From: Agarivorans litoreus
GTDB lineage: Bacteria; Pseudomonadota; Gammaproteobacteria; Enterobacterales; Celerinatantimonadaceae
Assembly: GCF_019649015.1 (NCBI RefSeq)
Contig: NZ_BLPI01000001.1
Coordinates: 1,897,001 to 1,961,000 of the forward strand
DNA: 64,000 nucleotides
Reading direction: 5' to 3'
Of the stretch, positions 1 through 64,000 are shown piece after piece. The translations under genes were made by a program, and so were the position numbers. Each line of letters opens with the position of its first letter. Positions within the stretch are counted from its first letter, which is position 1. The notes below the pieces were generated by a model, which worked only from the letters and a program-made list of their open reading frames with translations, was not told the DNA's origin and searched no databases.

Positions 1-551
1 TACAGAAACAATTACCCGATTTACGCATTGGTTTAGTGCATGGCCGCATGAAACCGCAAGAAAAGCAGTGGGTAATGGAGCAGTTCAAAAACCATCAGCT
101 TGATTTACTGGTGGCTACCACCGTAATCGAGGTGGGTGTGGATGTACCTAACGCCAGTTTAATGATTATAGAAAACCCCGAACGTTTAGGTTTAGCTCAG
201 CTCCACCAGCTACGTGGCAGGGTCGGTCGAGGCCAAGTGGAAAGCCACTGCGTATTGATGTACCACAGCCCCTTGTCTAAAACCGCCAGTTCTCGTTTAA
301 GTGTATTGCGCGACAGCACCGACGGTTTTGTAATTGCCCAACGCGATATGGAAATTAGAGGCCCTGGCGAACTACTTGGCACCAAGCAAACCGGTTTAGC
401 AGAATTTAAAATTGCCGATTTAGTACGAGACCAAGCAATGATAGGTGAAGCGCAGCGCCTGGCTAAACAACTTCTTCAGCAAACACCGGTTGCTATTGAA
501 CCTTTAATTGACCGTTGGTTAGCCGGCCGCGAGCAATTCGCGCAAGCTTAG
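1..551 (+). CDS. recG: ATP-dependent DNA helicase RecG, C-terminal part (5' end outside window)
   Basis: Partial gene; the reading frame is open from base 3 and ends at the stop at 549-551. The visible 182 residues are the second RecA-like helicase domain and C-terminus of RecG: VHGRMKP, the motif V region ATTVIEVGVDVPNA and the motif VI region QLRGRVGRG, followed by the RecG-type tail DMEIRGPGELLGTKQTG. RecG remodels stalled forks and branches Holliday junctions in the cytoplasm. The GTKQTG-to-LAGREQF tail is also found as decayed copies about 0.8 and 1.8 kb downstream, so the 3' end of this gene has been duplicated. No terminator was seen directly after the stop. Family assignment is firm. 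Confidence 0.96.
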   Translation, partial: QKQLPDLRIGLVHGRMKPQEKQWVMEQFKNHQLDLLVATTVIEVGVDVPNASLMIIENPERLGLAQLHQLRGRVGRGQVESHCVLMYHSPLSKTASSRLSVLRDSTDGFVIAQRDMEIRGPGELLGTKQTGLAEFKIADLVRDQAMIGEAQRLAKQLLQQTPVAIEPLIDRWLAGREQFAQA

Positions 552-710
552 CTGAATGAAAAACTTTGTTAACTCCCTATATCACTGCTGCTCACACCGT
601 TACTTAATACCTACGTAGGACTTCATCCTTCATACTCGAGTGTGAGACACCAAAAAGTTCAATTATGCTTAACACACTTAATTATTGTCTTACATCAAAA
701 GGTGCTTGTT

Positions 711-1118
711 ATGTACGTTAAAAATAAATGCTTAGTCGCTACTCTACTTCTTTCATTATCTGCTCCTAGCTTTGCCAACATCATTGTTGATACACAAAAT
801 GTAGATACTGAGAAGTATCATGCAGACATGTATGAGTGTCAGGCATTATCACAACAAGTCGACCACACCCAAACAGACTCTTTAGGTCGAGATATGCTGG
901 GCTCTACCGCAAAAGGTGCAGCGCTAGGCGCAGCCGGTGGGGCAATTGCCGGTAGCAGTGGCTCTAAAGGTGCAAAAGTGGGTGCAGGTATTGGCTTGAT
1001 TGGCGGCGTACTAAAACATAGCTCTCAAAAACATCACGCAGAGCAAGAGTATACTGAAGAACAACAAGGCGTGATGAGAAATTGTATGGTGGGCAGAGGT
1101 TATAACGTACTTAACTAA
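711..1118 (+). CDS. Small glycine-zipper envelope protein, copy 1
   Basis: A 135-residue protein. I start it at the ATG at 711, behind AAAGG at 698-703, because this puts a clean Sec signal peptide (MYVKNK, then a hydrophobic run, cleavage near SFA-N) at the N-terminus; an in-frame ATG at 642 would bury it. The mature part is polar, then carries a glycine zipper of the type seen in Rickettsia 17-kDa/OmpA-like domains (GAALGAAGGAIAG, then GAKVGAGIGLIGG), a pattern that often inserts in or packs against membranes. There is no lipobox cysteine, so it is predicted periplasmic or membrane-associated. Cellular role unknown. A copy differing by one residue (Ser to Gly in the zipper) lies 1024 bp downstream. 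Confidence 0.8.
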   Translation: MYVKNKCLVATLLLSLSAPSFANIIVDTQNVDTEKYHADMYECQALSQQVDHTQTDSLGRDMLGSTAKGAALGAAGGAIAGSSGSKGAKVGAGIGLIGGVLKHSSQKHHAEQEYTEEQQGVMRNCMVGRGYNVLN

Positions 1119-1167
1119 AACTGCGTGCTTTGCTTGGTGATTGCCCTGTGCAACATCAAAACTAAAG

Positions 1168-1357
1168 GCCCTAATAAACGACTTGGCACCAAGCAAACTG
1201 GCTTAGCCAAATCTAACATCGCCGATTAAGCGCGAGACCACGCAATGATATATAGTCCAATGCGACTGGCTAAATAGCTTTACAGCAATCGCCAGTCGCC
1301 ATTGCACCCTCAACTAACCATTGGCTAACGAGCCGTGAGCAATTCGTCCAAGCTTAA
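1168..1357 (+). pseudogene. Decayed copy of the recG 3' end (copy 1)
   Basis: This stretch aligns with the recG tail at about 358-551: it keeps the DNA for LGTKQTGLA, IAD, ARDHAMI, RLAK and the final AATTCG.CCAAGCTTA, but has in-frame stops (GATTAA after IAD, AAATAG after RLAK). It is therefore a non-coding remnant. It sits directly after the glycine-zipper gene and before the lysR fragment. Confidence 0.85.
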
Positions 1358-1374
1358 TTGGATGAGACACGCTG

Positions 1375-1537
1375 CTAAGTAATGCTAAATATCTCATCGC
1401 GACACTCTTCCACCAAAATCTCCTGTAACCATAGGTACAAAGGATTTTGTCGATTGCGGTAGTGGAATACATAACCAGCATCATATTTAAGCGCCAAGCT
1501 TCTAAACGCTTCGCTTAACTGTAATTGCCTAATGCCA
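1375..1537 (-). pseudogene. Truncated 3' fragment of lysR (copy 1)
   Basis: Minus-strand reading from IRQLQLSEAFRS to EECRDEIFSIT and stop is identical to the C-terminal ~54 residues of the LysR protein encoded at 2399-3340. Upstream of 1537 the match ends abruptly and the frame continues into unrelated sequence (ending ...CEAQNG), so there is no DNA-binding domain. It is a by-product of the tandem duplication and is not expected to be functional. Confidence 0.88.
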
Positions 1538-1734
1538 TTTTGTGCTTCACATCTCTCTAAATTCGTCACAAATCCCAAGCTTTAAGCTTTCGTGCCCCTA
1601 TATCATTGTTGCCAACACCATTACTAAATAATACCTACGTAGGACTTCATCCTTCATACTTGAGTGTGAGACACCAAAAAGTTCAATTATGCTTAACACA
1701 CTTAATTATTGTCTTACATCAAAAGGTGCTTGTT

Positions 1735-2142
1735 ATGTACGTTAAAAATAAATGCTTAGTCGCTACTCTACTTCTTTCATTATCTGCTCCTAGCTTTGCC
1801 AACATCATTGTTGATACACAAAATGTAGATACTGAGAAGTATCATGCAGACATGTATGAGTGTCAGGCATTATCACAACAAGTCGACCACACCCAAACAG
1901 ACTCTTTAGGTCGAGATATGCTGGGCTCTACCGCAAAAGGTGCAGCGCTAGGCGCAGCCGGTGGGGCAATTGCCGGTGGCAGTGGCTCTAAAGGTGCAAA
2001 AGTGGGTGCAGGTATTGGCTTGATTGGCGGCGTACTAAAACATAGCTCTCAAAAACATCACGCAGAGCAAGAGTATACTGAAGAACAACAAGGCGTGATG
2101 AGAAACTGTATGGTGGGCAGAGGTTATAACGTACTTAACTAA
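1735..2142 (+). CDS. Small glycine-zipper envelope protein, copy 2
   Basis: A 135-residue protein identical to the one at 711-1118 except for Gly instead of Ser in the zipper (GAIAGGSGSKGAK). Start chosen at the ATG at 1735 behind AAAGGTG; an in-frame ATG further upstream (1606) would add an unlikely N-terminal extension before the signal peptide. Signal peptide, polar segment and Gly-zipper are all intact, as are the shared ~90 bp upstream, so both copies may be expressed. Function unknown. Confidence 0.8.
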   Translation: MYVKNKCLVATLLLSLSAPSFANIIVDTQNVDTEKYHADMYECQALSQQVDHTQTDSLGRDMLGSTAKGAALGAAGGAIAGGSGSKGAKVGAGIGLIGGVLKHSSQKHHAEQEYTEEQQGVMRNCMVGRGYNVLN

Positions 2143-2191
2143 AACTGTGTGCTTCGCTTGGTGATTGCCCTGTGCAACATCAAAACTAAAG

Positions 2192-2381
2192 GCCCTAATA
2201 AACGACTTGGCACCAAGCAAACTGGCTTAGCCAAATCTAACATCGCCGATTGAGCGCGAGACCACGCAATGATATATAGTCCAATGCGACTGGCTAAATA
2301 GCTTTACAGCAATCGCCAGTCGCCATTGCACCCTCAACTAACCATTGGCTAACGAGCCGTGAGCAATTCGTCCAAGCTTAA
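2192..2381 (+). pseudogene. Decayed copy of the recG 3' end (copy 2)
   Basis: Same remnant as at 1168-1357, shifted by 1024. The first in-frame stop is TGA here and TAA in copy 1, one of the few differences between the repeats. It lies between the second glycine-zipper gene and the 3' end of lysR. Non-coding. Confidence 0.85.
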
Positions 2382-2398
2382 TTGGATGAGACACGCTG

Positions 2399-3340
2399 CT
2401 AAGTAATGCTAAATATCTCATCGCGACACTCTTCCACCAAAATCTCCTGTAACCATAGGTACAAAGGATTTTGTCGATTGCGGTAGTGGAATACATAACC
2501 AGCATCATATTTAAGCGCCAAGCTTCTAAACGCTTCGCTTAACTGTAATTGCCTAATGCCAGGAATATCTTCTGGTGGGTAATAGGTTACGCTGGGGTAA
2601 ATTAAATCACTCACCCGCAATACATCCATAATCGACCCCGGCAGTTCGGAACGATAACCAATAGTCACCTCTACACCATAGGCAGCCAGAAACTTTTCCG
2701 CCTCGGTGCGAGCAGGACTCCAACCTGGAACATGAATTAAAGCAGTAGAGTAATGTTCAAAATCTTGCGGAGTAACAATGGTATCGGCAATAGGATGAGC
2801 TTCGCGCGCATAAACATAGATTGGCTGGCGCCATAAACGGCGTTGCACAAGCTCTTTCGAACCTTCGACTGGCAATAAACACAAGCCAAAATCAATTTGC
2901 CCGCGCTGAATTAACTCGCAAGTATCGGCGCCCCAAGTCGCCACTTGCAAGCGTAAATCGGGCGCATATTGCTGGAGTGCAACAAACAAGCGCTTAGCCA
3001 CCGATGCTAACAGCATAGGATGCATGGCAACTTTTAAAATGCCCTCTAACTTGGCGGGATCAAAGTCATTATGGTGATCAACAACATTGGCAAGCTCGGC
3101 TAAAATGCTTGGCACGCTTAGCGACAATTGTTCGGCTTTTGGGGTAGCAATAAGCCCATGTTGAGCACGTACAAAAAGCTCATCTGCAAAATGCTCTCGC
3201 AGTTTTTGTAAGCTGCGACTAATCGCTGGCTGACTAACATTCATACGTTCGGCAGTGCGGCGAGTATTAAGCTCTTGCGCCAACACCACAAACACTTTTA
3301 ATAAATTTAAATCTAGTGTCTCAAAGGAACTATTGGTCAC
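2399..3340 (-). CDS. LysR-family transcriptional regulator
   Basis: A 313-residue LysR-type regulator of normal length. Residues ~8-67 form the winged helix-turn-helix (LNLLKVFVVLAQE, then RMNVSQPAISRSLQKLREHF); residues ~95-300 form the periplasmic-binding-like effector domain. The start is a GTG at 3340 with a strong GGAGGAAG Shine-Dalgarno about 9 bases ahead. The gene is monocistronic, reads towards the duplicated region, and its last 54 codons are part of the direct repeat. The target genes and effector cannot be read from the sequence; no obvious divergent partner exists because the neighbour upstream is the glpK 3' end. Confidence 0.9.
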   Translation of the reverse strand: MTNSSFETLDLNLLKVFVVLAQELNTRRTAERMNVSQPAISRSLQKLREHFADELFVRAQHGLIATPKAEQLSLSVPSILAELANVVDHHNDFDPAKLEGILKVAMHPMLLASVAKRLFVALQQYAPDLRLQVATWGADTCELIQRGQIDFGLCLLPVEGSKELVQRRLWRQPIYVYAREAHPIADTIVTPQDFEHYSTALIHVPGWSPARTEAEKFLAAYGVEVTIGYRSELPGSIMDVLRVSDLIYPSVTYYPPEDIPGIRQLQLSEAFRSLALKYDAGYVFHYRNRQNPLYLWLQEILVEECRDEIFSIT

Positions 3341-3471
3341 CTACTTCCTCCAGCATTATTCCCCATTAAGTCTCTTAAACATTAGCAATGAATTACGCTA
3401 AGCTCATCATTTTTCGCAGAAGCTAGGCATTTACTGAGAATCAACATATAAACTTTAGCAGCAGGCACAAG

Positions 3472-3496
3472 AAAGCCGCTACTGCTTAGCGGCTTT
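3472..3496 (-). terminator. Likely terminator after glpK
   Basis: Perfect 9-bp stem AAAGCCGCT/AGCGGCTTT with a 7-base loop, placed 24 bp after the glpK stop on the minus strand and followed there by a short T-containing run (TTTCTTG). A rho-independent terminator for glpK is the simplest reading. Confidence 0.7.
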
Positions 3497-3519
3497 GCCA
3501 ATATACACCCTAAAAATGA

Positions 3520-5052
<1,533 letters not shown>

Positions 5053-5069
5053 TTAGCATTTATGTCTAT

Positions 5070-5089
5070 TATGCTCGAAAACGAACATT
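5070..5089. promoter_or_regulatory. GlpR operator upstream of glpK
   Basis: TATGCTCGAAAACGAACATT closely fits the E. coli GlpR consensus (WATGTTCGWTAWCGAACATW), with both half-sites (TGCTCG and CGAACA). A further partial half-site GAACATT follows at once. It sits between divergent glpK and glpR and could repress both. Confidence 0.8.
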
Positions 5090-5262
5090 TTAGAACATTT
5101 TTTTCAACCAAAGCGTGACAAAACTTTAATTTCATTTCAGCAATTTCTCTAAAAAGCTGCGATGCAGTTTGCGGTATCGCTTTGTTAACCGTGACAAAAA
5201 CTGCATTTTAAGTAGACTTATGACTGCGCTATAAAATGTATACCAATAAGAGAAACCCAGTT

Positions 5263-6042
5263 GTGAAGCAGACTCAACGCCATCAACAAATCTTGCAGGT
5301 GATAAAAACCCAAGGCTTTGTGGCTACCGAAGAATTAGTAGAATCACTTAATGTAAGCCCGCAAACCATTCGCCGCGACCTTAATGTATTGGCCGAACAG
5401 AAGCTGATTCACCGCCACCATGGTGGTGCTTCGTTACTATCGAGTAGCGTAGTGAACGACTCTTATTCCAGTAGAAAGATCAAACAACATCTTGAAAAAG
5501 AAAGCATTGCTCAGAAAATTGCCGAGCAAATTCCTAATGGCGCATCGCTGTTTTTGGATATTGGTACCACCGCCGAAACGATTGCAAGAGCATTATTGGA
5601 GCACCGCGATTTACGCATTATCACCAACAATATTCATGTTGCATCACTACTTATGGTTAAAGACGACTTTAATGTGATTATGGCCGGCGGCGCGTTGCGT
5701 AATAAAGATGGCGGCATAGTGGGTGAAGCCACCATCGACTTCATAAAACAATTTCGCCTAGATTATGGGATAGTAACGGTGAGCGGCATTGATTTAGATG
5801 GTTCGCTACTAGACTTTGACTACCATGAAGTAAGGGTGACTCAGGCCATTATTGCCAGTTCTCGCAACGTTATTCTTGCCGCAGACCACAGTAAGTTTGG
5901 CCGTAACGCGATGATTAACATTGGCAATATCGCGCAAATTGACCACTTGTATACCGATCGACCAGTGCCACAAGACATCAGCGAAATCCTTAAACAACAA
6001 GACGTACAGTTAACACTTTGCCCTACTCAGTTAAGCAGTTAA
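5263..6042 (+). CDS. glpR: Glycerol-3-phosphate regulon repressor
   Basis: DeoR-family repressor, 259 residues. The N-terminal winged helix contains TEELVESLNVSPQTIRRDLN, almost the same as E. coli GlpR; the effector-binding domain shows SLFLDIGTTAETIA, IVGEATIDFIKQFRLDYGI and AADHSKFGRNAM. It binds operators in glp promoters and is released by glycerol 3-phosphate. I choose the GTG at 5263 (V/M-KQTQRH, matching the start of E. coli GlpR, with AAGAGA about 10 bases ahead) rather than the in-frame ATG at 5236, which has no ribosome binding site. Its 3' end overlaps the convergent neighbour by 12 bp. Confidence 0.93.
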   Translation: MKQTQRHQQILQVIKTQGFVATEELVESLNVSPQTIRRDLNVLAEQKLIHRHHGGASLLSSSVVNDSYSSRKIKQHLEKESIAQKIAEQIPNGASLFLDIGTTAETIARALLEHRDLRIITNNIHVASLLMVKDDFNVIMAGGALRNKDGGIVGEATIDFIKQFRLDYGIVTVSGIDLDGSLLDFDYHEVRVTQAIIASSRNVILAADHSKFGRNAMINIGNIAQIDHLYTDRPVPQDISEILKQQDVQLTLCPTQLSS

Positions 6043-6777
6043 GCGCTTGCGCAGCAGTTCACCAAGAAAGCCTTTATAGCTGGTAGCCTGTTCAGGACAT
6101 AGTTGCTGCAACTGTTGGAGTTCTGCTTGGCTAATCTTGCCGCCCTCGCCATGAGCCAATAAGTAATTATCAACTTGTAGCTGGCTAAACCTTTCAATTG
6201 AGCCTCGATATTGACGAGGACTGCTGATCGGAAAGGGACAAATCAACTTTCCTTTAACCCGCAATATACAGTCGGCCACATACAAGGTTTTAGTCGCTGG
6301 GTGATAAAGCGATAAGTCACGGTCGGTATGGCCCGGAGTAAACAACACTTGCCAGTCTTCAAACCCCGGTAAGCTCTGACCATCTTTAAGCCGATGGGTA
6401 AAGTTGAGTTTGGGCGAATACCACAAATTGGCTTTAGCCCGCCGATGCCGCTTCGCAACATAATGCGCTAAGGCTAAATCCACTAAGTGATTACACCTTC
6501 CAGCAATACCTTGATACCACTCGCCGGGGTGCTCTGCACCTGCAATAGAAAGCTGGTAGCGACGCTGCAGGTAACTGGCCCCGCCGGCATGATCCGGGTG
6601 CATATGGCTTACCATCACCAACTTTAGTTGGCTAAGTGGTCGTGCTAACTGTTCACAAATAAAACGCCTAAGCATTGCAACATCAGCGCGGCAACAACCA
6701 TCCAGCAACAGCAACTTGTTCGGATACTCAATCAAAAAAACATTCTGAATATAGCCTTCCAACTGATGGATCTTCAT
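6031..6777 (-). CDS. Metallo-beta-lactamase-fold hydrolase
   Basis: A 248-residue member of the MBL superfamily. The zinc-binding signature is clear: SHMHPDHAGG (HxHxDH), FTPGHTDRDLSLY, VADC and a late LAHGEGG. No signal peptide, so cytoplasmic. The family includes glyoxalase II, lactonases and other hydrolases, and the substrate cannot be read from sequence. It lies between glpR and glpD but on the opposite strand, converging on glpR with a 12-bp overlap; a link to glycerol metabolism is only positional. The extra basic segment between the HxHxDH motif and the GHTDRD motif (YVAKRHRRAKANLWY) is notable. Confidence 0.85.
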   Translation of the reverse strand: MKIHQLEGYIQNVFLIEYPNKLLLLDGCCRADVAMLRRFICEQLARPLSQLKLVMVSHMHPDHAGGASYLQRRYQLSIAGAEHPGEWYQGIAGRCNHLVDLALAHYVAKRHRRAKANLWYSPKLNFTHRLKDGQSLPGFEDWQVLFTPGHTDRDLSLYHPATKTLYVADCILRVKGKLICPFPISSPRQYRGSIERFSQLQVDNYLLAHGEGGKISQAELQQLQQLCPEQATSYKGFLGELLRKRLTA

Positions 6778-6920
6778 AGCTTACCGCAAACAATTGTTAA
6801 CAAGATGTAACAGTTTAGAGCAAATACTCCATGCAGACAAATCTAGCCGGCAAGCTTAAAAGCGCGTTTTGCACATTTTTTTTACATCGGTAATTGTTTT
6901 TTGATCACAAATTGCTCTAT

Positions 6921-6940
6921 TATGCTCGATAACGAAACAA
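6921..6940. promoter_or_regulatory. GlpR operator upstream of glpD
   Basis: TATGCTCGATAACGAAACAA matches the GlpR operator consensus in the core (CTCGATAACGA) and shares TATGCTCG with the site at 5070-5089. It lies 30 bp before the chosen glpD start, where a bound repressor would block transcription. Confidence 0.78.
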
Positions 6941-6969
6941 AACGAACTTTATTGAAAGGATCGCTCAAC

Positions 6970-8502
6970 ATGGCACAAACAAATGACCCGCATAACTTCG
7001 ACCTAATCGTCATTGGTGGTGGTATAAACGGCGTGGGCATAGCGGCAGATGCCGCTGGCCGAGGGCAACGCGTTGCTTTGTTTGAGCAAAACGACTTAGC
7101 CAGCGCAACCTCTTCTGCGAGTTCGAAGCTTATTCACGGTGGCCTGCGTTATTTAGAGCATTATGAGTTTCGTTTAGTGAGCGAAGCCCTTAAAGAGCGT
7201 GAAGTATTGCTTAATATGGCTCCTCATCTTGTTGAGCCGATGCGTTTTCGTTTGCCACATCGCCCCCACCTACGCCCTTGGATATTGATACGCATGGGGC
7301 TATTTCTGTACGACAACCTAGCTAAACGCGGCACACTTCCCGGTTGTAAGGGCCTAAGCTTCGCTCACAGTGATGTACTAAAAAGTGATATTACCAAAGG
7401 CTTTGAATACTCTGATTGTTGGGTGGATGATGCTCGACTAGTGATTAGCAATGCTTTGCTAGCAGCTAAACACGGCGCGTTTATCGCGCCACGCCAACAA
7501 GTAGTAGCAGCCAAACGCGAAGCCAAGCATTGGTTGGTAGATGTAAAAGACATGCAAACGGGCGTGCAACAACAATATCGCTGCAACACTTTAGTTAACG
7601 CCGCTGGCCCTTGGGTTCAGCAATTTATTGAAGAGAACATGCAACAAACACCACCACGCACCATTCGCCTAGTAAAAGGCAGCCATATAGTGGTGCCAAA
7701 AATTCACGACGAGCCGCAATCCTACATTTTACAAAACACCGATAAACGCATTGTGTTTGTGATCCCTTATCAGCAGCAATACTCATTAATTGGCACTACT
7801 GATGTGGAATATCAAGGCAACCCGTCCGAGGTGGTCATCTCCGATAAAGAAGTGAGTTACTTGTGTGATGTAGTGAACCAGCACTTTACTAAGCAAATAG
7901 CGCCAAGTGATGTGATTCATACTTTTTCTGGAGTACGACCACTTTGCCAAGATGAGTCTAACGATCCTTCGGCGGTTACTCGTGACTACACCTTAGAATT
8001 AAGTGATGAAGCAGAAGGGGCTCCGCTGTTATCGGTATTTGGCGGCAAGTTAACCACTTACCGAAAACTTGCCGAAGCAGCCTTAGAAATGTTGGCTCCC
8101 CGTATTAACGATCTTGGTCCTGCGTGGACTAAAGCCTCTTTCTTACCGGGCGGCGCTATTGGCGGAGATATTCACTCTTATATTAAGCAGCAACAAGCCA
8201 ACAGCGATTTACCCACCACGCTAGTAGCCCGCTGGTGCAAGCACTACGGTAGCCAAGCCGAACAATTAATACACAATGCTAAACAGCAGGGCTTAGGTGA
8301 GCTATTTGGCGGAAACTTGTATCAATTAGAAGTCGACTACCTGTGTGAGCAAGAATGGGCCTACCGAAAAGAGGACATTTTGTGGCGCAGAACCAAACAA
8401 GGTTTAGCATTTACCGATGAACAACAGCAGCGTTTACAAGGTTATCTTAATAACAAGCATCTTCAGCAGGCATCGCTAGAAAACACCGCTCAAGCAAGCT
8501 AG
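6970..8502 (+). CDS. glpD: Aerobic glycerol-3-phosphate dehydrogenase
   Basis: A 510-residue FAD-dependent, membrane-associated enzyme that oxidises glycerol 3-phosphate to dihydroxyacetone phosphate and passes electrons to quinone. The dinucleotide-binding motif DLIVIGGGINGVGIAADAAG is at residues ~10-30; SASSKLIHGGLRYLEHYEF and VRPLCQDESNDPSAVTRDY are characteristic of GlpD. The ATG at 6970 has AAAGGA 9 bases ahead; the upstream in-frame ATG at 6901 would start before the GlpR operator and is rejected. Monocistronic, followed by a hairpin at 8517-8549. Together with glpK and glpR it completes aerobic glycerol utilisation except uptake. Confidence 0.96.
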   Translation: MAQTNDPHNFDLIVIGGGINGVGIAADAAGRGQRVALFEQNDLASATSSASSKLIHGGLRYLEHYEFRLVSEALKEREVLLNMAPHLVEPMRFRLPHRPHLRPWILIRMGLFLYDNLAKRGTLPGCKGLSFAHSDVLKSDITKGFEYSDCWVDDARLVISNALLAAKHGAFIAPRQQVVAAKREAKHWLVDVKDMQTGVQQQYRCNTLVNAAGPWVQQFIEENMQQTPPRTIRLVKGSHIVVPKIHDEPQSYILQNTDKRIVFVIPYQQQYSLIGTTDVEYQGNPSEVVISDKEVSYLCDVVNQHFTKQIAPSDVIHTFSGVRPLCQDESNDPSAVTRDYTLELSDEAEGAPLLSVFGGKLTTYRKLAEAALEMLAPRINDLGPAWTKASFLPGGAIGGDIHSYIKQQQANSDLPTTLVARWCKHYGSQAEQLIHNAKQQGLGELFGGNLYQLEVDYLCEQEWAYRKEDILWRRTKQGLAFTDEQQQRLQGYLNNKHLQQASLENTAQAS

Positions 8503-8516
8503 CTAGCCTTAACCAT

Positions 8517-8549
8517 ACCAAGCCTGATTGCTCCGCTCTCAGGCTTGGT
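8517..8549 (+). terminator. Probable terminator after glpD
   Basis: Perfect 11-bp stem ACCAAGCCTGA/TCAGGCTTGGT with an 11-base loop, beginning 15 bp after the glpD stop. The following sequence is TTGTCT and not a long T-run, so termination strength is uncertain. It could also act for the small minus-strand ORF at 8567-8743. Confidence 0.6.
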
Positions 8550-8566
8550 TGTCTAAACAAAAAAGC

Positions 8567-8743
8567 TTAACTTACACTTTTTAGCACTTGGTCAATATTG
8601 CACTGGTTATTCTGATAAACCGTTTCGGCTAAAGCTAGCGCTTCTGGTTTGCCACTTGCCTGCTCGACAGCATGTAAACCCATAGATGCCTCACCAAACC
8701 GTAAGCTAATCCCCTTAGAAATGCTGACGGTGAATCTAAGCAT
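8567..8743 (-). CDS. Possible small protein (58 residues) or gene fragment
   Basis: Minus-strand ORF from the ATG at 8743: MLRFTVSISKG..., with a helical-looking second half (QASGKPEALALAETVYQ) ending DQVLKSVS. Codon use resembles local genes and the frame stays open further upstream (...FLNWFGVWPL), which could mean the remnant of a larger protein. No good Shine-Dalgarno is visible, and I recognise no family. It is the only coding-like signal in the 394-bp gap 8503-8896; the rest of that gap holds the glpD terminator and the arn promoter region, in which I could not identify a convincing PmrA box. Confidence 0.3.
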   Translation of the reverse strand: MLRFTVSISKGISLRFGEASMGLHAVEQASGKPEALALAETVYQNNQCNIDQVLKSVS

Positions 8744-8896
8744 AAGCGGCCAAACACCAAACCAATTAAGAAAGCACTTACAAAAAACACCGATATTTAC
8801 CTAATCAACACACAAGACCGACGTTTGAGCCTTTCAATAAACCCGCAGCACGGTTAGACTTCATCCACTTTGGTATAGATATGCTGACCGAGAGTC

Positions 8897-10072
8897 ATGG
8901 AACAAACATTTTTACCCCTAAGTCGCCCAGCGATTGAACAACAAGAAATCGACGCAGTGGTTGAGGTACTCAAATCCGGTTGGATTACTACCGGACCCAA
9001 AAACGCTGAGTTAGAAAACGCCATAAAAAGCTATACCGGTGCCGAACACGCCGTAGCGCTAAGCAGTGCCACCGCTGGTTTGCACCTCACTCTAGTGGCT
9101 TTGGGCATTGGCCCTGGCGATGAAGTGATTACCCCTTCAATGACTTGGGTTTCAACGGTTAACCTAATCACCTTAATGGGTGCAAAGCCAGTATTTGTTG
9201 ATGTTGATGCAGATACATTAATGACCACGGCAGAGCGCATTGAAGCGCAAATCACCAACAAAACCAAACTGATAATCCCGGTTCACTATGCCGGTGCTCC
9301 ACTCGATTTAGATGCCATCTACGCCCTTGCGGAACAATACAATATTCCAGTGATCGAAGATGCAGCCCATGCTATTGGCTGCGAATATAAAGGTCGACCC
9401 ATTGGCCAAACCGGTCACTGTATTTTCTCCTTACACGCGATAAAAAATGTAACCACAGCAGAAGGCGGTATTTTTACCACTAATGACGCCGAATTAGCTG
9501 AGCGGATCCGTCGCCTTAAGTTTCATGGCTTAGGCGTAGATGCCTTTGATAGAGAAACTCAGGGGCGAGCGCCACAAGCGGAAGTGATAGAGCCGGGCTA
9601 CAAATACAACATGCCAGACATTTGTGCCGTGTTAGGTTTAGGTCAAATGCAGCGCTTAGCCAGCATTACTGCTCAGCGACAAGCTTTAGTTGCGCATTAT
9701 CGTAAACTGTTAGCTGAAGTTGAGGGGATTAGCCCCATGAGCGTGCCATCTTATGCGCATACTCACTGTTGGCACTTAATGATAGTAAGAGTAGAGCCAA
9801 GTATTTGTGGCTTTGACCGCGACCAGCTCATTAGCATGTTAAAACAACAGGGCATTGGCGCTGGCATTCATTTTAAAGCCTGCCATAGTCAAAAGTATTA
9901 TCGAGAGAATTATCAAACTCGCTTTGGTGAGATTAACCCAGATTTAAGTAATACCGAATTTAACAGCCAACGCATTTGTTCGCTGCCACTATTTCCAGGC
10001 ATGCAACTAAGTGATGTTGAACGTGTTGTTTCCGCAATCAAACAAAATATTGGACCTTCTCATGAGGCATAA
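8897..10072 (+). CDS. arnB: UDP-4-amino-4-deoxy-L-arabinose--oxoglutarate aminotransferase
   Basis: A 391-residue DegT/DnrJ/EryC1 PLP enzyme. ArnB transfers an amino group from glutamate to UDP-4-keto-arabinose, giving UDP-L-Ara4N for lipid A modification. PLP lysine is K183 in [14 protein letters not shown]; the N-terminal [27 protein letters not shown] and [19 protein letters not shown] are typical of ArnB. Length fits the family (~380-390). First gene of an arnBCADTEF operon; its last 11 bp overlap arnC, which suggests translational coupling. The enzymes of this operon lower the negative charge of the outer membrane and cause polymyxin resistance in enterics. Confidence 0.95.
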
Positions 10073-11066
10073 GCAAGACATCAATTTTGTATCCATTGTA
10101 ATACCGGTTTACAACGAAGCCGACAGTTTACAAGAGCTAATCACACGCACTTGTGCAGCTGCTGATACCATGGGTAAAGACTATGAACTACTGCTGGTTG
10201 ACGATGGCAGTAAAGATAACAGCGCAGACCAAATTGAAGCAGCTGCGGCCCAAGAAGGCAGCCATGTTGTAGGCATTATTCTTAACCGCAATTATGGCCA
10301 GCATAACGCGATTATGGCGGGCTTTGAACATGTACGCGGCGACTTGATTGTGACCCTCGATGCCGATTTACAAAACCCACCAGAAGAGATCCCTAATTTG
10401 GTGGCGAAAGCCGAAGAGGGTTACGACTCGGTTGGCACGGTACGCCAAAATCGCCAAGACAGTCGTTTACGCCGTTACCCTTCAATGCTGATCAACAAGA
10501 TTGTAAAACGCTCAACGGGCGTAGAGATGAATGACTACGGCTGCATGTTACGGGCTTATCGTCGTCATGTAGTGGACGCGATGTTGCAGTGCCATGAGCG
10601 CAGTACCTTTATTCCTATTTTGGCTAATGGCTTTGCTCGCCACACCGTTGAAATAGATGTGGAACATAGCGAGCGCCAACAAGGCGAATCAAAATACAAC
10701 ATCATGGGTTTAATTAACCTAATGTTTGATTTGCTGACCAGCATGACTACCGCCCCATTAAGAATGCTTAGCATCATGGGAGGTGCAATTGCCGCACTAG
10801 GTGGCCTATTTGGTTTAGTGTTACTTTTCATGCGCCTAATCTATGGCGCGGAATGGGGTGTTGACGGGGTATTCCCGCTATTTGCTCTATTGTTTATCTT
10901 TATTGGTGCTCAATTTGTTGGCCTAGGTTTATTAGGCGAATATATCGGCCGTATATACTCCGACGTAAGGGCAAGGCCACGCTACTACGTACAAGATGTG
11001 CTGGTTGGCGAAGCAACCAAACAGGCCCGTGACAACGACGTTAACGCTGATAACAACGATAACTAA
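10062..11066 (+). CDS. arnC: Undecaprenyl-phosphate 4-deoxy-4-formamido-L-arabinose transferase
   Basis: A 334-residue family 2 glycosyltransferase. The GT-A domain (~residues 8-230) has [27 protein letters not shown] and the DxD-type [14 protein letters not shown]; two membrane helices follow (about 235-265 and 270-300), then [21 protein letters not shown] as in ArnC. It moves L-Ara4FN from UDP to undecaprenyl phosphate on the inner face of the cytoplasmic membrane. Start taken at the ATG at 10062 (MRHKQDINF), overlapping arnB by 11 bp; the upstream in-frame ATG at 10011 would overlap arnB by 62 bp and lacks support. Confidence 0.95.
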
Positions 11067-11094
11067 TTTACCTATTACAGTTAAGGAATAAGCC

Positions 11095-13071
11095 ATGAAA
11101 GCAGTGGTGTTTGCCTATCACAACATTGGTTGTGCTGGTATTAAAAGTCTTCTCGATGCAGGTGTAGAAATCGCCGCAGTGTTTACCCATTTAGACGATG
11201 GCAATGAAAATGTATTTTTTGAATCCGTAGCCAAACTAGCGGCACGCAACGGTATTCCAGTATTTGCACCGGAAGACGTAAATCATCCATTGTGGATAGA
11301 AAAAATTAAGGCGATGCAGCCTGAGGTATTCTTCTCATTCTACTACCGCTCAATGATCAGCCAAGCAGTACTAGAGCTAGCACCAAAAGGCGGCTTTAAC
11401 CTACATGGTTCGCTATTACCACGCTACCGTGGTCGCGCACCGGTAAACTGGGCGCTATTAAACGGCGAAACTGAAACTGGCGTAACCTTACATGCCATGA
11501 CTAGCAAAGCCGACGCTGGTGACATTGTTGCTCAAGAAAAACTCAGCATTAATGCTGACGACACTGCGGCCACCTTGCATAGCCGCTTAACCGAGCTAAG
11601 CAGCCAGCTATTGGCTACAACCCTACCGCAATTAATCGCTGGTACGCACAGCTTAAGCGCCCAAGATGAAAGCCAAGCCACGGTATTTGGTCGCCGCACA
11701 CCAGCAGACGGTGAAATAAAATGGGCCGACAATGCACAAACTATTTTCAACTTATGTCGCGCAGTGACCGAACCCTTCCCTGGTGCCTTTACCTTTTTAG
11801 GTGAGCGCAAGGTAATTTTTTGGAGCACCAGTGCCAGCGAACAAGAGTTTGATGCAACGCCAGGTACCATTGTTGCCACCGCGCCATTAACCATTGCTTG
11901 TACTCAAGGTTCTTTAATTGTTAATGCAGGCCAAACCGAAAACGGTTTGTACTTAAATGGCGAACAATTAGCGGCTGAAATGCACTTAGTTGCCGGCATG
12001 CGCTTTGGTCCACAAGCCAGCGCTGTTATTGCTGCAAAACGCCGCCAAAAAGTGCTTATTTTGGGTGCTAACGGCTTTATTGGTAACCACTTAACCAAGC
12101 GTTTACTAGACGACGGTAAATACGAAATTTACGCCATGGACATGAGTGCTAACCAAATTGAACAGCACTTAAGCCACCCAGATTTCCACTTTGTAGAAGG
12201 TGATATCACCATTCATAACGAATGGATCGAATACCACATTAAGAAGTGTGACATTGTATTGCCACTGGTAGCGATTGCGACTCCGATTGAATATACCCGT
12301 AATCCGTTACGTGTATTTGAATTAGATTTTGAAGAGAACTTAAAAATTGTTCGTGAGTGTGTAAAGTACAACAAGCGCATCATCTTCCCGTCTACCTCTG
12401 AAGTATACGGCATGTGTACTGATGATGAGTTTAATGAAGATACTTCACCGCTAATTACTGGTCCAATTAACCGCCAGCGCTGGATTTACTCGACCTCTAA
12501 ACAGTTATTAGATCGAGTTATTTGGGCTTATGGTAAAAAAGACGGCCTTAAGTTTACCTTGTTCCGTCCATTCAACTGGATGGGCCCACGCTTAGACAGC
12601 TTGAACTCAGCACGAGTTGGCTCTAGCCGCGCGATTACCCAGCTAATTTTGAACCTAGTTGAAGGCACACCCATCAAGTTGATTGATGGCGGCGAGCAAA
12701 AACGTTGCTTCACTGATATTTCTGAGGCCATTGAAGCCTTGTTCCGGATTATTGAGAACAAAGACGGCTTATGTGATGGACAGATCATCAACATTGGCTC
12801 GCCAGACAACGAAGCCAGTATCAAACAAATGGCTGAAACTCTGGTTGAGAAGTTTGATGCTCACCCACTGCGTGAAAAATTCCCACCGTTTGCCGGCTAC
12901 CATTTGGTAGAAAGTAAAACCTTCTACGGTGATGGCTACCAAGACGTGCAGCATCGTCGCCCAAGCATTCGCAACGCCAAGCGTTTACTTGATTGGGAAC
13001 CAAGCATTATGATGGAAGACACCATCGAGGAAACCCTCGACTTCTTCTTAAAAACAGCTGTTGATGAGTAA
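11095..13071 (+). CDS. arnA: Bifunctional UDP-Ara4N formyltransferase / UDP-glucuronate decarboxylase
   Basis: A 658-residue two-domain protein, full length for ArnA (660 in E. coli). Residues ~1-300 are the 10-formyl-THF-dependent transferase with the catalytic region [19 protein letters not shown]. Residues ~315-658 are the NAD-dependent SDR oxidative decarboxylase, with [15 protein letters not shown] and the Tyr/Lys region [20 protein letters not shown]. The second domain makes UDP-4-keto-arabinose from UDP-glucuronate; the first formylates UDP-L-Ara4N. Start at the ATG at 11095 after AAGGAATAAGCC. Third gene in the operon. Confidence 0.97.
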
Positions 13072-13073
13072 TA

Positions 13074-13988
13074 ATGAGTTCGAAAGACACCATTAAAGTT
13101 GGCCTTCGTATAGATGTTGATACTTTCCGTGGCACGCGCTTAGGCGTGCCCAAGTTATTAGACATCTTTCAACGCCACAATATTAAGTCGTCGTTCTTCT
13201 TCACCGTTGGACCCGACAACATGGGGCGCCACATTTGGCGCCTTTTGCGTCCTGCTTTCTTAAAGAAGATGCTCCGCTCAAAAGCCGCCAGCTTATACGG
13301 TTGGGATATTATCTTTCGAGGCACCTTTTGGCCTGGCCCTGTGATCGGTAAAAAGCTTGCTTCGGTGATTAAAGATACCGACCAAGCGGGTCATGAAATT
13401 GGCTTGCACGCTTGGGATCACCACAAGTGGCAGATGAAAACCGACAGCATGTCGCAAGCCGAACTCGGTAACGAAATCCGTAAGGGTTACCAACTGCTTG
13501 AAGAAATCACCGGAAAAGACGTGCAATGCAGTGCAGTAGCCGGTTGGCGCTGTACCGAAACCACTCTAGACGAAAAAGAAGCCTTTCCATTTCGCTACAA
13601 TAGTGATTGCCGAGGTGAATCTATTTTTGTTCCCAAACCTGGAATGGCACCGCAAATTCCAGTTACTTTGCCGACCTATGATGAATTAATTGGCCAAGAC
13701 GGTGTAGACGAAGATAACTACAACCAAGCCATTCTTGATCGAATTAAGGCCGATGCCTTAAATGTTTACACCATTCATGCTGAGGTTGAAGGCATTGTTT
13801 GCGCAGAGATGTTTGAGCAGCTGATCATTAGCGCTAAACAGCAAGGCATTGAGTTTGTACCGCTGTGTGAGTTGTTAGATCAAGATTATGTCACTTGGCC
13901 ACAAGACAGCATATTAAATATAGAAATGGATGGGCGCGAAGGCTGGTTAAGTCATCAAGCCTCGGTTGTTCGTCCTCATACCAGTTAA
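13074..13988 (+). CDS. arnD: 4-deoxy-4-formamido-L-arabinose-phosphoundecaprenol deformylase
   Basis: A 304-residue polysaccharide-deacetylase (NodB-homology, CE4-like) protein. It shows the metal-binding layout of the family: GLRIDVDTFRGTRLGVP near the N-terminus, EIGLHAWDHHKWQ in the middle, and AGWRCTETTLD and YTIHAEVEG further on. ArnD removes the formyl group from lipid-linked Ara4FN, making the pathway irreversible. It begins 2 bp after the arnA stop. Length is normal for ArnD (~296-300). Confidence 0.94.
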   Translation: MSSKDTIKVGLRIDVDTFRGTRLGVPKLLDIFQRHNIKSSFFFTVGPDNMGRHIWRLLRPAFLKKMLRSKAASLYGWDIIFRGTFWPGPVIGKKLASVIKDTDQAGHEIGLHAWDHHKWQMKTDSMSQAELGNEIRKGYQLLEEITGKDVQCSAVAGWRCTETTLDEKEAFPFRYNSDCRGESIFVPKPGMAPQIPVTLPTYDELIGQDGVDEDNYNQAILDRIKADALNVYTIHAEVEGIVCAEMFEQLIISAKQQGIEFVPLCELLDQDYVTWPQDSILNIEMDGREGWLSHQASVVRPHTS

Positions 13989-14001
13989 ATCAGGAAGTAC
14001 C

Positions 14002-15651
14002 ATGCGCCACTTACGAATTAACCTAGCTACTTGGGTGCCGATATTCTTTATCATTTTGTACCTATTACCTTTGGGTCTGCGTGACCTTTGGTCTCCCGAT
14101 GAACTACGTTACGCTGAGATCTCTCGAGAAATGGTGAGCAGTGGCGACTGGATAGTTCCTCGCTTTAACGACTTACGCTACTTCGAAAAACCAGTCATGG
14201 GTTACTGGATGAACGCGGTTTCGCAACTTGTTTTTGGCGAAACTAACTTTGCGGTGCGTGCAGCCTCAGCCTTTAGCGCTTTAGGGGCAGCTTTTTGTAT
14301 ATTCCTACTGCTTGCTCGCTTTGCCTCCCGCCCAGTAGCTTGGTTAAGCTCCGGCATTTATTTAAGCATGTTTATGGTGTCTGGCGTGGGCACCTACAGC
14401 GTATTAGACAGCATGCTTAACCTTTGGCTAACCGCCAGTTTTACTGCTTTTTACTTTGCCATTCGCAGCGAAGAACTGCGCCAACGAACCAAATATTATG
14501 GTTTGGCCGGTTTTTATTGTGGCTGTGCGGTACTTACCAAAGGCTTTTTGGCCCTAGCGTTACCGGTACTGGTGGTGGTTCCCTACATGATTTGGGATAA
14601 GCAATTTAACACCATTTTGAAATGGGGTTGGTGGGTAATGCTACTTGCCGTTTTAGTTTGTCTGCCATGGGGCTTAGCCATTCATGCTGCAGAGCCGGAC
14701 TACTGGCACTACTTTTTCTGGATTGAGCATATTCAGCGCTTTGCTGCAGATAACGCCCAGCACTCAGCCCCAGTTTGGTACTACCTGCCGTTTTTAGCGG
14801 CTGGCGTTTTACCTTGGCTATTTTGGTCGCCCAGTGCAATTGGCCACTTAAAAGGCCAAATGCACTTGCCACTGTTACGCTACGCCTTGTTGTGGGCGAT
14901 ATTGCCGCTGCTATTCTTCTCCATGGCTAAGGGCAAACTCGCTACCTATATTTTGCCAATAATGGCACCGCTGGCGATCTTGTTTGCCTTTGGTATTCAA
15001 CAGGCTTTTACCAAATCTTGTAAGGGTTTAACCTGGGGAAGCTGGTTAAATGCAATTTTATTTGCACTCCTTGCCGTTACCACCTTGGTACTGCATTACG
15101 CGGGCAAACTGCCACTAGATGCCGAAGAAGCTTACCGTCCCTGGTTACTATTTAGCATCTTTGCTTTTTGGTCGGCCATGGCCTTTGTGGCTATCAAAGC
15201 CACCAGCCTAAACGGCAAAGTCGCCAGCTACATGCTAATGCCTTTGGGCTTATTCATGCTGGCTTGGGCAACCTTCCCAAATGTAAGTATCTACTCAAAA
15301 ATGCCGGCGAAGTTTATGCAGCAGATTGCCCATTTAGTCGAACCCAATACGGTGTTAGTAGCCGATTACCCCGACACTATGTCGGCACTTAACTGGTACT
15401 TTAAGCGAGAAGATGTATACCTCGTTGGCCAAAAAGGCGAGGTGCGTTATGGCTTGGAATACCCAGATTCCCAGCATCGCTTTATCGAAACTAAGCACTT
15501 AGCTGAATTTATTGAGCAACAACGCCAGCATGCCCCGGTAATGGTTTATTATCGCGACAAACCTGATATGAAAGGCAGTTTGCCCGAAACCACTGAACGT
15601 ATCGACAAAGGTCGCTATACCGCACTTTATTACCAAGCAGTTGCTGACTAA
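14002..15651 (+). CDS. arnT: Undecaprenyl phosphate-alpha-L-Ara4N transferase (lipid A aminoarabinosyltransferase)
   Basis: A 549-residue integral membrane glycosyltransferase (GT83). The family's N-terminal acidic loop is seen in LRDLWSPDELRYAEISREMV, then GYWMNAVSQLVFGE and a chain of about 11-12 hydrophobic helices, with a soluble C-terminal domain after ~430. It transfers L-Ara4N from undecaprenyl phosphate to lipid A phosphates on the periplasmic side. I start it at the ATG at 14002, preceded by AGGAAG, 13 bp after arnD; the in-frame ATG at 13966 lies inside arnD. Length matches E. coli ArnT (550). Confidence 0.95.
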   Translation: MRHLRINLATWVPIFFIILYLLPLGLRDLWSPDELRYAEISREMVSSGDWIVPRFNDLRYFEKPVMGYWMNAVSQLVFGETNFAVRAASAFSALGAAFCIFLLLARFASRPVAWLSSGIYLSMFMVSGVGTYSVLDSMLNLWLTASFTAFYFAIRSEELRQRTKYYGLAGFYCGCAVLTKGFLALALPVLVVVPYMIWDKQFNTILKWGWWVMLLAVLVCLPWGLAIHAAEPDYWHYFFWIEHIQRFAADNAQHSAPVWYYLPFLAAGVLPWLFWSPSAIGHLKGQMHLPLLRYALLWAILPLLFFSMAKGKLATYILPIMAPLAILFAFGIQQAFTKSCKGLTWGSWLNAILFALLAVTTLVLHYAGKLPLDAEEAYRPWLLFSIFAFWSAMAFVAIKATSLNGKVASYMLMPLGLFMLAWATFPNVSIYSKMPAKFMQQIAHLVEPNTVLVADYPDTMSALNWYFKREDVYLVGQKGEVRYGLEYPDSQHRFIETKHLAEFIEQQRQHAPVMVYYRDKPDMKGSLPETTERIDKGRYTALYYQAVAD

Positions 15652-15654
15652 TTT

Positions 15655-16014
15655 ATGCTTAACATAATGCTGATTGTGGCCTCGATTGGCTGTAGCTCAT
15701 TAAGTCAGTATTGGCAGAAACGTGCGGCCTTGTTATTTGCCGCTCAACCAAATTTAAGCACGCTCGAGAAACTACTGTCCAAACCTTTATTATTAGGCAT
15801 TGTTTTCTTGGGCTTGGGGGCTATTTTTTGGCTGGGTGTATTGAGCCAGTGGGACGTATCGGTCGCCTACCCTCTGCTAAGCAGCAATTTTGTCATCATG
15901 CTGCTCATCTCCAAGTTTGCATTTAATGAAACGGTTACACCGCGTCAGTGGTGTGGCGTGGGGCTAATTGTATTAGGGGTCGCTTTTCTTGGTGGAGTGG
16001 AACAACTTTTATGA
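15655..16014 (+). CDS. arnE: Ara4N-phosphoundecaprenol flippase subunit ArnE
   Basis: A 119-residue, four-helix small multidrug-resistance-like (EamA/DMT type) membrane protein, begun 3 bp after arnT. With ArnF it is thought to flip undecaprenyl-phosphate-L-Ara4N across the inner membrane. The segment [25 protein letters not shown] resembles the EmrE/ArnE core. The stop TGA overlaps the arnF ATG (ATGA), so the two subunits are translationally coupled. Confidence 0.9.
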
Positions 16015-16433
16015 AACACCATCCGCGAAGTTTATTGCTGGCCTTACTAAGTGTCGTCTTTATTTCACTGGCTCAATTAGCCATGAAATGGGGCATGACC
16101 CAATTAAGCCTGCAATATCCAAACTTGCAGGAGCTTTGGCACTCCGCACAGTATAGTGCTTTAGTAACAAATTATTTGCCTTACTACATCAGCGTAATAA
16201 TCGGTTTAAGCTTTTATGCCTTATCCATGTTGTGCTGGGTAATGGCATTAAAACACCTGCCGCTTTCCATTGCTTACCCCATGCTTAGCTTAAGCTATGT
16301 TATCGTGTATGTAGCAGCCATTAGTTTACCGTGGATTGGTGAAGCATTTAGCTGGCCCAAAGCCCTAGGTATTTTATTTATACTGGCAGGGATTTATTTG
16401 GTATTTCCACGTAAAAACAACAAGCAAGGCTAA
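16011..16433 (+). CDS. arnF: Ara4N-phosphoundecaprenol flippase subunit ArnF
   Basis: A 140-residue four-helix membrane protein and last gene of the arn operon. [21 protein letters not shown] is the same core motif as in ArnE, with the partner helix [21 protein letters not shown] at the start. The ATG at 16011 overlaps the arnE stop by 4 bp; the longer frame from 15948 lies inside arnE and is rejected. No clear terminator follows before the AsmA-like gene at 16559. Confidence 0.88.
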
Positions 16434-16558
16434 GCATGTTGTTTGCCCCACGCTTTCGGTAAAAGGGTTGAAGCCTGCGCTGTTAAATATGTGAATACTC
16501 AAGTATTGTTGAACAAATACGATACATCATTAATAAGTCGCATGGAGTTTGCGCTAAT

Positions 16559-18844
16559 ATGAAACGCTTTTTCGACCTGCTTGCCATTGTATTATTGCTG
16601 TTGTTGGCAACCTCGGTCTTTTTCTTATTTTCTTTTCATCCCGATCGCTACAAAAGCGACTTTTTGCATTGGTTCAATCAACAAAGCGACTGGCAACTTA
16701 ACTACAACAAAACTCAATGGTCACTGAGCAAACCTTTTAGTATAGAGGTATTTGACCTAGAGCTCGCCAAGTCTAGTCAAGCCGCCATGCTCACTAAGCA
16801 AGCCAAACTAAATTTAGCCTTAATGCCCTTGCTGCAAGGCGAAATTCGAATAGATAGCCTACTAATCGAGCAGCCACAATTGGCACTTACCCAGCAATTA
16901 TTGAACGAAGACTCCGAGACTAGTACACCAAAGCAAGCCAGCAACATTAGCTGGTTAAACACCATTCAAGTTAAACAACTATTGCTCAAAGACGGCGACT
17001 TACTGTGGCAAAATAAACAACAGTCTTATCAGCTGCAGCGCTTTGAGTTGGCGATAGAAGACTGGCAGATTGATCTTAACGAACCCGCGCCAAGCCATTG
17101 GCAATTTACCTTACACAGTTCGGCTCAGCGACTTACCACCCCATGGCAAGACATCATGCTGCCACAGCTAAGCCTTGCCTATGGCCAGCAGCAATTAGTA
17201 ATAGAGCACATCGGTGGCGATCTATTACAAGGCTCGGTTTATGCCTCGGCCGAACTGAGCAATAAGCAACTTACAATACGTGAGCTCGCCTTAAACAACT
17301 TTAGGCTAGAGCACTTTGCTCCAGAACCTAGTGCTCAAGAAAATCAAGCTGCAGCCCCAACAGCCAGTGAGCAAACTTGGTTAAATAACTTGCCTGAGCT
17401 TGCTTGGTTAAGCAGCATTCACATTGATAATTTACTATTAAATCAGCTTAGCGTAGCCACACAGTTGCAAGGCCACAATGTGGTTCTGAACAAACTAACG
17501 GCAGAGCTAGAAAACATAGTCAGCCCTTGGCCTTTTCAAGCCCAAAAACTGCGTGGTGAATATGCCTTTATTGCCGATGAATTAGGCGTTGACCACATTC
17601 AGTTCAGTGACCTCACCGCGAGTGGACACATTAGCGACGGTCTATTTTCAGTAGATGCTTTACGCAGCCAGCTATTTAAAGGGCAGCTAGGTTTAGCACT
17701 CAGTTATCAATGGCAACAGCAAGCGCTGACTCTCCACCAATTGCTGCTAAGCAATAATGAAATTCCGATCCAACCCAATTGGTTACCTGCTAGTGACAGC
17801 ACTACAACAAGCAACCAAGAGAAAAACCTAGACGAAAACACAACTAAAGCTCCAGCAGCGCTGCAGCAACTGAATATTGAACAGCTGGAACTTCAACAAG
17901 TTAAATTGCTGTCTTATGCCGAACAATTCCCTTTCTCGGTGACTGGTTTAAATATAGAGCTTCGCCAATTACAGCTGATTCGCGATGGCCAATGGCAAAA
18001 CATCGATCAACTGTGGCAGCCACAAAGCCAAGTATTTATTGAAGCTCCAGAACTTGCTTATCGTGGCATGCTGCTTAGCCATGTTAGCTTCGATTTAGGG
18101 GCCGACCAAAATATTGGCTATTTTAATCTGTATGGTGAATTACCATTAGGCCAATTTGAGTTGCAGGGACAAGCCTTGTTAGACCAAGAGCACAAACCTT
18201 GGCAAGCCGAACTGTCTGGCTTACTACTAGACATTAGCCCTTTAGCGCGCTTAGCAAATAACCACCAATTTAGTTTGGTAGGAGACTTAGAGCTCGCGGG
18301 AAAGCTACGCGGTAAACTTAGTGATTTTGGCGCAAACATTGATGGTTCGATCGATTTGCATAGTCAATTGATTCAACTGCCTGGTGCCGATTTAGAAGTG
18401 ACCCTCGACCAAATAATAGAAAGCCCAAGGCAATATTATGAAAAACCCAATCCATTTATCGCAAATGGCTGGCCGGTGTTTTGGCAAGATCCGCAAAGCT
18501 TGCCTAAAGGCATCACCCAATTTACCAACTTGGCGCTACGCGCCGAATTAGAACAAGGCAGACTAAGTTTAGCTCCTCAAGCGTTATCCGGACTACGCTA
18601 TGGACTCACCTTGGCAGGCGAAATTGATTTAGCTAAGAAGCGCTACAATCAATTGAGGCTTGTGGTCACCGATCAACCTTGTTGGCGTTTAGTTCACACA
18701 GTAAATGGTGCATGGAGCAAGCCCCAAGTAAGTTTTGATCACTACCTTTCACCGCGCCGCTTCTCGGTTGATCAACAAGACTTTATCCGAGCGCCCAGCA
18801 TACCGCAGTGTCGTTATCCCCTCGCTGACTCCAACGTACAATAG
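16559..18844 (+). CDS. AsmA-family protein
   Basis: A 761-residue protein with one N-terminal signal anchor (LAIVLLLLLATSVFFLFSF) and a long periplasmic part rich in short beta-strand repeats, typical of AsmA. The first ~130 residues contain the AsmA-like LALMPLLQGEIRIDSLLIEQPQLAL, and the C-terminal half has AGLRYGLTLAGEIDLAKKRYNQL-type strands. AsmA-like proteins form bridge-like lipid-transfer structures between inner and outer membranes. It follows the arn operon by 125 bp and may be transcribed independently. Exact relation to E. coli AsmA (617 residues) is uncertain since this protein is longer. Confidence 0.85.
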   Translation: MKRFFDLLAIVLLLLLATSVFFLFSFHPDRYKSDFLHWFNQQSDWQLNYNKTQWSLSKPFSIEVFDLELAKSSQAAMLTKQAKLNLALMPLLQGEIRIDSLLIEQPQLALTQQLLNEDSETSTPKQASNISWLNTIQVKQLLLKDGDLLWQNKQQSYQLQRFELAIEDWQIDLNEPAPSHWQFTLHSSAQRLTTPWQDIMLPQLSLAYGQQQLVIEHIGGDLLQGSVYASAELSNKQLTIRELALNNFRLEHFAPEPSAQENQAAAPTASEQTWLNNLPELAWLSSIHIDNLLLNQLSVATQLQGHNVVLNKLTAELENIVSPWPFQAQKLRGEYAFIADELGVDHIQFSDLTASGHISDGLFSVDALRSQLFKGQLGLALSYQWQQQALTLHQLLLSNNEIPIQPNWLPASDSTTTSNQEKNLDENTTKAPAALQQLNIEQLELQQVKLLSYAEQFPFSVTGLNIELRQLQLIRDGQWQNIDQLWQPQSQVFIEAPELAYRGMLLSHVSFDLGADQNIGYFNLYGELPLGQFELQGQALLDQEHKPWQAELSGLLLDISPLARLANNHQFSLVGDLELAGKLRGKLSDFGANIDGSIDLHSQLIQLPGADLEVTLDQIIESPRQYYEKPNPFIANGWPVFWQDPQSLPKGITQFTNLALRAELEQGRLSLAPQALSGLRYGLTLAGEIDLAKKRYNQLRLVVTDQPCWRLVHTVNGAWSKPQVSFDHYLSPRRFSVDQQDFIRAPSIPQCRYPLADSNVQ

Positions 18845-18867
18845 CAAAAACAGAGAAAGATAAGGGT

Positions 18868-19779
18868 TTAACTCGGCAAAGCTAGTGGCAACGAGTTCGC
18901 GTATTCGATAAAGCAGTCGCGCAGTGGGTTTTGGCTGCTGTCTTTTCGCCAAACAAAGTTAAAGCTTCTGCGCATATCTAAGTCTGGTGTATTTAAAGCA
19001 ATTAAGTCTCCTGCTTTAATCGCCTGTGCAACACTGCGCAAAGGCAAGCAGCTTAAATAAGCGCCATCGGCCACCAACGCCACTAAGCTAGGCACGTGGC
19101 TATACTCTCGCCATACTTTTAACTTGGTAATTTTGCCATGAATAGCGCCATTAAATATGTCTCTGGTTCCAGAGCCTGTTTCACGCAGTACCCAACGCGC
19201 CCGGCTTAATCGCGATAAGTTTACTTGCTCAAGTTCGGCTAAAGGGTGCTGCTTACCCGCCACCACAACCAGCTGGTCTTCACACCATACTTGCTGAGTG
19301 ATCCGACTATCTGAACAATGCCCTTCAATAATGCCAAGTTGCAGGCGGTAGTCGAGTAAGCCAGCTATTACTGCTTCGGTGTTGCTAATTTGTGGACTAA
19401 TCGCTAGGTCTGGATAATTTTTATCTAAACCCGCAATAATCTGCGCCAAAAAGTACTCGGCAATGGTTTGGCTAGCCCCCACAGCTAACTCACCACTAAT
19501 CACCTGCTGGCCAGCAAAACCTTGCATAATATGCTGGCTTTCCATTAGAACCCGCTTGGCGCGAGGGCGTAACCAATGCCCCCAGTGATTAAGACGCAAG
19601 CGCTTGCCCTGTCGCTCAAACAGTTTTTGGCCTAAGCCCGTCTCTAGCTGATTTAAGGCCATGCTGGCAGCAGATTGAGTCATCGCCAATTGGTGAGCCG
19701 CTACACTCACACTTTGTGTTTCTGCTATGCATACAAACACCGATAACTGCTTAAGACTAAAGCGATAAAGATGTTGCAT
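18868..19779 (-). CDS. LysR-family transcriptional regulator
   Basis: A 303-residue LysR regulator. The winged helix (residues ~5-64) reads LKQLSVFVCIAETQSVSVAAH...LAMTQSAASMALNQLE; the effector-binding domain follows from ~90. The GELAVGASQTIAEYFLAQII and RETGSGTRDIF segments resemble the YeiE/CysB-like subgroup. Start set at the ATG at 19779 because AGGAAA lies 7 bases ahead; the ORF could extend nine codons further up. Convergent with the AsmA-like gene. Target unknown. Confidence 0.87.
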   Translation of the reverse strand: MQHLYRFSLKQLSVFVCIAETQSVSVAAHQLAMTQSAASMALNQLETGLGQKLFERQGKRLRLNHWGHWLRPRAKRVLMESQHIMQGFAGQQVISGELAVGASQTIAEYFLAQIIAGLDKNYPDLAISPQISNTEAVIAGLLDYRLQLGIIEGHCSDSRITQQVWCEDQLVVVAGKQHPLAELEQVNLSRLSRARWVLRETGSGTRDIFNGAIHGKITKLKVWREYSHVPSLVALVADGAYLSCLPLRSVAQAIKAGDLIALNTPDLDMRRSFNFVWRKDSSQNPLRDCFIEYANSLPLALPS

Positions 19780-19877
19780 ATAAGATTTCCTGATTGAGTA
19801 AGCCAAGTATATTTATAAACTAAATATACTTGGATTCATACAAAAGGGCAGATCGTTTTAGGCAGGAATGCGGTCAA

Positions 19878-20789
19878 TTAAGCATCAAGTTGTAGCCGGG
19901 GTAAAATCACATAAAAACCTTTGAACTCGGCGGCCACCTGATTGTTATTACACACTTGTACAGTAACGGTCATTTTGCACTTTTTGCCTTCGATGAGCGG
20001 CAGTAAACTGCCTTTCATTTGGCGCTTCTTCACCTTTGCTAAAGCATCTTGGTCAATCGCTTTACGATGTTTAATTTCCCCTTTGGCTAATACGATGTCA
20101 CCAGCAAACCCATGCTCTTCTAACATCAACCAAATCATCCCCCAGCCCGACAACACTGCCTGGCTGTATATGCTACCAGCAAACATGGTGGAATGAGGGT
20201 TGCCGTTTCCGGCAATGGGTAACTTAGTGGTCAACTCGTTACCGGTGTATTGATGTAAACGCACCCCCATTTTTTCGCTTAACGGGATTTGTTGGTTAAA
20301 CATCTGCTGTAGCTGAGTACATAGCTTGGGCTGCCTGACAAAGCGATGTTCCGGAGACAACTCTTTAACCATTTGCTGAACTTTGACTTTCACCTTGTCA
20401 AAAGTAGGGCTACCCGCCGGTTCAAAGCCACAACTAATGAAAAAAGCTTGTGCATCACCTCGTGCATTTACCACTATTCGCTTCACGCCTTCATCGTGAG
20501 CAGCTTCCTCAAGTGCCATCATCAATAAAGTACCTAAACCTAGCTTGCGCTGCTCAGGGCAAACCGCAACATGGCGAATAAGTGCTTCTTTATTATCACT
20601 TAAAAACAAACGCCCTACCGCTAAAGGTTCACCTTGGCGGTCTCGAATCATACGGTGAATACTATGATCATCGTAAGCATCTCGCTCGCTGCCTAAAGGC
20701 AGTTGCAAAGGTTTGTTCAATACTTCCCATCGAAATCGATAATACTTATCCATTTCACCCGATGCATCCGGACAGACAACCTTAAACAT
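19878..20789 (-). CDS. fabY: FabY/YiiD-like protein: GNAT domain plus thioesterase-like hotdog domain
   Basis: A 303-residue two-domain protein. Residues ~1-135 are a GNAT acetyltransferase fold (AVGRLFL..., IRHVAVCPEQRKLGLGTLLMMALEEAA with the acetyl-CoA loop, then AQAFFISCGFEPAG). Residues ~160-303 are the YiiD C-terminal hotdog domain (NPHSTMFAGSIYSQAVLSGWGMIWLML, then GDIVLAKGEIKHRKAI). This combination matches E. coli YiiD and the Shewanella/Pseudomonas FabY type beta-ketoacyl-ACP synthase described as initiating fatty-acid synthesis; I cannot decide between the two activities. Start at the ATG at 20789 (MFKVVCPDA) after AAGGG. Confidence 0.85.
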   Translation of the reverse strand: MFKVVCPDASGEMDKYYRFRWEVLNKPLQLPLGSERDAYDDHSIHRMIRDRQGEPLAVGRLFLSDNKEALIRHVAVCPEQRKLGLGTLLMMALEEAAHDEGVKRIVVNARGDAQAFFISCGFEPAGSPTFDKVKVKVQQMVKELSPEHRFVRQPKLCTQLQQMFNQQIPLSEKMGVRLHQYTGNELTTKLPIAGNGNPHSTMFAGSIYSQAVLSGWGMIWLMLEEHGFAGDIVLAKGEIKHRKAIDQDALAKVKKRQMKGSLLPLIEGKKCKMTVTVQVCNNNQVAAEFKGFYVILPRLQLDA

Positions 20790-20880
20790 GGCTTTTCCCT
20801 TCTTGCTTGCTAGCACTAATCCTAACGCTTTTATAATCGGCAGTTACCATTAACAATGATTCACTAAGCATGGTGGACAA

Positions 20881-21315
20881 TTAATGGTTGCTTACCCTAG
20901 CATTTTTACATACTGCACCTAACTGCAACAATAAACCAACACTTAACATGGTAGTTAGCATGTCCATCACACTGTGGTAATTCAATGCCCACATCAACAC
21001 TAAGTAGCTAAGATAAGCAAGCCAAGTGAACCAACGAAATTTGCTAGCAACGCGGTGAATAGCCAGCTGCAAACTAAACGCAACAGCAGTGTGAGTACTG
21101 TAGTCCAAACCGAATGCAGGCCACCACTGCCAATAGTTATCTGCAATCATCAACGAATAGCTGGTTAATATACTCAGTAACAAAGACACAACTACTTGCT
21201 TAAGCTGCTGGTGCTTTTGATTGGTTTTGAATTGCTGCCACCCCATCCCGAACAGCGCAATAATTAGCAGCGGCGTGTATAAGTCAGCGACTAAAGCTAA
21301 TAAGGTGTAAGACAA
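20881..21315 (-). CDS. Small four-helix membrane protein with PAP2-like motifs
   Basis: A 144-residue hydrophobic protein with about four membrane helices. The TTG at 21315 follows GGAG by 9 bases and is a plausible start. Two motifs recall the second and third signatures of PAP2 phosphatases: LDYSTHTAVAFS (in place of PSGH) and NYHSVMDMLTT (the HxxxD part of SRxxxxxHxxxD). The first motif (KxxxxxxRP) is missing and the catalytic serine-arginine pair is not obvious. It could be a degenerate PAP2-like lipid-binding protein. It lies 92 bp upstream of the fabY-like gene on the same strand and divergent from the DUF945 gene. Confidence 0.65.
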   Translation of the reverse strand: MSYTLLALVADLYTPLLIIALFGMGWQQFKTNQKHQQLKQVVVSLLLSILTSYSLMIADNYWQWWPAFGLDYSTHTAVAFSLQLAIHRVASKFRWFTWLAYLSYLVLMWALNYHSVMDMLTTMLSVGLLLQLGAVCKNARVSNH

Positions 21316-21424
21316 CTAGAGGAACTCCTTACTTAAGAACTAGGTAGACAAGCTTACTATTGCCCAGCAATTACATATAGAATGCTCACTTAGGCAAAAC
21401 GATATTAATGTAGGTTACTGTTCA

Positions 21425-22696
21425 ATGTTCAAAAAAAGCGTAGTTTTGTTAACTCTTCTGCTAGCCAGCGCTGTGGGATGCCAGTTTTTTAGCCAGTACC
21501 AATATCAACAACAGGCCGCTCAGCTACTCGCTCAACTCAACCAACAACATTCGTGGTCGTATAAACAAACAATAACCCACAAAGACTGGTTATCTCGCCA
21601 AGAGCAATGGCAGATTGAGGGTAATCTTGCAGACTTAGGCCTAGAGCCCTATCCATTTAGTGTCGTTTTGCAACACAAAGTAAGGTTTTGGCCTTTATGG
21701 CTAAGTGGTGAATGGCAGGTAGATGCTTCGCAAGGAGATTACCAACACTGGCTACGCGACTTTCAGTTAAGCAAGATCCCCCATCTCGGCCAATGGCAGG
21801 CTAACATACTCACTCAATCCTTGAAGCAAACACTCAGCATTGATGATTTTGAGCACACCTATCCCCAGCTAAAACTTCACTTCAAATCACTGCAGCTATC
21901 GGCAACTAGTGACCTAAATTTTTCAGCCGGCACTGCAGAGGTTCTGTGGCAAGGGATGCTGCTAGATGACAACTCTCAGAACGGCGACCATATTCATCTC
22001 GGACAAGTAAAAGCCGAGGAACATTTTAGCCAGCGCCAAGGATGGACCTTAGTCGAAAACGCAAAGTGGTCTATTGATGAGTTAAAGCTACAATTAGAGC
22101 AAGGTGAAACAGAGTTAGACTTAAAAAAACTGGCGGTAACCAACCAATTTAGTGAACAACAACAACGTGCATACATGAGCGTAAATAGCTCTTTAGAACA
22201 ATTTAGCTTTAAAGAAGCCCAACAACGCTTCAAGTTGAATGACCTAATTCTTACTTCCAAGGTCGGTGGTGTGCCGATGCAGAGCCTAGTAGCGTTAGCA
22301 AACGCTAACCAACAACAAGGTTCAGAACAAAATTTAGATGGCTTGGTGCAACACGCTGTTTCAGAGGGTCTCGAATGGCAGCTCGATCAATTAGCATTAA
22401 AGGTTAATTCCAATTTCCAAAACCTCGCTTTAGTGGGCGACATACATTTATCGGGTACCGCTAAACTACTGCCATTTGAGTTAACAGCGGTGAACAGTCC
22501 ACTGCAGTTATTACGCTACCTAGACCTAAATGTAGCCCTAGACACCAACGATACTCTGTTTAACTATAGCCCCTTATCCTCCTACATTATGGCGCTTCGC
22601 ACTGCTGGCTACGTGATTAATCAAAATGGCCGAGACCAAAGTAAGCTTATTTTTAACGACAGTGAATTCACTATGAATAACTTGCCGGTAAACTAA
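21425..22696 (+). CDS. DUF945/YdgA-like envelope protein
   Basis: A 423-residue protein with a hydrophobic N-terminal segment ending LLASAVGCQFF; the cysteine could be a lipobox (SAVGC), otherwise the segment is an anchor. The rest is an alternating beta-rich sequence with the layout of the YdgA/DUF945 family (GVPMQSLVALANANQQQ...; PLQLLRYLDLNVALD...; YIMALRTAGYVINQNG near the C-terminus). The function of this family is not established. Monocistronic, divergent from the PAP2-like gene. Family call moderately secure. Confidence 0.65.
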   Translation: MFKKSVVLLTLLLASAVGCQFFSQYQYQQQAAQLLAQLNQQHSWSYKQTITHKDWLSRQEQWQIEGNLADLGLEPYPFSVVLQHKVRFWPLWLSGEWQVDASQGDYQHWLRDFQLSKIPHLGQWQANILTQSLKQTLSIDDFEHTYPQLKLHFKSLQLSATSDLNFSAGTAEVLWQGMLLDDNSQNGDHIHLGQVKAEEHFSQRQGWTLVENAKWSIDELKLQLEQGETELDLKKLAVTNQFSEQQQRAYMSVNSSLEQFSFKEAQQRFKLNDLILTSKVGGVPMQSLVALANANQQQGSEQNLDGLVQHAVSEGLEWQLDQLALKVNSNFQNLALVGDIHLSGTAKLLPFELTAVNSPLQLLRYLDLNVALDTNDTLFNYSPLSSYIMALRTAGYVINQNGRDQSKLIFNDSEFTMNNLPVN

Positions 22697-22830
22697 TTAG
22701 CAGATAAAACAAACCATCTTTTCTGACAGCGAACGAATATGTACAAGCCGTATAGTCAACCAAAACAGATAGTAAGATCCAGCAAGCTATCTAAATACTT
22801 TCATGGGATCACCCGATAAATTTCAAGCAA

Positions 22831-22853
22831 AAAAACGGCGCACTAGGCGCCGT
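22831..22853 (-). terminator. Rho-independent terminator after the malM-like gene
   Basis: On the minus strand, ACGGCGC / loop / GCGCCGT is followed by a run of seven T residues, 39 bp after the malM-like stop. This is a canonical intrinsic terminator. Confidence 0.85.
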
Positions 22854-22892
22854 ATAAACAGGGATTAGAAAAAAACACACTTGTGTACTGCA

Positions 22893-23858
22893 CTACTGTT
22901 GCTGCTGTTTCTTTAGCTGTTCCATGAAATGGGATTGAGCTTTAGTTGAACCAGCACGCTCTGCCTCCTCCACTAGGTTTAAGGCCCTAGAGAGGTCATT
23001 CTTTTCTACCGCTTTGCTAATCTGCTCAAGATAAAAGTTCTCGGTATCGCTGAGCATTTCTTCTTTAGTTTGGCTAGCTACTACTGCTGTAGTTGCTGTT
23101 GCTGCCGCGGCAGTGCTCGCTGATTCAGCTTTTATTGGCGCTGGCTCAACGGGCGTAACATTCTGTTGGGTTGTGCTTGCTGGTGCAGTAACAAAAGACG
23201 AACTAAACAACACGTCAGCAAAGCGAATATCTAAGTTACCAATTGGTGAATGCTTAGAGTAATACTTAAAGGTAGCTGGCAACCCTCCGCCAGTTTTTTC
23301 TTCATAGACAGTTTTAGGATCAATCAATTCGGTTCTACCAGCAAACTCGGAGGCCTGACTATAAACCAATATATAACGAGCACGCTTAGCTTGCTCTGGC
23401 TGTAATTCTTGCTTTATGCTGAGGAACCCTTCCTCGTTGAGCGTAGTGTCTTCAACTCTGAGCACTTCTTTAAGCCTTTCATCATAGAAAATAACAGTAG
23501 GTACAAATACCGTTCTGCCAACAATGCTATCTAAATAAAAGGTAAACTGAGTGATGTTTTCAGGAATTAACAACGCAGCTGTATATGAGTTGCCTTCAGG
23601 GAAACGTACCACTGGTGATTTTTCGGTAATATCGATGCGGTTTGTTCTATCTAAAGCTAATAACTGGTATTGCAGTTGAGCGGGAAGCAATGGAGAAACA
23701 TTATTTGACTGCAGATTGGCAGCAATTTTTGCCTCATCTACAAATTGAGTGTTCCAAGTGCGAAACGGATCAGTGACTTCAAAAGGCCTCTCATCACCAG
23801 AGCTTGAACAGCCGCTAGCTAATATACAGCCCACAATTACCGTTAATACTTTTTTCAA
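22893..23858 (-). CDS. MalM-like periplasmic lipoprotein
   Basis: A 321-residue lipoprotein: signal peptide MKKVLTVIVGCILASGC with a lipobox cysteine at residue 17. The middle (FPEGNSYTAALLIPENITQFTFYLDSI, VFVPTVIFYDERL, RYILVYSQ) fits the MalM family, encoded beside lamB in maltose operons of enterics and vibrios and of unknown exact role. The C-terminus adds a low-complexity Ala/Thr/Val linker and a helical tail (KAVEKNDLSRALNLVEEAERAGS) of TPR-like appearance. It lies 88 bp after the porin gene on the same strand, so they form a two-gene unit. Here the neighbours concern beta-glucosides rather than maltose. Confidence 0.82.
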   Translation of the reverse strand: MKKVLTVIVGCILASGCSSSGDERPFEVTDPFRTWNTQFVDEAKIAANLQSNNVSPLLPAQLQYQLLALDRTNRIDITEKSPVVRFPEGNSYTAALLIPENITQFTFYLDSIVGRTVFVPTVIFYDERLKEVLRVEDTTLNEEGFLSIKQELQPEQAKRARYILVYSQASEFAGRTELIDPKTVYEEKTGGGLPATFKYYSKHSPIGNLDIRFADVLFSSSFVTAPASTTQQNVTPVEPAPIKAESASTAAAATATTAVVASQTKEEMLSDTENFYLEQISKAVEKNDLSRALNLVEEAERAGSTKAQSHFMEQLKKQQQQ

Positions 23859-23946
23859 ATTACCACCTCTTTATTGTGGGCGCTAAACACTTAGCGCCCA
23901 CTCCTTGGTTGAGTACCTTAATAAACAGTACTCAGCTTAGCTCGGC

Positions 23947-25158
23947 TTACCACCAAGCTTCAACCATGGCACCAACTTTTGTTAGATCTACATCTTCTTT
24001 ACCATCAGTTGTCACTTGGCCTGTTACCGCGTAGAAGCGAACTACAGGACGTGACCACATGAAGTGACCCACTTGGAAGTTTTGCGACAAGGTGATTTTC
24101 CAAGCGTCACTGTCGTTGGTAGAGCCACCAACTTCTGTACGCTGGGTAAAGTGCATGCCTGCTTCAATAGCGGTAGCCATGTATTCATTCCAATGATGCT
24201 GTGGACGCACAGCAAATGAATACTCTTCTTTTTCATCAAACGAACAACCAGTCTCCTTACAATCAACTAACAAGTAGTTAGCGTTGTATTCCATAGCTGT
24301 CATTTCACCGAAGTTAACTGCACCATCTAAGAACACACCGTAAGAAGCCGCTTCTTTATCTTCATAGTTAGACCAGTTTTGGCCGGCAGAGTTAGAAGAA
24401 ATAAGTGCTGCTGCGTCAGTTTCATAACGAGCCGCCACTTGGAACCAACCATTGCTCAAGCCTTGACGGTAAGAAGCAAATGCTTGCCATGCGTCATTAT
24501 TCTCGATCTGGTCATTCAAATCAGAAGTGGTAAAGGCATAGTTAGCGCGGAATTTAAGTGCGCCTTGCTCGCCTACTTTAATGTCGTGAAGGTTCACATG
24601 CAAAGAGTTAACAGAACCGTTTTTATTGCCCGGATCTGTACCGCCACCACCTTGCGACCAACCCAAATCAAGTTGCGCAAAACCTAAGTTGAGGTTATCA
24701 ACACCCGCACCAGAGCCGTCGGCACTAAGCATGAAATAATCACTTAAGCCACCTTGCTCACGACCGTAAAAGCGTTTGCCTGCCCATACATAAGCATCTG
24801 GTTGAGAAGCAAAGATACCTTTACCACCACCGTAGAATTGAGCTAGGCCGATAGTATCGCCCCAAGTAGGAGAGTAGCCAGGAGTGTTTAACATGACGTT
24901 CATGTCAAACTTAGCATCGCCATTCTCAAAACCTTGAGTAAGCATAAACTCCATCCAGTTATCTTCGTTACCTAGACGGCCAGCACCATTAATTTCGCCG
25001 TGCTCGCCTTTAAACTGAACGATAGGGTCGCTAGATGCTTCAAGAGCATAGCGGCCGTAACCAGAGAAATTGGGGGTACCAGCGAATGAGCTAAGTGAGG
25101 TTGCCGCGGACGCGACTGCAATTGCAATTGTAAGCGCTTTCATTTTCATTTTGTTCAA
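23947..25158 (-). CDS. LamB-like carbohydrate porin
   Basis: A 403-residue outer-membrane porin of the maltoporin family: Sec signal peptide (MKMKALTIAIAVASAATSLSSFA), N-terminal NFSGYGRYALEAS, then YVWAGKRFYGREQGGLSDYFML, a hallmark LamB stretch, and a C-terminal strand ending in tryptophan (VGAMVEAWW). Trimeric beta-barrels of this family pass oligosaccharides by a greasy slide of aromatics. Transcribed with the malM-like gene. Codons 5-9 (AAAATGAAAGCGCTTACA region) contain a LacI-type operator sequence at 25129-25142, unusual for coding DNA. An internal start at MKMKALT (codon 3) is equally possible. Substrate is inferred to be beta-glucan oligosaccharides from context. Confidence 0.88.
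   Translation of the reverse strand: MNKMKMKALTIAIAVASAATSLSSFAGTPNFSGYGRYALEASSDPIVQFKGEHGEINGAGRLGNEDNWMEFMLTQGFENGDAKFDMNVMLNTPGYSPTWGDTIGLAQFYGGGKGIFASQPDAYVWAGKRFYGREQGGLSDYFMLSADGSGAGVDNLNLGFAQLDLGWSQGGGGTDPGNKNGSVNSLHVNLHDIKVGEQGALKFRANYAFTTSDLNDQIENNDAWQAFASYRQGLSNGWFQVAARYETDAAALISSNSAGQNWSNYEDKEAASYGVFLDGAVNFGEMTAMEYNANYLLVDCKETGCSFDEKEEYSFAVRPQHHWNEYMATAIEAGMHFTQRTEVGGSTNDSDAWKITLSQNFQVGHFMWSRPVVRFYAVTGQVTTDGKEDVDLTKVGAMVEAWW
25129..25142. promoter_or_regulatory. LacI-type operator inside the porin signal-peptide codons
   Basis: TGTAAGCGCTTTCA (read as TGAAAGCGCTTACA on the porin strand) is identical in its 14-bp core to the site at 25983-25996 before the GH116 gene. It encodes M-K-A-L-T of the signal peptide. 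A repressor bound here would act as a roadblock within the gene. Confidence 0.65.
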
Positions 25159-26024
25159 CTCCGTGTGAATCTTGAAATTTTATTGGAAGCTTTTTTTATA
25201 TATGGCCAACTAGCCATGGTTTAGCAGTATAGAGCTCAAAATAAGATAAATAAGTGACCTTCATCACTAATGAAAACGCTTGCAAATAGCAGTGATCACA
25301 TTTCAACCAAATTTCATACGTTCTGTTTCATGAAATATACTTCAAAAAACCGCCAATACAAGAAAGCACTTACACACACAAGTGGTTGATTTATATAAAT
25401 AAAAATACGTGCAAAATTGGCAGAGAAATACTCATGAAACAAATGATGTTTTTTCACATAGAGAAGTTCATTACAAAAAACAAACTATGTGAGATGTATC
25501 AAAATTTTTTTTCAAAGTGATCATTTATACAATATATAACGCTGCAATAAACCAAAACACGCGATGCAAACTAGGCATTTAATGGGCTGGCGATAAACTC
25601 ACTTGCGTTATTACTTCAACGTTAAGCAAAAAGCATAAAACAAATGTTAACGCCCACAGTTCTCCCTCAGAAGTGGCACCTGGATACTCATGACCTCCAC
25701 ACTATTTAGTTATTAACAAACTTAACCCATGTTTTTAATAGGCAAACCGTTTTCACCAATAGATGTACAAGCTGAAAAACCAAGTTCATTTAACAGAACA
25801 AGTCCCAAATCCCCTAATCTATATGGCTCATAGCCAACCATAGAACATAAATAATCGATATAAACTAACAAAAAATGACGGCTTCTTTCATAGCTTTCCT
25901 ATTACGAAATCTTTTATTGAAGCCGATCACTTTTTCGAATTGAGGCGCTAAACAAGCAAACTGCAACTGTTAACATGCCATGTGAAAGCGCTTACACATC
26001 TAGGTATTTTAAGAGGTTAAATCA
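25159..26024. promoter_or_regulatory. 866-bp divergent control region between porin and GH116 genes
   Basis: No gene is supported in this AT-rich stretch. It holds two CRP-like sites (GTGA-N6-TCAC at 25254-25267 and TGTGA-N6-TCAAA at 25488-25503) and LacI-type sites at 25271-25286 (TGAAAACGCTTGCAAA), 25361-25376 (AGAAAGCACTTACACA) and 25981-25998. The 500 bp from 25520 to 25980 show nothing recognisable to me. The size is unusual for a divergent promoter. Confidence 0.6.
25981..25998. promoter_or_regulatory. LacI-type operator before the GH116 gene
   Basis: TGTGAAAGCGCTTACACA is a near-perfect palindrome centred on GCGC, of the GalR/LacI type, 26 bp before the GH116 start codon. The same core is seen before the lacI gene of this region. 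Confidence 0.8.
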
Positions 26025-29000
26025 ATGTTGCATCGTTATACCGCACAATCCAGTTATCACGGCCAAGTAAACGACTTGATGAGCCCAGGGTTAGCGGATG
26101 AGTTTATTCAACCTTGGTACGTACCTTTAAGTACGACTCCAGCAGATACAGGAATTGCTTTAGGTGGCATTGGCAGTGCTTATACCTTTACCCCAGCGGG
26201 TACAACGCCGCTATTACATATACTGCCCGGCCTGCATTTAAGCGACCAACAGCGTGATAGCCTGCGTTTAGAAGACTTCTACTTAAGCCAAACTCCGGCC
26301 GACCAGCAACAGCTGCTTATTGTTAACCTCAGCGATTTCCAACAAAAGCAAAAATTCTTTCCGCTAAGCAAGGCTGAGCAAGCACCGTTATTTACAGTAG
26401 ACATGAGTGTAGATGCGCAACTTGCAACACTCCAGCAGCTACTTAGTGAACCAGAGTTCTATCAGTGGAATGCTGCAAACTTAGAGCGCTGGCAGGTCGA
26501 GCTATCCAGCAAGACTCAACAACTGATTGCAAGCGCTCAGCGGCCTACTCAGCTAAACATAAGCTGGCTATTAGATTTTTACGATGGTGCCCTAGGCCTG
26601 CAGCAGCAATCACAGCAGGCCTTAATTGGCGACTGGGAGTCCCCGCAATATAACGGTGTAGCGGCTTGGCCTTGCGAGCAAATAGATTACAGCGCTCTTT
26701 ATCCAGTGGCTAAACAACAGTTTAGCGGCCAGCAAGCAATTCAGGTGAGTAAGTATCACTACAGTCCGGTTATTCCTAATCATGAAGATTGGGCAGCGTT
26801 ACCAGTAAGTTATACCCGAGTGGTATTACACAACACCAGCGACCAGCGCCAAAGCTTTAGCCTAGTAAGATGCCTAGAAAATCTTTCTGGTTTTCAAGCA
26901 ATAAAACAGCGCCCCGGGGTTCAAGATGCGGCATGTAGTTTGGTAAGAGCAGCCAATGCTCAGCAAGCCCATGCCACCAGCTGGCAAACTGAAAGCAGCC
27001 ATCACTGCGCCATAGAAATGAGCGGTAAAGCCAGCCCTGGCGTGGACTTTGATGGCCAAAGCTGTATCTCGGTATCGGCGCCAACGCAGTGTTGCGTAAG
27101 TGCAAAACCTTATTTTTATAGCAACACCAGTGCCCAACAGATTGCTGGAGCACTCGCCAGTGGACGCTTTGCACAGGCGGTTGACCGTGGCATTTATAGC
27201 GGGCGCGAACTAAGCTCGAGCGCCTTGTGTGTTAGCGGTGAGCTAGCCCCAGGCGAAAGTGTTGAGATCTTATTCTCGCTGGTTCTCGACTTCCCGCATA
27301 TTCAATTACCCGGCTTAAGCAGCCAGAAAAAATACCGCCAGTTCTACCCAGAGTCGCAAGGCCGCGCCTTAGCCATTTGTAAGCACGCCATTGAAATAGA
27401 ACCTCAAGTGCAAGCAGCCCTAGCGACGGTTAATCAACAATTAATGCCCGATGCATGCTTGGATACGCTACCCATGTCCACCAGCGGCAAGGCCGAAACC
27501 CGCACGCTAGCGCTAAACACCTTGTCTTTTTTGGCTGAAGCTACAGTGTGGGATGAACAAGATCGATTCTTAGTACGAGAGTGTGCTGACTATCCATTTT
27601 TCAATTCCTTAGATGTTTACTTTTACGGTTCATTCTCGCTGTTACAGTGCTTCCCACGCTTAGATGGGGCAGTAATGCGCCACTTCTCACAGGCTGTTTT
27701 AGCGGAGAACAGCATTGTTCGTCGCCACCACGAGTATGTAGGCCTGCCGCATGCAGACCTACCCAATAGCAAAACCGAAGGTCCTCGCGCAGTGCGCGGC
27801 GCGGTGATTCATGATCTCGGCAGCCCCTTTGATGCTAAACCCGATGCCTATGATTGGCACAACGTTAAAGAGTGGAAAGATTTAGCCCCCAAATACATCT
27901 TAATGCTGTTGCGCCATTACCGCTTTCACGGCGATAAGGCTTTGCTGCAAGATTGCTGGGAAGCTTGCCAAGCAGCCATGCATTACCTACAAGCAATGGT
28001 TGAGCCTGGGCAATGTTTCCCATTAACCCGTGGTACCGACGACACCTTTGATAACCTGTCTTCGCACGGTATTTCGGTATATTGCGGTTCTTTGTGGATA
28101 GCCAGCTTAGAAGCTTACGCCTGCATTGCAGAACTGCTAAACAAAGCCAGTATTCCACAAGAATACCGCTACCTTGCCAGTCGCGCTCGTAAGCAATTTC
28201 AGGCCAGTTTATGGGATGAAAAAGCCGGCTACTTCCACTTTTATGTTACGCCTTTGCAAATTGGTGACGTAACAGAAAAACGGCGCGAGCAACTGATCAC
28301 CAGCTTACGCAACTGCCCATTTGCTCAGCAGTTAAAGCTAAAACAAAACAGCTGCTCTGTGGAACTGGTGGAAGCGCTTAACCGCTGGTTATCTACTCCT
28401 GAACTGTTAGAACTTGGTGAGCTTACAACAAGCGTTGAGCGCTTGTGGGCTAAGCACCATAGCAGCCAAACTTGGCCTATTGACGCCGAAAATCCAAAAT
28501 TATGCCGCCAACTTCGTAAATTAGCGCTAGTTGCCTTGGGCGATTTTTGGCAACCCTCATGGTTAGATAAGCTAAGCCTAGACAGTGACGACAGCTTTGC
28601 CGACCAGTTATTGGCCGATAGCTACTGCCGGATGTTGCAATTGCCTGCAGTTTCTAGCGAGCAACAACAACGCCGCGCCTTAGAGTACGTTTATAAACAC
28701 AACTACCAAATAAACAGCGCGCGAGTAGGAGCAGCCAATTTAGTTAGCCGCAGCGGCGAAACTAAAGAGTGGGATAATTTTCAAGCTCACGATGTGTGGA
28801 TTGGGGTGCAATACTCTTTGGTCAACGCCATGGCTGCCTTAGGCATGCAACAGCAAGCGGCGGATTTACTTAGCGCCTGCTACCGAAATTTGTACCATGA
28901 CGCACGCGTTCCTTTTGCGGCACCAGAGGGCTTTAACGCCAGTTGCCGCTTTGACGCCAAGCAGTTTGCCCAGCTAGATGAGCCCGCAGCAGCCGAGCTT

Positions 29001-29255
29001 AGCAAAGCGCTTATCGAGCTAGGTTTACTTTATGAAGATGGCCGAATCGCCGCCGATATTCCACGCCAGCTCAGCGAATTTAAGCTGCGCAGTGCCGCTG
29101 TGTGTCAACACTTTCAGTTAGACAGCCAAACGCTGTTTTACGCCCTTCACCATACCGGATTGAAGTACACCGCTGGTCGCTACTTCCGCCCTGGGATGAT
29201 CTTTTCACTGCCTTTGGTTAGCTCAACAGCCAAATCAGAACAGCATTCAGCCTAA
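26025..29255 (+). CDS. GH116-family beta-glucosidase-like enzyme
   Basis: A 1076-residue protein without a signal peptide, so cytoplasmic. The N-terminal domain has TGIALGGIGSAYTFTPAGTTP, the entry motif of the GBA2/DUF608 type beta-sandwich. The (alpha/alpha)6 domain contains RECADYPFFNSLDVYFYGSF, where E519 fits the family's nucleophile, and RGTDDTFDNLSSHG...YCGSLWIA, where D676 fits the acid/base (family knowledge from human GBA2 and TxGH116: Glu and Asp about 150 residues apart; here 157). Known GH116 enzymes cleave beta-glucosides, beta-xylosides or GlcNAc-ases. Start ATG 26025 after AGAGGTTAA. Followed 15 bp later by the GH94 gene, so an operon. The substrate is not certain. Confidence 0.8.
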   Translation: MLHRYTAQSSYHGQVNDLMSPGLADEFIQPWYVPLSTTPADTGIALGGIGSAYTFTPAGTTPLLHILPGLHLSDQQRDSLRLEDFYLSQTPADQQQLLIVNLSDFQQKQKFFPLSKAEQAPLFTVDMSVDAQLATLQQLLSEPEFYQWNAANLERWQVELSSKTQQLIASAQRPTQLNISWLLDFYDGALGLQQQSQQALIGDWESPQYNGVAAWPCEQIDYSALYPVAKQQFSGQQAIQVSKYHYSPVIPNHEDWAALPVSYTRVVLHNTSDQRQSFSLVRCLENLSGFQAIKQRPGVQDAACSLVRAANAQQAHATSWQTESSHHCAIEMSGKASPGVDFDGQSCISVSAPTQCCVSAKPYFYSNTSAQQIAGALASGRFAQAVDRGIYSGRELSSSALCVSGELAPGESVEILFSLVLDFPHIQLPGLSSQKKYRQFYPESQGRALAICKHAIEIEPQVQAALATVNQQLMPDACLDTLPMSTSGKAETRTLALNTLSFLAEATVWDEQDRFLVRECADYPFFNSLDVYFYGSFSLLQCFPRLDGAVMRHFSQAVLAENSIVRRHHEYVGLPHADLPNSKTEGPRAVRGAVIHDLGSPFDAKPDAYDWHNVKEWKDLAPKYILMLLRHYRFHGDKALLQDCWEACQAAMHYLQAMVEPGQCFPLTRGTDDTFDNLSSHGISVYCGSLWIASLEAYACIAELLNKASIPQEYRYLASRARKQFQASLWDEKAGYFHFYVTPLQIGDVTEKRREQLITSLRNCPFAQQLKLKQNSCSVELVEALNRWLSTPELLELGELTTSVERLWAKHHSSQTWPIDAENPKLCRQLRKLALVALGDFWQPSWLDKLSLDSDDSFADQLLADSYCRMLQLPAVSSEQQQRRALEYVYKHNYQINSARVGAANLVSRSGETKEWDNFQAHDVWIGVQYSLVNAMAALGMQQQAADLLSACYRNLYHDARVPFAAPEGFNASCRFDAKQFAQLDEPAAAELSKALIELGLLYEDGRIAADIPRQLSEFKLRSAAVCQHFQLDSQTLFYALHHTGLKYTAGRYFRPGMIFSLPLVSSTAKSEQHSA

Positions 29256-29270
29256 TAATTTGAGGTAAAT

Positions 29271-31685
29271 ATGAACAAGCAATACGGTTACTTCGATGAC
29301 CAAAACAAAGAATACGTTCTAACTACGCCAAAAACGCCGATAAAATGGGCGAACTACGTAGGAACTTTAGACTTTGGTGGCTTAATTGATACCACTGGTG
29401 GCACCGTAGTATGTAAGCAAGATCCGGCGTTAAACCGTATCACCAAGTATATTGCTCAGCTGCCTCAGTCTGAGTTCAAAGGCTCAACCATTTACATACG
29501 TCGTAAAACTGAGCAGGGCTACCAGCTATTTTCTCCGTTTTATACGCCCTGTTTAGAAGCCTTAGACAAGTTTGAATGCCGAGTAGGTTTGTCGTACACC
29601 CGCTGGGTTGTGGAAGCACAAGGTCTACAAATTGATGTGAAAATCTTTGTACCACAAGGCTCTAACACCTTATTGCAAGATATTAAGGTGACTAACATTA
29701 GCCAGCAAACACAAGCAGTTGATGTAGCGCCGGTGTATGAATTCACCCACTTCGATGCATTAAAGCAGCTAGTTAACGCCGACTGGGTTCCACAAACCAT
29801 GACCCTGAAGGCTCACGCTGAAGATAGCGGCCATGTAGTGTTAGAGCAGTACGCCTTTATGAAACGTGATAGCGCGGTGAACTACCTAAGCTGTAACCGC
29901 CCGGTAGATTCATGGGAAGGCGACCGACGCGTATTTTTAGGCGATAACGAGTTTGGTTCTTGGTCTAAGCCCTTGTCGTTACAGGAAGAAAGCTTAAGTA
30001 ATTCTGAGTGTGACCGCGGCGATAACGTGGGCGCATTGTTGGTTAAGCTGGGCGAACTGGCACCAGGGCAAACAGAGCGAGTAATCACTCAACTTGGCCA
30101 AGTACCTAGCTTGCAAGAGGCCGAAGCGGACATTGCTTTATACCGCAATGAACAAGCCGTTGACCAAGCCTTTGCCGAGCTAAGCGGTTTCTGGGAAAAC
30201 TACCTTGATGTCATGCAAGTAAACACCCCAGACAACGCCATGAACTCTATGCTAAACGTGCACAATCCACGTCAATGCCATACCACCAAAAACTGGTCTC
30301 GCTACTTGTCGCTTTACCAGCTAGGTTATGGTGCTCGTGGTATTGGTTTCCGTGACTCCTCGCAAGACTTAATTGGGGTAATGGCGCACATGCCGCAAGA
30401 AGCACGCGAGTTTGCCGAGCGCTTGCTGTCGGTGCAGCTAGAAAATGGCTCTGCCATGCACCAGTACTTCCCGCTCACTATGGAAGCCAACGAAGGTGAT
30501 TCACGTGAAGAGCCTGATTGCCCAGATTACTATGGTGATGACCACTTATGGATCGTGCTTACCGTTGCGCAATACTTAAAAGAAACTGGTGATTTAGCAT
30601 TCTTAAACAAACCCATTACTTACTACAGCAAAACCCTAGAGCTGGCCGACCGCAGCCAAGGTAGTGTTTACGAGCACCTACTAAAATCCATTGATTTTAC
30701 TTGGAATAATATTGGTGAGCATGGCCTGCCTCTATTAGGGTTTGCCGATTGGAACGATACGGTTAACTTACCAAGTGGCGCAGAATCTTTATTTGTAGCC
30801 AACCTATTTGGTAAAGCCTTAAAAGAGCTAATCGACATTGCGTCAGCCATCGATGATAAAGCAAACTTAGAGCTGCTTAACGGCTACTACCAAGAAATGA
30901 AGCAACGGGTGAACCAACATGCTTGGGATGGTGAATGGTGGGTACGCTACTTTACCAACGAAGGCGAGCCGATTGGTTCTCATAAAAATCAGCATGGTAG
31001 CTTGTATACCAACGGACAATCTTGGCCGGTTATTTCAGGTTTTGCCGAAGGCGACCGAATGCTGGCAGGCCTAGATGCTGTAAATCACAAACTCAATACC
31101 AAGTACGGCATTATGTTATCGGGCCCTGGCTACAACGGCTTTGATCCTCAGCTTGGTGGGGTAAGTACTTACCCACCGGGAGCAAAAGAAAATGGCGGCA
31201 TTTTCCTGCACTCTAACCCTTGGGTAATGATGGCAGAAACCATTGCTGGCAACGGTGACCGAGCATTTGAATACTACAACCAAATTAACCCGGCTTTCCA
31301 TAACGACAACTTGGATGTGTTCCAATCAGAACCTTACTGTTACCCACAAAACATATTAGGTGCAGAGCACAAACAATTTGGTATGGGGCGCAATGCTTGG
31401 TTATCTGGCACCTCAGCTTGGACTTACGTGGCGGGAACCCAATACATACTAGGTATTAAACCTACTCTGGTAGGCCTAGAAGTTGACCCATGTATTCCAA
31501 AAGCTTGGCCAAGCTTTAGCGTGAAACGTCGCTACCGTGGCGCCCAGTACAATATCACGGTGAGTAACCCTCAAGGTGTTAGCTCAGGCGTAGCAAGCAT
31601 TAAAGTTAACGGTGAAGCAATTAGCGGTAAGGTGCTTCCGGTATTTAACGATGGTGAACATCAAGTAGAAGTAGTGCTAGGCTAA
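29271..31685 (+). CDS. GH94 beta-glucoside phosphorylase (cellobiose/cellobionate phosphorylase-like)
   Basis: An 804-residue cytoplasmic phosphorylase. The opening (YGYFDDQNKEYVLTTPKTPIKW), the sandwich domain, then YGARGIGFRDSSQDLIGVM and the active site YYGDDHLWIVLTV (Asp pair at 423-424) are GH94 hallmarks; LLGFADWNDTVNLP and NGQSWPVISGFAEGDRM follow. GH94 enzymes split beta-linked disaccharides with phosphate into glucose 1-phosphate and a monosaccharide. Classic cellobiose phosphorylases have FNDDPLW at this site, so this one may use another disaccharide (cellobionate, laminaribiose or similar). Length fits cellobiose/cellobionate phosphorylases. Co-transcribed with the GH116 gene; a strong terminator follows. 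Confidence 0.88.
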   Translation: MNKQYGYFDDQNKEYVLTTPKTPIKWANYVGTLDFGGLIDTTGGTVVCKQDPALNRITKYIAQLPQSEFKGSTIYIRRKTEQGYQLFSPFYTPCLEALDKFECRVGLSYTRWVVEAQGLQIDVKIFVPQGSNTLLQDIKVTNISQQTQAVDVAPVYEFTHFDALKQLVNADWVPQTMTLKAHAEDSGHVVLEQYAFMKRDSAVNYLSCNRPVDSWEGDRRVFLGDNEFGSWSKPLSLQEESLSNSECDRGDNVGALLVKLGELAPGQTERVITQLGQVPSLQEAEADIALYRNEQAVDQAFAELSGFWENYLDVMQVNTPDNAMNSMLNVHNPRQCHTTKNWSRYLSLYQLGYGARGIGFRDSSQDLIGVMAHMPQEAREFAERLLSVQLENGSAMHQYFPLTMEANEGDSREEPDCPDYYGDDHLWIVLTVAQYLKETGDLAFLNKPITYYSKTLELADRSQGSVYEHLLKSIDFTWNNIGEHGLPLLGFADWNDTVNLPSGAESLFVANLFGKALKELIDIASAIDDKANLELLNGYYQEMKQRVNQHAWDGEWWVRYFTNEGEPIGSHKNQHGSLYTNGQSWPVISGFAEGDRMLAGLDAVNHKLNTKYGIMLSGPGYNGFDPQLGGVSTYPPGAKENGGIFLHSNPWVMMAETIAGNGDRAFEYYNQINPAFHNDNLDVFQSEPYCYPQNILGAEHKQFGMGRNAWLSGTSAWTYVAGTQYILGIKPTLVGLEVDPCIPKAWPSFSVKRRYRGAQYNITVSNPQGVSSGVASIKVNGEAISGKVLPVFNDGEHQVEVVLG

Positions 31686-31702
31686 GCCTCGCAACAAACA
31701 CA

Positions 31703-31732
31703 AAAAGCCAGCGCAATGCTGGCTTTTCTATT
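31703..31732. terminator. Bidirectional terminator between GH94 and ABC-ATPase genes
   Basis: Ten-bp stem AAAAGCCAGC/GCTGGCTTTT with a 5-base loop, with T-rich sequence on both outer sides (TTTTCTATTTTG on plus, TTTTTGTG on minus). It lies 18 bp after the GH94 stop and 25 bp after the convergent ATPase stop. Confidence 0.85.
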
Positions 31733-31756
31733 TTGTGTATCGTTGCTTAGAGAATA

Positions 31757-32854
31757 TTAAGGCTGAGCTAAAGACTCTTGAGTTTCACCGTCAAACAAGT
31801 GTACAAAGGTGGCATCTAAGAAAATATCTAATGCACCAGGTAAATCACCGTGCTCTGCGGGTGCTTCAATAATAATATTTTGCCCACCAAACTCCGCTTT
31901 AACATGCATAGTTGCGCCCAATAATTCACTATCTGTGAAAGTAGCTTTAGCGGCAATCACATGGCTAGGCTCAAGCTGCTTTTCGTGCAAATGAATATCG
32001 TTAGGGCGAATGCCCAAGGTTAGCGCTTGGCCTTCTTGCAACTTCCCAACAAACTTCTCAGGAGCTTTAATCTCTTGGCCTGCTAACTCCAAAAACCACT
32101 CACCTTGCACCTGCTTGGCCTTAGCTGGGATCATATTCATCGACGGAGAACCGATAAAGCCAGCAACAAACTGGTTTTTAGGTTGAGTAAATACTTCATA
32201 AGGCGTGCCAATTTGTGCAGTAATCCCTTTGTTCATTATCACAATGCGATCAGCAAGGGTCATTGCTTCTACCTGGTCGTGAGTCACGTACAAAGTGGTT
32301 ACACCCAACTTATTGTGCATATCCTTTATTTCTGCACGCATTTTGCCACGCAATTTAGCGTCTAGGTTAGACAGTGGCTCATCAAACAAAAATAGCTTAG
32401 GTGTGCGTACCATGGCGCGCCCCATAGCAACTCGCTGGCGTTGACCACCCGACAGCTGCTTAGGTTTGCGATTAAGGTAATCCGTTAGCTGCAGCATCTC
32501 GGCAGCCCACTCTACCGACTTCTTAATCTCTTCTTTCTTAACCCCTTGAACCTTAAGTGCAAATGCAATGTTTTCGTACACCGTCATATGTGGGTAAAGC
32601 GCGTAGCTTTGAAACACCATCGCTAAATCGCGATCTTTCGGGTCAACATCATTCAGGCACTTATCGCCCATTTTAATTTGACCCGAAGTGATGGTTTCCA
32701 AGCCGGCCACCATCCTTAAGATGGTTGATTTACCACAACCCGACGCACCGAGTAATACAACAAATTCACCATCACTCATCTCTATGTCGAAACCTTTAAC
32801 GATTTCGACTTTACCGTAGCTCTTACGAAGATCTTTAAATGACAGTGATGCCAT
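31757..32854 (-). CDS. Sugar ABC transporter ATP-binding protein (MsmK/UgpC type)
   Basis: A 365-residue ATPase of the carbohydrate uptake-1 (MalK/MsmK/UgpC) family. Walker A GASGCGKSTILRM, Q-loop MVFQSYALYPH, signature LSGGQRQRVAMGRAMV, Walker B LFLFDEPLSNLDAKLR and H-loop YVTHDQVEAM are intact; residues ~235-365 are the TOBE/OB regulatory domain (LGIRPNDIHLH). Start at the ATG at 32854 with AGGAGC ahead, 2 bp after the GH1 stop; the longer frame runs back through the GH1 gene and is rejected. No permease or binding protein lies in the window, so it probably energises a transporter located elsewhere, as multitask MsmK-type ATPases do. Confidence 0.93.
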   Translation of the reverse strand: MASLSFKDLRKSYGKVEIVKGFDIEMSDGEFVVLLGASGCGKSTILRMVAGLETITSGQIKMGDKCLNDVDPKDRDLAMVFQSYALYPHMTVYENIAFALKVQGVKKEEIKKSVEWAAEMLQLTDYLNRKPKQLSGGQRQRVAMGRAMVRTPKLFLFDEPLSNLDAKLRGKMRAEIKDMHNKLGVTTLYVTHDQVEAMTLADRIVIMNKGITAQIGTPYEVFTQPKNQFVAGFIGSPSMNMIPAKAKQVQGEWFLELAGQEIKAPEKFVGKLQEGQALTLGIRPNDIHLHEKQLEPSHVIAAKATFTDSELLGATMHVKAEFGGQNIIIEAPAEHGDLPGALDIFLDATFVHLFDGETQESLAQP

Positions 32855-32856
32855 AA

Positions 32857-34200
32857 TTATGCTCCTGCGCGTTGTTTTAGAAACTGCTGAAAGTAAGTAG
32901 CACTTTGCTTTGGTACTCGTTGCTGGGTATCGTAATCGACATAAACGATACCAAAACGCTTTTCGTAACCAAAGGCCCACTCGAAGTTGTCCATTAAGCT
33001 CCAAGCAAAATAACCTTTAAGTTCAACACCTTGTTCCATTGCATCAGCAACTGCATTTAAATGCGATTGATAGTAATCGCAGCGCTGCTGATCAATCACC
33101 TTGCCGTCTTCTAGGGTATCTGCCCCTGCCATACCATTTTCAGTAATAAAAATAGGCGGTAGTGAGTAACGTTCATCTAGCTTGGTGAGTAGCTCCGTTA
33201 AAGCCTGCGGACAGACTTCCCATCCCATATCAGTGCGCTCAACGCCCTCTAGAGTGACATGTTTGGGACCATTTTCGGTGGCTTTAATCACATGGCGGGT
33301 ATAGTAATTGATGCCTAAAAAGTCGATGGGTTGTTTTATTAGCGCTAAATCACCCGGCAGAATAGTTGGCCACCAGAGTGGTTGCTGCTGGCGAATAGCT
33401 TCTGGGTATTGCCCTTCGATGATTGGCTGTAAAAACCAATGAATACCTTGCTGTTCATCAAAGTCGGCAGCCAACACATCTGCAGCATTATTCGGATCTG
33501 CTGGATAAGCGGGCGTAAAATTAAGAACGATGCCATGCTCAGATTTTGGAGCATTTTGACGCATCTTTGGCAGAGCTAAACCATGTGCCAAAAGAATATG
33601 GTGGGCAGCCTGAAAGCCAAACTTATCTTCAGTTAAACCCGGCGCATGTTGGCCAAAACGATAACCTAAAAATGCACTACACAAAGGTTCATTAAAGGTT
33701 GCATAACTATATACTGAATCACCAAGTGCTTTGGTCATGATGTCGGCAAATTCGGCGAATTTATATGCAGTTTCACGACTCAACCAGCCACCTCTATCTT
33801 CGAGATATTGTGGCAAATCCCAGTGATACAAGGTAACAAAGGGCTTAATGCCTAACTGATTAAGCTTAGCAATTAACTGTTGGTAAAATGCGATACCCTT
33901 ATCATTTACCTGGCCTTCTACCGGCATAATCCGCGGCCAAGCTATCGATAAGCGATAAGCATCAACACCTAACTCTGCAATCATCTCCAGATCTTCTTCC
34001 CAGCGGTGGTAGTGATCACAAGCTATGGTGCCATCATCCCCGTTGGCGACTTTTCCTGGAGTGGCACAAAAGCGATCCCATATAGATTCGCAACGCTCAT
34101 CTTCTTGGTTAGCGCCTTCAATTTGAAAGGCAGCTGTCGCGACTCCAAAAATGAAATCACTACGGCGAAATGGGGACGACATTGGAAAATCAAAAGACAT
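32857..34200 (-). CDS. GH1 beta-glucosidase
   Basis: A 447-residue family 1 glycoside hydrolase, normal length. N-terminal DFIFGVATAAFQIEGA is the family signature; the acid/base glutamate is in YATFNEPLCSAF and the nucleophile in PPIFITENGMAG; GYFAWSLMDNFEWAFGYEKRFGIVYVDY closes the barrel. No signal peptide, so it acts on imported beta-glucosides such as cellobiose, releasing glucose. ATG at 34200 has AGAGG 8 bases ahead; an in-frame ATG 24 bp upstream lacks one. It lies between lacI and the ABC ATPase gene in one probable operon. Confidence 0.92.
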   Translation of the reverse strand: MSFDFPMSSPFRRSDFIFGVATAAFQIEGANQEDERCESIWDRFCATPGKVANGDDGTIACDHYHRWEEDLEMIAELGVDAYRLSIAWPRIMPVEGQVNDKGIAFYQQLIAKLNQLGIKPFVTLYHWDLPQYLEDRGGWLSRETAYKFAEFADIMTKALGDSVYSYATFNEPLCSAFLGYRFGQHAPGLTEDKFGFQAAHHILLAHGLALPKMRQNAPKSEHGIVLNFTPAYPADPNNAADVLAADFDEQQGIHWFLQPIIEGQYPEAIRQQQPLWWPTILPGDLALIKQPIDFLGINYYTRHVIKATENGPKHVTLEGVERTDMGWEVCPQALTELLTKLDERYSLPPIFITENGMAGADTLEDGKVIDQQRCDYYQSHLNAVADAMEQGVELKGYFAWSLMDNFEWAFGYEKRFGIVYVDYDTQQRVPKQSATYFQQFLKQRAGA

Positions 34201-34286
34201 ACAACAACCTCTAACTGCGCCCAATGGGTCACATATTACTGATATTTTTTGGATTTAAAGACGACCAGTTTTCACTGGAGATCGAC

Positions 34287-34322
34287 GTTAGCTATAAACT
34301 TACGAGAAAGCATATAGCTAAC
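34287..34322. repeat. Inverted repeat in the lacI-GH1 intergenic region
   Basis: GTTAGCTATA ... TATAGCTAAC, 10-bp perfect arms separated by 16 bases, in the 189-bp gap between lacI and the GH1 gene. No T-run follows on the minus strand, so it is not an obvious terminator; it might be an RNA hairpin that separates expression of lacI from the enzymes or a protein site. Confidence 0.45.
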
Positions 34323-34389
34323 ACCAAGCAAGGAGTCGTTTAATGATGGGTGGGATATTTCACATTCAACTCCTTACATGTTGATAAGC

Positions 34390-35391
34390 TTAACTAACAG
34401 GAGGGGCGGTAGACTCACGCACAATAAGCGAGGGCTCTAACTGCACACCATTTACTAAATTTTTATCGGCTAAATTTTGCAGCACCATATTGGCGGCAAT
34501 GGTGCCCATTTCCTCAATGGGGAAGCGAATGGTGGTGAGCTTAGGTCGCAAATAACGTGAATAGAACATGTCATCGTAGCCCACCACCGAGATACGCTCA
34601 GCCGGTGATTCGTTATCGCGCGACAAAATGTCATAAACACTAATAGCGATGTTATCGTTACCACACACCACCCCAGTAAAATCGATACCACGTTGAAACA
34701 ACTTAGCCGCCGCTTTGGTACCACCATCTTCTTGGTACAAACCTTCAACAATAAGCTGAGGATCGTACTCTAAGCCAGCTTCACTAAGTGCATTGCGATA
34801 ACCTTGCAGACGCTCTCGTGCATCAAAGTGCACTAAAGGACCAGTAATCGATGCGATACGTGTATGGCCTAAATCAATTAAATGTTTGGTGGCCAAATAT
34901 CCACCTAACTCATTGTTCAAATAAATACAGCGGTGCGCTAATTCAGGCACATAACGGTTTAATACAAACACATTGGAGTTGCGAGAGCACAACTCAATCA
35001 ACTCATCATCACTCATGGCTTGAACCACCAGCAAAATGGCATCTACCCGTCGTGAGTTAAGAAAACGAATAGCTTCACGTTCTTGCTCAATATTGTCATG
35101 CCCACTAGTGGCAATAAGGTGCTGACCTTCTTTTCGCAATACCGATTCAATGCTGTGCATCATGGGGCCAAAAAATGGGCCAGATAAAGTACCAACTACA
35201 ATTCCTACACTGTAAGAACGGTTGGTAGCCAGAGCTTGCGCAAAAGAGTTCGGTTGGTAACCCAATTTATCCATCGCGGCCATCACTCGCTCGCGATTAA
35301 CATCGGAAACCTTGTTGTTACCGTTCATTACTCTGGATACGGTTGCCTGTGAAACACCCGCTAGATCAGAGACTTCCTTGATTGTTGCCAT
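34390..35391 (-). CDS. LacI-family transcriptional regulator
   Basis: A 333-residue LacI/GalR regulator. The N-terminal helix-turn-helix is TIKEVSDLAGVSQATVSRVMNG, followed by the hinge and a periplasmic-binding-like domain (SVGIVVGTLSGPFFGPMM; HTRIASITGP; GVVCGNDNIAISV; VVGYDDMFYSRYLRPKLTTIRFP). LacI-type operators of the same core sequence lie in its own promoter, before the GH116 gene and in the porin gene, so it likely represses itself and the surrounding beta-glucoside genes until an inducer (a beta-glucoside or its product) binds. First gene of lacI-GH1-ATPase. Confidence 0.93.
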   Translation of the reverse strand: MATIKEVSDLAGVSQATVSRVMNGNNKVSDVNRERVMAAMDKLGYQPNSFAQALATNRSYSVGIVVGTLSGPFFGPMMHSIESVLRKEGQHLIATSGHDNIEQEREAIRFLNSRRVDAILLVVQAMSDDELIELCSRNSNVFVLNRYVPELAHRCIYLNNELGGYLATKHLIDLGHTRIASITGPLVHFDARERLQGYRNALSEAGLEYDPQLIVEGLYQEDGGTKAAAKLFQRGIDFTGVVCGNDNIAISVYDILSRDNESPAERISVVGYDDMFYSRYLRPKLTTIRFPIEEMGTIAANMVLQNLADKNLVNGVQLEPSLIVRESTAPPVS

Positions 35392-35414
35392 TGTTACTTT
35401 AGCCTCTCTGCATT

Positions 35415-35430
35415 TGTAAGCGCTATCACA
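35415..35430. promoter_or_regulatory. LacI-type operator 1 before lacI
   Basis: TGTAAGCGCTATCACA, 24 bp upstream of the lacI start codon. Shares the TGTAAGCGCT half with the sites at 25129 and 25981 (reverse complement). Suggests autoregulation. Confidence 0.72.
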
Positions 35431-35469
35431 TGAAACCTATCTGGGCACGATCAGATTTTAAGTCCACCC

Positions 35470-35484
35470 GTGAAAGCGCTTTCT
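35470..35484. promoter_or_regulatory. LacI-type operator 2 before lacI
   Basis: GTGAAAGCGCTTTCT, centred about 55 bp (near five helical turns) from operator 1. The centre is the palindrome GAAAGCGCTTTC. Two spaced operators permit DNA looping. Confidence 0.72.
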
Positions 35485-35582
35485 CTTAATATGACCGATT
35501 AAAGTCATTTGTGTCAATTGCCTTTACAGGCAGCAAATCTGATATGTGAGCCGCCGCAAAGTTTCGATTTTGTTGATGAAAA

Positions 35583-36020
35583 TTAAAACTGCAACCAAAA
35601 TGTCATTGGCCCGTCATTAACCAAAGATACTTGCATATCGGCGGCAAACTCACCTGTTTCGGTGGCCATTCCACGCTCTCGACATGCACTAACAAAGTAC
35701 TCATAAAGATATTTTGCCTGCTCGGGACTCGCGCCTTTGGAAAAACCTGGACGCAAACCTTTATCGGTATCGGCAACTAATGTGAATTGCGATACCACCA
35801 ACAAACTACCACCGGCCTGCTGTACGTTAAGATTTGTTTTACCGTGTTGATCAGCAAAAATGCGGTACTTAATCACTTTCTCACAAAGCTTGGTGGCTTT
35901 GGTTTGGTCGTCTCCTTGCTCTACTCCAAGTAATACCAATAAACCGGGGCCTATTTCACCAATAGTTTGATCAGACACACACACGCTGGCTTGTGTCACC
36001 CGTTGAATTAATGCAATCAT
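35583..36020 (-). CDS. dtd: D-aminoacyl-tRNA deacylase
   Basis: A 145-residue cytoplasmic enzyme that hydrolyses D-amino acids (and glycine mischarged on tRNA-Ala) from tRNAs. [30 protein letters not shown] (catalytic SQFTL) and the C-terminal [14 protein letters not shown] (the NxGPxT cis-Gly-Pro motif) are diagnostic. Length equals E. coli Dtd. The ATG overlaps the stop of yihY by 4 bp (ATGA), so the two are co-transcribed, as in many gammaproteobacteria. Confidence 0.96.
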
Positions 36021-36904
36021 TCAGACTCCTCGATGGTACTGCTGCCCTCTTCCCGTTGTTGAGCCTCGCTAAACTCGCCCAGTGCGGCAGTAATTTCAGC
36101 ACCAATTAACACCACAATCCAACTCACATACACCCAAACAAACAGAATGGGGATAGTGGCTATCGCGCCATAAATAACTTGGTAAGAAGGGAATGAGGCC
36201 ACATAGAAAGCGAAACCGCGTTTGCCCAGCTCAAATAACAAGGCTGCCACTACTGCACCACTTAATCCATGCACAAAGCGAATCGACTTATTTGGCACTA
36301 GTAAATAAAGCAAACAAAATGCCCCGATAGAAAATAGTAACGGCACCATACGTAGCAGTTTATTCCAAATACCTATCAAGGTTTCATGGTCGAACAACTG
36401 TGCTGAGAAGATGTAAGAACTCAATGCCAAGCTGCCGCCCATTAACAAGGGACCCAAAGTTAGAATCATCCAATACATAGGAAAAGCACTGCGCCAGCGA
36501 CGTTTTTCCTTAACCCGCCAAATCATATTAAGGCTATTATCTATCGCCGAAATCAACATCAGGGCAATAACAGCCAGGGCCGCAATACCTACTGCGGTCA
36601 TTTTTGAGGCGTTTTCAACAAAGCCACGTAAACTTTGTTTCACCACCTCGCCAGAGGCAGGCACAAAATTACTAAACACAAAATCTTCGATTAAGGTTTG
36701 AAAGCCTGAAAACACCGGAAAGGCACTAATCATAGAAAATGTTACTGCCACCAAAGGGACCAAAGACAGCAAAGTAACGTAAGCTAATGAGCCGGCGATC
36801 ATGGTCAGTTTTTCTTGTTTAATCCGCTCAAACAAGAAAAGCGCAAACGCTTTACTTTGCTGGAAAAGCGCTTGCCACTTAGGCGTGTTTTTCTGCCCGC
36901 TCAT
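36017..36904 (-). CDS. yihY: YihY/BrkB-family inner-membrane protein
   Basis: A 295-residue membrane protein with six predicted helices. It carries [31 protein letters not shown], the [50 protein letters not shown] block and a polar acidic C-terminal tail, all typical of YihY (once called RNase BN in error). Function unknown; possibly a transporter or lipid-related protein. Upstream partner of dtd. Confidence 0.92.
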
Positions 36905-37098
36905 GATTCATTTCACTCCTTTGCATTATCTCGCTAAAGGATGAACTAGTTAAAGACGCAACTCAAGTTTAACAAGGGCTTAAGCCCCAAACTTAGCTAA
37001 AAAAAACCAAACAAAAACTGATGTTTTTTTGAACTGAATCACATAAAGTGCTAGACTCCCGCCCCATTTCCTTTCGTTCTTTATTGGATCCTAAGAAC

Positions 37099-38658
37099 AT
37101 GTTTGAATTTCCTAAATTTCGGGGAGCGACAGTCAAGAATGACTTACTCTCCGGTTTAACAGTTGCACTAGCCTTAGTCCCTGAAGCGGTTGCCTTTGCC
37201 TTTGTTGCTGGCGTAGAACCGCTAGTGGGTTTATATGCAGCGTTTATGGTGGGTTTAATTACCGCTGTAATTGGCGGGCGTCCTGGTATGATTTCAGGCG
37301 CCACTGGCGCATTAGCGGTAGTAATGGTTGCCTTGGTTGCTGACCACGGCGTGGAGTATTTATTTGCCACCGTGGTGCTCATGGGGATTTTGCAGGTTTT
37401 GGCCGGAGTCTTCCATTTGGGTAAGTTTATCCGCATGGTGCCACACCCGGTCATGCTAGGCTTTGTTAACGGCTTAGCAATTGTGATTTTCTTAGCCCAA
37501 CTTGGTCAATTTAAAGTGCCAAATGCCTTTGGCGAACTAGAATGGATGCAAGGCAGCCAACTTTGGATCATGCTAGGTTTAGTGGCCATAACCATGGCGG
37601 TCATTCACTTTTTGCCTAAACTTACCAGTGCAATCCCAGCCTCACTGGTTGCGATTGTAGGTGTGACCGTAGCAGTGCAAGTATTAAACCTAGATACTCG
37701 CACTGTGGTAGATTTTGTCCGCGGTATGACCGGTGACGCTAACGCAACTATTGCTGGCGGCTTACCTAGTTTCTCCATTCCAAGCGTACCTTTTAATCTT
37801 GAAACCCTGCAAATCATCTTTCCTTATGCCATCGTGCTGGCGGCTATTGGCTTAATTGAATCGCTACTTACACTAACAGTCGTTGATGAGATGACCGGCA
37901 CCCGTGGACACGGTAACAAAGAATGTATAGGCCAAGGAGTGGCTAACGTAACCACTGGCTTCTTTGGTGGTATGGGCGGTTGTGCGATGATTGGTCAGAG
38001 CATGATTAACATTCGCTCTGGAGGTCGTGGCCGTTTATCGGGCATCACCGCTGCCTTGGCCCTATTGGGCTTCATTCTATTTGGTTCTTCACTGATAGAA
38101 ATGATTCCTCTTGCCGCTTTAGTCGGTGTCATGTTCATGGTTGTGCTAGGCACTTTTGAATGGGCTAGCCTGCGCATGATTAACAAAGTGCCAAAAGCTG
38201 ACTTCTTTGTGATTGTGTTGGTATCTGTAGTTACCGTATTTACCGACTTAGCGGTAGCAGTAGTCATTGGTGTAATCGTCTCTGCGTTGGTATTTGCATG
38301 GAACCATGCCAAGCACATTTACGTAACAACCTCGAGCGTTGATGACGACCATAAAGTTTACGAGTTAGATGGCCCCTTGTTTTTTGGCTCAACCGCTAAC
38401 TTCTTAGAGCTGTTCAACCCAGCTAACGATCCTAAAGATGTGGTGATTGATTTTGCTAAGTCTCGGGTAAGTGATCACTCAGCCATTGAAGCGATTGATA
38501 CCTTAGCAGAACGCTATGAAAAAGCAGGTAAAACTCTTCACCTAAAGCACCTTAGCCCAGAGTGTCGTAAACTACTAACCAAAGCAGGAAGTGCGGTAGA
38601 AGTTAACTTAATTGAAGACCCAAGCTATAAAGTAGCCACCGACGCGCTAGATAACTAA
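37099..38658 (+). CDS. SulP-family anion transporter with STAS domain
   Basis: A 519-residue inner-membrane transporter. Membrane part (residues ~15-400): [38 protein letters not shown] is the SulP signature, and the [32 protein letters not shown] block is well conserved. The C-terminal STAS domain runs from ~420 ([20 protein letters not shown]). Substrate is likely sulfate, bicarbonate or another anion. I start at the ATG at 37099 (MFEFPKFRG); an in-frame ATG 51 bp upstream is possible. Divergent from yihY, ended by a terminator. Confidence 0.88.
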
Positions 38659-38681
38659 GCTCTTATCGCTGAGTAAACACT

Positions 38682-38715
38682 AAGCCGCAGCTCGTTTGAG
38701 TTAGCGGCTTTTTTG
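38682..38715 (+). terminator. Terminator after the SulP gene
   Basis: AAGCCGC/GCGGCTT stem with a 15-base loop followed by TTTTTT, 24 bp after the SulP stop. Confidence 0.82.
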
Positions 38716-38764
38716 CGCCCTTCATGCTAAGTTATTTATAGGTTTATTGTTTAAAGGCTAAGCG

Positions 38765-40213
38765 GTGGTTAATACCTACCTATCTGACTTAGGGATAATT
38801 ATTTATGCCTTGCTAATTATTGCAGTGGCACTGCAAGTAATGTTAAAACGTCGGCCTGTGGGTATTACCTTAACCTGGTTGCTGCTGATATTTGCGCTGC
38901 CACTAGTAGGAATTATCTGTTATCAACTGTTTGGCGAACGTTACCTAGGGCGGCTAAGGGCCAAACGTGCTCGCTTAATGGAAACCAAATACAAACAAAG
39001 TATACACCAGTTTAATCGCTCCCCACACGCCGTAAAACAGTCCTGTTCCAATGTAGCTGAACCATTAAATCAACTCACCCGTCGTTTATTGGGCTTGCCA
39101 ATACTGGGGGGAAATAATCTAATTAACTACGACAACTCGCTTGAGACCTTGACCCAACTAACCGCTGATATCCAACAAGCCCAGTCCACTATTTACATGG
39201 AATTTTACATTGTTCAACAAGGCGGCTTAGTTGAACCTTTACTTAAGGCTCTAGGCGACGCTGCACAGCGTAAAGTAAATGTTTACTTACTTGTCGATTC
39301 TGTGGGCTCGAGTGAGTTTCTCAATTCTACTGCTTCATCTCAGCTTGAGGAAGCTGGAGTAAAAGTAGTGGAAGCCCTTCATGCCAACCCAGTGCGAATG
39401 TTGTTGCAACGCATCGATTTACGCCTACACCGAAAAATTGTAGCGATTGACCAACAGATTGCCTATACCGGCTCGATGAATTTGGTAGACCCACGCTTTT
39501 TTAACCAACAAAGCGGAGTTGGAGAATGGATAGATTTAATGCTGAGAGTAGAAGGCCCTGCGGCCCTAAACTTACAAGCCGTAGTTGCCTATGACATAGA
39601 AATGGAAACCGGAGAGGCACTTATCGAGCAACTTGATTTTGTCACTCTCAGTGCACCGGCAGGTCAACAGCGAATGCAAATTATGCCATCTGGGCCTGGC
39701 ATTTTTGGTGACCACATCATCCAACTGCTACTCACTTCGTTATATCTAGCAAAAACACAAATCGTATTAACCAGCCCTTACTTTGTCCCTGACGAAAGCT
39801 TACAAATGGCGCTAGTTACCGCAGCCAATAGAGGGGTTGAAGTGAATTTAATTCTTCCCGCTAGGAATGATTCATTTTTGGTCCGCTACGCTAGCCATTC
39901 GTTCTATCAGCAATTACTCGATGCAGGGGTAAATATCTACAAATTTAATGGTGGCTTGCTGCACAGCAAAAGCTTATTAATCGACCGGCAAGTTGCCTTA
40001 GTGGGAACAGTAAATCTAGACATGCGCAGCTTGTGGTTAAATTTTGAAGTAACTTCAATTATTGATGATAAATCCTATGCTGAGGACTTAGAGCGGATCA
40101 TTCGGCACTACCTCAAGCAAAGCACTCGAATTAACCCTATCGCATGGCGTAAGCGGCCTATCTACCGCCGCTTGCTAGAGAACATTGTGCATATTGTTAG
40201 CCCGCTATTGTAG
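38765..40213 (+). CDS. cls: Cardiolipin synthase
   Basis: A 482-residue phospholipase D-superfamily enzyme that condenses two phosphatidylglycerols into cardiolipin in the inner membrane. Two N-terminal helices (~residues 5-60) precede two HKD motifs: LHRKIVAIDQQIAYTGSMNLVD and LHSKSLLIDRQVALVGTVNLDMR. Length and layout match ClsA. The start is a GTG at 38765 (V-V-N-T-Y). It is monocistronic; the terminator at 40382 may serve both this gene and the convergent typA. Confidence 0.93.
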   Translation: MVNTYLSDLGIIIYALLIIAVALQVMLKRRPVGITLTWLLLIFALPLVGIICYQLFGERYLGRLRAKRARLMETKYKQSIHQFNRSPHAVKQSCSNVAEPLNQLTRRLLGLPILGGNNLINYDNSLETLTQLTADIQQAQSTIYMEFYIVQQGGLVEPLLKALGDAAQRKVNVYLLVDSVGSSEFLNSTASSQLEEAGVKVVEALHANPVRMLLQRIDLRLHRKIVAIDQQIAYTGSMNLVDPRFFNQQSGVGEWIDLMLRVEGPAALNLQAVVAYDIEMETGEALIEQLDFVTLSAPAGQQRMQIMPSGPGIFGDHIIQLLLTSLYLAKTQIVLTSPYFVPDESLQMALVTAANRGVEVNLILPARNDSFLVRYASHSFYQQLLDAGVNIYKFNGGLLHSKSLLIDRQVALVGTVNLDMRSLWLNFEVTSIIDDKSYAEDLERIIRHYLKQSTRINPIAWRKRPIYRRLLENIVHIVSPLL

Positions 40214-40381
40214 AGCTGTCGGTGAACATTCAGATTCGACGACCAACAATCGACGGATAAGCACATAACCAGTCAATAAAAACAAACCGTGAAACCTAGC
40301 CCACCACTATTAGCTGGACATATAGGCTTAACCCCTCTAGCAAAGGATATCTAAGTATTGAAGCTAAATTTTAGACAACAA

Positions 40382-40405
40382 AAAAGGCAGCCTAGGCTGC
40401 CTTTT
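40382..40405. terminator. Bidirectional terminator between cls and typA
   Basis: AAAAGGCAGCCTAGGCTGCC then TTTT: a 24-bp perfect palindrome with T-runs on each strand, 15 bp after the typA stop (minus strand) and about 170 bp after cls. Confidence 0.85.
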
Positions 40406-40420
40406 AGCACTAAATCAAGA

Positions 40421-42241
40421 CTAAGCCTTAGGTGGGCGACCCGCACGCTTACGCTCGTTTTCAGTTAAGTGGCGCTTACGAATACGGATATTCTCTGGCG
40501 TTACTTCAACTAACTCGTCATCATCAATAAACTCAAGCGCTTGCTCAAGGGTCATGATAATTGGCGGCGTAAGAACTTGCGCTTCATCAGTACCTGATGC
40601 ACGTACGTTAGTTAGCTGCTTACCTTTCAAACAGTTAACTGTTAGGTCGTTGTCACGAGCGTGAATACCCACAACCTGACCTTCATATACTTCATCAGCA
40701 TGCTTAGTAAACAGACGGCCGCGCTCTTGAAGGTTAAACAAAGCGTACGTTAAGGCTTTACCGGTTGCATTAGAAATAAGCACACCGTTTTGACGTTGAC
40801 CAATTACACCACCTTTGTGTGGACCGTAATGATCGAAAGTATGGTAAAGCAGACCAGAACCTGAGGTTAAGGTCATAAACTCGGTTTGGAAACCAATCAA
40901 ACCACGAGATGGGATCATAAAGTCCATACGAATACGGCCTTTGCCATCTGGCGCCATGTCAGTTAGCTCGCCTTTACGCAAACCAAGCTGCTCCATAATG
41001 CTACCTTGATGCTCTTCTTCAACATCGATAGTCACTACTTCATAAGGTTCTTCTAACTGGCCATCTACAGTGCGCAGAATTACTTCTGGGCGAGATACCG
41101 CTAGCTCGAAGCCTTCGCGACGCATGTTTTCAATTAAAATACCTAGATGTAGCTCACCACGGCCAGAAACACGGAACTTATCTGGATCATCAGTCTCTTC
41201 AACACGTAGTGCAACGTTATGCACTAACTCTTGCTGTAAGCGCTCAAGAATGTTTCGAGAGGTAACGTATTTACCTTCTTTACCAGCAAACGGAGAAGTG
41301 TTTACTTGGAAAGTCATGGTTACGGTAGGTTCATCTACTGACAGTGCAGGCAAGGCTTCAACATTGGTTTGGTCACAAATGGTGTCAGAGATTTTTAGCT
41401 CGCCTAAACCAGTGATAGCGATAATGTCACCGGCATTTGCTTCTTTCACTTCATGGCGATCTAGTCCTAGATAACCTAATACTTGACCCACTTTGCCATT
41501 ACGGGTTTTGCCGTCGGCACCCACAACAGTGATTTGTTGATTGGGTTTAACACTGCCACGTGATACACGACCAACACCAATAACACCAACATAAGAGTTG
41601 TAATCAAGCTGAGAAATTTGCATTTGCAAACCTTCACCTTCTCTAGCTTCAGGAGGAGCAACATTATCAACAATAGCTTGGAACAAAGGTTCCATGTTAT
41701 CTGTTTCTACGCCTTCTTCAGAGCTAGCCCAGCCGTTTAACGCAGATGCGTAAACCACTTGGAAATCTAACTGGTCATCGGTAGCACCTAAGTTATCGAA
41801 CAAATCAAATACTTGGTCCATTACCCAATCAGGACGAGCGCCTGGCTTGTCAATTTTGTTAATGACCAGAATAGGTTTTAAACCTTGAGCGAATGCTTTC
41901 TGAGTAACAAAACGGGTTTGCGGCATTGGGCCTTCTTGGGCATCTACCAACAACAATACAGAGTCAACCATAGATAAAACACGTTCTACCTCACCACCGA
42001 AGTCGGCGTGTCCGGGGGTATCTACGATGTTGATGTGGTAATCGTTCCACTCAATCGCCGTGTTTTTTGCCAAAATGGTAATACCACGTTCTTTTTCAAG
42101 ATCGTTTGAGTCCATTACCCGCTCTTCAGCATCACCACGCGTTTGTAGGGTTCCAGATTGCTGCAGTAATTTATCTACCAGGGTGGTTTTCCCGTGGTCT
42201 ACGTGAGCAATAATGGCGATGTTTCTTAACTTATCTAGCAC
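40421..42241 (-). CDS. typA: Ribosome-associated GTPase TypA/BipA
   Basis: A 606-residue translational GTPase. G1 [11 protein letters not shown]3 DTPGHADF, G4 [12 protein letters not shown], then EF-Tu-like domain [23 protein letters not shown] and the TypA C-terminal [25 protein letters not shown]-like block ([13 protein letters not shown]). It assists 50S subunit assembly at low temperature and responds to stress. I choose the GTG at 42241 ([21 protein letters not shown]), which matches E. coli ([20 protein letters not shown]), not the ATG 54 bp upstream. Divergent from glnA as in E. coli. Confidence 0.96.
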
Positions 42242-42382
42242 GGCTTTCAGCCCTTCATATTGTGAGGTAAAAGTAAAAAGTGCGCCATTGTACATATAAA
42301 CGACAAATTCTCATAGTTTTAAGTTGATCACGGTTTTCTCGCTACCCAATTAGGGTATGATAGCAAGGGCCAAAAACTCACT

Positions 42383-42441
42383 GCACCAAAATGGACAAGA
42401 ATAGCACCACATTAGGGCAAAGCTCTGCACTAAATTGATGC
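42383..42441. promoter_or_regulatory. Three NtrC-like enhancer sites upstream of glnA
   Basis: GCACCAAAATGGACA (42383-42397), GCACCACATTAGGGC (42404-42418) and GCACTAAATTGATGC (42427-42441) each match GCACCA-N3-TGGTGC at 9 or 10 of 12 positions and are spaced 21 and 23 bp apart, about two helical turns. They lie 40-100 bp upstream of the sigma-54 promoter at 42482, as expected for NtrC enhancers. Confidence 0.75.
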
Positions 42442-42481
42442 CATAGTATTTTTTAGCCAGGTAAATCAGCACTTTATGTGT

Positions 42482-42497
42482 TGGCACAGTTTTAGCT
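42482..42497 (+). promoter_or_regulatory. Sigma-54 promoter of glnA
   Basis: TGGCACAGTTTTAGCT has the invariant GG (-24) and GC (-12) at the right spacing (consensus TGGCAC-N5-TTGCW). It lies 85 bp before the glnA start codon. Confidence 0.82.
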
Positions 42498-42582
42498 TGA
42501 AGCAACACAACTACGATTATTCGTATAAATAACTATTAAATCGATTGAACCATCAATTTTGATGACACTGGAGGTTAAAAAC

Positions 42583-43989
42583 ATGTCTGCAGAAGTTTTA
42601 GCTTTGCTTAAAGAGCAAGAAGTTAAATTTGTTGACCTACGCTTTACTGATACTAAAGGTAAAGAGCAACACGTATCTATTCCATCTCACCAAGTTGACG
42701 AAGATTTCTTCTCAGACGGTAAAATGTTTGATGGCTCTTCAATCTCAGGTTGGAAAGGCATTAACGAATCAGACATGGTATTGATGCCTGACGCCGCTAC
42801 TGCTGTATTAGACCCATTCACAGAAGAAGCTACTTTAAACATTCGTTGTGACATCCTAGAGCCTTCTACTATGCAAGGTTACGACCGTGACCCACGTTCT
42901 GTAGCTAAGCGTGCTGAAGAGTACATGCGTTCTACTGGTATTGCTGATGCAGCATACTTCGGTCCAGAGCCAGAGTTCTTCTTGTTTGACGATGTAAAAT
43001 ACAAAACTGACATGTCAGGTTCTATGTACAAAATTGATGCTGATGAAGCATCTTGGAACTCAGACAAGCACTTCGAAGACGGCAACACTGGTCACCGTCC
43101 TGGTGTTAAAGGCGGTTACTTCCCAGTAGCTCCAGTTGACTCTTCACAAGACCTTCGCTCAGCAATGTGTCTAGTGCTTGAAGAAATGGGTCAAACTGTT
43201 GAAGCTCACCACCACGAAGTAGCTACAGCCGGTCAGAACGAAATCGCAACTAAATTCAACTCAATCGTTGAAAAAGCTGATGAAACTCAAGTTCTTAAGT
43301 ATGTTGTTCACAACGTAGCTCACGCTTACGGTAAAACAGCTACTTTCATGCCTAAGCCAGTTGTTGGTGATAACGGTAGCGGTATGCACGTTCACCAATC
43401 AATTTGGAAAGACGGCGAAAACTTATTTGCTGGCGACCTGTATGGCGGTCTATCTGAAACTGCATTGTTCTACATTGGCGGTATCATCAAGCACGCTAAA
43501 GCGATTAACGCTTTTGCTAACGCTTCAACTAACTCTTACAAGCGTCTAGTACCTGGTTTCGAAGCACCTGTTATGCTTGCTTACTCAGCACGTAACCGTT
43601 CAGCGTCTATCCGTATTCCTGTAGTACCATCGCCTAAAGCACGTCGTATTGAAGTACGTTTCCCTGACCCAACAGCTAACCCATACCTAGCATTCTCTGC
43701 AATGTTGATGGCTGGCCTTGACGGGATCAAAAACAAAATCCACCCTGGCGACGCTATGGACAAGGATTTGTACGACCTACCTGCAGAAGAAGCAGCTGAA
43801 ATCCCACAAGTGGCAACTTCACTTGAAAATGCACTAGCTAACCTAGATGCTGACCGTGAATTCTTAACTGCTGGCGGCGTATTCAGCGACGATTACATCG
43901 ATTCTTACATCGCATTGAAATCTGCTGACGTTGAGCGCATCAACATGACAACTCACCCACTTGAGTTTGAATTGTACTACAGCGTATAA
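42583..43989 (+). CDS. glnA: Glutamine synthetase type I
   Basis: A 468-residue GSI-beta enzyme making glutamine from glutamate, ammonium and ATP; a dodecamer in the cytoplasm. Signatures: [11 protein letters not shown]-like [67 protein letters not shown] and the adenylylation loop KNLYDLP-type [17 protein letters not shown] with the target tyrosine. ATG at 42583 (MSAEVLALL) has GGAGGT ahead and aligns with E. coli; the in-frame ATG at 42559 is rejected. Controlled by sigma-54/NtrC, followed by a terminator before the DUF4124 gene, which separates it from glnLG. Confidence 0.98.
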
Positions 43990-44010
43990 ACAAAACGTTA
44001 CACGGCTTAA

Positions 44011-44038
44011 AAAACCCGCTTTAAAGCGGGTTTTTTTA
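44011..44038 (+). terminator. Terminator after glnA
   Basis: AAACCCGCTTTAAAGCGGGTTTTTTT: 11-bp stem with no loop bases outside the AT centre, followed by a T7 run, 22 bp after the glnA stop. Confidence 0.9.
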
Positions 44039-44093
44039 TTGCTTTTCAATACTTTTTTGCCCACCTTTAGCAAATTGAATGGAGGATTTATCA

Positions 44094-44636
44094 ATGAGCA
44101 AATGGTTTGCTTTAGCTTTATTAATCTGTGGCACTATTTTTGGCGTCCAAGCTGCTGACAAAATTTACCAGTGGGTAGACGAAAATGGCGTAACGCATTT
44201 CTCAGACCGCCCGCAAGTTGGCGCCACTGAACTCAAAGTTGATGTAGCTCCTCCGGCTACCGACGGCCCCATTGTTACGCCACGCACTCCAATTAAAAAG
44301 AAACAAAAACCTATTCAGTATCAAGTTAACATCACTAGCCCGAGCCATGAGCAAACCATTCGAGATAACGAAGGAAAGATCTCAATTAGTGCTAGCTCTA
44401 CCCCGCTTCCGTTAAACAGCATGGGCTACAAATTGGTGCTTGATGGCGTCCCTCAAGGGCAAATCACTAAAATGGGTAGTTTCCAACTCACCAACATTGA
44501 TCGCGGTGCCCATACAATACAGGTGCAGCTAGTTGATGATTCAGGCAAGGAAATTGCATCGTCTAAGCCCATAACCGTATTTTTGCACCGCGCTAACGCA
44601 TTTGGCGCTGGAGCGGCCGCTGCAGGGGGAGGCTAA
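44094..44636 (+). CDS. DUF4124-domain periplasmic protein
   Basis: A 180-residue secreted protein: signal peptide ends at VQAA, then DKIYQWVDENGVTHFSDRPQ, the DUF4124 signature (residues ~20-45). The following linker is rich in Pro/Lys (TPIKKKQKPIQYQ) and the last half forms an Ig-like or cadherin-like beta-domain (VNITSPSHEQTIRDNEGKISISAS). The tail (GAGAAAAGGG) is a low-complexity end. Function unknown; DUF4124 genes are common next to glnA/glnL in this group of bacteria. ATG 44094 has GGAGGA ahead. Confidence 0.8.
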   Translation: MSKWFALALLICGTIFGVQAADKIYQWVDENGVTHFSDRPQVGATELKVDVAPPATDGPIVTPRTPIKKKQKPIQYQVNITSPSHEQTIRDNEGKISISASSTPLPLNSMGYKLVLDGVPQGQITKMGSFQLTNIDRGAHTIQVQLVDDSGKEIASSKPITVFLHRANAFGAGAAAAGGG

Positions 44637-44677
44637 TTAGTCACTCTCTGCTTTTTGAGGTTAAACTCAGTGCAGAA

Positions 44678-44692
44678 GCACCAAAATGGTGC
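44678..44692. promoter_or_regulatory. NtrC palindrome before glnL
   Basis: GCACCAAAATGGTGC is a perfect 6-bp-arm NtrC site ending 20 bp before the glnL start codon. In E. coli, NtrC represses glnLG from such a site (glnLp), so autorepression is expected. Confidence 0.85.
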
Positions 44693-44712
44693 GCATCATT
44701 CAGGAGAGAGTA

Positions 44713-45768
44713 GTGTTAGATATTTCTGGGCTCGAGCGCTTAGTATTGGAAAATCAAGTTACTGCCATAGTGCTGCTTGATGCGGAGCTAAAGATTCAAT
44801 ACGTTAATGCTTCAGCTGAACAACTACTCGGTCAAAGTGCTAAGCGGCTAATTGATGAGCCGCTTGCTACTCAAGTAAAACATAGCTCATTGGATCTGAG
44901 TAAATTGGATACTGTGTGTAGCTCTGGACAAAGCTTCACAGATAATGAGGTGACACTGGTTTTCGATAGCCACCATGCGCTGGTTGAGTTATCAGCCACA
45001 CGTATCTACAGCCAAAATAAAAATTTACTCATGCTGGAAATGCGCGCCATTGGCCAGCAAAAGAAGATCTCTCAAGAACTTTATCAACACGCCCAGCAAC
45101 AAGCAGCCAAAGAACTGGTTCGCGGCTTAGCTCATGAAATTAAAAACCCGCTTGGTGGCTTGCGTGGCGCGGCACAGTTGCTAGAAAAAGAGCTGGTTAA
45201 CCCAGAGCTCAAAGAATTCACCGGCATTATTATCGAGCAAGCTGACCGCTTAAGAAAGCTAGTTGATCGCTTGCTCGGCCCACAGCGCCCAGGCTTACAT
45301 CAACTGCATAATGTGCATTCTGTGCTCGAGAAGGTACGCCAACTGGTTAAACTTGATCTACCAGCAGGTATTAGTATTGAGCGCGATTACGATCCAAGCA
45401 TTCCTGATTTTGAAATGGATCATGAACAACTACTGCAGGCTTTCCTCAATATCGTACAAAATGCCGTTCAAGCTTTAGAAGAGAAAGGCGGTAATATTAA
45501 TATTATTACCCGCACCGCTCATCAAGCCACTATTGCCGGCCAGCGCTTTAAATTAGCGGCAGAAATCCGAATTATCGACAATGGACCAGGCATTCCAATC
45601 GAACTGCTCGACACACTATTCTACCCCATGGTGACAGGTCGAGAAGGTGGTACCGGTTTAGGGTTGTCGATTGCACAAAATTTAATTAATCAGCATAAAG
45701 GGAAGATTGAATGTGCCAGTTGGCCAGGTCATACCGAATTTACCATTCACCTTCCTCTCAGACGTTAA
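44713..45768 (+). CDS. glnL: Nitrogen regulation sensor histidine kinase NtrB
   Basis: A 351-residue cytoplasmic kinase/phosphatase that controls NtrC in response to PII. PAS domain (~5-110; LLDAELKIQYVNASAEQLLGQSAKRL), dimerisation box LAHEIKNPLGGLRGAAQLL with phosphorylated H141, N-box and the ATPase region DNGPGIP...TGLGLSIAQNLINQHKGKIE. Start: GTG at 44713 with AGGAGAG 5 bases ahead; the earlier ATG (44686) lies within the NtrC palindrome and has no ribosome binding site. Followed 12 bp later by glnG. Confidence 0.95.
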   Translation: MLDISGLERLVLENQVTAIVLLDAELKIQYVNASAEQLLGQSAKRLIDEPLATQVKHSSLDLSKLDTVCSSGQSFTDNEVTLVFDSHHALVELSATRIYSQNKNLLMLEMRAIGQQKKISQELYQHAQQQAAKELVRGLAHEIKNPLGGLRGAAQLLEKELVNPELKEFTGIIIEQADRLRKLVDRLLGPQRPGLHQLHNVHSVLEKVRQLVKLDLPAGISIERDYDPSIPDFEMDHEQLLQAFLNIVQNAVQALEEKGGNINIITRTAHQATIAGQRFKLAAEIRIIDNGPGIPIELLDTLFYPMVTGREGGTGLGLSIAQNLINQHKGKIECASWPGHTEFTIHLPLRR

Positions 45769-45780
45769 GGAAGTACTAAC

Positions 45781-47190
45781 ATGGCAGCAACAATATGGGT
45801 CGTTGATGACGACAGCTCCATTCGGTGGGTGTTAGAAAAAGCGTTAAAAACTGCGGGTTACGACTGCTTGAGTTTCGCCGACGGCGAAATGATGCTTCAG
45901 CAGTTAGATTATGAACAACCCGACGTAGTGATATCAGACATTCGCATGCCTGGTATGGACGGTTTAAGCTTACTAGAAAAGATACAAAGCCATTTCCCTG
46001 AGATGCCGGTTATTATTATGACCGCCCACTCAGACTTAGATAGCGCGGTAAACGCTTACCAACGTGGCGCATTTGAGTACTTGCCAAAACCTTTTGATAT
46101 CGATGAAGCGGTGGCCTTAACCGAACGAGCAGTAACGGTTTCTCGAGAACAGAAAGGTAACAAAGCGAACAACAAACCTAGTTCGCCAGCGCCAGAAATC
46201 ATCGGTGAAGCACCGGCGATGCAGGAAGTATTTCGCGCCATTGGTCGTTTATCACGCTCAAGTATTTCGGTGCTGATTAACGGGCAATCAGGTACCGGTA
46301 AAGAGTTGGTAGCCCACGCTTTACATAAACATAGCCCTCGCGCTAGCGGCAGCTTTATTGCGTTAAACATGGCGGCTATTCCTAAAGATCTTATTGAATC
46401 AGAGCTATTTGGTCATGAAAAAGGCGCTTTTACTGGTGCTAACAACATCCGCCATGGCCGTTTTGAGCAAGCCAATGGTGGTACTCTATTTTTGGATGAA
46501 ATTGGCGACATGCCGCTGGATATTCAAACCCGCTTGTTGCGCGTTCTAGCCGACGGACAGTTCTACCGAGTGGGCGGCCATTCACCAGTGCAAGTTGATG
46601 TACGAATCATCGCTGCAACCCACCAAAATCTTGAGAAAAAAGTAGCCGAAGGCGATTTCCGAGAAGACTTATTCCACCGCCTAAACGTAATTCGTATTCA
46701 CTTACCGTCGTTATGTGAGCGCCGTGAAGACATTCCGGCTTTAGCTAAGCACTTCTTAGAAATAGCCGCAAAAGAATTGAACGTAGAAAGCAAATTACTA
46801 CACAAAGATACCCAACGCTTTATGATGCAGTTAGCGTGGCCAGGTAACGTTAGGCAACTAGAAAACGTTTGTCGTTGGTTAACGGTAATGGCCAGTGGCC
46901 AAGAGGTGCTGCCAGCAGACCTACCGCCAGAGTTGAGCCAACCAGTAGCGGCAGAAACAGGTGAGACAGCCGATGCTAATTGGCGTTCGCTGTTAAAAAG
47001 CTGGGTTTCTCAGCAACTAGTTTCCGGCCAAATAGACATTCTTGGTGAAGCGATGCCCGACTTTGAGCGCATCATGCTAACTACCGCCTTAGAACATACC
47101 CATGGCCATAAGCAAGAAGCAGCCAGACTGCTTGGTTGGGGGCGTAATACCCTTACCCGTAAACTTAAAGAGCTAGACGTAGAAGCCTAG
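45781..47190 (+). CDS. glnG: Nitrogen regulation response regulator NtrC
   Basis: A 469-residue sigma-54 enhancer-binding protein. Receiver domain (1-120) with phospho-acceptor D53 in [20 protein letters not shown]+ domain (~140-380) with Walker [16 protein letters not shown], the sigma-54-contacting GAFTGA in [26 protein letters not shown] and R-finger regions, and a C-terminal Fis-type HTH ([29 protein letters not shown]). It activates glnA from the sites listed above. Ends 15 bp before a terminator. Confidence 0.97.
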
Positions 47191-47205
47191 AGCGCGACTA
47201 GCAGC

Positions 47206-47237
47206 AAAAAGGAGAACAATCAGTTCTCCTTTTTTGT
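47206..47237 (+). terminator. Terminator after glnLG
   Basis: AAAAAGGAGAAC / 5-base loop / GTTCTCCTTTTTTG: 12-bp stem followed by T6, 15 bp after the glnG stop. May also serve the convergent zinc-ribbon gene. Confidence 0.85.
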
Positions 47238-47263
47238 GGGCACAGTTTATAGCACTTCAGCTG

Positions 47264-47842
47264 TTAAGCCTCCACCAAAGGCGCACTTTTATAGCTGCAG
47301 GATTTTTGCGGACAGACTTCTCGCTTACCAGCTGCTGTTTTCTTTATAACCAATAGCTCCCAACCACAATCCGGGCAAGGCTTGGCGATAGGCTGGTCAT
47401 TCACCGCATAAGAGCATTTAGGGTAAGCGTTGCAGGCGTAAAAGGTTTTACCATAGCGGGATTGCCTGGCCGCTAACTTGCCTTTATTGCATGAAGGGCA
47501 GTTTATTTCAGGTGTGCTTTGTGCCTGCGGTTGAGCCGATTCAATATGCTGACAGCTAGGAAAAGCACTACAGCCAATGAACATGCCGTAACGCCCTTGG
47601 CGCAGCATTAACTCTTCACCACATTCTGGACACTCGGTCCCAGGCAGCACTTTATCTAAAGAATGATCTTGCTGATGCAAGGCACGGCTATAATCACAAC
47701 TCGGATATTGGCTGCAACCTAAAAACGGTCCAGATTTACTATTTCGATGCTGCAGTTCACCACCGCATTTGGGACAAACATCGTATTCTTTTTCTAAGGC
47801 GTGTTCGTGGGCAGAAAATAACTTTGGATCTATCTTTGACAT
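47264..47842 (-). CDS. Topoisomerase I-type zinc-ribbon protein (YrdD-like)
   Basis: A 192-residue protein made of four CxxC...C zinc-ribbon repeats of the zf-C4_Topoisom family (CPKCGGELQHRNSKSGPFLGCSQYPSC, then CPECGEELMLRQGRYG, CPSCNKGKLAARQSRYG, CPDCGWELLVIKKTA). It lacks any topoisomerase catalytic domain. Such DNA-binding zinc ribbons occur beside smg and dprA in gammaproteobacteria, as YrdD in E. coli. Role unknown; DNA or RNA binding is inferred from the fold. Probably expressed apart from smg, 140 bp upstream. Confidence 0.88.
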   Translation of the reverse strand: MSKIDPKLFSAHEHALEKEYDVCPKCGGELQHRNSKSGPFLGCSQYPSCDYSRALHQQDHSLDKVLPGTECPECGEELMLRQGRYGMFIGCSAFPSCQHIESAQPQAQSTPEINCPSCNKGKLAARQSRYGKTFYACNAYPKCSYAVNDQPIAKPCPDCGWELLVIKKTAAGKREVCPQKSCSYKSAPLVEA

Positions 47843-47982
47843 GCTGACACCTCGTTAAACTTTGCTAAGCATAACAAAATGGCGCGAATAGGCTATTGAT
47901 TCGACGCAAGCACCGCTTTTATCGAAGCAATAATCGGTGCACGGCCTTAATTGCAGCGCACCTTTTATCGTTGAGTCAGTAT

Positions 47983-48456
47983 TTAGTGCAGCGGACCATC
48001 ACCCAAATCGAATAATAACTCTTCCATTTGCTGATAAGCCGACTCACTGCCCGGAACATTAAATAGCACCATTAAAATGACCCATTTTAAATCTTCCAGT
48101 TCTAACTCTGGTCCATCAAGTTCCATTACGCGGTCAATCACCATTTCACGGGTTTCCGCGTTAAGTACCTTCATCTGCTCTAAGAACAGTAAAAAGCCTC
48201 GGCACGGTACATCCAACTTGGCAATTTCTGGTGCGGTATACACCCGTAATGAGGGAATCTCCGAAGGATTTAAATAAGGCTGTTTGTCGCTATCTTGCAA
48301 GGCTGCAAGCTGCTCCAACCAATCTAGTGCCTTATAGATTTCTTCTTTATGAAACCCTGCGCGACTAAGCTCTTCTGTAAGCTCATCGTGATCCATCAAC
48401 AGCTCTACATCACTATGAATGTAGGTTTCGAACAGATACATGAGGATATCAAACAT
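47983..48456 (-). CDS. smg: Smg protein (DUF494)
   Basis: A 157-residue acidic protein with the Smg/DUF494 opening [16 protein letters not shown] and central [26 protein letters not shown]. Length equals E. coli Smg (157). Function unknown; genetically linked to dprA in this order across gammaproteobacteria. It starts 2 bp after the dprA stop, so the two are co-translated. Confidence 0.94.
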
Positions 48457-48458
48457 AG

Positions 48459-49562
48459 TTAGTTCCTCCTCAGCTTGACGTAACCACCTGGCACAACGGC
48501 CACAACACCCAATATCTCTAACTCAGTTAACTGAGCCAGTACAGCATCAACAGGTTGTTGAGTGCTTAAGACTAAATCATCAATTGTTGTAGTCTCATAA
48601 GCTACGTTATCCAACAATTGCCGATAAGGCAAATCTTGTTCTTGCATATTTTGCTCCACCGCATGCAACGGTAAAGCTGTTTGCCCAGAAAAAACACCCA
48701 ACTCTTCTATTATATCGACCGGGCAAGTCACCAATTTAGCTCCTTGTTGAATCAAATGATGACAACCGGCATGCAAGGGATCATCAATAGAACCCGGTAT
48801 AGCAAATACATCACGGCCTTGTTCAACGGCGTAATTCGCAGTCAGTAAGGAGCCACTGGGTAACCCCGCTTGCACCACTAAGGTTGCCAAACTTAAGCCA
48901 CTAATAATGCGATTACGTCTTGGAAAATGATTGGCTTTGGCGGCGGTACCGGGCCAAAACTCGCTCACTATTGCACCCTGCTCGCTAATTTGATGCGCTA
49001 GCGCCTGATGTCGTTTAGGGTAAACCCTATCCAAGCCCGTTGCCACCACAGCAATAGTGGCATCAGCTCTAGCTAACAGCGCCCCTTTATGAGCCGCGGC
49101 ATCAATTCCCAACGCCATACCACTAGTAATGGTGATTCCTTGCTCTGCAAGTTGCTGAGCAAAACGCTTGGCATGATTTAAACCCGAAACACTAGCATGA
49201 CGACTACCGACTATTGCTAGCTGAGGTTTATCTAATAGTGCGGGATTACCACGTACAAATAGCAACAGAGGCGGGCGTTGGATATTGCGTAAGCATTCCG
49301 GGTAGCGAGGATCAAAACACCCCAATAAATGGCAATCGTCTTGTTCAAGCCAGGTGAGTGCTTGATCAATGCGCGCCTGTTTGGGTTGCAGTAATGCAGA
49401 AGTTTGTTCAGGGCTAAACTGCCAAGCAGCCAATTGGCTAGCATCAGCAGCAAATAACTGCTCAATACTGCATTGGCTTAATGCAGCTTGCAAACGTGCC
49501 ACCGAAAAACGAGGCACGCCTGCAAGTTTAAGATATTGAACTACCGATATTTTCGGTAGCAA
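48459..49562 (-). CDS. dprA: DNA-processing protein DprA
   Basis: A 367-residue protein that loads RecA on incoming single-stranded DNA in transformation. SAM-like N-terminal domain (~1-85), Rossmann-fold core [20 protein letters not shown]...[16 protein letters not shown] and [20 protein letters not shown], and a C-terminal winged helix. The start is a TTG at 49562 immediately after the LysM gene stop, with GGAG in the overlap; no ATG fits until deep inside the protein. Follows the LysM gene and precedes smg. Confidence 0.92.
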
Positions 49563-50639
49563 CTATAGGTTCTCCACCAAATAATGTGGGCGAAGAATAA
49601 CTTTGCTATCGGTGATGATTGCGTAGCTCAATTTCTCATAGCTCTTAAATACCATCAGCTCACCCACTTTCTCGTTAGGCAGCGATACTCGTTGATCATC
49701 ACTGTTAAAAGCGCGGTCGAAGTGATTAGCGGTTTCCTCGTAAGACTTGCGTCTTACTTTATCAATCATCACTTTCCCTGGCTGCGCCACCGCAAACATA
49801 TCACCTGGAGCTACATTATCGCGAGTACCTTTGTTTATCACCACTACATCGTAACGGCTCATTACCGAGGTATCAGTAGCAGCAGAAAGAATGTAGCCAC
49901 TGCTTTCCAACTGTTTGTTATTTGGAATGAAATAAGCAGGCAAACGATCTTGGTCTGGTAGCTCCAGCATAATATCGCCTTGGCGAATTTCTTTTAATAC
50001 CTGCGTCACCTTAAACTGGGTGATGTTGTCTTCATGCTGACGCTCAGACACTCCAACGCCAATAAAGTTAAGCACCTGGCCTAGCTCTTCTTTTGTTTCA
50101 GGATCACGGTATTTATCACCAATACGGTAGATACCGTAGTATTGGCCAGGTTTGGTTTCACCACGGGCATACATCGCACGGCCAATGGCAATACGCGACT
50201 GCGCATCATTGTCACCAAGCACGTAAGGTGCGCCTTTCAGCATATTTTCATCGGCAATATGGTCATGTGATAAAAATGCGCTAATCGAGGCCAGTGGCAC
50301 CGTAGGAATAGGGCTAGCCTTTTCTTCAATACGTGCCTTGGGCGTTACTTTTACAATACGCTTACGCACTAAACGAGGCTCACCATCTTCATAAACCAAC
50401 GATAAGCGATCACCTGGATAAATCAGGTGCGGATTCTCAACTTGTGGGTTGTATTGCCACAAGCGCGGCCAAAGCCACGGAGAATGTAAATACAAGGCAG
50501 AGATATCCCATAAGGTATCGCCTTTTTTCACAACATAGACTTCGGGAAAATCCTCCTTAAGTTTCAGTGTGTCAGCAATAGCACCTCCCACTAAAAACAA
50601 CAAAGAGGCCCAAAGCCAAACTAATTTTTTCCCTTTCAT
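49563..50639 (-). CDS. LysM-domain envelope protein
   Basis: A 358-residue exported protein: signal peptide (KKLVWLWASLLFLVGGAIA), then a LysM peptidoglycan-binding domain at ~35-85 (VYVVKKGDTLWDISALYLHSPWLWPRLW...NPHLIYPGDRLSL). The rest is a mixed domain without known motifs and includes YGIYRIGDKYRDPETKEELG. I start at the ATG at 50639 after GGGAGA. Such a gene divergently paired with def-fmt and upstream of dprA is common in gammaproteobacteria. Function unknown, presumably wall-binding. Confidence 0.88.
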   Translation of the reverse strand: MKGKKLVWLWASLLFLVGGAIADTLKLKEDFPEVYVVKKGDTLWDISALYLHSPWLWPRLWQYNPQVENPHLIYPGDRLSLVYEDGEPRLVRKRIVKVTPKARIEEKASPIPTVPLASISAFLSHDHIADENMLKGAPYVLGDNDAQSRIAIGRAMYARGETKPGQYYGIYRIGDKYRDPETKEELGQVLNFIGVGVSERQHEDNITQFKVTQVLKEIRQGDIMLELPDQDRLPAYFIPNNKQLESSGYILSAATDTSVMSRYDVVVINKGTRDNVAPGDMFAVAQPGKVMIDKVRRKSYEETANHFDRAFNSDDQRVSLPNEKVGELMVFKSYEKLSYAIITDSKVILRPHYLVENL

Positions 50640-50740
50640 AGTGTCTCCCAGCGACATCCCTATATCCAAAGCTGTTTTTTAGTCACATAAATGACTAGAA
50701 TTACCGACAATCTACCAAAACCTGATTGAAGACAGAAGTT

Positions 50741-51241
50741 ATGGCTGTACTTGAAGTATTGCGTTTTCCTGATGAACGCCTGCGTACTATAGCGCAACCC
50801 GTTAATAATATTGACGATAAAGTTAAAACTATAATCGAAAACATGTTTGAAACCATGTATCAAGAGGAAGGAGTTGGCCTAGCTGCGACACAGGTCAACA
50901 TTCACCAGCAAATTGTAGTGATTGACGTATCAGATACGCGAGATCAACGACTTGCGTTAATTAATCCTGAAATCATCGAAACTGATGGCGAAGCATTAAA
51001 TGAAGAAGGTTGTTTATCGGTTCCTGAATATCGTGCCCAAGTGCCAAGAGCAGAAAAAATCAAAGTGAAATCTTTGGATGCCGACGGTAACGAGCAAATA
51101 TTTGAGGCTGAAGGCCTACTGGCTATTTGTGTGCAACACGAACTAGACCACTTAAAAGGTAAATTGTTTATCGATTACTTGTCGCCTCTTAAGCGCCAAC
51201 GAGTAAAAACCAAACTCGAAAAACTTGCTCGTCGCAAGTAA
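50741..51241 (+). CDS. def: Peptide deformylase
   Basis: A 166-residue metalloenzyme that removes the formyl group from nascent N-termini. The three active-site motifs are complete: [19 protein letters not shown] and [11 protein letters not shown], the last with the HExxH metal ligands. ATG at 50741 ([15 protein letters not shown]) matches E. coli; the in-frame ATG 15 bp upstream is less likely. Followed by fmt 24 bp later. Confidence 0.97.
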
Positions 51242-51265
51242 GCAACCACAAAGGTACAACACAGC

Positions 51266-52222
51266 ATGACGCCATTGCGGATCATCTTTGCCGGCACGCC
51301 GGATTTTGCGGCGCGCCATCTAAGCGCATTAATTGCCAGTGACCACCAAGTCGTTGCCGCCTACACCCAGCCAGATCGCCCGGCGGGTCGCGGTAAAAAG
51401 CTGCAAGCTAGCCCGGTAAAACAGCTAGCGCTTGAGCACGGCATTGCAGTTTTCCAACCGGAAAACTTTAAGAGCGAAGAAGCACAACAGCAGTTAGCCG
51501 CGTTAAACGCCGATTTAATGGTAGTAGTGGCTTACGGTTTGCTGCTGCCTCAAGTTGTTTTAGATACACCGCGTTTAGGTTGTATTAATGTGCATGGTTC
51601 TTTATTACCTCGCTGGCGCGGAGCGGCACCGATTCAGCGCTCAATTTGGGCTGGCGATAGCCACTCGGGCGTGACCATCATGCAAATGGACATAGGTTTA
51701 GATACCGGTGACATGCTGTTATTAGATGAAGTTGAAATCGCCAAAGATGAAACCAGTGCATCACTGTATGACAAACTGGCCGAAGTAGGCCCGCACTCGC
51801 TGGTTAAAGCTGTTGAAGGTTTAGCCAACGGAGCGTTGAGCGCTACACCGCAAGACGATAGCCAAGCAAATTACGCCAAAAAGCTTAGCAAAGCAGAAGC
51901 ATGTATCGATTGGCAACAAGATGCCGAATTTATCGAACGCTGCATTCGCGCCTTTAATCCTTGGCCAATGAGCTACTTCACCCTAGCGGATAAAAACATC
52001 AAGGTATGGCAAGCTAGCGTACAACAGCACTCTGGCCAACAGGCTCCAGGCACTATCATTGCGGCAGATAAACACGGCATTGTAGTGGCCACCGGCAAAG
52101 ATGCTTTGCGCCTTGAGATAATTCAAATCCCAGGTAAAAAGGCCTTAGCCGCCGCAGACGTACTAAATGCTCGAAAAGAGTGGTTTGAACTGGGTGCAAA
52201 GCTGGAGACTGCTAATGGCTGA
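51266..52222 (+). CDS. fmt: Methionyl-tRNA formyltransferase
   Basis: A 318-residue enzyme that formylates Met-tRNAfMet. N-terminal Rossmann-like domain with [14 protein letters not shown] and the catalytic [21 protein letters not shown]-terminal OB-fold tRNA-binding domain. Its arn-operon paralogue is the first domain of ArnA (11095). The stop overlaps rsmB by 8 bp. Confidence 0.97.
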
Positions 52223-53537
52223 ACAGCCAAAAACTAAGCAAATAAATGCCCGCGCAGCGGCTGCCAACATTTTGTATCAAGTGGTAGACCAAGGCCAGTC
52301 GCTAAGCCAAATGCTGCCACGAGTATTGCCTCAAGTAGTGACGCGCGATCACGCCTTGGTAAAAGAGCTATGTTTTGGAGTGTTGCGTTGGCTACCGCGC
52401 TTTGAAGCGGTACTACAGCAGCTAATGGATAAACCCTTAAAAGGCAAAATCCGCAATGGTCACTTTTTGCTAATGGTTGGCTTGTACCAGCTATTCTACA
52501 TGCGAGTGCCAGCTCACGCGGCGGTGTCGGAGACTGTATCAGCCACCAGCCAGTTAAAACTGCATAGCCTAAAAAAACTGGTGAATGGCGTATTACGAAA
52601 TGCCGAGCGCCAACGCGAGCAATTAGAGCCCCAGCTCACCGCCAACGACAGCTTACAATATTGCCACCCAAGCTGGATAAGCAAACGCTTAAAAGCCGCT
52701 TATCCAGAACAATGGGCGCAAATACTCGAAGCTAATAACCAACATGCTCCGATGTGGATAAGGGTAAACGCTCTACAAGGTGAACGCGATGCTTATCAAG
52801 CAGAGCTTGCGGCTTTAGATATCGCCAGCCAAAGTTCCACGCTGGCGCAGCAAGCCTTATGTTTAGACAAAGCACAGCCCGTGCATAAGTTACCACGCTT
52901 CGCCGAAGGTGCATCTTCGGTTCAAGATGGCGCCGCGCAAATGGCAGCCAGCTTATTGGATGCGCAGCCCGGTGAGCGTGTATTAGATGCCTGCGCCGCA
53001 CCAGGCGGTAAAACCTGTCACATTCTAGAACTACAACCAGCATTAGCTGAACTGGTTGCGGTAGATACCGAACAAGCCCGCTTAAACCGTGTTACAGAGA
53101 ACCTTGAGCGAATAGGTTTAACAGCTACTTTGCATTGTAACGACGCCAGCAAACCAGAACGTTGGAACGATCAGCTTTTCGACCGGATTTTGTTAGACGC
53201 CCCCTGCTCCGCCACTGGCGTTATACGTCGCCATCCCGACATCAAGTGGTTACGCCGTGATAGCGATATTGCGGAGTTAGTGAAACTACAAAAAGACATC
53301 TTAGAAGCGCTTTGGCAACAGTTAAAACCTGGCGGAGTCATGCTTTACGCGACCTGTTCGGTGTTGCCCGACGAAAATAGCCAGCAAATTGCGGCATTTT
53401 TGCAACAAACCGCGGATGCTGAACTGGTGCCAATTAACCAAGATGAAACAGCGACCCAACCTGGTTGGCAACTTTTACCCGGCAACAATAACATGGATGG
53501 TTTTTATTATGCTCGACTACGGAAAACCCTTCCTTAG
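52215..53537 (+). CDS. rsmB: 16S rRNA (cytosine-967-C5)-methyltransferase
   Basis: A 440-residue protein. N-terminal NusB-like RNA-binding domain (~5-140; [16 protein letters not shown]), then a SAM-dependent methyltransferase: motif [15 protein letters not shown], motif [24 protein letters not shown] with the catalytic-type PCS cysteine, and [15 protein letters not shown] with the second cysteine. Start ATG at 52215 inside the fmt end. Third gene of def-fmt-rsmB-trkA-trkH, as in E. coli. Confidence 0.96.
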
Positions 53538-53605
53538 GCTTGCCTTTCGCGCCATCAAGAGTAACACTAAAAAATAGCAATAAACGCTTAAGGTATTGTT
53601 AGCAA

Positions 53606-54982
53606 ATGAAAATCATTATTCTTGGAGCGGGCCAAGTAGGTGGCACGTTAGCAGAAAACCTAGTGGGTGAGAAATCAGATATCACCCTGGTAGATACTAA
53701 CCAAGACCGCTTGCGAGAGCTGCAAGATAAGTTTGATTTACAGGTTGTATTTGGTCATGCCGCCCACCCCAGCGTATTACGTGAGGCGGGTGCGCACGAT
53801 GCCGACATGTTGGTCGCGGTAACGAACAGCGATGAGACCAATATGGCGGCTTGCCAGATTGCTTACACACTGTTTAATACCCCAAACAAAGTGGCGCGAA
53901 TTCGCTCTGAAGAGTTGCTTGCCGAGAAAGAAGCGCTATTTTGTAATGAGGCGGTTCCGCTCGACCACTTAATCGCGCCCGAGCAACTGGTTACCGACTA
54001 CATCAGCCGTTTAATTGACTACCCTGGCGCACTGCAGGTGATGCAATTTGCCCGAGGTCGAGTAGGTCTGGTAGCGATTAAAGCCTACTACGGGGGCCCT
54101 TTAGTAGGTAATGCCTTATCGGTATTACGCGACCACATGCCTGATATTGAAACCCGAGTAGCAGCAATTTTCCGCCAAGGACGCGCAATTCGCCCACAGG
54201 GCACCACTGTGATTGAAGCAGATGATGAGGTCTTTTTTGTTGCAGCCAGCGACCATATCCGCAAAGTCATGGCCGAATTGCAGAAACTTGAGAAACCCTA
54301 TCGTCGCTTGATGATTGTTGGCGGCGGTAACATTGGCGCCGCGCTAGCTAAGCGCTTAGAAAGCCAATACAGCGTTAAGCTTATCGAACGTAACCAACGC
54401 CGCGCCGAGCAACTGGCAGAAATGCTAAACAATACCATCGTGTTTTGTGGTGATGCCTCAGATCAAGAGTTGCTCAGCGAAGAGAACATCGAACAAGTTG
54501 ATGTATTTATCGCGGTTACTAACGATGATGAAGCCAACATCATGTCGGCCATGTTAGCCAAACGCATGGGCGCCAAAAAAGTGATGGTGCTAATTCAACG
54601 TGGTGCTTACGTAGAGTTGGTACAAGGCGGCACTATTGACATTGCTATCTCACCGCAGCAAGCGACTATCTCAGCCCTGCTTACCCATGTTCGACGTGCC
54701 GATATCGTAAATGTTTACTCACTGCGCCGCGGTGCAGCCGAAGCTATTGAAGCGATTGCGCATGGCGATAGCAATACATCAAAAGTGGTGGGGCGAAGCG
54801 TTGGTGAGTTAAAACTTCCTCCCGGTACCACCATTGGTGCAGTAGTGCGCGGTAACGAAGTGATCATTGCCCACGACGATACGGTGATTGAGCAAGATGA
54901 CCACGTAGTGATGTTCTTAGTGGATAAGAAATTTATCCCTGAAGTTGAGCGTCTATTCCAGCCTAGTCCGTTCTTCCTGTAG
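53606..54982 (+). CDS. trkA: Trk potassium transport NAD-binding protein TrkA
   Basis: A 458-residue cytoplasmic gating subunit with two RCK modules: [16 protein letters not shown] (N-terminal) and [17 protein letters not shown] (~residue 235), each an NAD-binding GxGxxG Rossmann fold followed by a TrkA-C domain (~140-230 and 370-458). It gates TrkH/TrkG in response to nucleotide binding. Length equals E. coli TrkA (458). Followed 10 bp later by trkH. Confidence 0.97.
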
Positions 54983-54992
54983 GTTTTTTCAC

Positions 54993-56450
54993 ATGATGAT
55001 TGCCCCCGATCTCAGGCCCATCATGTTTGTGACGGGTTTGGTATTGTCCAAACTCAGCCTACTAATGTTAGCGCCCTTAGCCATAGGCATGGCTTATGAT
55101 GAGCCAGATTACGTCGAGTTTTTCTATACTATCGTTATCACTCAATCGGTGGCATTTGCCCTGATTCGCTGGGGTAAACGGCCCAATTTTAAACTCTCGG
55201 TGCGTGGCATGTTTTTGCTCACCACCACGGTCTGGTTAGTCGCTTCTGTATTTGGGGCACTACCGCTGTATCGAATAGACCACATAAGCTTTACCGATGC
55301 GTTTTTCGAAACCATGTCTGGGCTAACCACCACCGGTTCTACAGTACTGGCTGGCTTGGATCAAATGCCCAAAAGTGCCTTGCTATGGCGCTCTATGCTG
55401 CAATGGCTCGGTGGAATAGGCTTTATTGTTTTAAGTGTGGCGATTTTGCCGTTTTTGAATGTTGGCGGGATGCGTTTATTCCAAACCGAATCATCTGACT
55501 GGTCTGATAAAAACACCCCTAAAACCAAAAATGTCGCCAGCAACATGCTCAAGGTGTATTTGTTACTATCCATTCTTTGCGCCGGCGCTTATCACCTAAC
55601 TGGCATGGACTGGTTTGAAGCGATTAATCATTCAATGACCACCATCTCAACCGGCGGTTACTCCACCTCCGATCAATCAATGGCGCATTTTAGCAATGCC
55701 AGCCACTGGGTAGGCAGCGTATTTATGTTACTCGGCGGCTTGCCTTTCTTGCTTTTGGTGCAATCGATTCGCCATAAAGATCCTCATTACATCTGGAAAG
55801 ACGCCCAAGTTAGGGGTTTTGTGAGCTTAATTTTAGTGGTGGGCGGCATGATGAGCGTTTGGTTATGGTTACACGGTACCTTTTCACTATTAGATGCGCT
55901 GCGCATCAGCATTTTTAATATCATTTCAATTGTTACCACCACTGGTTACGGACTCACCGACTTTAGCCACTGGGGAAACTTCACCACCGTGTTATTTATC
56001 TTTTTAATGCTGGTTGGTGCCTGTTCGGGCTCTACGTCTGGAGGAATCAAAATATTCCGTTTTCAACTGGCTAGCGGCTTGTTTTCGCGCCAACTTAAAC
56101 AGCTAGTTCATCCTAATGGTATTTACCCGCACCGCTACAATGGCCGAGTGGTAAGCGAGCAGCATATCCGCTCATTGGTTGCTTTTATTTTTGCCTTTTT
56201 CTTCACTCTAATTTTGTTAGCCAGCGGCTTAGCCTTGCTGGGTTTGGATCCGGTCACTGCGTTGTCAGGCGCAATGACCGCCTTAGCTAACGTAGGTCCA
56301 GGTTTGGGTAGAGTCATTGGCCCCGACCATAACTTTCATCTGTTACCAGATTCAGCCAAGTGGCTGTTGTCTTTAGGTATGCTGTTAGGGCGATTAGAAG
56401 TATTAACTGTACTGGTATTGTTTCTGCCGGCCTATTGGCGCTACCGTTAA
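54993..56450 (+). CDS. trkH: Trk potassium uptake channel subunit TrkH
   Basis: A 485-residue membrane protein with four pore-helix repeats carrying filter-like sequences: TMSGLTTTGSTVL, TTISTGGYSTSD, SIVTTTGYGLTD and ALANVGPGLG. GSTSGGIKIFRFQL is the intramembrane-loop signature of the family. Start at the ATG at 54993; the ATG at 54996 or 55023 are alternatives. Its end overlaps the convergent small membrane protein gene by 4 bp. Confidence 0.96.
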   Translation: MMIAPDLRPIMFVTGLVLSKLSLLMLAPLAIGMAYDEPDYVEFFYTIVITQSVAFALIRWGKRPNFKLSVRGMFLLTTTVWLVASVFGALPLYRIDHISFTDAFFETMSGLTTTGSTVLAGLDQMPKSALLWRSMLQWLGGIGFIVLSVAILPFLNVGGMRLFQTESSDWSDKNTPKTKNVASNMLKVYLLLSILCAGAYHLTGMDWFEAINHSMTTISTGGYSTSDQSMAHFSNASHWVGSVFMLLGGLPFLLLVQSIRHKDPHYIWKDAQVRGFVSLILVVGGMMSVWLWLHGTFSLLDALRISIFNIISIVTTTGYGLTDFSHWGNFTTVLFIFLMLVGACSGSTSGGIKIFRFQLASGLFSRQLKQLVHPNGIYPHRYNGRVVSEQHIRSLVAFIFAFFFTLILLASGLALLGLDPVTALSGAMTALANVGPGLGRVIGPDHNFHLLPDSAKWLLSLGMLLGRLEVLTVLVLFLPAYWRYR

Positions 56451-56677
56451 TGTTGGCGGCGATTTCGCGCCAAATAGGGGTTTAACCACCACCATAAGCC
56501 AAGGTAAACCAAGTACAAACCAACAATTATGGTTTTATGTTGGTTGGCGCCGGTATCCACAATCTCGAAATCAACGTTCATAATGTGGCAATACAGCCAG
56601 GCAATCACAATCGAACTGTAAATAATCGAGAAGCGCCACAAAGTAAGCAACAGTGAACGCAAAGCACCAAACAGCAT
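56447..56677 (-). CDS. Small membrane protein of unknown function
   Basis: A 76-residue protein with two hydrophobic segments (LLLTLWRFSIIYSSIVIAWLY and TIIVGLYLVYLGLWWWL) and a basic tail (LARNRRQH). I take the ATG at 56677, with AGG about 10 bases ahead; a TTG two codons upstream is possible. It begins 9 bp after the SirB2-like gene on the same strand, so they are probably co-transcribed. I recognise no family. Confidence 0.65.
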   Translation of the reverse strand: MLFGALRSLLLTLWRFSIIYSSIVIAWLYCHIMNVDFEIVDTGANQHKTIIVGLYLVYLGLWWWLNPYLARNRRQH

Positions 56678-56686
56678 AAGCAATAC

Positions 56687-57076
56687 CTAAGCAAATAAGC
56701 CCAACGGAGAACGACTAAAAGCCACTACGAGTATTTGGGCAAATACCGCAATAGCGGCTAAACCGGCCAATAATCTCACTAGCTGATTTGGCGCTCGCTT
56801 AAGGGCAAACATCCCCAACACAATATACACCACCAACAGCACCACTTTAGCAGTTAGCCAATCTTGAGCGATGGGATATTGTTGCAGCATCACGCAAAGC
56901 AAAATAGCCGCAACCAGCAAACCAGTATCAATAATATGCGGTAGCACTTTTAACCAAGTGCGCTCGAGTAATGACGAACCAAATAAGGCAAGCATCCAGC
57001 GAAAAATAAATCCTAATATGCTTAGCATTGCCAAGCTCATATGTAGGTGTTTTACCATTGGATAGTATTCGAGCAT
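56687..57076 (-). CDS. SirB2-family membrane protein
   Basis: A 129-residue, four-helix membrane protein. The HLHMSLAMLSILGFIFRWML opening and LPHIIDTGLLVAAILL and KVVLLVVYIVLGMFALKRAPN are characteristic of the SirB2 family (sirB2/ychQ in enterics). Function unknown. ATG at 57076 has AAAGGA about 8 bases ahead, preferred over the in-frame start at 57100. Confidence 0.85.
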   Translation of the reverse strand: MLEYYPMVKHLHMSLAMLSILGFIFRWMLALFGSSLLERTWLKVLPHIIDTGLLVAAILLCVMLQQYPIAQDWLTAKVVLLVVYIVLGMFALKRAPNQLVRLLAGLAAIAVFAQILVVAFSRSPLGLFA

Positions 57077-57356
57077 TGCTTGTCCTTTCTGTATTCGCAA
57101 ATTTTAGTCCGACCAGTGTATTAACTTGCATTTAATACCACAAACCTTTTTCTTGAGTAACAAACTCACAACATCTACTAGGTGGCTGATTAACAAAAGA
57201 ATAACTGGACAATAATCACACCACAGCGGCAATACTGCTGTTTTATTCATCAATCCATCGCTAATAACGTGATCTAGCTCTCTTGGGAGATCTGCTAAAC
57301 TGTGGGAGAGTGTCGCCACTATCTTATCTTTTTATTAACAAATGCCGGAGTTGGCC

Positions 57357-57509
57357 ATGTCAGAAGCACCCAATATGCTACCTGCCATCGACATATTAAT
57401 GTGTCATACAGGAGCCTCGTTTTTAGATGCATGCCAAGAATTAGGCGTAGACCCAAACGAAATAGCTGCAATTGGTTCTGAAGACCGATTAGATTCACAA
57501 GAAAATTAA
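57357..57509 (+). CDS. 50-residue small protein, possibly undescribed
   Basis: Reads MSEAPNMLPAIDILM, then CHTGASFLDACQELGVDP and an acidic tail (IGSEDRLDSQEN). ATG at 57357 has GGAG six bases ahead, and an intrinsic terminator starts 3 bp after the stop, so this looks like a complete minimal transcription unit. Two cysteines, no signal peptide or membrane segment; probably a soluble acidic helical protein. I recognise no family. An in-frame ATG at 57342 would add five residues but has no ribosome binding site. The 280 bp before it (57077-57356) contain no other gene I would support. Confidence 0.6.
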   Translation: MSEAPNMLPAIDILMCHTGASFLDACQELGVDPNEIAAIGSEDRLDSQEN

Positions 57510-57512
57510 ATA

Positions 57513-57536
57513 AAAGGCAGCATTAGCTGCCTTTTT
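57513..57536 (+). terminator. Terminator after the 50-residue gene
   Basis: AAAGGCAGC / ATTA / GCTGCCTTT followed by TT: 9-bp stem with T-run, 3 bp after the stop codon at 57507-57509. Confidence 0.85.
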
Positions 57537-57769
57537 CATTTATAACACCGCCTATTCCCCCCGCCTAAAAATTGAGCAATTACTAAACAAACTTATACTT
57601 AAAAGGCCTTTACAACATAGCCTTAGCTCAATTTGCAAATAAGTGTAAATAGCGCACTTCTTCACTAGCTTTGCTTTTGTTTTTACAGGTACAATCGTTT
57701 GGATTTATGCCTATTTGTAGGTATTTTGAACCAATACTTTGCTTTAAAAGTCGATTAAACGGGTATCTC

Positions 57770-58081
57770 ATGTCACAGCTGTATCGAGTGAATTTCATCT
57801 GTAACGGCAAAACTTATGAGCTATATGCTAAACAGGTAAATCAAGCCAGTTTATTTGGCTTTATTGAAGTGGGTGATTTTGTATTTGATGCTCGCGCCCA
57901 GTTGGTCGTTGACCCCAGCGAAGAAAAGTTAAAGACAGAGTTCTCAGGGGTAAATCGCACCATGGTACCTATGCATAACATCTTACGCATTGATGAAGTG
58001 GACAAACCGGGCAAATCTAAAATTCACGAAACCAGCAACATAACGCCCTTTCCTTCTGCCATTTACACACCTAAGCCATGA
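57770..58081 (+). CDS. DUF1820-family protein
   Basis: A 103-residue soluble protein. LYRVNFICNGKTYELYAKQVNQASLFGFIEVGDFVFD and MVPMHNILRIDEVDKPGKSKI fit the DUF1820 family found in many gammaproteobacteria and of unknown role. ATG at 57770 (MSQLYRVNF). The stop overlaps the following gene by 4 bp (ATGA), so the two form an operon. Confidence 0.8.
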   Translation: MSQLYRVNFICNGKTYELYAKQVNQASLFGFIEVGDFVFDARAQLVVDPSEEKLKTEFSGVNRTMVPMHNILRIDEVDKPGKSKIHETSNITPFPSAIYTPKP

Positions 58082-58401
58082 GCCAACAGAGCCCTATAGA
58101 TTGGTTTAAACTAAAAGCGCAGTTTGGCAACGAACAGTTGCTAAAAGTGTGGTTAGCAGATGTTGTTAATGGCAGCGCACAAGAAGCTCAACAAATTAGA
58201 CAAGCCATTGAAGACGGCAAAGTAAATAGTGGCTTATTACAACAGCTTCAAGGCATAGCCGCTTTGGTTTGTAGCCCTGCGCTTAGTACTTGGGTTAAGC
58301 AGTTGAAGCAGAGTGAACAACCGCAAGCAGATCTTGAAAAATGCTTAACTTGCTACCTTGAGGTAGTAGCTGAAATCACTCACTACCTCAAGCAACACTA
58401 G
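58078..58401 (+). CDS. HPt-like helical protein lacking the phospho-histidine
   Basis: A 107-residue, wholly helical protein. The centre (QAIEDGKVNSGLLQQLQGIAALVC...WVKQLKQ) has the pattern of a histidine phosphotransfer domain (H-x-L-K-G-S-A), but the histidine and lysine are replaced by Q55 and Q58 while G59 and A61 remain. If the fold is right it would bind a receiver domain without relaying phosphate. The assignment is by eye and uncertain. It overlaps DUF1820 by 4 bp; its stop codon TAG lies in the first bases of the MITE-like element. Confidence 0.55.
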   Translation: MSQQSPIDWFKLKAQFGNEQLLKVWLADVVNGSAQEAQQIRQAIEDGKVNSGLLQQLQGIAALVCSPALSTWVKQLKQSEQPQADLEKCLTCYLEVVAEITHYLKQH

Positions 58402-58664
58402 GGTCTGTTGATCTTTGCTGATGGTTTTTGCAGCAATAAATTAGCCATTTAGGCAAGGCAGTGAGTGTGCAGTTAAGTGGTCTTAATAATCACTCGCTAA
58501 CGCTGAATAAATGGCTAAGAAATGCTGCCCGAAGGGTTCGGATAAGCGAACTTTACTCTTTGTTAAGCACTTCTTGCTTAGCCCACTAGGCTTCTAAGTG
58601 CTCGCCGCGATTAAAGCCCGCTTATCTCGAACAAAATTTCAACACCAAAGATCAACAGACCCTA
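58399..58664. mobile_element. MITE-like element, 266 bp with 19-bp terminal inverted repeats
   Basis: Ends TAGGGTCTGTTGATCTTTG and CAAAGATCAACAGACCCTA are perfect 19-bp inverted repeats. Inside, TTAGCCATTTA (58441) and TAAATGGCTAA (58508) form a further inverted pair flanked by GCAGCA/TGCTGC, and AGCACTT/AAGTGCT form another. There is no ORF of transposase size, so it is non-autonomous. The terminal TA may be a target-site dinucleotide. The parent transposon is not in this window. Confidence 0.8.
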
Positions 58665-58685
58665 ACTACGCTGTAAATGTCGTAG

Positions 58686-59012
58686 TTAAGGTTTCTTTAC
58701 CCAATCGCCCGAGGGAGATTGAATATAAGCGCCACTATCACTGCGCTCAATTGCTTTTTTGCCCGCCAGTGCAGCCACTTGTTGCTCGGTTAAACCGTTT
58801 TCTTTAGCAATTTGCTTGTATTTGGCTAAACGCTTTTGGTTAATACCATCCACTAAGGCTTTTACTTCAGCATTGTGGCTAACTATGCCTAACAAACCAT
58901 TGGTTTGCTCACCCACCCAACCATTATTCTTTGCTTCACCTAAATCCAAGGCCGCTACAGAAAAGCTAAGGCTTAACAGTAAGGCTAGTATCCAGCTATT
59001 CCTTTTCATCAT
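58686..59012 (-). CDS. ydbL: YdbL-family periplasmic protein (DUF1318)
   Basis: A 108-residue secreted protein: signal peptide (MKRNSWILALLLSLSFSVAA), then LDLGEAKNNGWVGEQTNGLLG, VKALVDGINQKRLAKYKQIAKENGLT and VAALAGKKAIER, as in DUF1318/YdbL. In E. coli YdbH, YnbE and YdbL act together at the outer membrane with TamB and YhdP in phospholipid transport to the outer membrane. Third gene of the ydbH-ynbE-ydbL operon. Confidence 0.9.
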   Translation of the reverse strand: MMKRNSWILALLLSLSFSVAALDLGEAKNNGWVGEQTNGLLGIVSHNAEVKALVDGINQKRLAKYKQIAKENGLTEQQVAALAGKKAIERSDSGAYIQSPSGDWVKKP

Positions 59013-59018
59013 GCTCTC

Positions 59019-59207
59019 CTAAAACAGTCCGCTTTCATCACTAAATAAATCATCAAGTTGCTTATCAACGCGCACTCGAATTTCATGATCAATTTTTACA
59101 TTTAGATTAACCGTAATCGGCTTATCTACCGCTACCTCTACCTTAGGTGTACAGGCCGCTAGGCCTAACACTAAAACGAGGGGGAAGAAGAAGTATCGTC
59201 TATCCAT
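59019..59207 (-). CDS. ynbE: YnbE-family outer-membrane lipoprotein
   Basis: A 62-residue lipoprotein with lipobox LGLAAC (cysteine ~19) followed by TPKVEVAVDKPITVNLNVKIDHEIRVRVD, matching YnbE. It is thought to dock YdbH to the outer membrane by beta-augmentation. It begins 37 bp inside the 3' end of ydbH and ends 6 bp before ydbL, so the three are one operon. Confidence 0.9.
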   Translation of the reverse strand: MDRRYFFFPLVLVLGLAACTPKVEVAVDKPITVNLNVKIDHEIRVRVDKQLDDLFSDESGLF

Positions 59208-61018
59208 TGCTGCAGTTGTCCTGACAGTTGTTCGCCAATACGCAAACTACGTAGTAGCTGATAAATATTTTCTTGGTGACGGTAGTTCAAGGTCACCAAC
59301 CGTGGGCTAACCTGCTGATTGCGCCCAATAAGTTTTACCTGCATGTCGAGTTGCCCATCTTCGGCAAAATCAACTTCGGCTGCAAGTGTTTCATAATCAA
59401 AGTCTTCTAATAAGCTTAACGCAAAATCGAGCGACGGGTGCTGTGCTTTAACTGCCACCAGCGATTGGTGAGTAAGTGCAATATGCCCTCTTGGCTCCTC
59501 AACGGCCAGCCTCCCCGCTGCAATCGCGATACCTTGCTCAGCAAAATGTACTGGTAGATTGCCCGATACCGATCCTTGCATGGTTAAGCCTAGTTCGGGA
59601 TAAAGCTTCACTAACTCAGCGAGTTGCACCTTTTCCAACTCAAGATTGGCGACATTAGGTAATGCCAGCGCTAGCTGAGCTATCTTCGCTTCGCCGCCCA
59701 ACACCTTAAAGCCAATATTTCGCATCATTACACTCTGCCACTGCGCCAATGGGGCAAATTCTGTTTGCTGCCAATTGAGGGCTAACTGCGATAAAGGTAT
59801 GCCGATATCCCATTGCGCTAAGGTGAATAATCCAGAATGCTGCCAGCCCAACCGAGGCTGAAAATTAAATTCACTGGTTAACTTTCCACCGTCAAAGCGA
59901 AGCTCTCCCCATAGGGCATTAATATTCTGAGCCTTAAGTTCCCCACTAAGTTGCCCTTTTTGCCAAGTAAACCGCAGCTCAGCCGCAGCTGACAATAGAT
60001 TGGCTGGTTTAGGCAAAGTGTAAAAGTGCTGCTGAAGCGCAATTAAGTCTTCACCGTTTAAGCGGCCGGTAATCGCCAACTCAGGCTGCAGTTGCCAACG
60101 CCCCTCCCCTTTAAGCTGCCACTCTGCAACATTCAGCTGCCATTTATGCTGCTGAAACTGCCAATCAGCAGCCGGCAGTGCTATTTCATCAAAGCTAAAG
60201 CCTGAGTGGGAAGCAGCTAACTGCCAGTTTTCCCAACCAGACAACTGCGCATCGAGTGTTGCTGCTAAGCTCGGCAGTTTTAGATTGGCGTTAACCAGTA
60301 GCTCATCCGATAAATTTGCCGCAATAGAAAACTGCAACTTGGCTAAGCGCTCGTCGGCTAACCAAGCTTGCTCAAAGTGCTGAGCTAAGGTTTTCAGCAA
60401 AAGCGACGCTAGTTGCCCGCTTAGCTGCAAGGTCTGCGCTTGCGTAGCAATGCTTAGCTCAATTTGGCTGCCTTGCATTTCGCTTAAACTCAACTGCCAT
60501 TGCTGGTCTTGCTGTCTTAGCTTTAGCTTTCCTTCAACAAGAATTTGCTTACTGTGCCTTACAGTTAAGTGCTCAACTTCAATGCGGCTGCCATTAAACG
60601 CCACAGGAATGCTGAGAAGCTGAGTAAATAGTTGTTTAACCGGTACTTGCCATTGGGCAGGCTCAAAGGTGGCGCTTCCCTGCTTGCCTGAGCCCAGCAA
60701 ACAACTCACATCAAGCTCTAGATGCTCAATCCTTAATATCAGTGGAAAGCTGCTTACCTTAAGCCCTTCAATATTCAGCTGCGGGCAGGCTCCCCAGGCG
60801 CCTTTGCCTAATGCGGCTTCCATTTTAGGGTTTGCGTAACAGGCAGCAGTAAACAACACGCTAAGCAGCAAGCTTAGTTGTAAAAATGTAGAGAAGCCCA
60901 AGAATAGGGGCTTGTGGTAACAACCACCCAAGCTAGATTCCTTTATTGCTATATCTCTAGCAGGAATACTAAGCGCTTTTGAGCGGAATAACGAGAAAAC
61001 AAACAACACAATAAGCAT
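59171..61018 (-). CDS. ydbH: YdbH-like AsmA-type lipid-transfer protein
   Basis: A 615-residue protein with one N-terminal hydrophobic segment (~38-62) and a long chain of beta strands and amphipathic segments, ending with QENIYQLLRSLRIGEQLSGQLQQWID, the YdbH C-terminal part. E. coli YdbH has 879 residues, so this protein is about 260 shorter; it lacks some of the middle beta repeats. The start is uncertain because the ATG at 61018 has no clear ribosome binding site. Upstream in the ydbH-ynbE-ydbL operon, suggesting a bridge between the two membranes. Confidence 0.85.
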   Translation of the reverse strand: MLIVLFVFSLFRSKALSIPARDIAIKESSLGGCYHKPLFLGFSTFLQLSLLLSVLFTAACYANPKMEAALGKGAWGACPQLNIEGLKVSSFPLILRIEHLELDVSCLLGSGKQGSATFEPAQWQVPVKQLFTQLLSIPVAFNGSRIEVEHLTVRHSKQILVEGKLKLRQQDQQWQLSLSEMQGSQIELSIATQAQTLQLSGQLASLLLKTLAQHFEQAWLADERLAKLQFSIAANLSDELLVNANLKLPSLAATLDAQLSGWENWQLAASHSGFSFDEIALPAADWQFQQHKWQLNVAEWQLKGEGRWQLQPELAITGRLNGEDLIALQQHFYTLPKPANLLSAAAELRFTWQKGQLSGELKAQNINALWGELRFDGGKLTSEFNFQPRLGWQHSGLFTLAQWDIGIPLSQLALNWQQTEFAPLAQWQSVMMRNIGFKVLGGEAKIAQLALALPNVANLELEKVQLAELVKLYPELGLTMQGSVSGNLPVHFAEQGIAIAAGRLAVEEPRGHIALTHQSLVAVKAQHPSLDFALSLLEDFDYETLAAEVDFAEDGQLDMQVKLIGRNQQVSPRLVTLNYRHQENIYQLLRSLRIGEQLSGQLQQWIDDTSSSPSF

Positions 61019-61097
61019 TTGGGCTTGACGAATTGGGGCTATCCGACAAAAACTTAGTAAAACCAGCAGCTAAGGCTGCAAAACAGGAAACAACTAT

Positions 61098-61264
61098 GAT
61101 TATACCAATCACACTAAGTAAGTGATCAGCAATAAGGCAGGAAAAGTACTCGAGAACAAGGCAGGATTTTTCGATAAGTAGTTATTCTACAATCAAAAAT
61201 TCTAAGGCAGTTATCGAGCATTTTAACCAGATAGAAACTGTTACTTAGTACGATTGGTATTACA
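61098..61264. repeat. Palindromic MITE-like element with TATACCAATC ends, about 167 bp
   Basis: Left end GATTATACCAATCACACTAA and right end TTACTTAGTACGATTGGTAT form 22-bp inverted repeats with about three mismatches. The middle has internal complementary runs (AAGGCAGG, TTTCGATAAGTAGTTATTC, TCTAAGGCAGTTATCGAGC). Sequences with TTATACCAATC ends and this internal AGGCAGTTAT...GAGCATTTT word are frequent in Alteromonadales and Vibrio genomes. It fills most of the gap 61019-61287; no ORF inside. Confidence 0.65.
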
Positions 61265-61287
61265 CAGCAAAGCAGGAGGAAGCGCTA

Positions 61288-61656
61288 ATGCCTTGGTGGT
61301 GGTTTTTAGTCATGCTCATCATCGTGGGTATGGTGGTATATCAATTATGGCGTAACGTTCAGCAGCGCCGCTGGGACTCAGCCCAACCGCTACACAGCCT
61401 TTGGGTAACTGTATCAAAACGCGATGAGATCCCCATTACTCGTCCCGGTAAAGAAAATGAAGATAGGCATAAGCGTTATCGCTATTTTGTGGAATTTACC
61501 CCAGTGGAAGGCGGTGAGTCTCGCCGTTTTCAAATAAAACGTAAGCAGTTTCAAGATCTTACTCAAGACTTAACCGGTGAACTCACCATTCAAGGAAGCC
61601 GACTAGTGAGTTTTGAAGCTGGCGAACCGCCCGCGGATAGCAGCGAAGGGCAGTAA
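61288..61656 (+). CDS. DUF2500-family membrane protein
   Basis: A 122-residue protein with one N-terminal membrane helix (WWFLVMLIIVGMVVYQLW), then a soluble beta-domain with HSLWVTVSKRDEIPI, RYRYFVEFTPVEGGESRRFQ, typical of DUF2500. The function is unknown. ATG at 61288 has AGGAGG ten bases ahead, which lies only about 10 bp after the palindromic element. Its 3' end overlaps the convergent EamA gene by 54 bp. Confidence 0.85.
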   Translation: MPWWWFLVMLIIVGMVVYQLWRNVQQRRWDSAQPLHSLWVTVSKRDEIPITRPGKENEDRHKRYRYFVEFTPVEGGESRRFQIKRKQFQDLTQDLTGELTIQGSRLVSFEAGEPPADSSEGQ

Positions 61657-62523
61657 CGCTACCAGTAAGCCAGCGGCGATTAGCAGTGCCCCTAAAGCAT
61701 GATAAGCCGCTAGTTGCTCACCCAAAAAAGTCACGCTCAGCACGGCGCCAAATAAGGGCATTAAGTGAATGTATTGGCCAGCGATATTGGCTCCCACGCT
61801 TTTAACGCCATAATTCCAAGCCAAATAAGCCAGCAGAGAAGGAAAAACCGCTACATAAGCCAATGCTGCAATAGCATCATTAGACACTTCAAACGCGGCT
61901 TCAGGTAAATTTAGCCAATAAAATGGACTCAGCACTAAGGACCCAACAACCAGCGTGCAACCTAGAAATGCTGCTCCACCTAGCTCGGCAGGTTTATAGC
62001 GTAAGCCAATGGAATAAAGCGCCCACACTAAAGAGGATAAAACAATCCAACCATCGCCTTGGTTGATGCTAAAAGTCGCCAACTGCTGCCACTGCCCTTT
62101 CACCAACAAAGCCAATACACCAACAAAAGACAATACAATGCCCGCCATTTGCCGCAGGGTAATACCTTGTTTGAGCCAAACCCAACTCACTAGCAAAATA
62201 AATATCGGAATCATCGAGTTAATAATCAGTGCGTTGGTGGCAGTGGTATTTTGTAAACCGATATAAACACAGGAGTTAAACCCCGCCACACCTAAGCATG
62301 CCAAAATCGAAATACGTAGCCAATTTTGGCTAATCACTTCTCGCTGACGCCACATACTGCGATAAAGCAAGGGCATGGCAATCAGCATGGCTAAAGTCCA
62401 GCGCCAATAAGACAAAGACATCGCTGGCACTTGTTCTGAAATATAACGCCCAGTAACAAAATTTCCGGCCCAGAATAGTGGCGGTAGAACCAGCAAGCCA
62501 TAAGCCAGTAGCTTTCCTTTCAT
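61603..62523 (-). CDS. EamA/DMT-superfamily metabolite transporter
   Basis: A 306-residue inner-membrane protein with ten predicted helices in two EamA repeats (GLLVLPPLFWAGNFVTGRYISEQVP... and GWIVLSSLVWALYSIGLRYKPAELGG...), ending FLGEQLAAYHALGALLIAAGLLV. Such proteins export or import amino acids or other metabolites; the substrate is not predictable. Start at the ATG at 62523 (MKGKLLAYG) after AAGGAAGG; the frame is open 87 bp further up. Overlaps the convergent DUF2500 gene by 54 bp. Confidence 0.9.
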   Translation of the reverse strand: MKGKLLAYGLLVLPPLFWAGNFVTGRYISEQVPAMSLSYWRWTLAMLIAMPLLYRSMWRQREVISQNWLRISILACLGVAGFNSCVYIGLQNTTATNALIINSMIPIFILLVSWVWLKQGITLRQMAGIVLSFVGVLALLVKGQWQQLATFSINQGDGWIVLSSLVWALYSIGLRYKPAELGGAAFLGCTLVVGSLVLSPFYWLNLPEAAFEVSNDAIAALAYVAVFPSLLAYLAWNYGVKSVGANIAGQYIHLMPLFGAVLSVTFLGEQLAAYHALGALLIAAGLLVALLPFAAIRGRFASFKTH

Positions 62524-62658
62524 AAAACCTTCCTTCTCCACTCTAGACGTCAATGACTTAGGGCTGTTAGGGTATAGCATCGGGCTGGGATTTGCAGTAC
62601 TATCCGCCATCGCGCGGTAGCGCTTTCTAAAACATTACTATTTCATGGATAACGATCA

Positions 62659-63114
62659 ATGAGTCTAATAGAGGCGATTAATGCAGGACTGCATGTGACA
62701 GCAATTATTTTGCTGGCAGGTGCGCTGTACTCTGAAGCCTTTTTGTTCCGCCGCGGAATGACCCAAGATGATGTAAAAAAGTTGCTGTTGGCCGACGCCA
62801 CCCACGCTTTTTCTACGGTATTGATTTTTATCACCGGCGCTTTACGGCTGTTTTTGTTTCACAGCACTAGCCATACTTACCTCGACAACCCATTCTTCGC
62901 CTTAAAAATGCTACTGTTTTTTGTTGTGGTATTGTTGTCCCTTTATCCTTCAGCCACCTTTTATCGATGGCGCAAAGCCTTAAAACAAGGCAAACCATCG
63001 ATGATTAGCTATCGCCAACACTCCTCGGTCATCTGGCTAATTCGTTTAGAGCTTGGGGTGCTACTGTTAATTCCGATGCTAGTAACGCTAGCCCGTGCGG
63101 GGTTTGGTGATTAA
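62659..63114 (+). CDS. DUF2214-family membrane protein
   Basis: A 151-residue protein with four predicted helices: INAGLHVTAIILLAGALYSEAFLF, TVLIFITGALRLFLF, FFALKMLLFFVVVLLSLYP and WLIRLELGVLLLIPMLVTLARAGFG. The FWRW-type short loops and YSEAFLFRRGM motif fit DUF2214. Function unknown. Divergent from the EamA gene. Confidence 0.82.
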   Translation: MSLIEAINAGLHVTAIILLAGALYSEAFLFRRGMTQDDVKKLLLADATHAFSTVLIFITGALRLFLFHSTSHTYLDNPFFALKMLLFFVVVLLSLYPSATFYRWRKALKQGKPSMISYRQHSSVIWLIRLELGVLLLIPMLVTLARAGFGD

Positions 63115-63220
63115 TCACTGATTGCCCCTGTATTAAGGTTAATCACTAGATATTTCTGTTCTTATTCATACGCCTGTTGTATAGATAAATGTTGATATTT
63201 AGCCAGCAGAGGTTAGCACC

Positions 63221-64000
63221 ATGAGTACATCCATTTATCAACTTAGCCAAGAGCACGAGCTGGCCACGGTGTACCCACAAAAAATCCAACCTTACTGCGC
63301 TAAATATGCCAGCGAAGCCAGTTTTGTTGGTGTGCAAGGCTTAAGCATAAAGTACCTAAAACTAACGGCCGCCGAACCCAGCAACAAGGTAATTGTGGTT
63401 TCACCAGGGCGAACCGAAGCCTATTTAAAGTACCATGAACTAGCTTATGACCTCGCCCAACAAGGCTACGATGTGTTCATTATCGACCACCGAGGCCAAG
63501 GTTTATCTGATCGTGAAAGCGCCCACTGGCAACCCGGTGATGTAGCCAGTTTTCAATACTACGTTGATGATTTAGCCACGCTTATTGAACAGCACGATTT
63601 GCTGCACAATTACCAACAGCGGTTTATATTGGCGCACTCGATGGGCGGCGCTATCGCCGCTCATTACTTACAACAGTTTCCCAACACCTTTAATGCTGCT
63701 GCCTTATCTGCCCCTATGTTTGGGATTAATTTAGGCATGTTACCCAAATCAATTGCAACCCGCTTAGCAGCCATTATGAGCAAGCTTGAACGGCAACTTA
63801 AGCGTGGCCCCTACTATGCAGTTGGCCAATCTGATTACAAACACTGCAGCTTTAAAAATAATCACTTAACCCACAGTGAACAACGCTTTAAGCAGATGCA
63901 AGCCGTGTATCTAGCCCACCCCAAGATTCAGCTAGGCGGGCCAACCAATCGCTGGTTAGACCAAAGCTTTACCGCCATGCAACAAATCATTGAACGCGCC
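63221..64000 (+). CDS. pldB: Lysophospholipase L2-like alpha/beta hydrolase (3' end outside window)
   Basis: The frame is open from the ATG at 63221 (after GAGGTTAGCACC) to the window end: 260 codons, ended by the edge of the window. IVVSPGRTEAYLKYHELAYDLAQQGYDVFIIDHRGQGLSDRE and the nucleophile elbow ILAHSMGGAIAAHYL are typical of PldB (monoacylglycerol lipase-like alpha/beta hydrolases). It hydrolyses lysophospholipids at the inner membrane. The Asp and His of the triad lie beyond the window. Confidence 0.88.
   Translation, partial: MSTSIYQLSQEHELATVYPQKIQPYCAKYASEASFVGVQGLSIKYLKLTAAEPSNKVIVVSPGRTEAYLKYHELAYDLAQQGYDVFIIDHRGQGLSDRESAHWQPGDVASFQYYVDDLATLIEQHDLLHNYQQRFILAHSMGGAIAAHYLQQFPNTFNAAALSAPMFGINLGMLPKSIATRLAAIMSKLERQLKRGPYYAVGQSDYKHCSFKNNHLTHSEQRFKQMQAVYLAHPKIQLGGPTNRWLDQSFTAMQQIIERA

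Follow-up and report, generated by a model that had tools for sequence, protein, structure and literature searches.

The window analysed here is a stretch of 64,000 nucleotides from Agarivorans litoreus (contig NZ_BLPI01000001.1, positions 1,897,001 to 1,961,000), and the region under study occupies its positions 22,893 to 35,484. Its genes, and a stem-loop between two of them, are as follows.

22893..23858, minus strand: MalM-like periplasmic lipoprotein (PF07148, E 4e-15; NCBIfam MalM, 121.6 bits against a cut-off of 295; lipobox-like LASGCSSS)
23947..25158, minus strand: LamB-like outer-membrane porin (PF02264, E 2.1e-58; three solved maltoporins at E 3e-20 to 2e-19)
26025..29255, plus strand: GH116 beta-glucosidase-type enzyme of 1076 aa, predicted cytoplasmic (PF04685, E 1e-70; PF12215)
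29271..31685, plus strand: GH94 inverting-phosphorylase-type enzyme of 804 aa (PF17167, E 4e-130; PF06165; catalytic Asp D496)
31702..31728, no strand assigned: stem-loop, terminator-like on both strands, between the convergent GH94 and malK genes (weak terminator-scan hit)
31757..32854, minus strand: MalK-type ABC ATPase of 365 aa (PF00005, PF17912)
32857..34224, minus strand: GH1 beta-glucosidase (TIGR03356, 612 bits against a cut-off of 478.5; best solved relative the beta-glucosidase 8puo)
34390..35391, minus strand: LacI/GalR-family regulator (PF00356, PF13377)

Profile matches confirm the five families that a preliminary description had named here (MalM, LamB, GH116, GH94 and GH1) and add the MalK-type ATPase, which that gene list had overlooked. 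The GH116 and GH94 genes follow each other on the same strand with a gap of 15 bases, and malK starts 2 bases past the GH1 stop codon. The Agarivorans genome holds one GH116 gene, two GH94 genes and six LamB-family genes, the lamB of the window being one of the six. In a crude hydropathy scan, the starts of lamB and malM were signal-like and those of GH116 and GH94 lacked a signal-like stretch, which makes a cytoplasmic location of both enzymes probable. LamB and MalM cannot be counted as members of a maltose system, as both score under the NCBIfam cut-offs (184.8 of 394 bits for the porin) and the gene context is one of beta-glucosides. The GH1 enzyme is of the non-phospho beta-glucosidase type, the NCBIfam models for 6-phospho enzymes scoring under their cut-offs. 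The proposal of beta-glucoside use is supported, and so is that of energy saving through the predicted release of glucose 1-phosphate. The stem-loop at 31702..31728 counts as weak evidence, because the 14 terminator-like sites of the region match the shuffled mean of 14.2. A plasmid search gave 169 records, all with identity below 60%.

Operator-like sites of the LacI type precede all three units of the region, namely lamB, GH116-GH94 and lacI-GH1-malK, and are signs of shared control. No strand is assigned to them.

25271..25284: site before lamB, TGAAAACGCTTGCA, 12 of 14 (site at the matching place, 12-13 of 14, in 6/6 congeners)
25361..25374: second site before lamB, AGAAAGCACTTACA, 12 of 14 (90 bases from the first, a spacing kept in 6/6 congeners)
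25983..25996: site before GH116-GH94, TGAAAGCGCTTACA, 14 of 14
35415..35428: site before lacI, TGTAAGCGCTATCA, 13 of 14 (site at the matching place in 5/6 congeners)
35471..35484: site before lacI, TGAAAGCGCTTTCT, 13 of 14 (site at the matching place in 6/6 congeners)

The site before GH116-GH94 stands 42-44 bases ahead of the GH116 start in the window genome and in 6/6 congeners, and operator-like sites also precede GH116 in Alginatibacterium and GH94 in the comparison genome G011. The last site of the list closely follows a sigma-70-like promoter match (35517-35488), which is itself weak evidence because the region gave 6 such matches against a shuffled mean of 19.8. With at most one mismatch, the operator pattern occurs at 18 places in the genome and the reversed pattern, used as a control, at 3. 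Three of the 18 places are intergenic sites of the window, a clustering with P of about 2e-5; this estimate is post hoc, the region having been picked after the sites were seen and the other 14 places being counted whether coding or intergenic. Three further 14-of-14 sites, at window position 25129 (in lamB), at position 6975 of locus L057 (in a LamB gene) and within a Vibrio permease gene, were dropped because their letters spell KALT or LKALT codons.

The malM-to-lacI gene order, whose conservation the preliminary description had proposed to check, is kept in 6/6 other genomes of the genus that were compared, so the grouping is more than chance. The same description regarded the combination as unusual, yet 21 of the 23 Vibrionales loci found through GH116 unite this enzyme with GH94, GH1, MalK, LacI, an SBP and two permeases. 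As the loci were retrieved through GH116, this count is silent on GH94 clusters lacking that enzyme. At locus L144 GH116 is present with no GH94 within 10 kb. The GH94 enzymes of the Vibrionales loci show 62-66% identity, and the MalK of the Vibrio clusters is nearest to the window MalK (57-60%). The recognition helix of the window LacI, SQATVSR, is that of the first LacI in the two Vibrio clusters inspected (L109 and L126). When the first Vibrio LacI is matched to the Agarivorans proteins, however, a LacI beside GH16 genes comes out best for 15/21 loci and the window LacI for 6/21; owing to this split, and to the AAAGCGCTTT core being common to other LacI-family proteins, e.g., AglR (PMC4052901), the regulator link is loose.

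Beyond the Vibrionales, the GH94-GH116 pair also occurs in SAR324, and no GH94 was found beside GH116 in 53 Fibrobacterota loci, many of them with short flanks. The 80 GH116 relatives kept from 109 comprise 23 from Vibrionales, 53 from Fibrobacterota and one each from Agarivorans, Alginatibacterium, SAR324 and Planctomycetota. GH116 matches were found in 13 of 60 genomes, in 5 of these only weakly (E 9e-8 to 3e-4), and weak matches in the genomes G020, G046 and G054 fall inside GH94 genes. The window type of GH116 is patchy, since in a class-wide draw of 369 genomes it appeared in one, the window's own.

The assignment to GH116 rests on both Pfam domains and on E519 and D676, which correspond to E441 and D593 of the beta-glucosidase TxGH116 (5bvu; labels from PDB titles). 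This catalytic pair and five further active-site residues (D530, H596, T674, W925 and E968) match those of TxGH116 and are invariant in 20 rows. The fold is shared as well (TMt 0.85, 18% identity over the fold alignment). The window enzyme differs in having Asp (D923) in place of TxGH116 E730 and in being about 280 residues longer, with an extra stretch at about 740-850 between the two catalytic halves.

The GH94 assignment rests likewise on both Pfam domains and on the general-acid Asp (D496, equivalent to D490 of CgCBP). The nearest solved relatives by sequence and by fold are cellobiose phosphorylases (CgCBP, 2cqs; CtCBP, 3qde; E 1e-159, TM 0.90), with which the enzyme has length, catalytic Asp and Y653 in common. 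In the tree, its clade (Agarivorans, Alginatibacterium, G011, Vibrio and SAR324; no experimentally tested member was found) stands apart from the cellobiose and chitobiose phosphorylases with support of 100/100, and the cellobiose phosphorylases are its weakly supported sister group (81/77). The tree carries a long-branch warning, and therefore only the separateness of the clade is relied on. Chitobiose phosphorylase was ruled out, the window GH94 lying outside that clade with Tyr, not Val, at position 653. Unlike cellobiose phosphorylases, all 12 clade rows of a MAFFT alignment have N156D, Gly for E649, and Ser (7 rows) or Ala (5 rows) for N667; they have also lost R166 and the acceptor-blocking loop 495-509, but Y653 is retained in every row. 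None of the four features with which cellobiose phosphorylase shuts its site to disaccharide acceptors (R166, E649, N667 and the loop) is thus left in any row, with the partner of R166 uncertain, as phmmer pairs it with W172 and MAFFT with a Thr. Given this disagreement and a model pLDDT below 50 at 167-172, W172 was dropped as proof of a CDP-type aromatic residue.

Loss of the loop, E649G and N667A have been linked to longer acceptors, and the open +2 side of CDPs combines absence of the loop with Ala 649, Ala 667, an aromatic residue at 166 and Asp 163 (PMC7471185, available text). Of these features, the window clade lacks the loop, has a small residue, Gly rather than Ala, at 649, and retains Asn at 163. 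According to the same text, R166Y left the engineered OCP2 enzyme inactive, so an aromatic residue at 166 is no simple gain. The window protein is not a classic cellodextrin phosphorylase, having 804 aa against about 990 with an extra N-terminal domain (E 1e-23). Compared with ordinary cellobiose phosphorylases, the active site of the clade seems to have room for longer chains, and the loop loss with Gly at E649 and Ser/Ala at N667 suggests substrates of three or more units, as for BpGH94MLG (8bou) of Blautia producta. The latter cleaves cellotriose and G4G3G, not cellobiose (PMC10318527, available text); in our alignment, it too lacks the blocking loop and keeps Asn at 163. The two enzymes are about 30% identical and do not group together in the tree.

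Of the 23 Vibrionales loci, 5 have a GH9 gene near GH116, and their flanks also contain the ABC importer and GH94. Three of the five further encode LamB, a lichenase-like GH16 and a protein resembling a CBM; some Vibrio loci also have a linked GH5. Among solved structures, the Vibrio GH16 has 13 relatives at E 1e-5 or better, six of them labelled 1,3-1,4-beta-glucanase, four beta-glucanase and three being engineered constructs that bear no label of this kind. The best solved relative of the Vibrio SBP is labelled cellobiose-binding. In Agarivorans, endo-glucanase, ABC importer and GH94 are dispersed, not one locus. Its GH9, 58% identical to two Vibrio GH9s, adjoins a LacI resembling the second Vibrio LacI. 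One Agarivorans protein is closely related to the Vibrio SBP (43%, E 6e-106; next E 6e-12) and is accompanied by permeases and MalK; this candidate importer adjoins GH52 and XylR, a neighbourhood that points to xylan.

The DNA itself shows which genes are present, how they are ordered and conserved, their active-site residues and the operator-like sites. Together these make it probable that the locus is LacI-controlled and takes up beta-1,4-containing gluco-oligosaccharides, either cello- or mixed-linkage, for breakdown in the cytosol. The following scheme is inferred as regards the substrate, the preferred chain length, the tasks of the enzymes, the importer and the regulation. Secreted endo-glucanases encoded elsewhere would cut beta-1,4- or mixed beta-1,3/1,4-glucan, and the oligosaccharides would cross the outer membrane through LamB, with MalM. 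An ABC importer, its SBP and permeases encoded elsewhere in the genome, would carry them into the cytoplasm, possibly powered by the local MalK. GH94 would release the non-reducing beta-1,4-linked glucose of chains of at least three units as glucose 1-phosphate, and GH116 and GH1 would hydrolyse the remaining disaccharides and the linkages resistant to GH94. The sugar would free the operators before lamB-malM, GH116-GH94 and lacI-GH1-malK from LacI. Against this reading stand the xylan-type surroundings of the candidate importer and the compared Agarivorans GH16, which has a similar operator-like site and is laminarinase-like, not lichenase-like.

LacI-type control of beta-glucoside use is also found in the Vibrio fischeri cel cluster, which operates with a PTS and glucokinase and not, as here, with an ABC/GH94 type of route. 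The Shewanella Bgl pathway resembles the window locus in its LacI-type regulator, outer-membrane transporter, beta-glucosidases and beta-glucan source; it differs in its GPH-family permease, and the available text names neither GH94 nor GH116 (PMC2996990). The locus had further been put forward as an undescribed pathway. The literature searched, which covers few subscription papers, yielded no account of a cluster with identical composition. A very similar plan, combining an endo-glucanase, an ABC importer, GH94 and beta-glucosidases, is known from the mixed-linkage beta-glucan locus of Blautia producta, with BpGH16MLG, BpGH94MLG, an ABC importer and cytosolic GH3 enzymes detected by proteomics (PMC10318527, available text). 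Common to both are ABC import, a short-type GH94 without long N-terminal domain and acceptor-blocking loop, and finishing beta-glucosidases; Blautia has GH3 enzymes and an AraC-type regulator instead, and GH116 goes unmentioned in that text.

Alternatively, the locus could serve laminarin (beta-1,3/1,6-glucan), with GH94 phosphorolysing laminari-oligosaccharides and GH116 and GH1 hydrolysing the rest, which we consider unlikely. The marine host would suit such a role, and near-identical operator-like sites are borne by two secreted GH16 genes (one compared, laminarinase-like) beside a 49.5% identical LacI, the one that best matches the first Vibrio LacI in 15 of 21 loci; sites of this kind also occur at a GH30 gene. 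Against this stand the GH9 and lichenase-like GH16 genes near GH116 in Vibrionales, the distance to laminaribiose phosphorylase (E 1.7e-20 versus 1e-159; TM 0.81 versus 0.90 for cellobiose phosphorylase), and the retained Y653, common to RtCDP, CBP and BpGH94MLG (PMC10318527, available text).

An ordinary cellobiose locus, with a diverged cellobiose phosphorylase and redundant beta-glucosidases in GH116 and GH1, appears improbable. Its case is the affinity to cellobiose phosphorylases in sequence, fold and the weakly supported tree position; moreover, no ordinary cellobiose phosphorylase was found elsewhere in the Agarivorans genome, and the window GH94 might therefore still serve cellobiose. 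The departures at N156, E649, N667, R166 and the loop throughout the clade oppose it, as does G011, which holds a cellobiose-phosphorylase-clade gene together with a window-clade member. Cellobionate, among the test sugars suggested earlier, was set aside as first choice and is less likely, because the second GH94 of the genome (24% identical) sits elsewhere with LacI, gluconokinase and phosphogluconate dehydratase (Edd). It is very unlikely that, as the preliminary description held, the substrate is an unusual or substituted beta-glucoside from which GH116 strips a blocking group so that GH94 can attack the sugar beneath: the long GH116 subfamily has an unassigned substrate and is joined to a GH94 clade without a tested member found, and D923 replaces E730, but the idea is unsupported since the site residues, E519, D676 and E968 among them, match TxGH116, and the GH9, GH16 and GH5 genes linked to part of the Vibrio loci speak for an unsubstituted beta-glucan.

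Within the favoured reading of beta-1,4-containing gluco-oligosaccharides, a narrower proposal can be made tentatively. The GH94 clade might have an undescribed specificity, an enzyme of cellobiose phosphorylase size acting only on beta-gluco-oligosaccharides of at least three units, such as G4G3G from algal or plant beta-glucan, and the long GH116 might be its dedicated partner for the beta-1,3 disaccharide left, together forming a marine mixed-linkage glucan route. Should the favoured reading hold, it would assign a function to the GH94 clade and to the long GH116 subfamily, and oligosaccharide synthesis would gain a naturally occurring phosphorylase of the short type for cellodextrins or mixed-linkage chains. 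It would also define a testable gene set for energy conservation on marine beta-glucan oligosaccharides in many Vibrio species and in Agarivorans.

All genes named in the preliminary description (malM, lamB, GH116, GH94 and GH1) are present in the window together with lacI, and a MalK-type ATPase gene absent from its list lies between GH94 and GH1:

22893-23858, minus strand, malM
23947-25158, minus strand, lamB
26025-29255, plus strand, GH116
29271-31685, plus strand, GH94, 15 bases from GH116
31757-32854, minus strand, MalK-type ATPase
32857-34224, minus strand, GH1
34390-35391, minus strand, lacI

A crude hydropathy scan indicated no signal-like N-terminus in GH116 or GH94. The parts and the logic of this cluster are already known. 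As far as we could see, neither the GH94 clade nor the long GH116 nor their combination has been characterised; in a mostly open-licence literature, judged by title and abstract, no description of this GH116-GH94 cluster was found. A Vibrio chaetopteri genome paper reports many GH1 and GH94 genes and does not mention GH116 (PMC11945961).

Two other regions of the window were noted in passing. A gene row at 8897-15651, matching ArnB, a GT2 protein (ArnC-like), ArnA, a polysaccharide deacetylase and a PMT-family transferase (ArnT-like), is a predicted lipid A aminoarabinose set, and a 761-aa open frame at 16559-18844 has no Pfam match and a sub-threshold GspN-like one.

The GH116 enzyme exceeds the beta-glucosidase TxGH116 by about 280 residues and contains an additional segment at about 740-850; its model (pLDDT 85.3) superimposes on that reference with a TMt of 0.85. 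Residues were paired by sequence alignment with a numbering offset of 15, R786 falling outside the aligned range. The nucleophile E441 and acid/base D593 of TxGH116, labelled from PDB titles, correspond to E519 and D676, and its further site residues D452, H507, T591, W732 and E777 to D530, H596, T674, W925 and E968; all seven window residues are invariant in 20 rows, while E730 is replaced by Asp (D923). The site-residue matches and the TxGH116-like fold thus support the reading of the window GH116 as a putative beta-glucosidase.

The nearest solved proteins to GH94 are cellobiose phosphorylases (E 1e-159), followed by chitobiose phosphorylase (E 1e-131), and its model (pLDDT 80.7) gives TM scores of 0.90 to cellobiose phosphorylase and 0.86 to the Blautia GH94 8bou. 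In a 25-sequence tree the window's clade, comprising 12 rows, forms a single group (100/100) distinct from 8bou, the chitobiose phosphorylases and the cellobiose phosphorylases, the last being a weak sister (81/77); because of a long-branch warning, only this separateness is used. In cellobiose-phosphorylase numbering, all 12 rows retain the catalytic Asp and Y653, carry Asp in place of N156 and Gly in place of E649, and lack both R166 and the 495-509 loop; position 667 is Ser in seven rows and Ala in five. The loop is reported to block subsites +2/+3 in cellobiose phosphorylases and to be absent from cellodextrin phosphorylases, and the engineered variant OCP2 (N156D, N163D, T508I, E649G, N667A) accepts cellobiose as acceptor (PMC7471185). 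Two of these OCP2 residues, Asp156 and Gly649, occur naturally in the window enzyme, which has Ser at 667, lacks the loop holding T508 and, like 8bou, retains N163. Chitobiose phosphorylase is also without the loop, so its absence alone is no proof. The Blautia enzyme, BpGH94MLG, is described as cleaving cellotriose, G4G3G and G4G4G3G and not cellobiose, and two cytosolic GH3 beta-glucosidases of Blautia attack the same oligosaccharides (PMC10318527).

A second GH94 gene of the genome (C1:1046515-1049986; L052:6516-9987) shares 24% identity with the window's and lies next to a LacI-family gene and, at L052:4173-6519, genes for a GntK-type gluconokinase and a phosphogluconate dehydratase; judged by its neighbours, this locus looks like a cellobionate pathway.

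Conserved gene order, proposed earlier as a check, was found: the malM-to-lacI order is identical in all six other Agarivorans genomes, with identities of 86-99% for GH94 and 71-96% for GH116. Most neighbouring genes are likewise kept; a small gene, u144, is unmatched in one locus (L016). The 423-aa open frame at 21425-22696, without a Pfam match, changes fast among these congeners (44-75%). In Alginatibacterium sediminis GH116 and GH94 adjoin each other, with a GH31 gene upstream and an ABC importer and GH65 farther away; the 19.5 kb fetched gave no match to lamB, malM, GH1 or lacI. Another genome of the family, G011, has the window-type GH94 (77%) without GH116, and additionally a cellobiose-phosphorylase-clade gene. 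GH116 of the window kind (E < 1e-60) occurs in 8 of 60 relatives, the window's genome counted.

A GH116-alignment scan of named genomes kept 80 of 109 relatives. Among 23 Vibrionales loci, 21 show the order LacI, solute-binding protein (SBP), two permeases, GH1, MalK, GH94 and GH116 on a single strand; all were sampled via GH116, and the counts are silent on how frequent the remaining genes are without it. One locus (L105) is truncated at a contig end; in Vibrionales bacterium SWAT-3, in contrast to the 21 complete loci, the 10 kb upstream of GH116 gave no GH94, GH1 or importer-gene match, leaving GH116 without GH94 inside 10 kb. In 15 of the 23, GH94 and GH116 are separated by an aldose-epimerase-type gene. 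The pair is also present in a SAR324 genome; no GH94 was seen beside GH116 in any of 53 Fibrobacterota loci. In Fibrobacter succinogenes the proteome on cellulose versus glucose reportedly shows GH116 FSU_3272, which may belong to the same clade, up 1.40-fold and GH94 FSU_0162 up 1.42-fold (PMC6851124).

Operator-like sites resembling TGAAAGCGCTTACA precede lamB (25271, 25361), GH116 (25983) and lacI (35415, 35471); the lacI-GH1 interval has none, so that GH1 and malK would be cotranscribed with lacI. In the window's genome and all six congeners the 25983 site is located 42-44 bases 5' of GH116, and similar sites occur 5' of GH116 in Alginatibacterium, 5' of GH94 in G011 and 5' of the first LacI in all six Vibrio loci tested. 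With no more than one mismatch allowed, the pattern occurs at 18 places in the genome (3 for a reversed-pattern control). For three intergenic sites within 12.6 kb the Poisson probability is about 2e-5, calculated post hoc, once the region had been selected. Perfect 14-mers within sequence coding for KALT/LKALT (window 25129-25142, L057:6975 and Vibrio permease genes, e.g., L126:3106) may mislead operator scans or may themselves be genuine internal operators.

Among nine LacI-family genes of the genome, one other, 49.5% identical to the window's, shares its recognition helix SQATVSR and adjoins a pair of GH16 genes, of which the one tested is laminarinase-like. Near-identical sites accompany this locus (L055:6867-12128) and a GH30 locus (L058:4862-6226). 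At 15 of 21 loci the first Vibrio LacI is matched best by the GH16-adjoining LacI, not by the window's, and therefore either may be the Vibrio counterpart. LacI-family proteins of other duties are reported to bind similar cores (PMC4052901).

As to the target polysaccharide, GH9 lies near GH116 in five of the 23 Vibrionales loci, three of which also carry GH16, a CBM-like protein and LamB, and GH5 is added in V. cincinnatiensis; both GH9s examined contain CBM4/9 and CelD_N domains. For the V. ruber GH16, 13 solved relatives reach E 1e-5 or better: six labelled 1,3-1,4-beta-glucanase, four beta-glucanase and three engineered constructs without such a label. The Agarivorans GH9 counterpart, 58% identical to two Vibrio GH9s, lies elsewhere in the genome, adjoining a LacI-family gene whose DNA-binding part is similar to that of the second Vibrio LacI. 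The solved structure closest to the Vibrio SBP is labelled cellobiose-binding. Only one protein of the window's genome is closely related to the Vibrio SBP: C1:2574007 (43%, E 6e-106; runner-up E 6e-12), neighboured by GH52, XylR, another MalK and two permeases (L054:7175-15139; C1:2569174-2577138). This SBP with its permeases is the strongest candidate for the importer components that the window's cluster lacks, although the adjacent GH52 and XylR suggest xylan.
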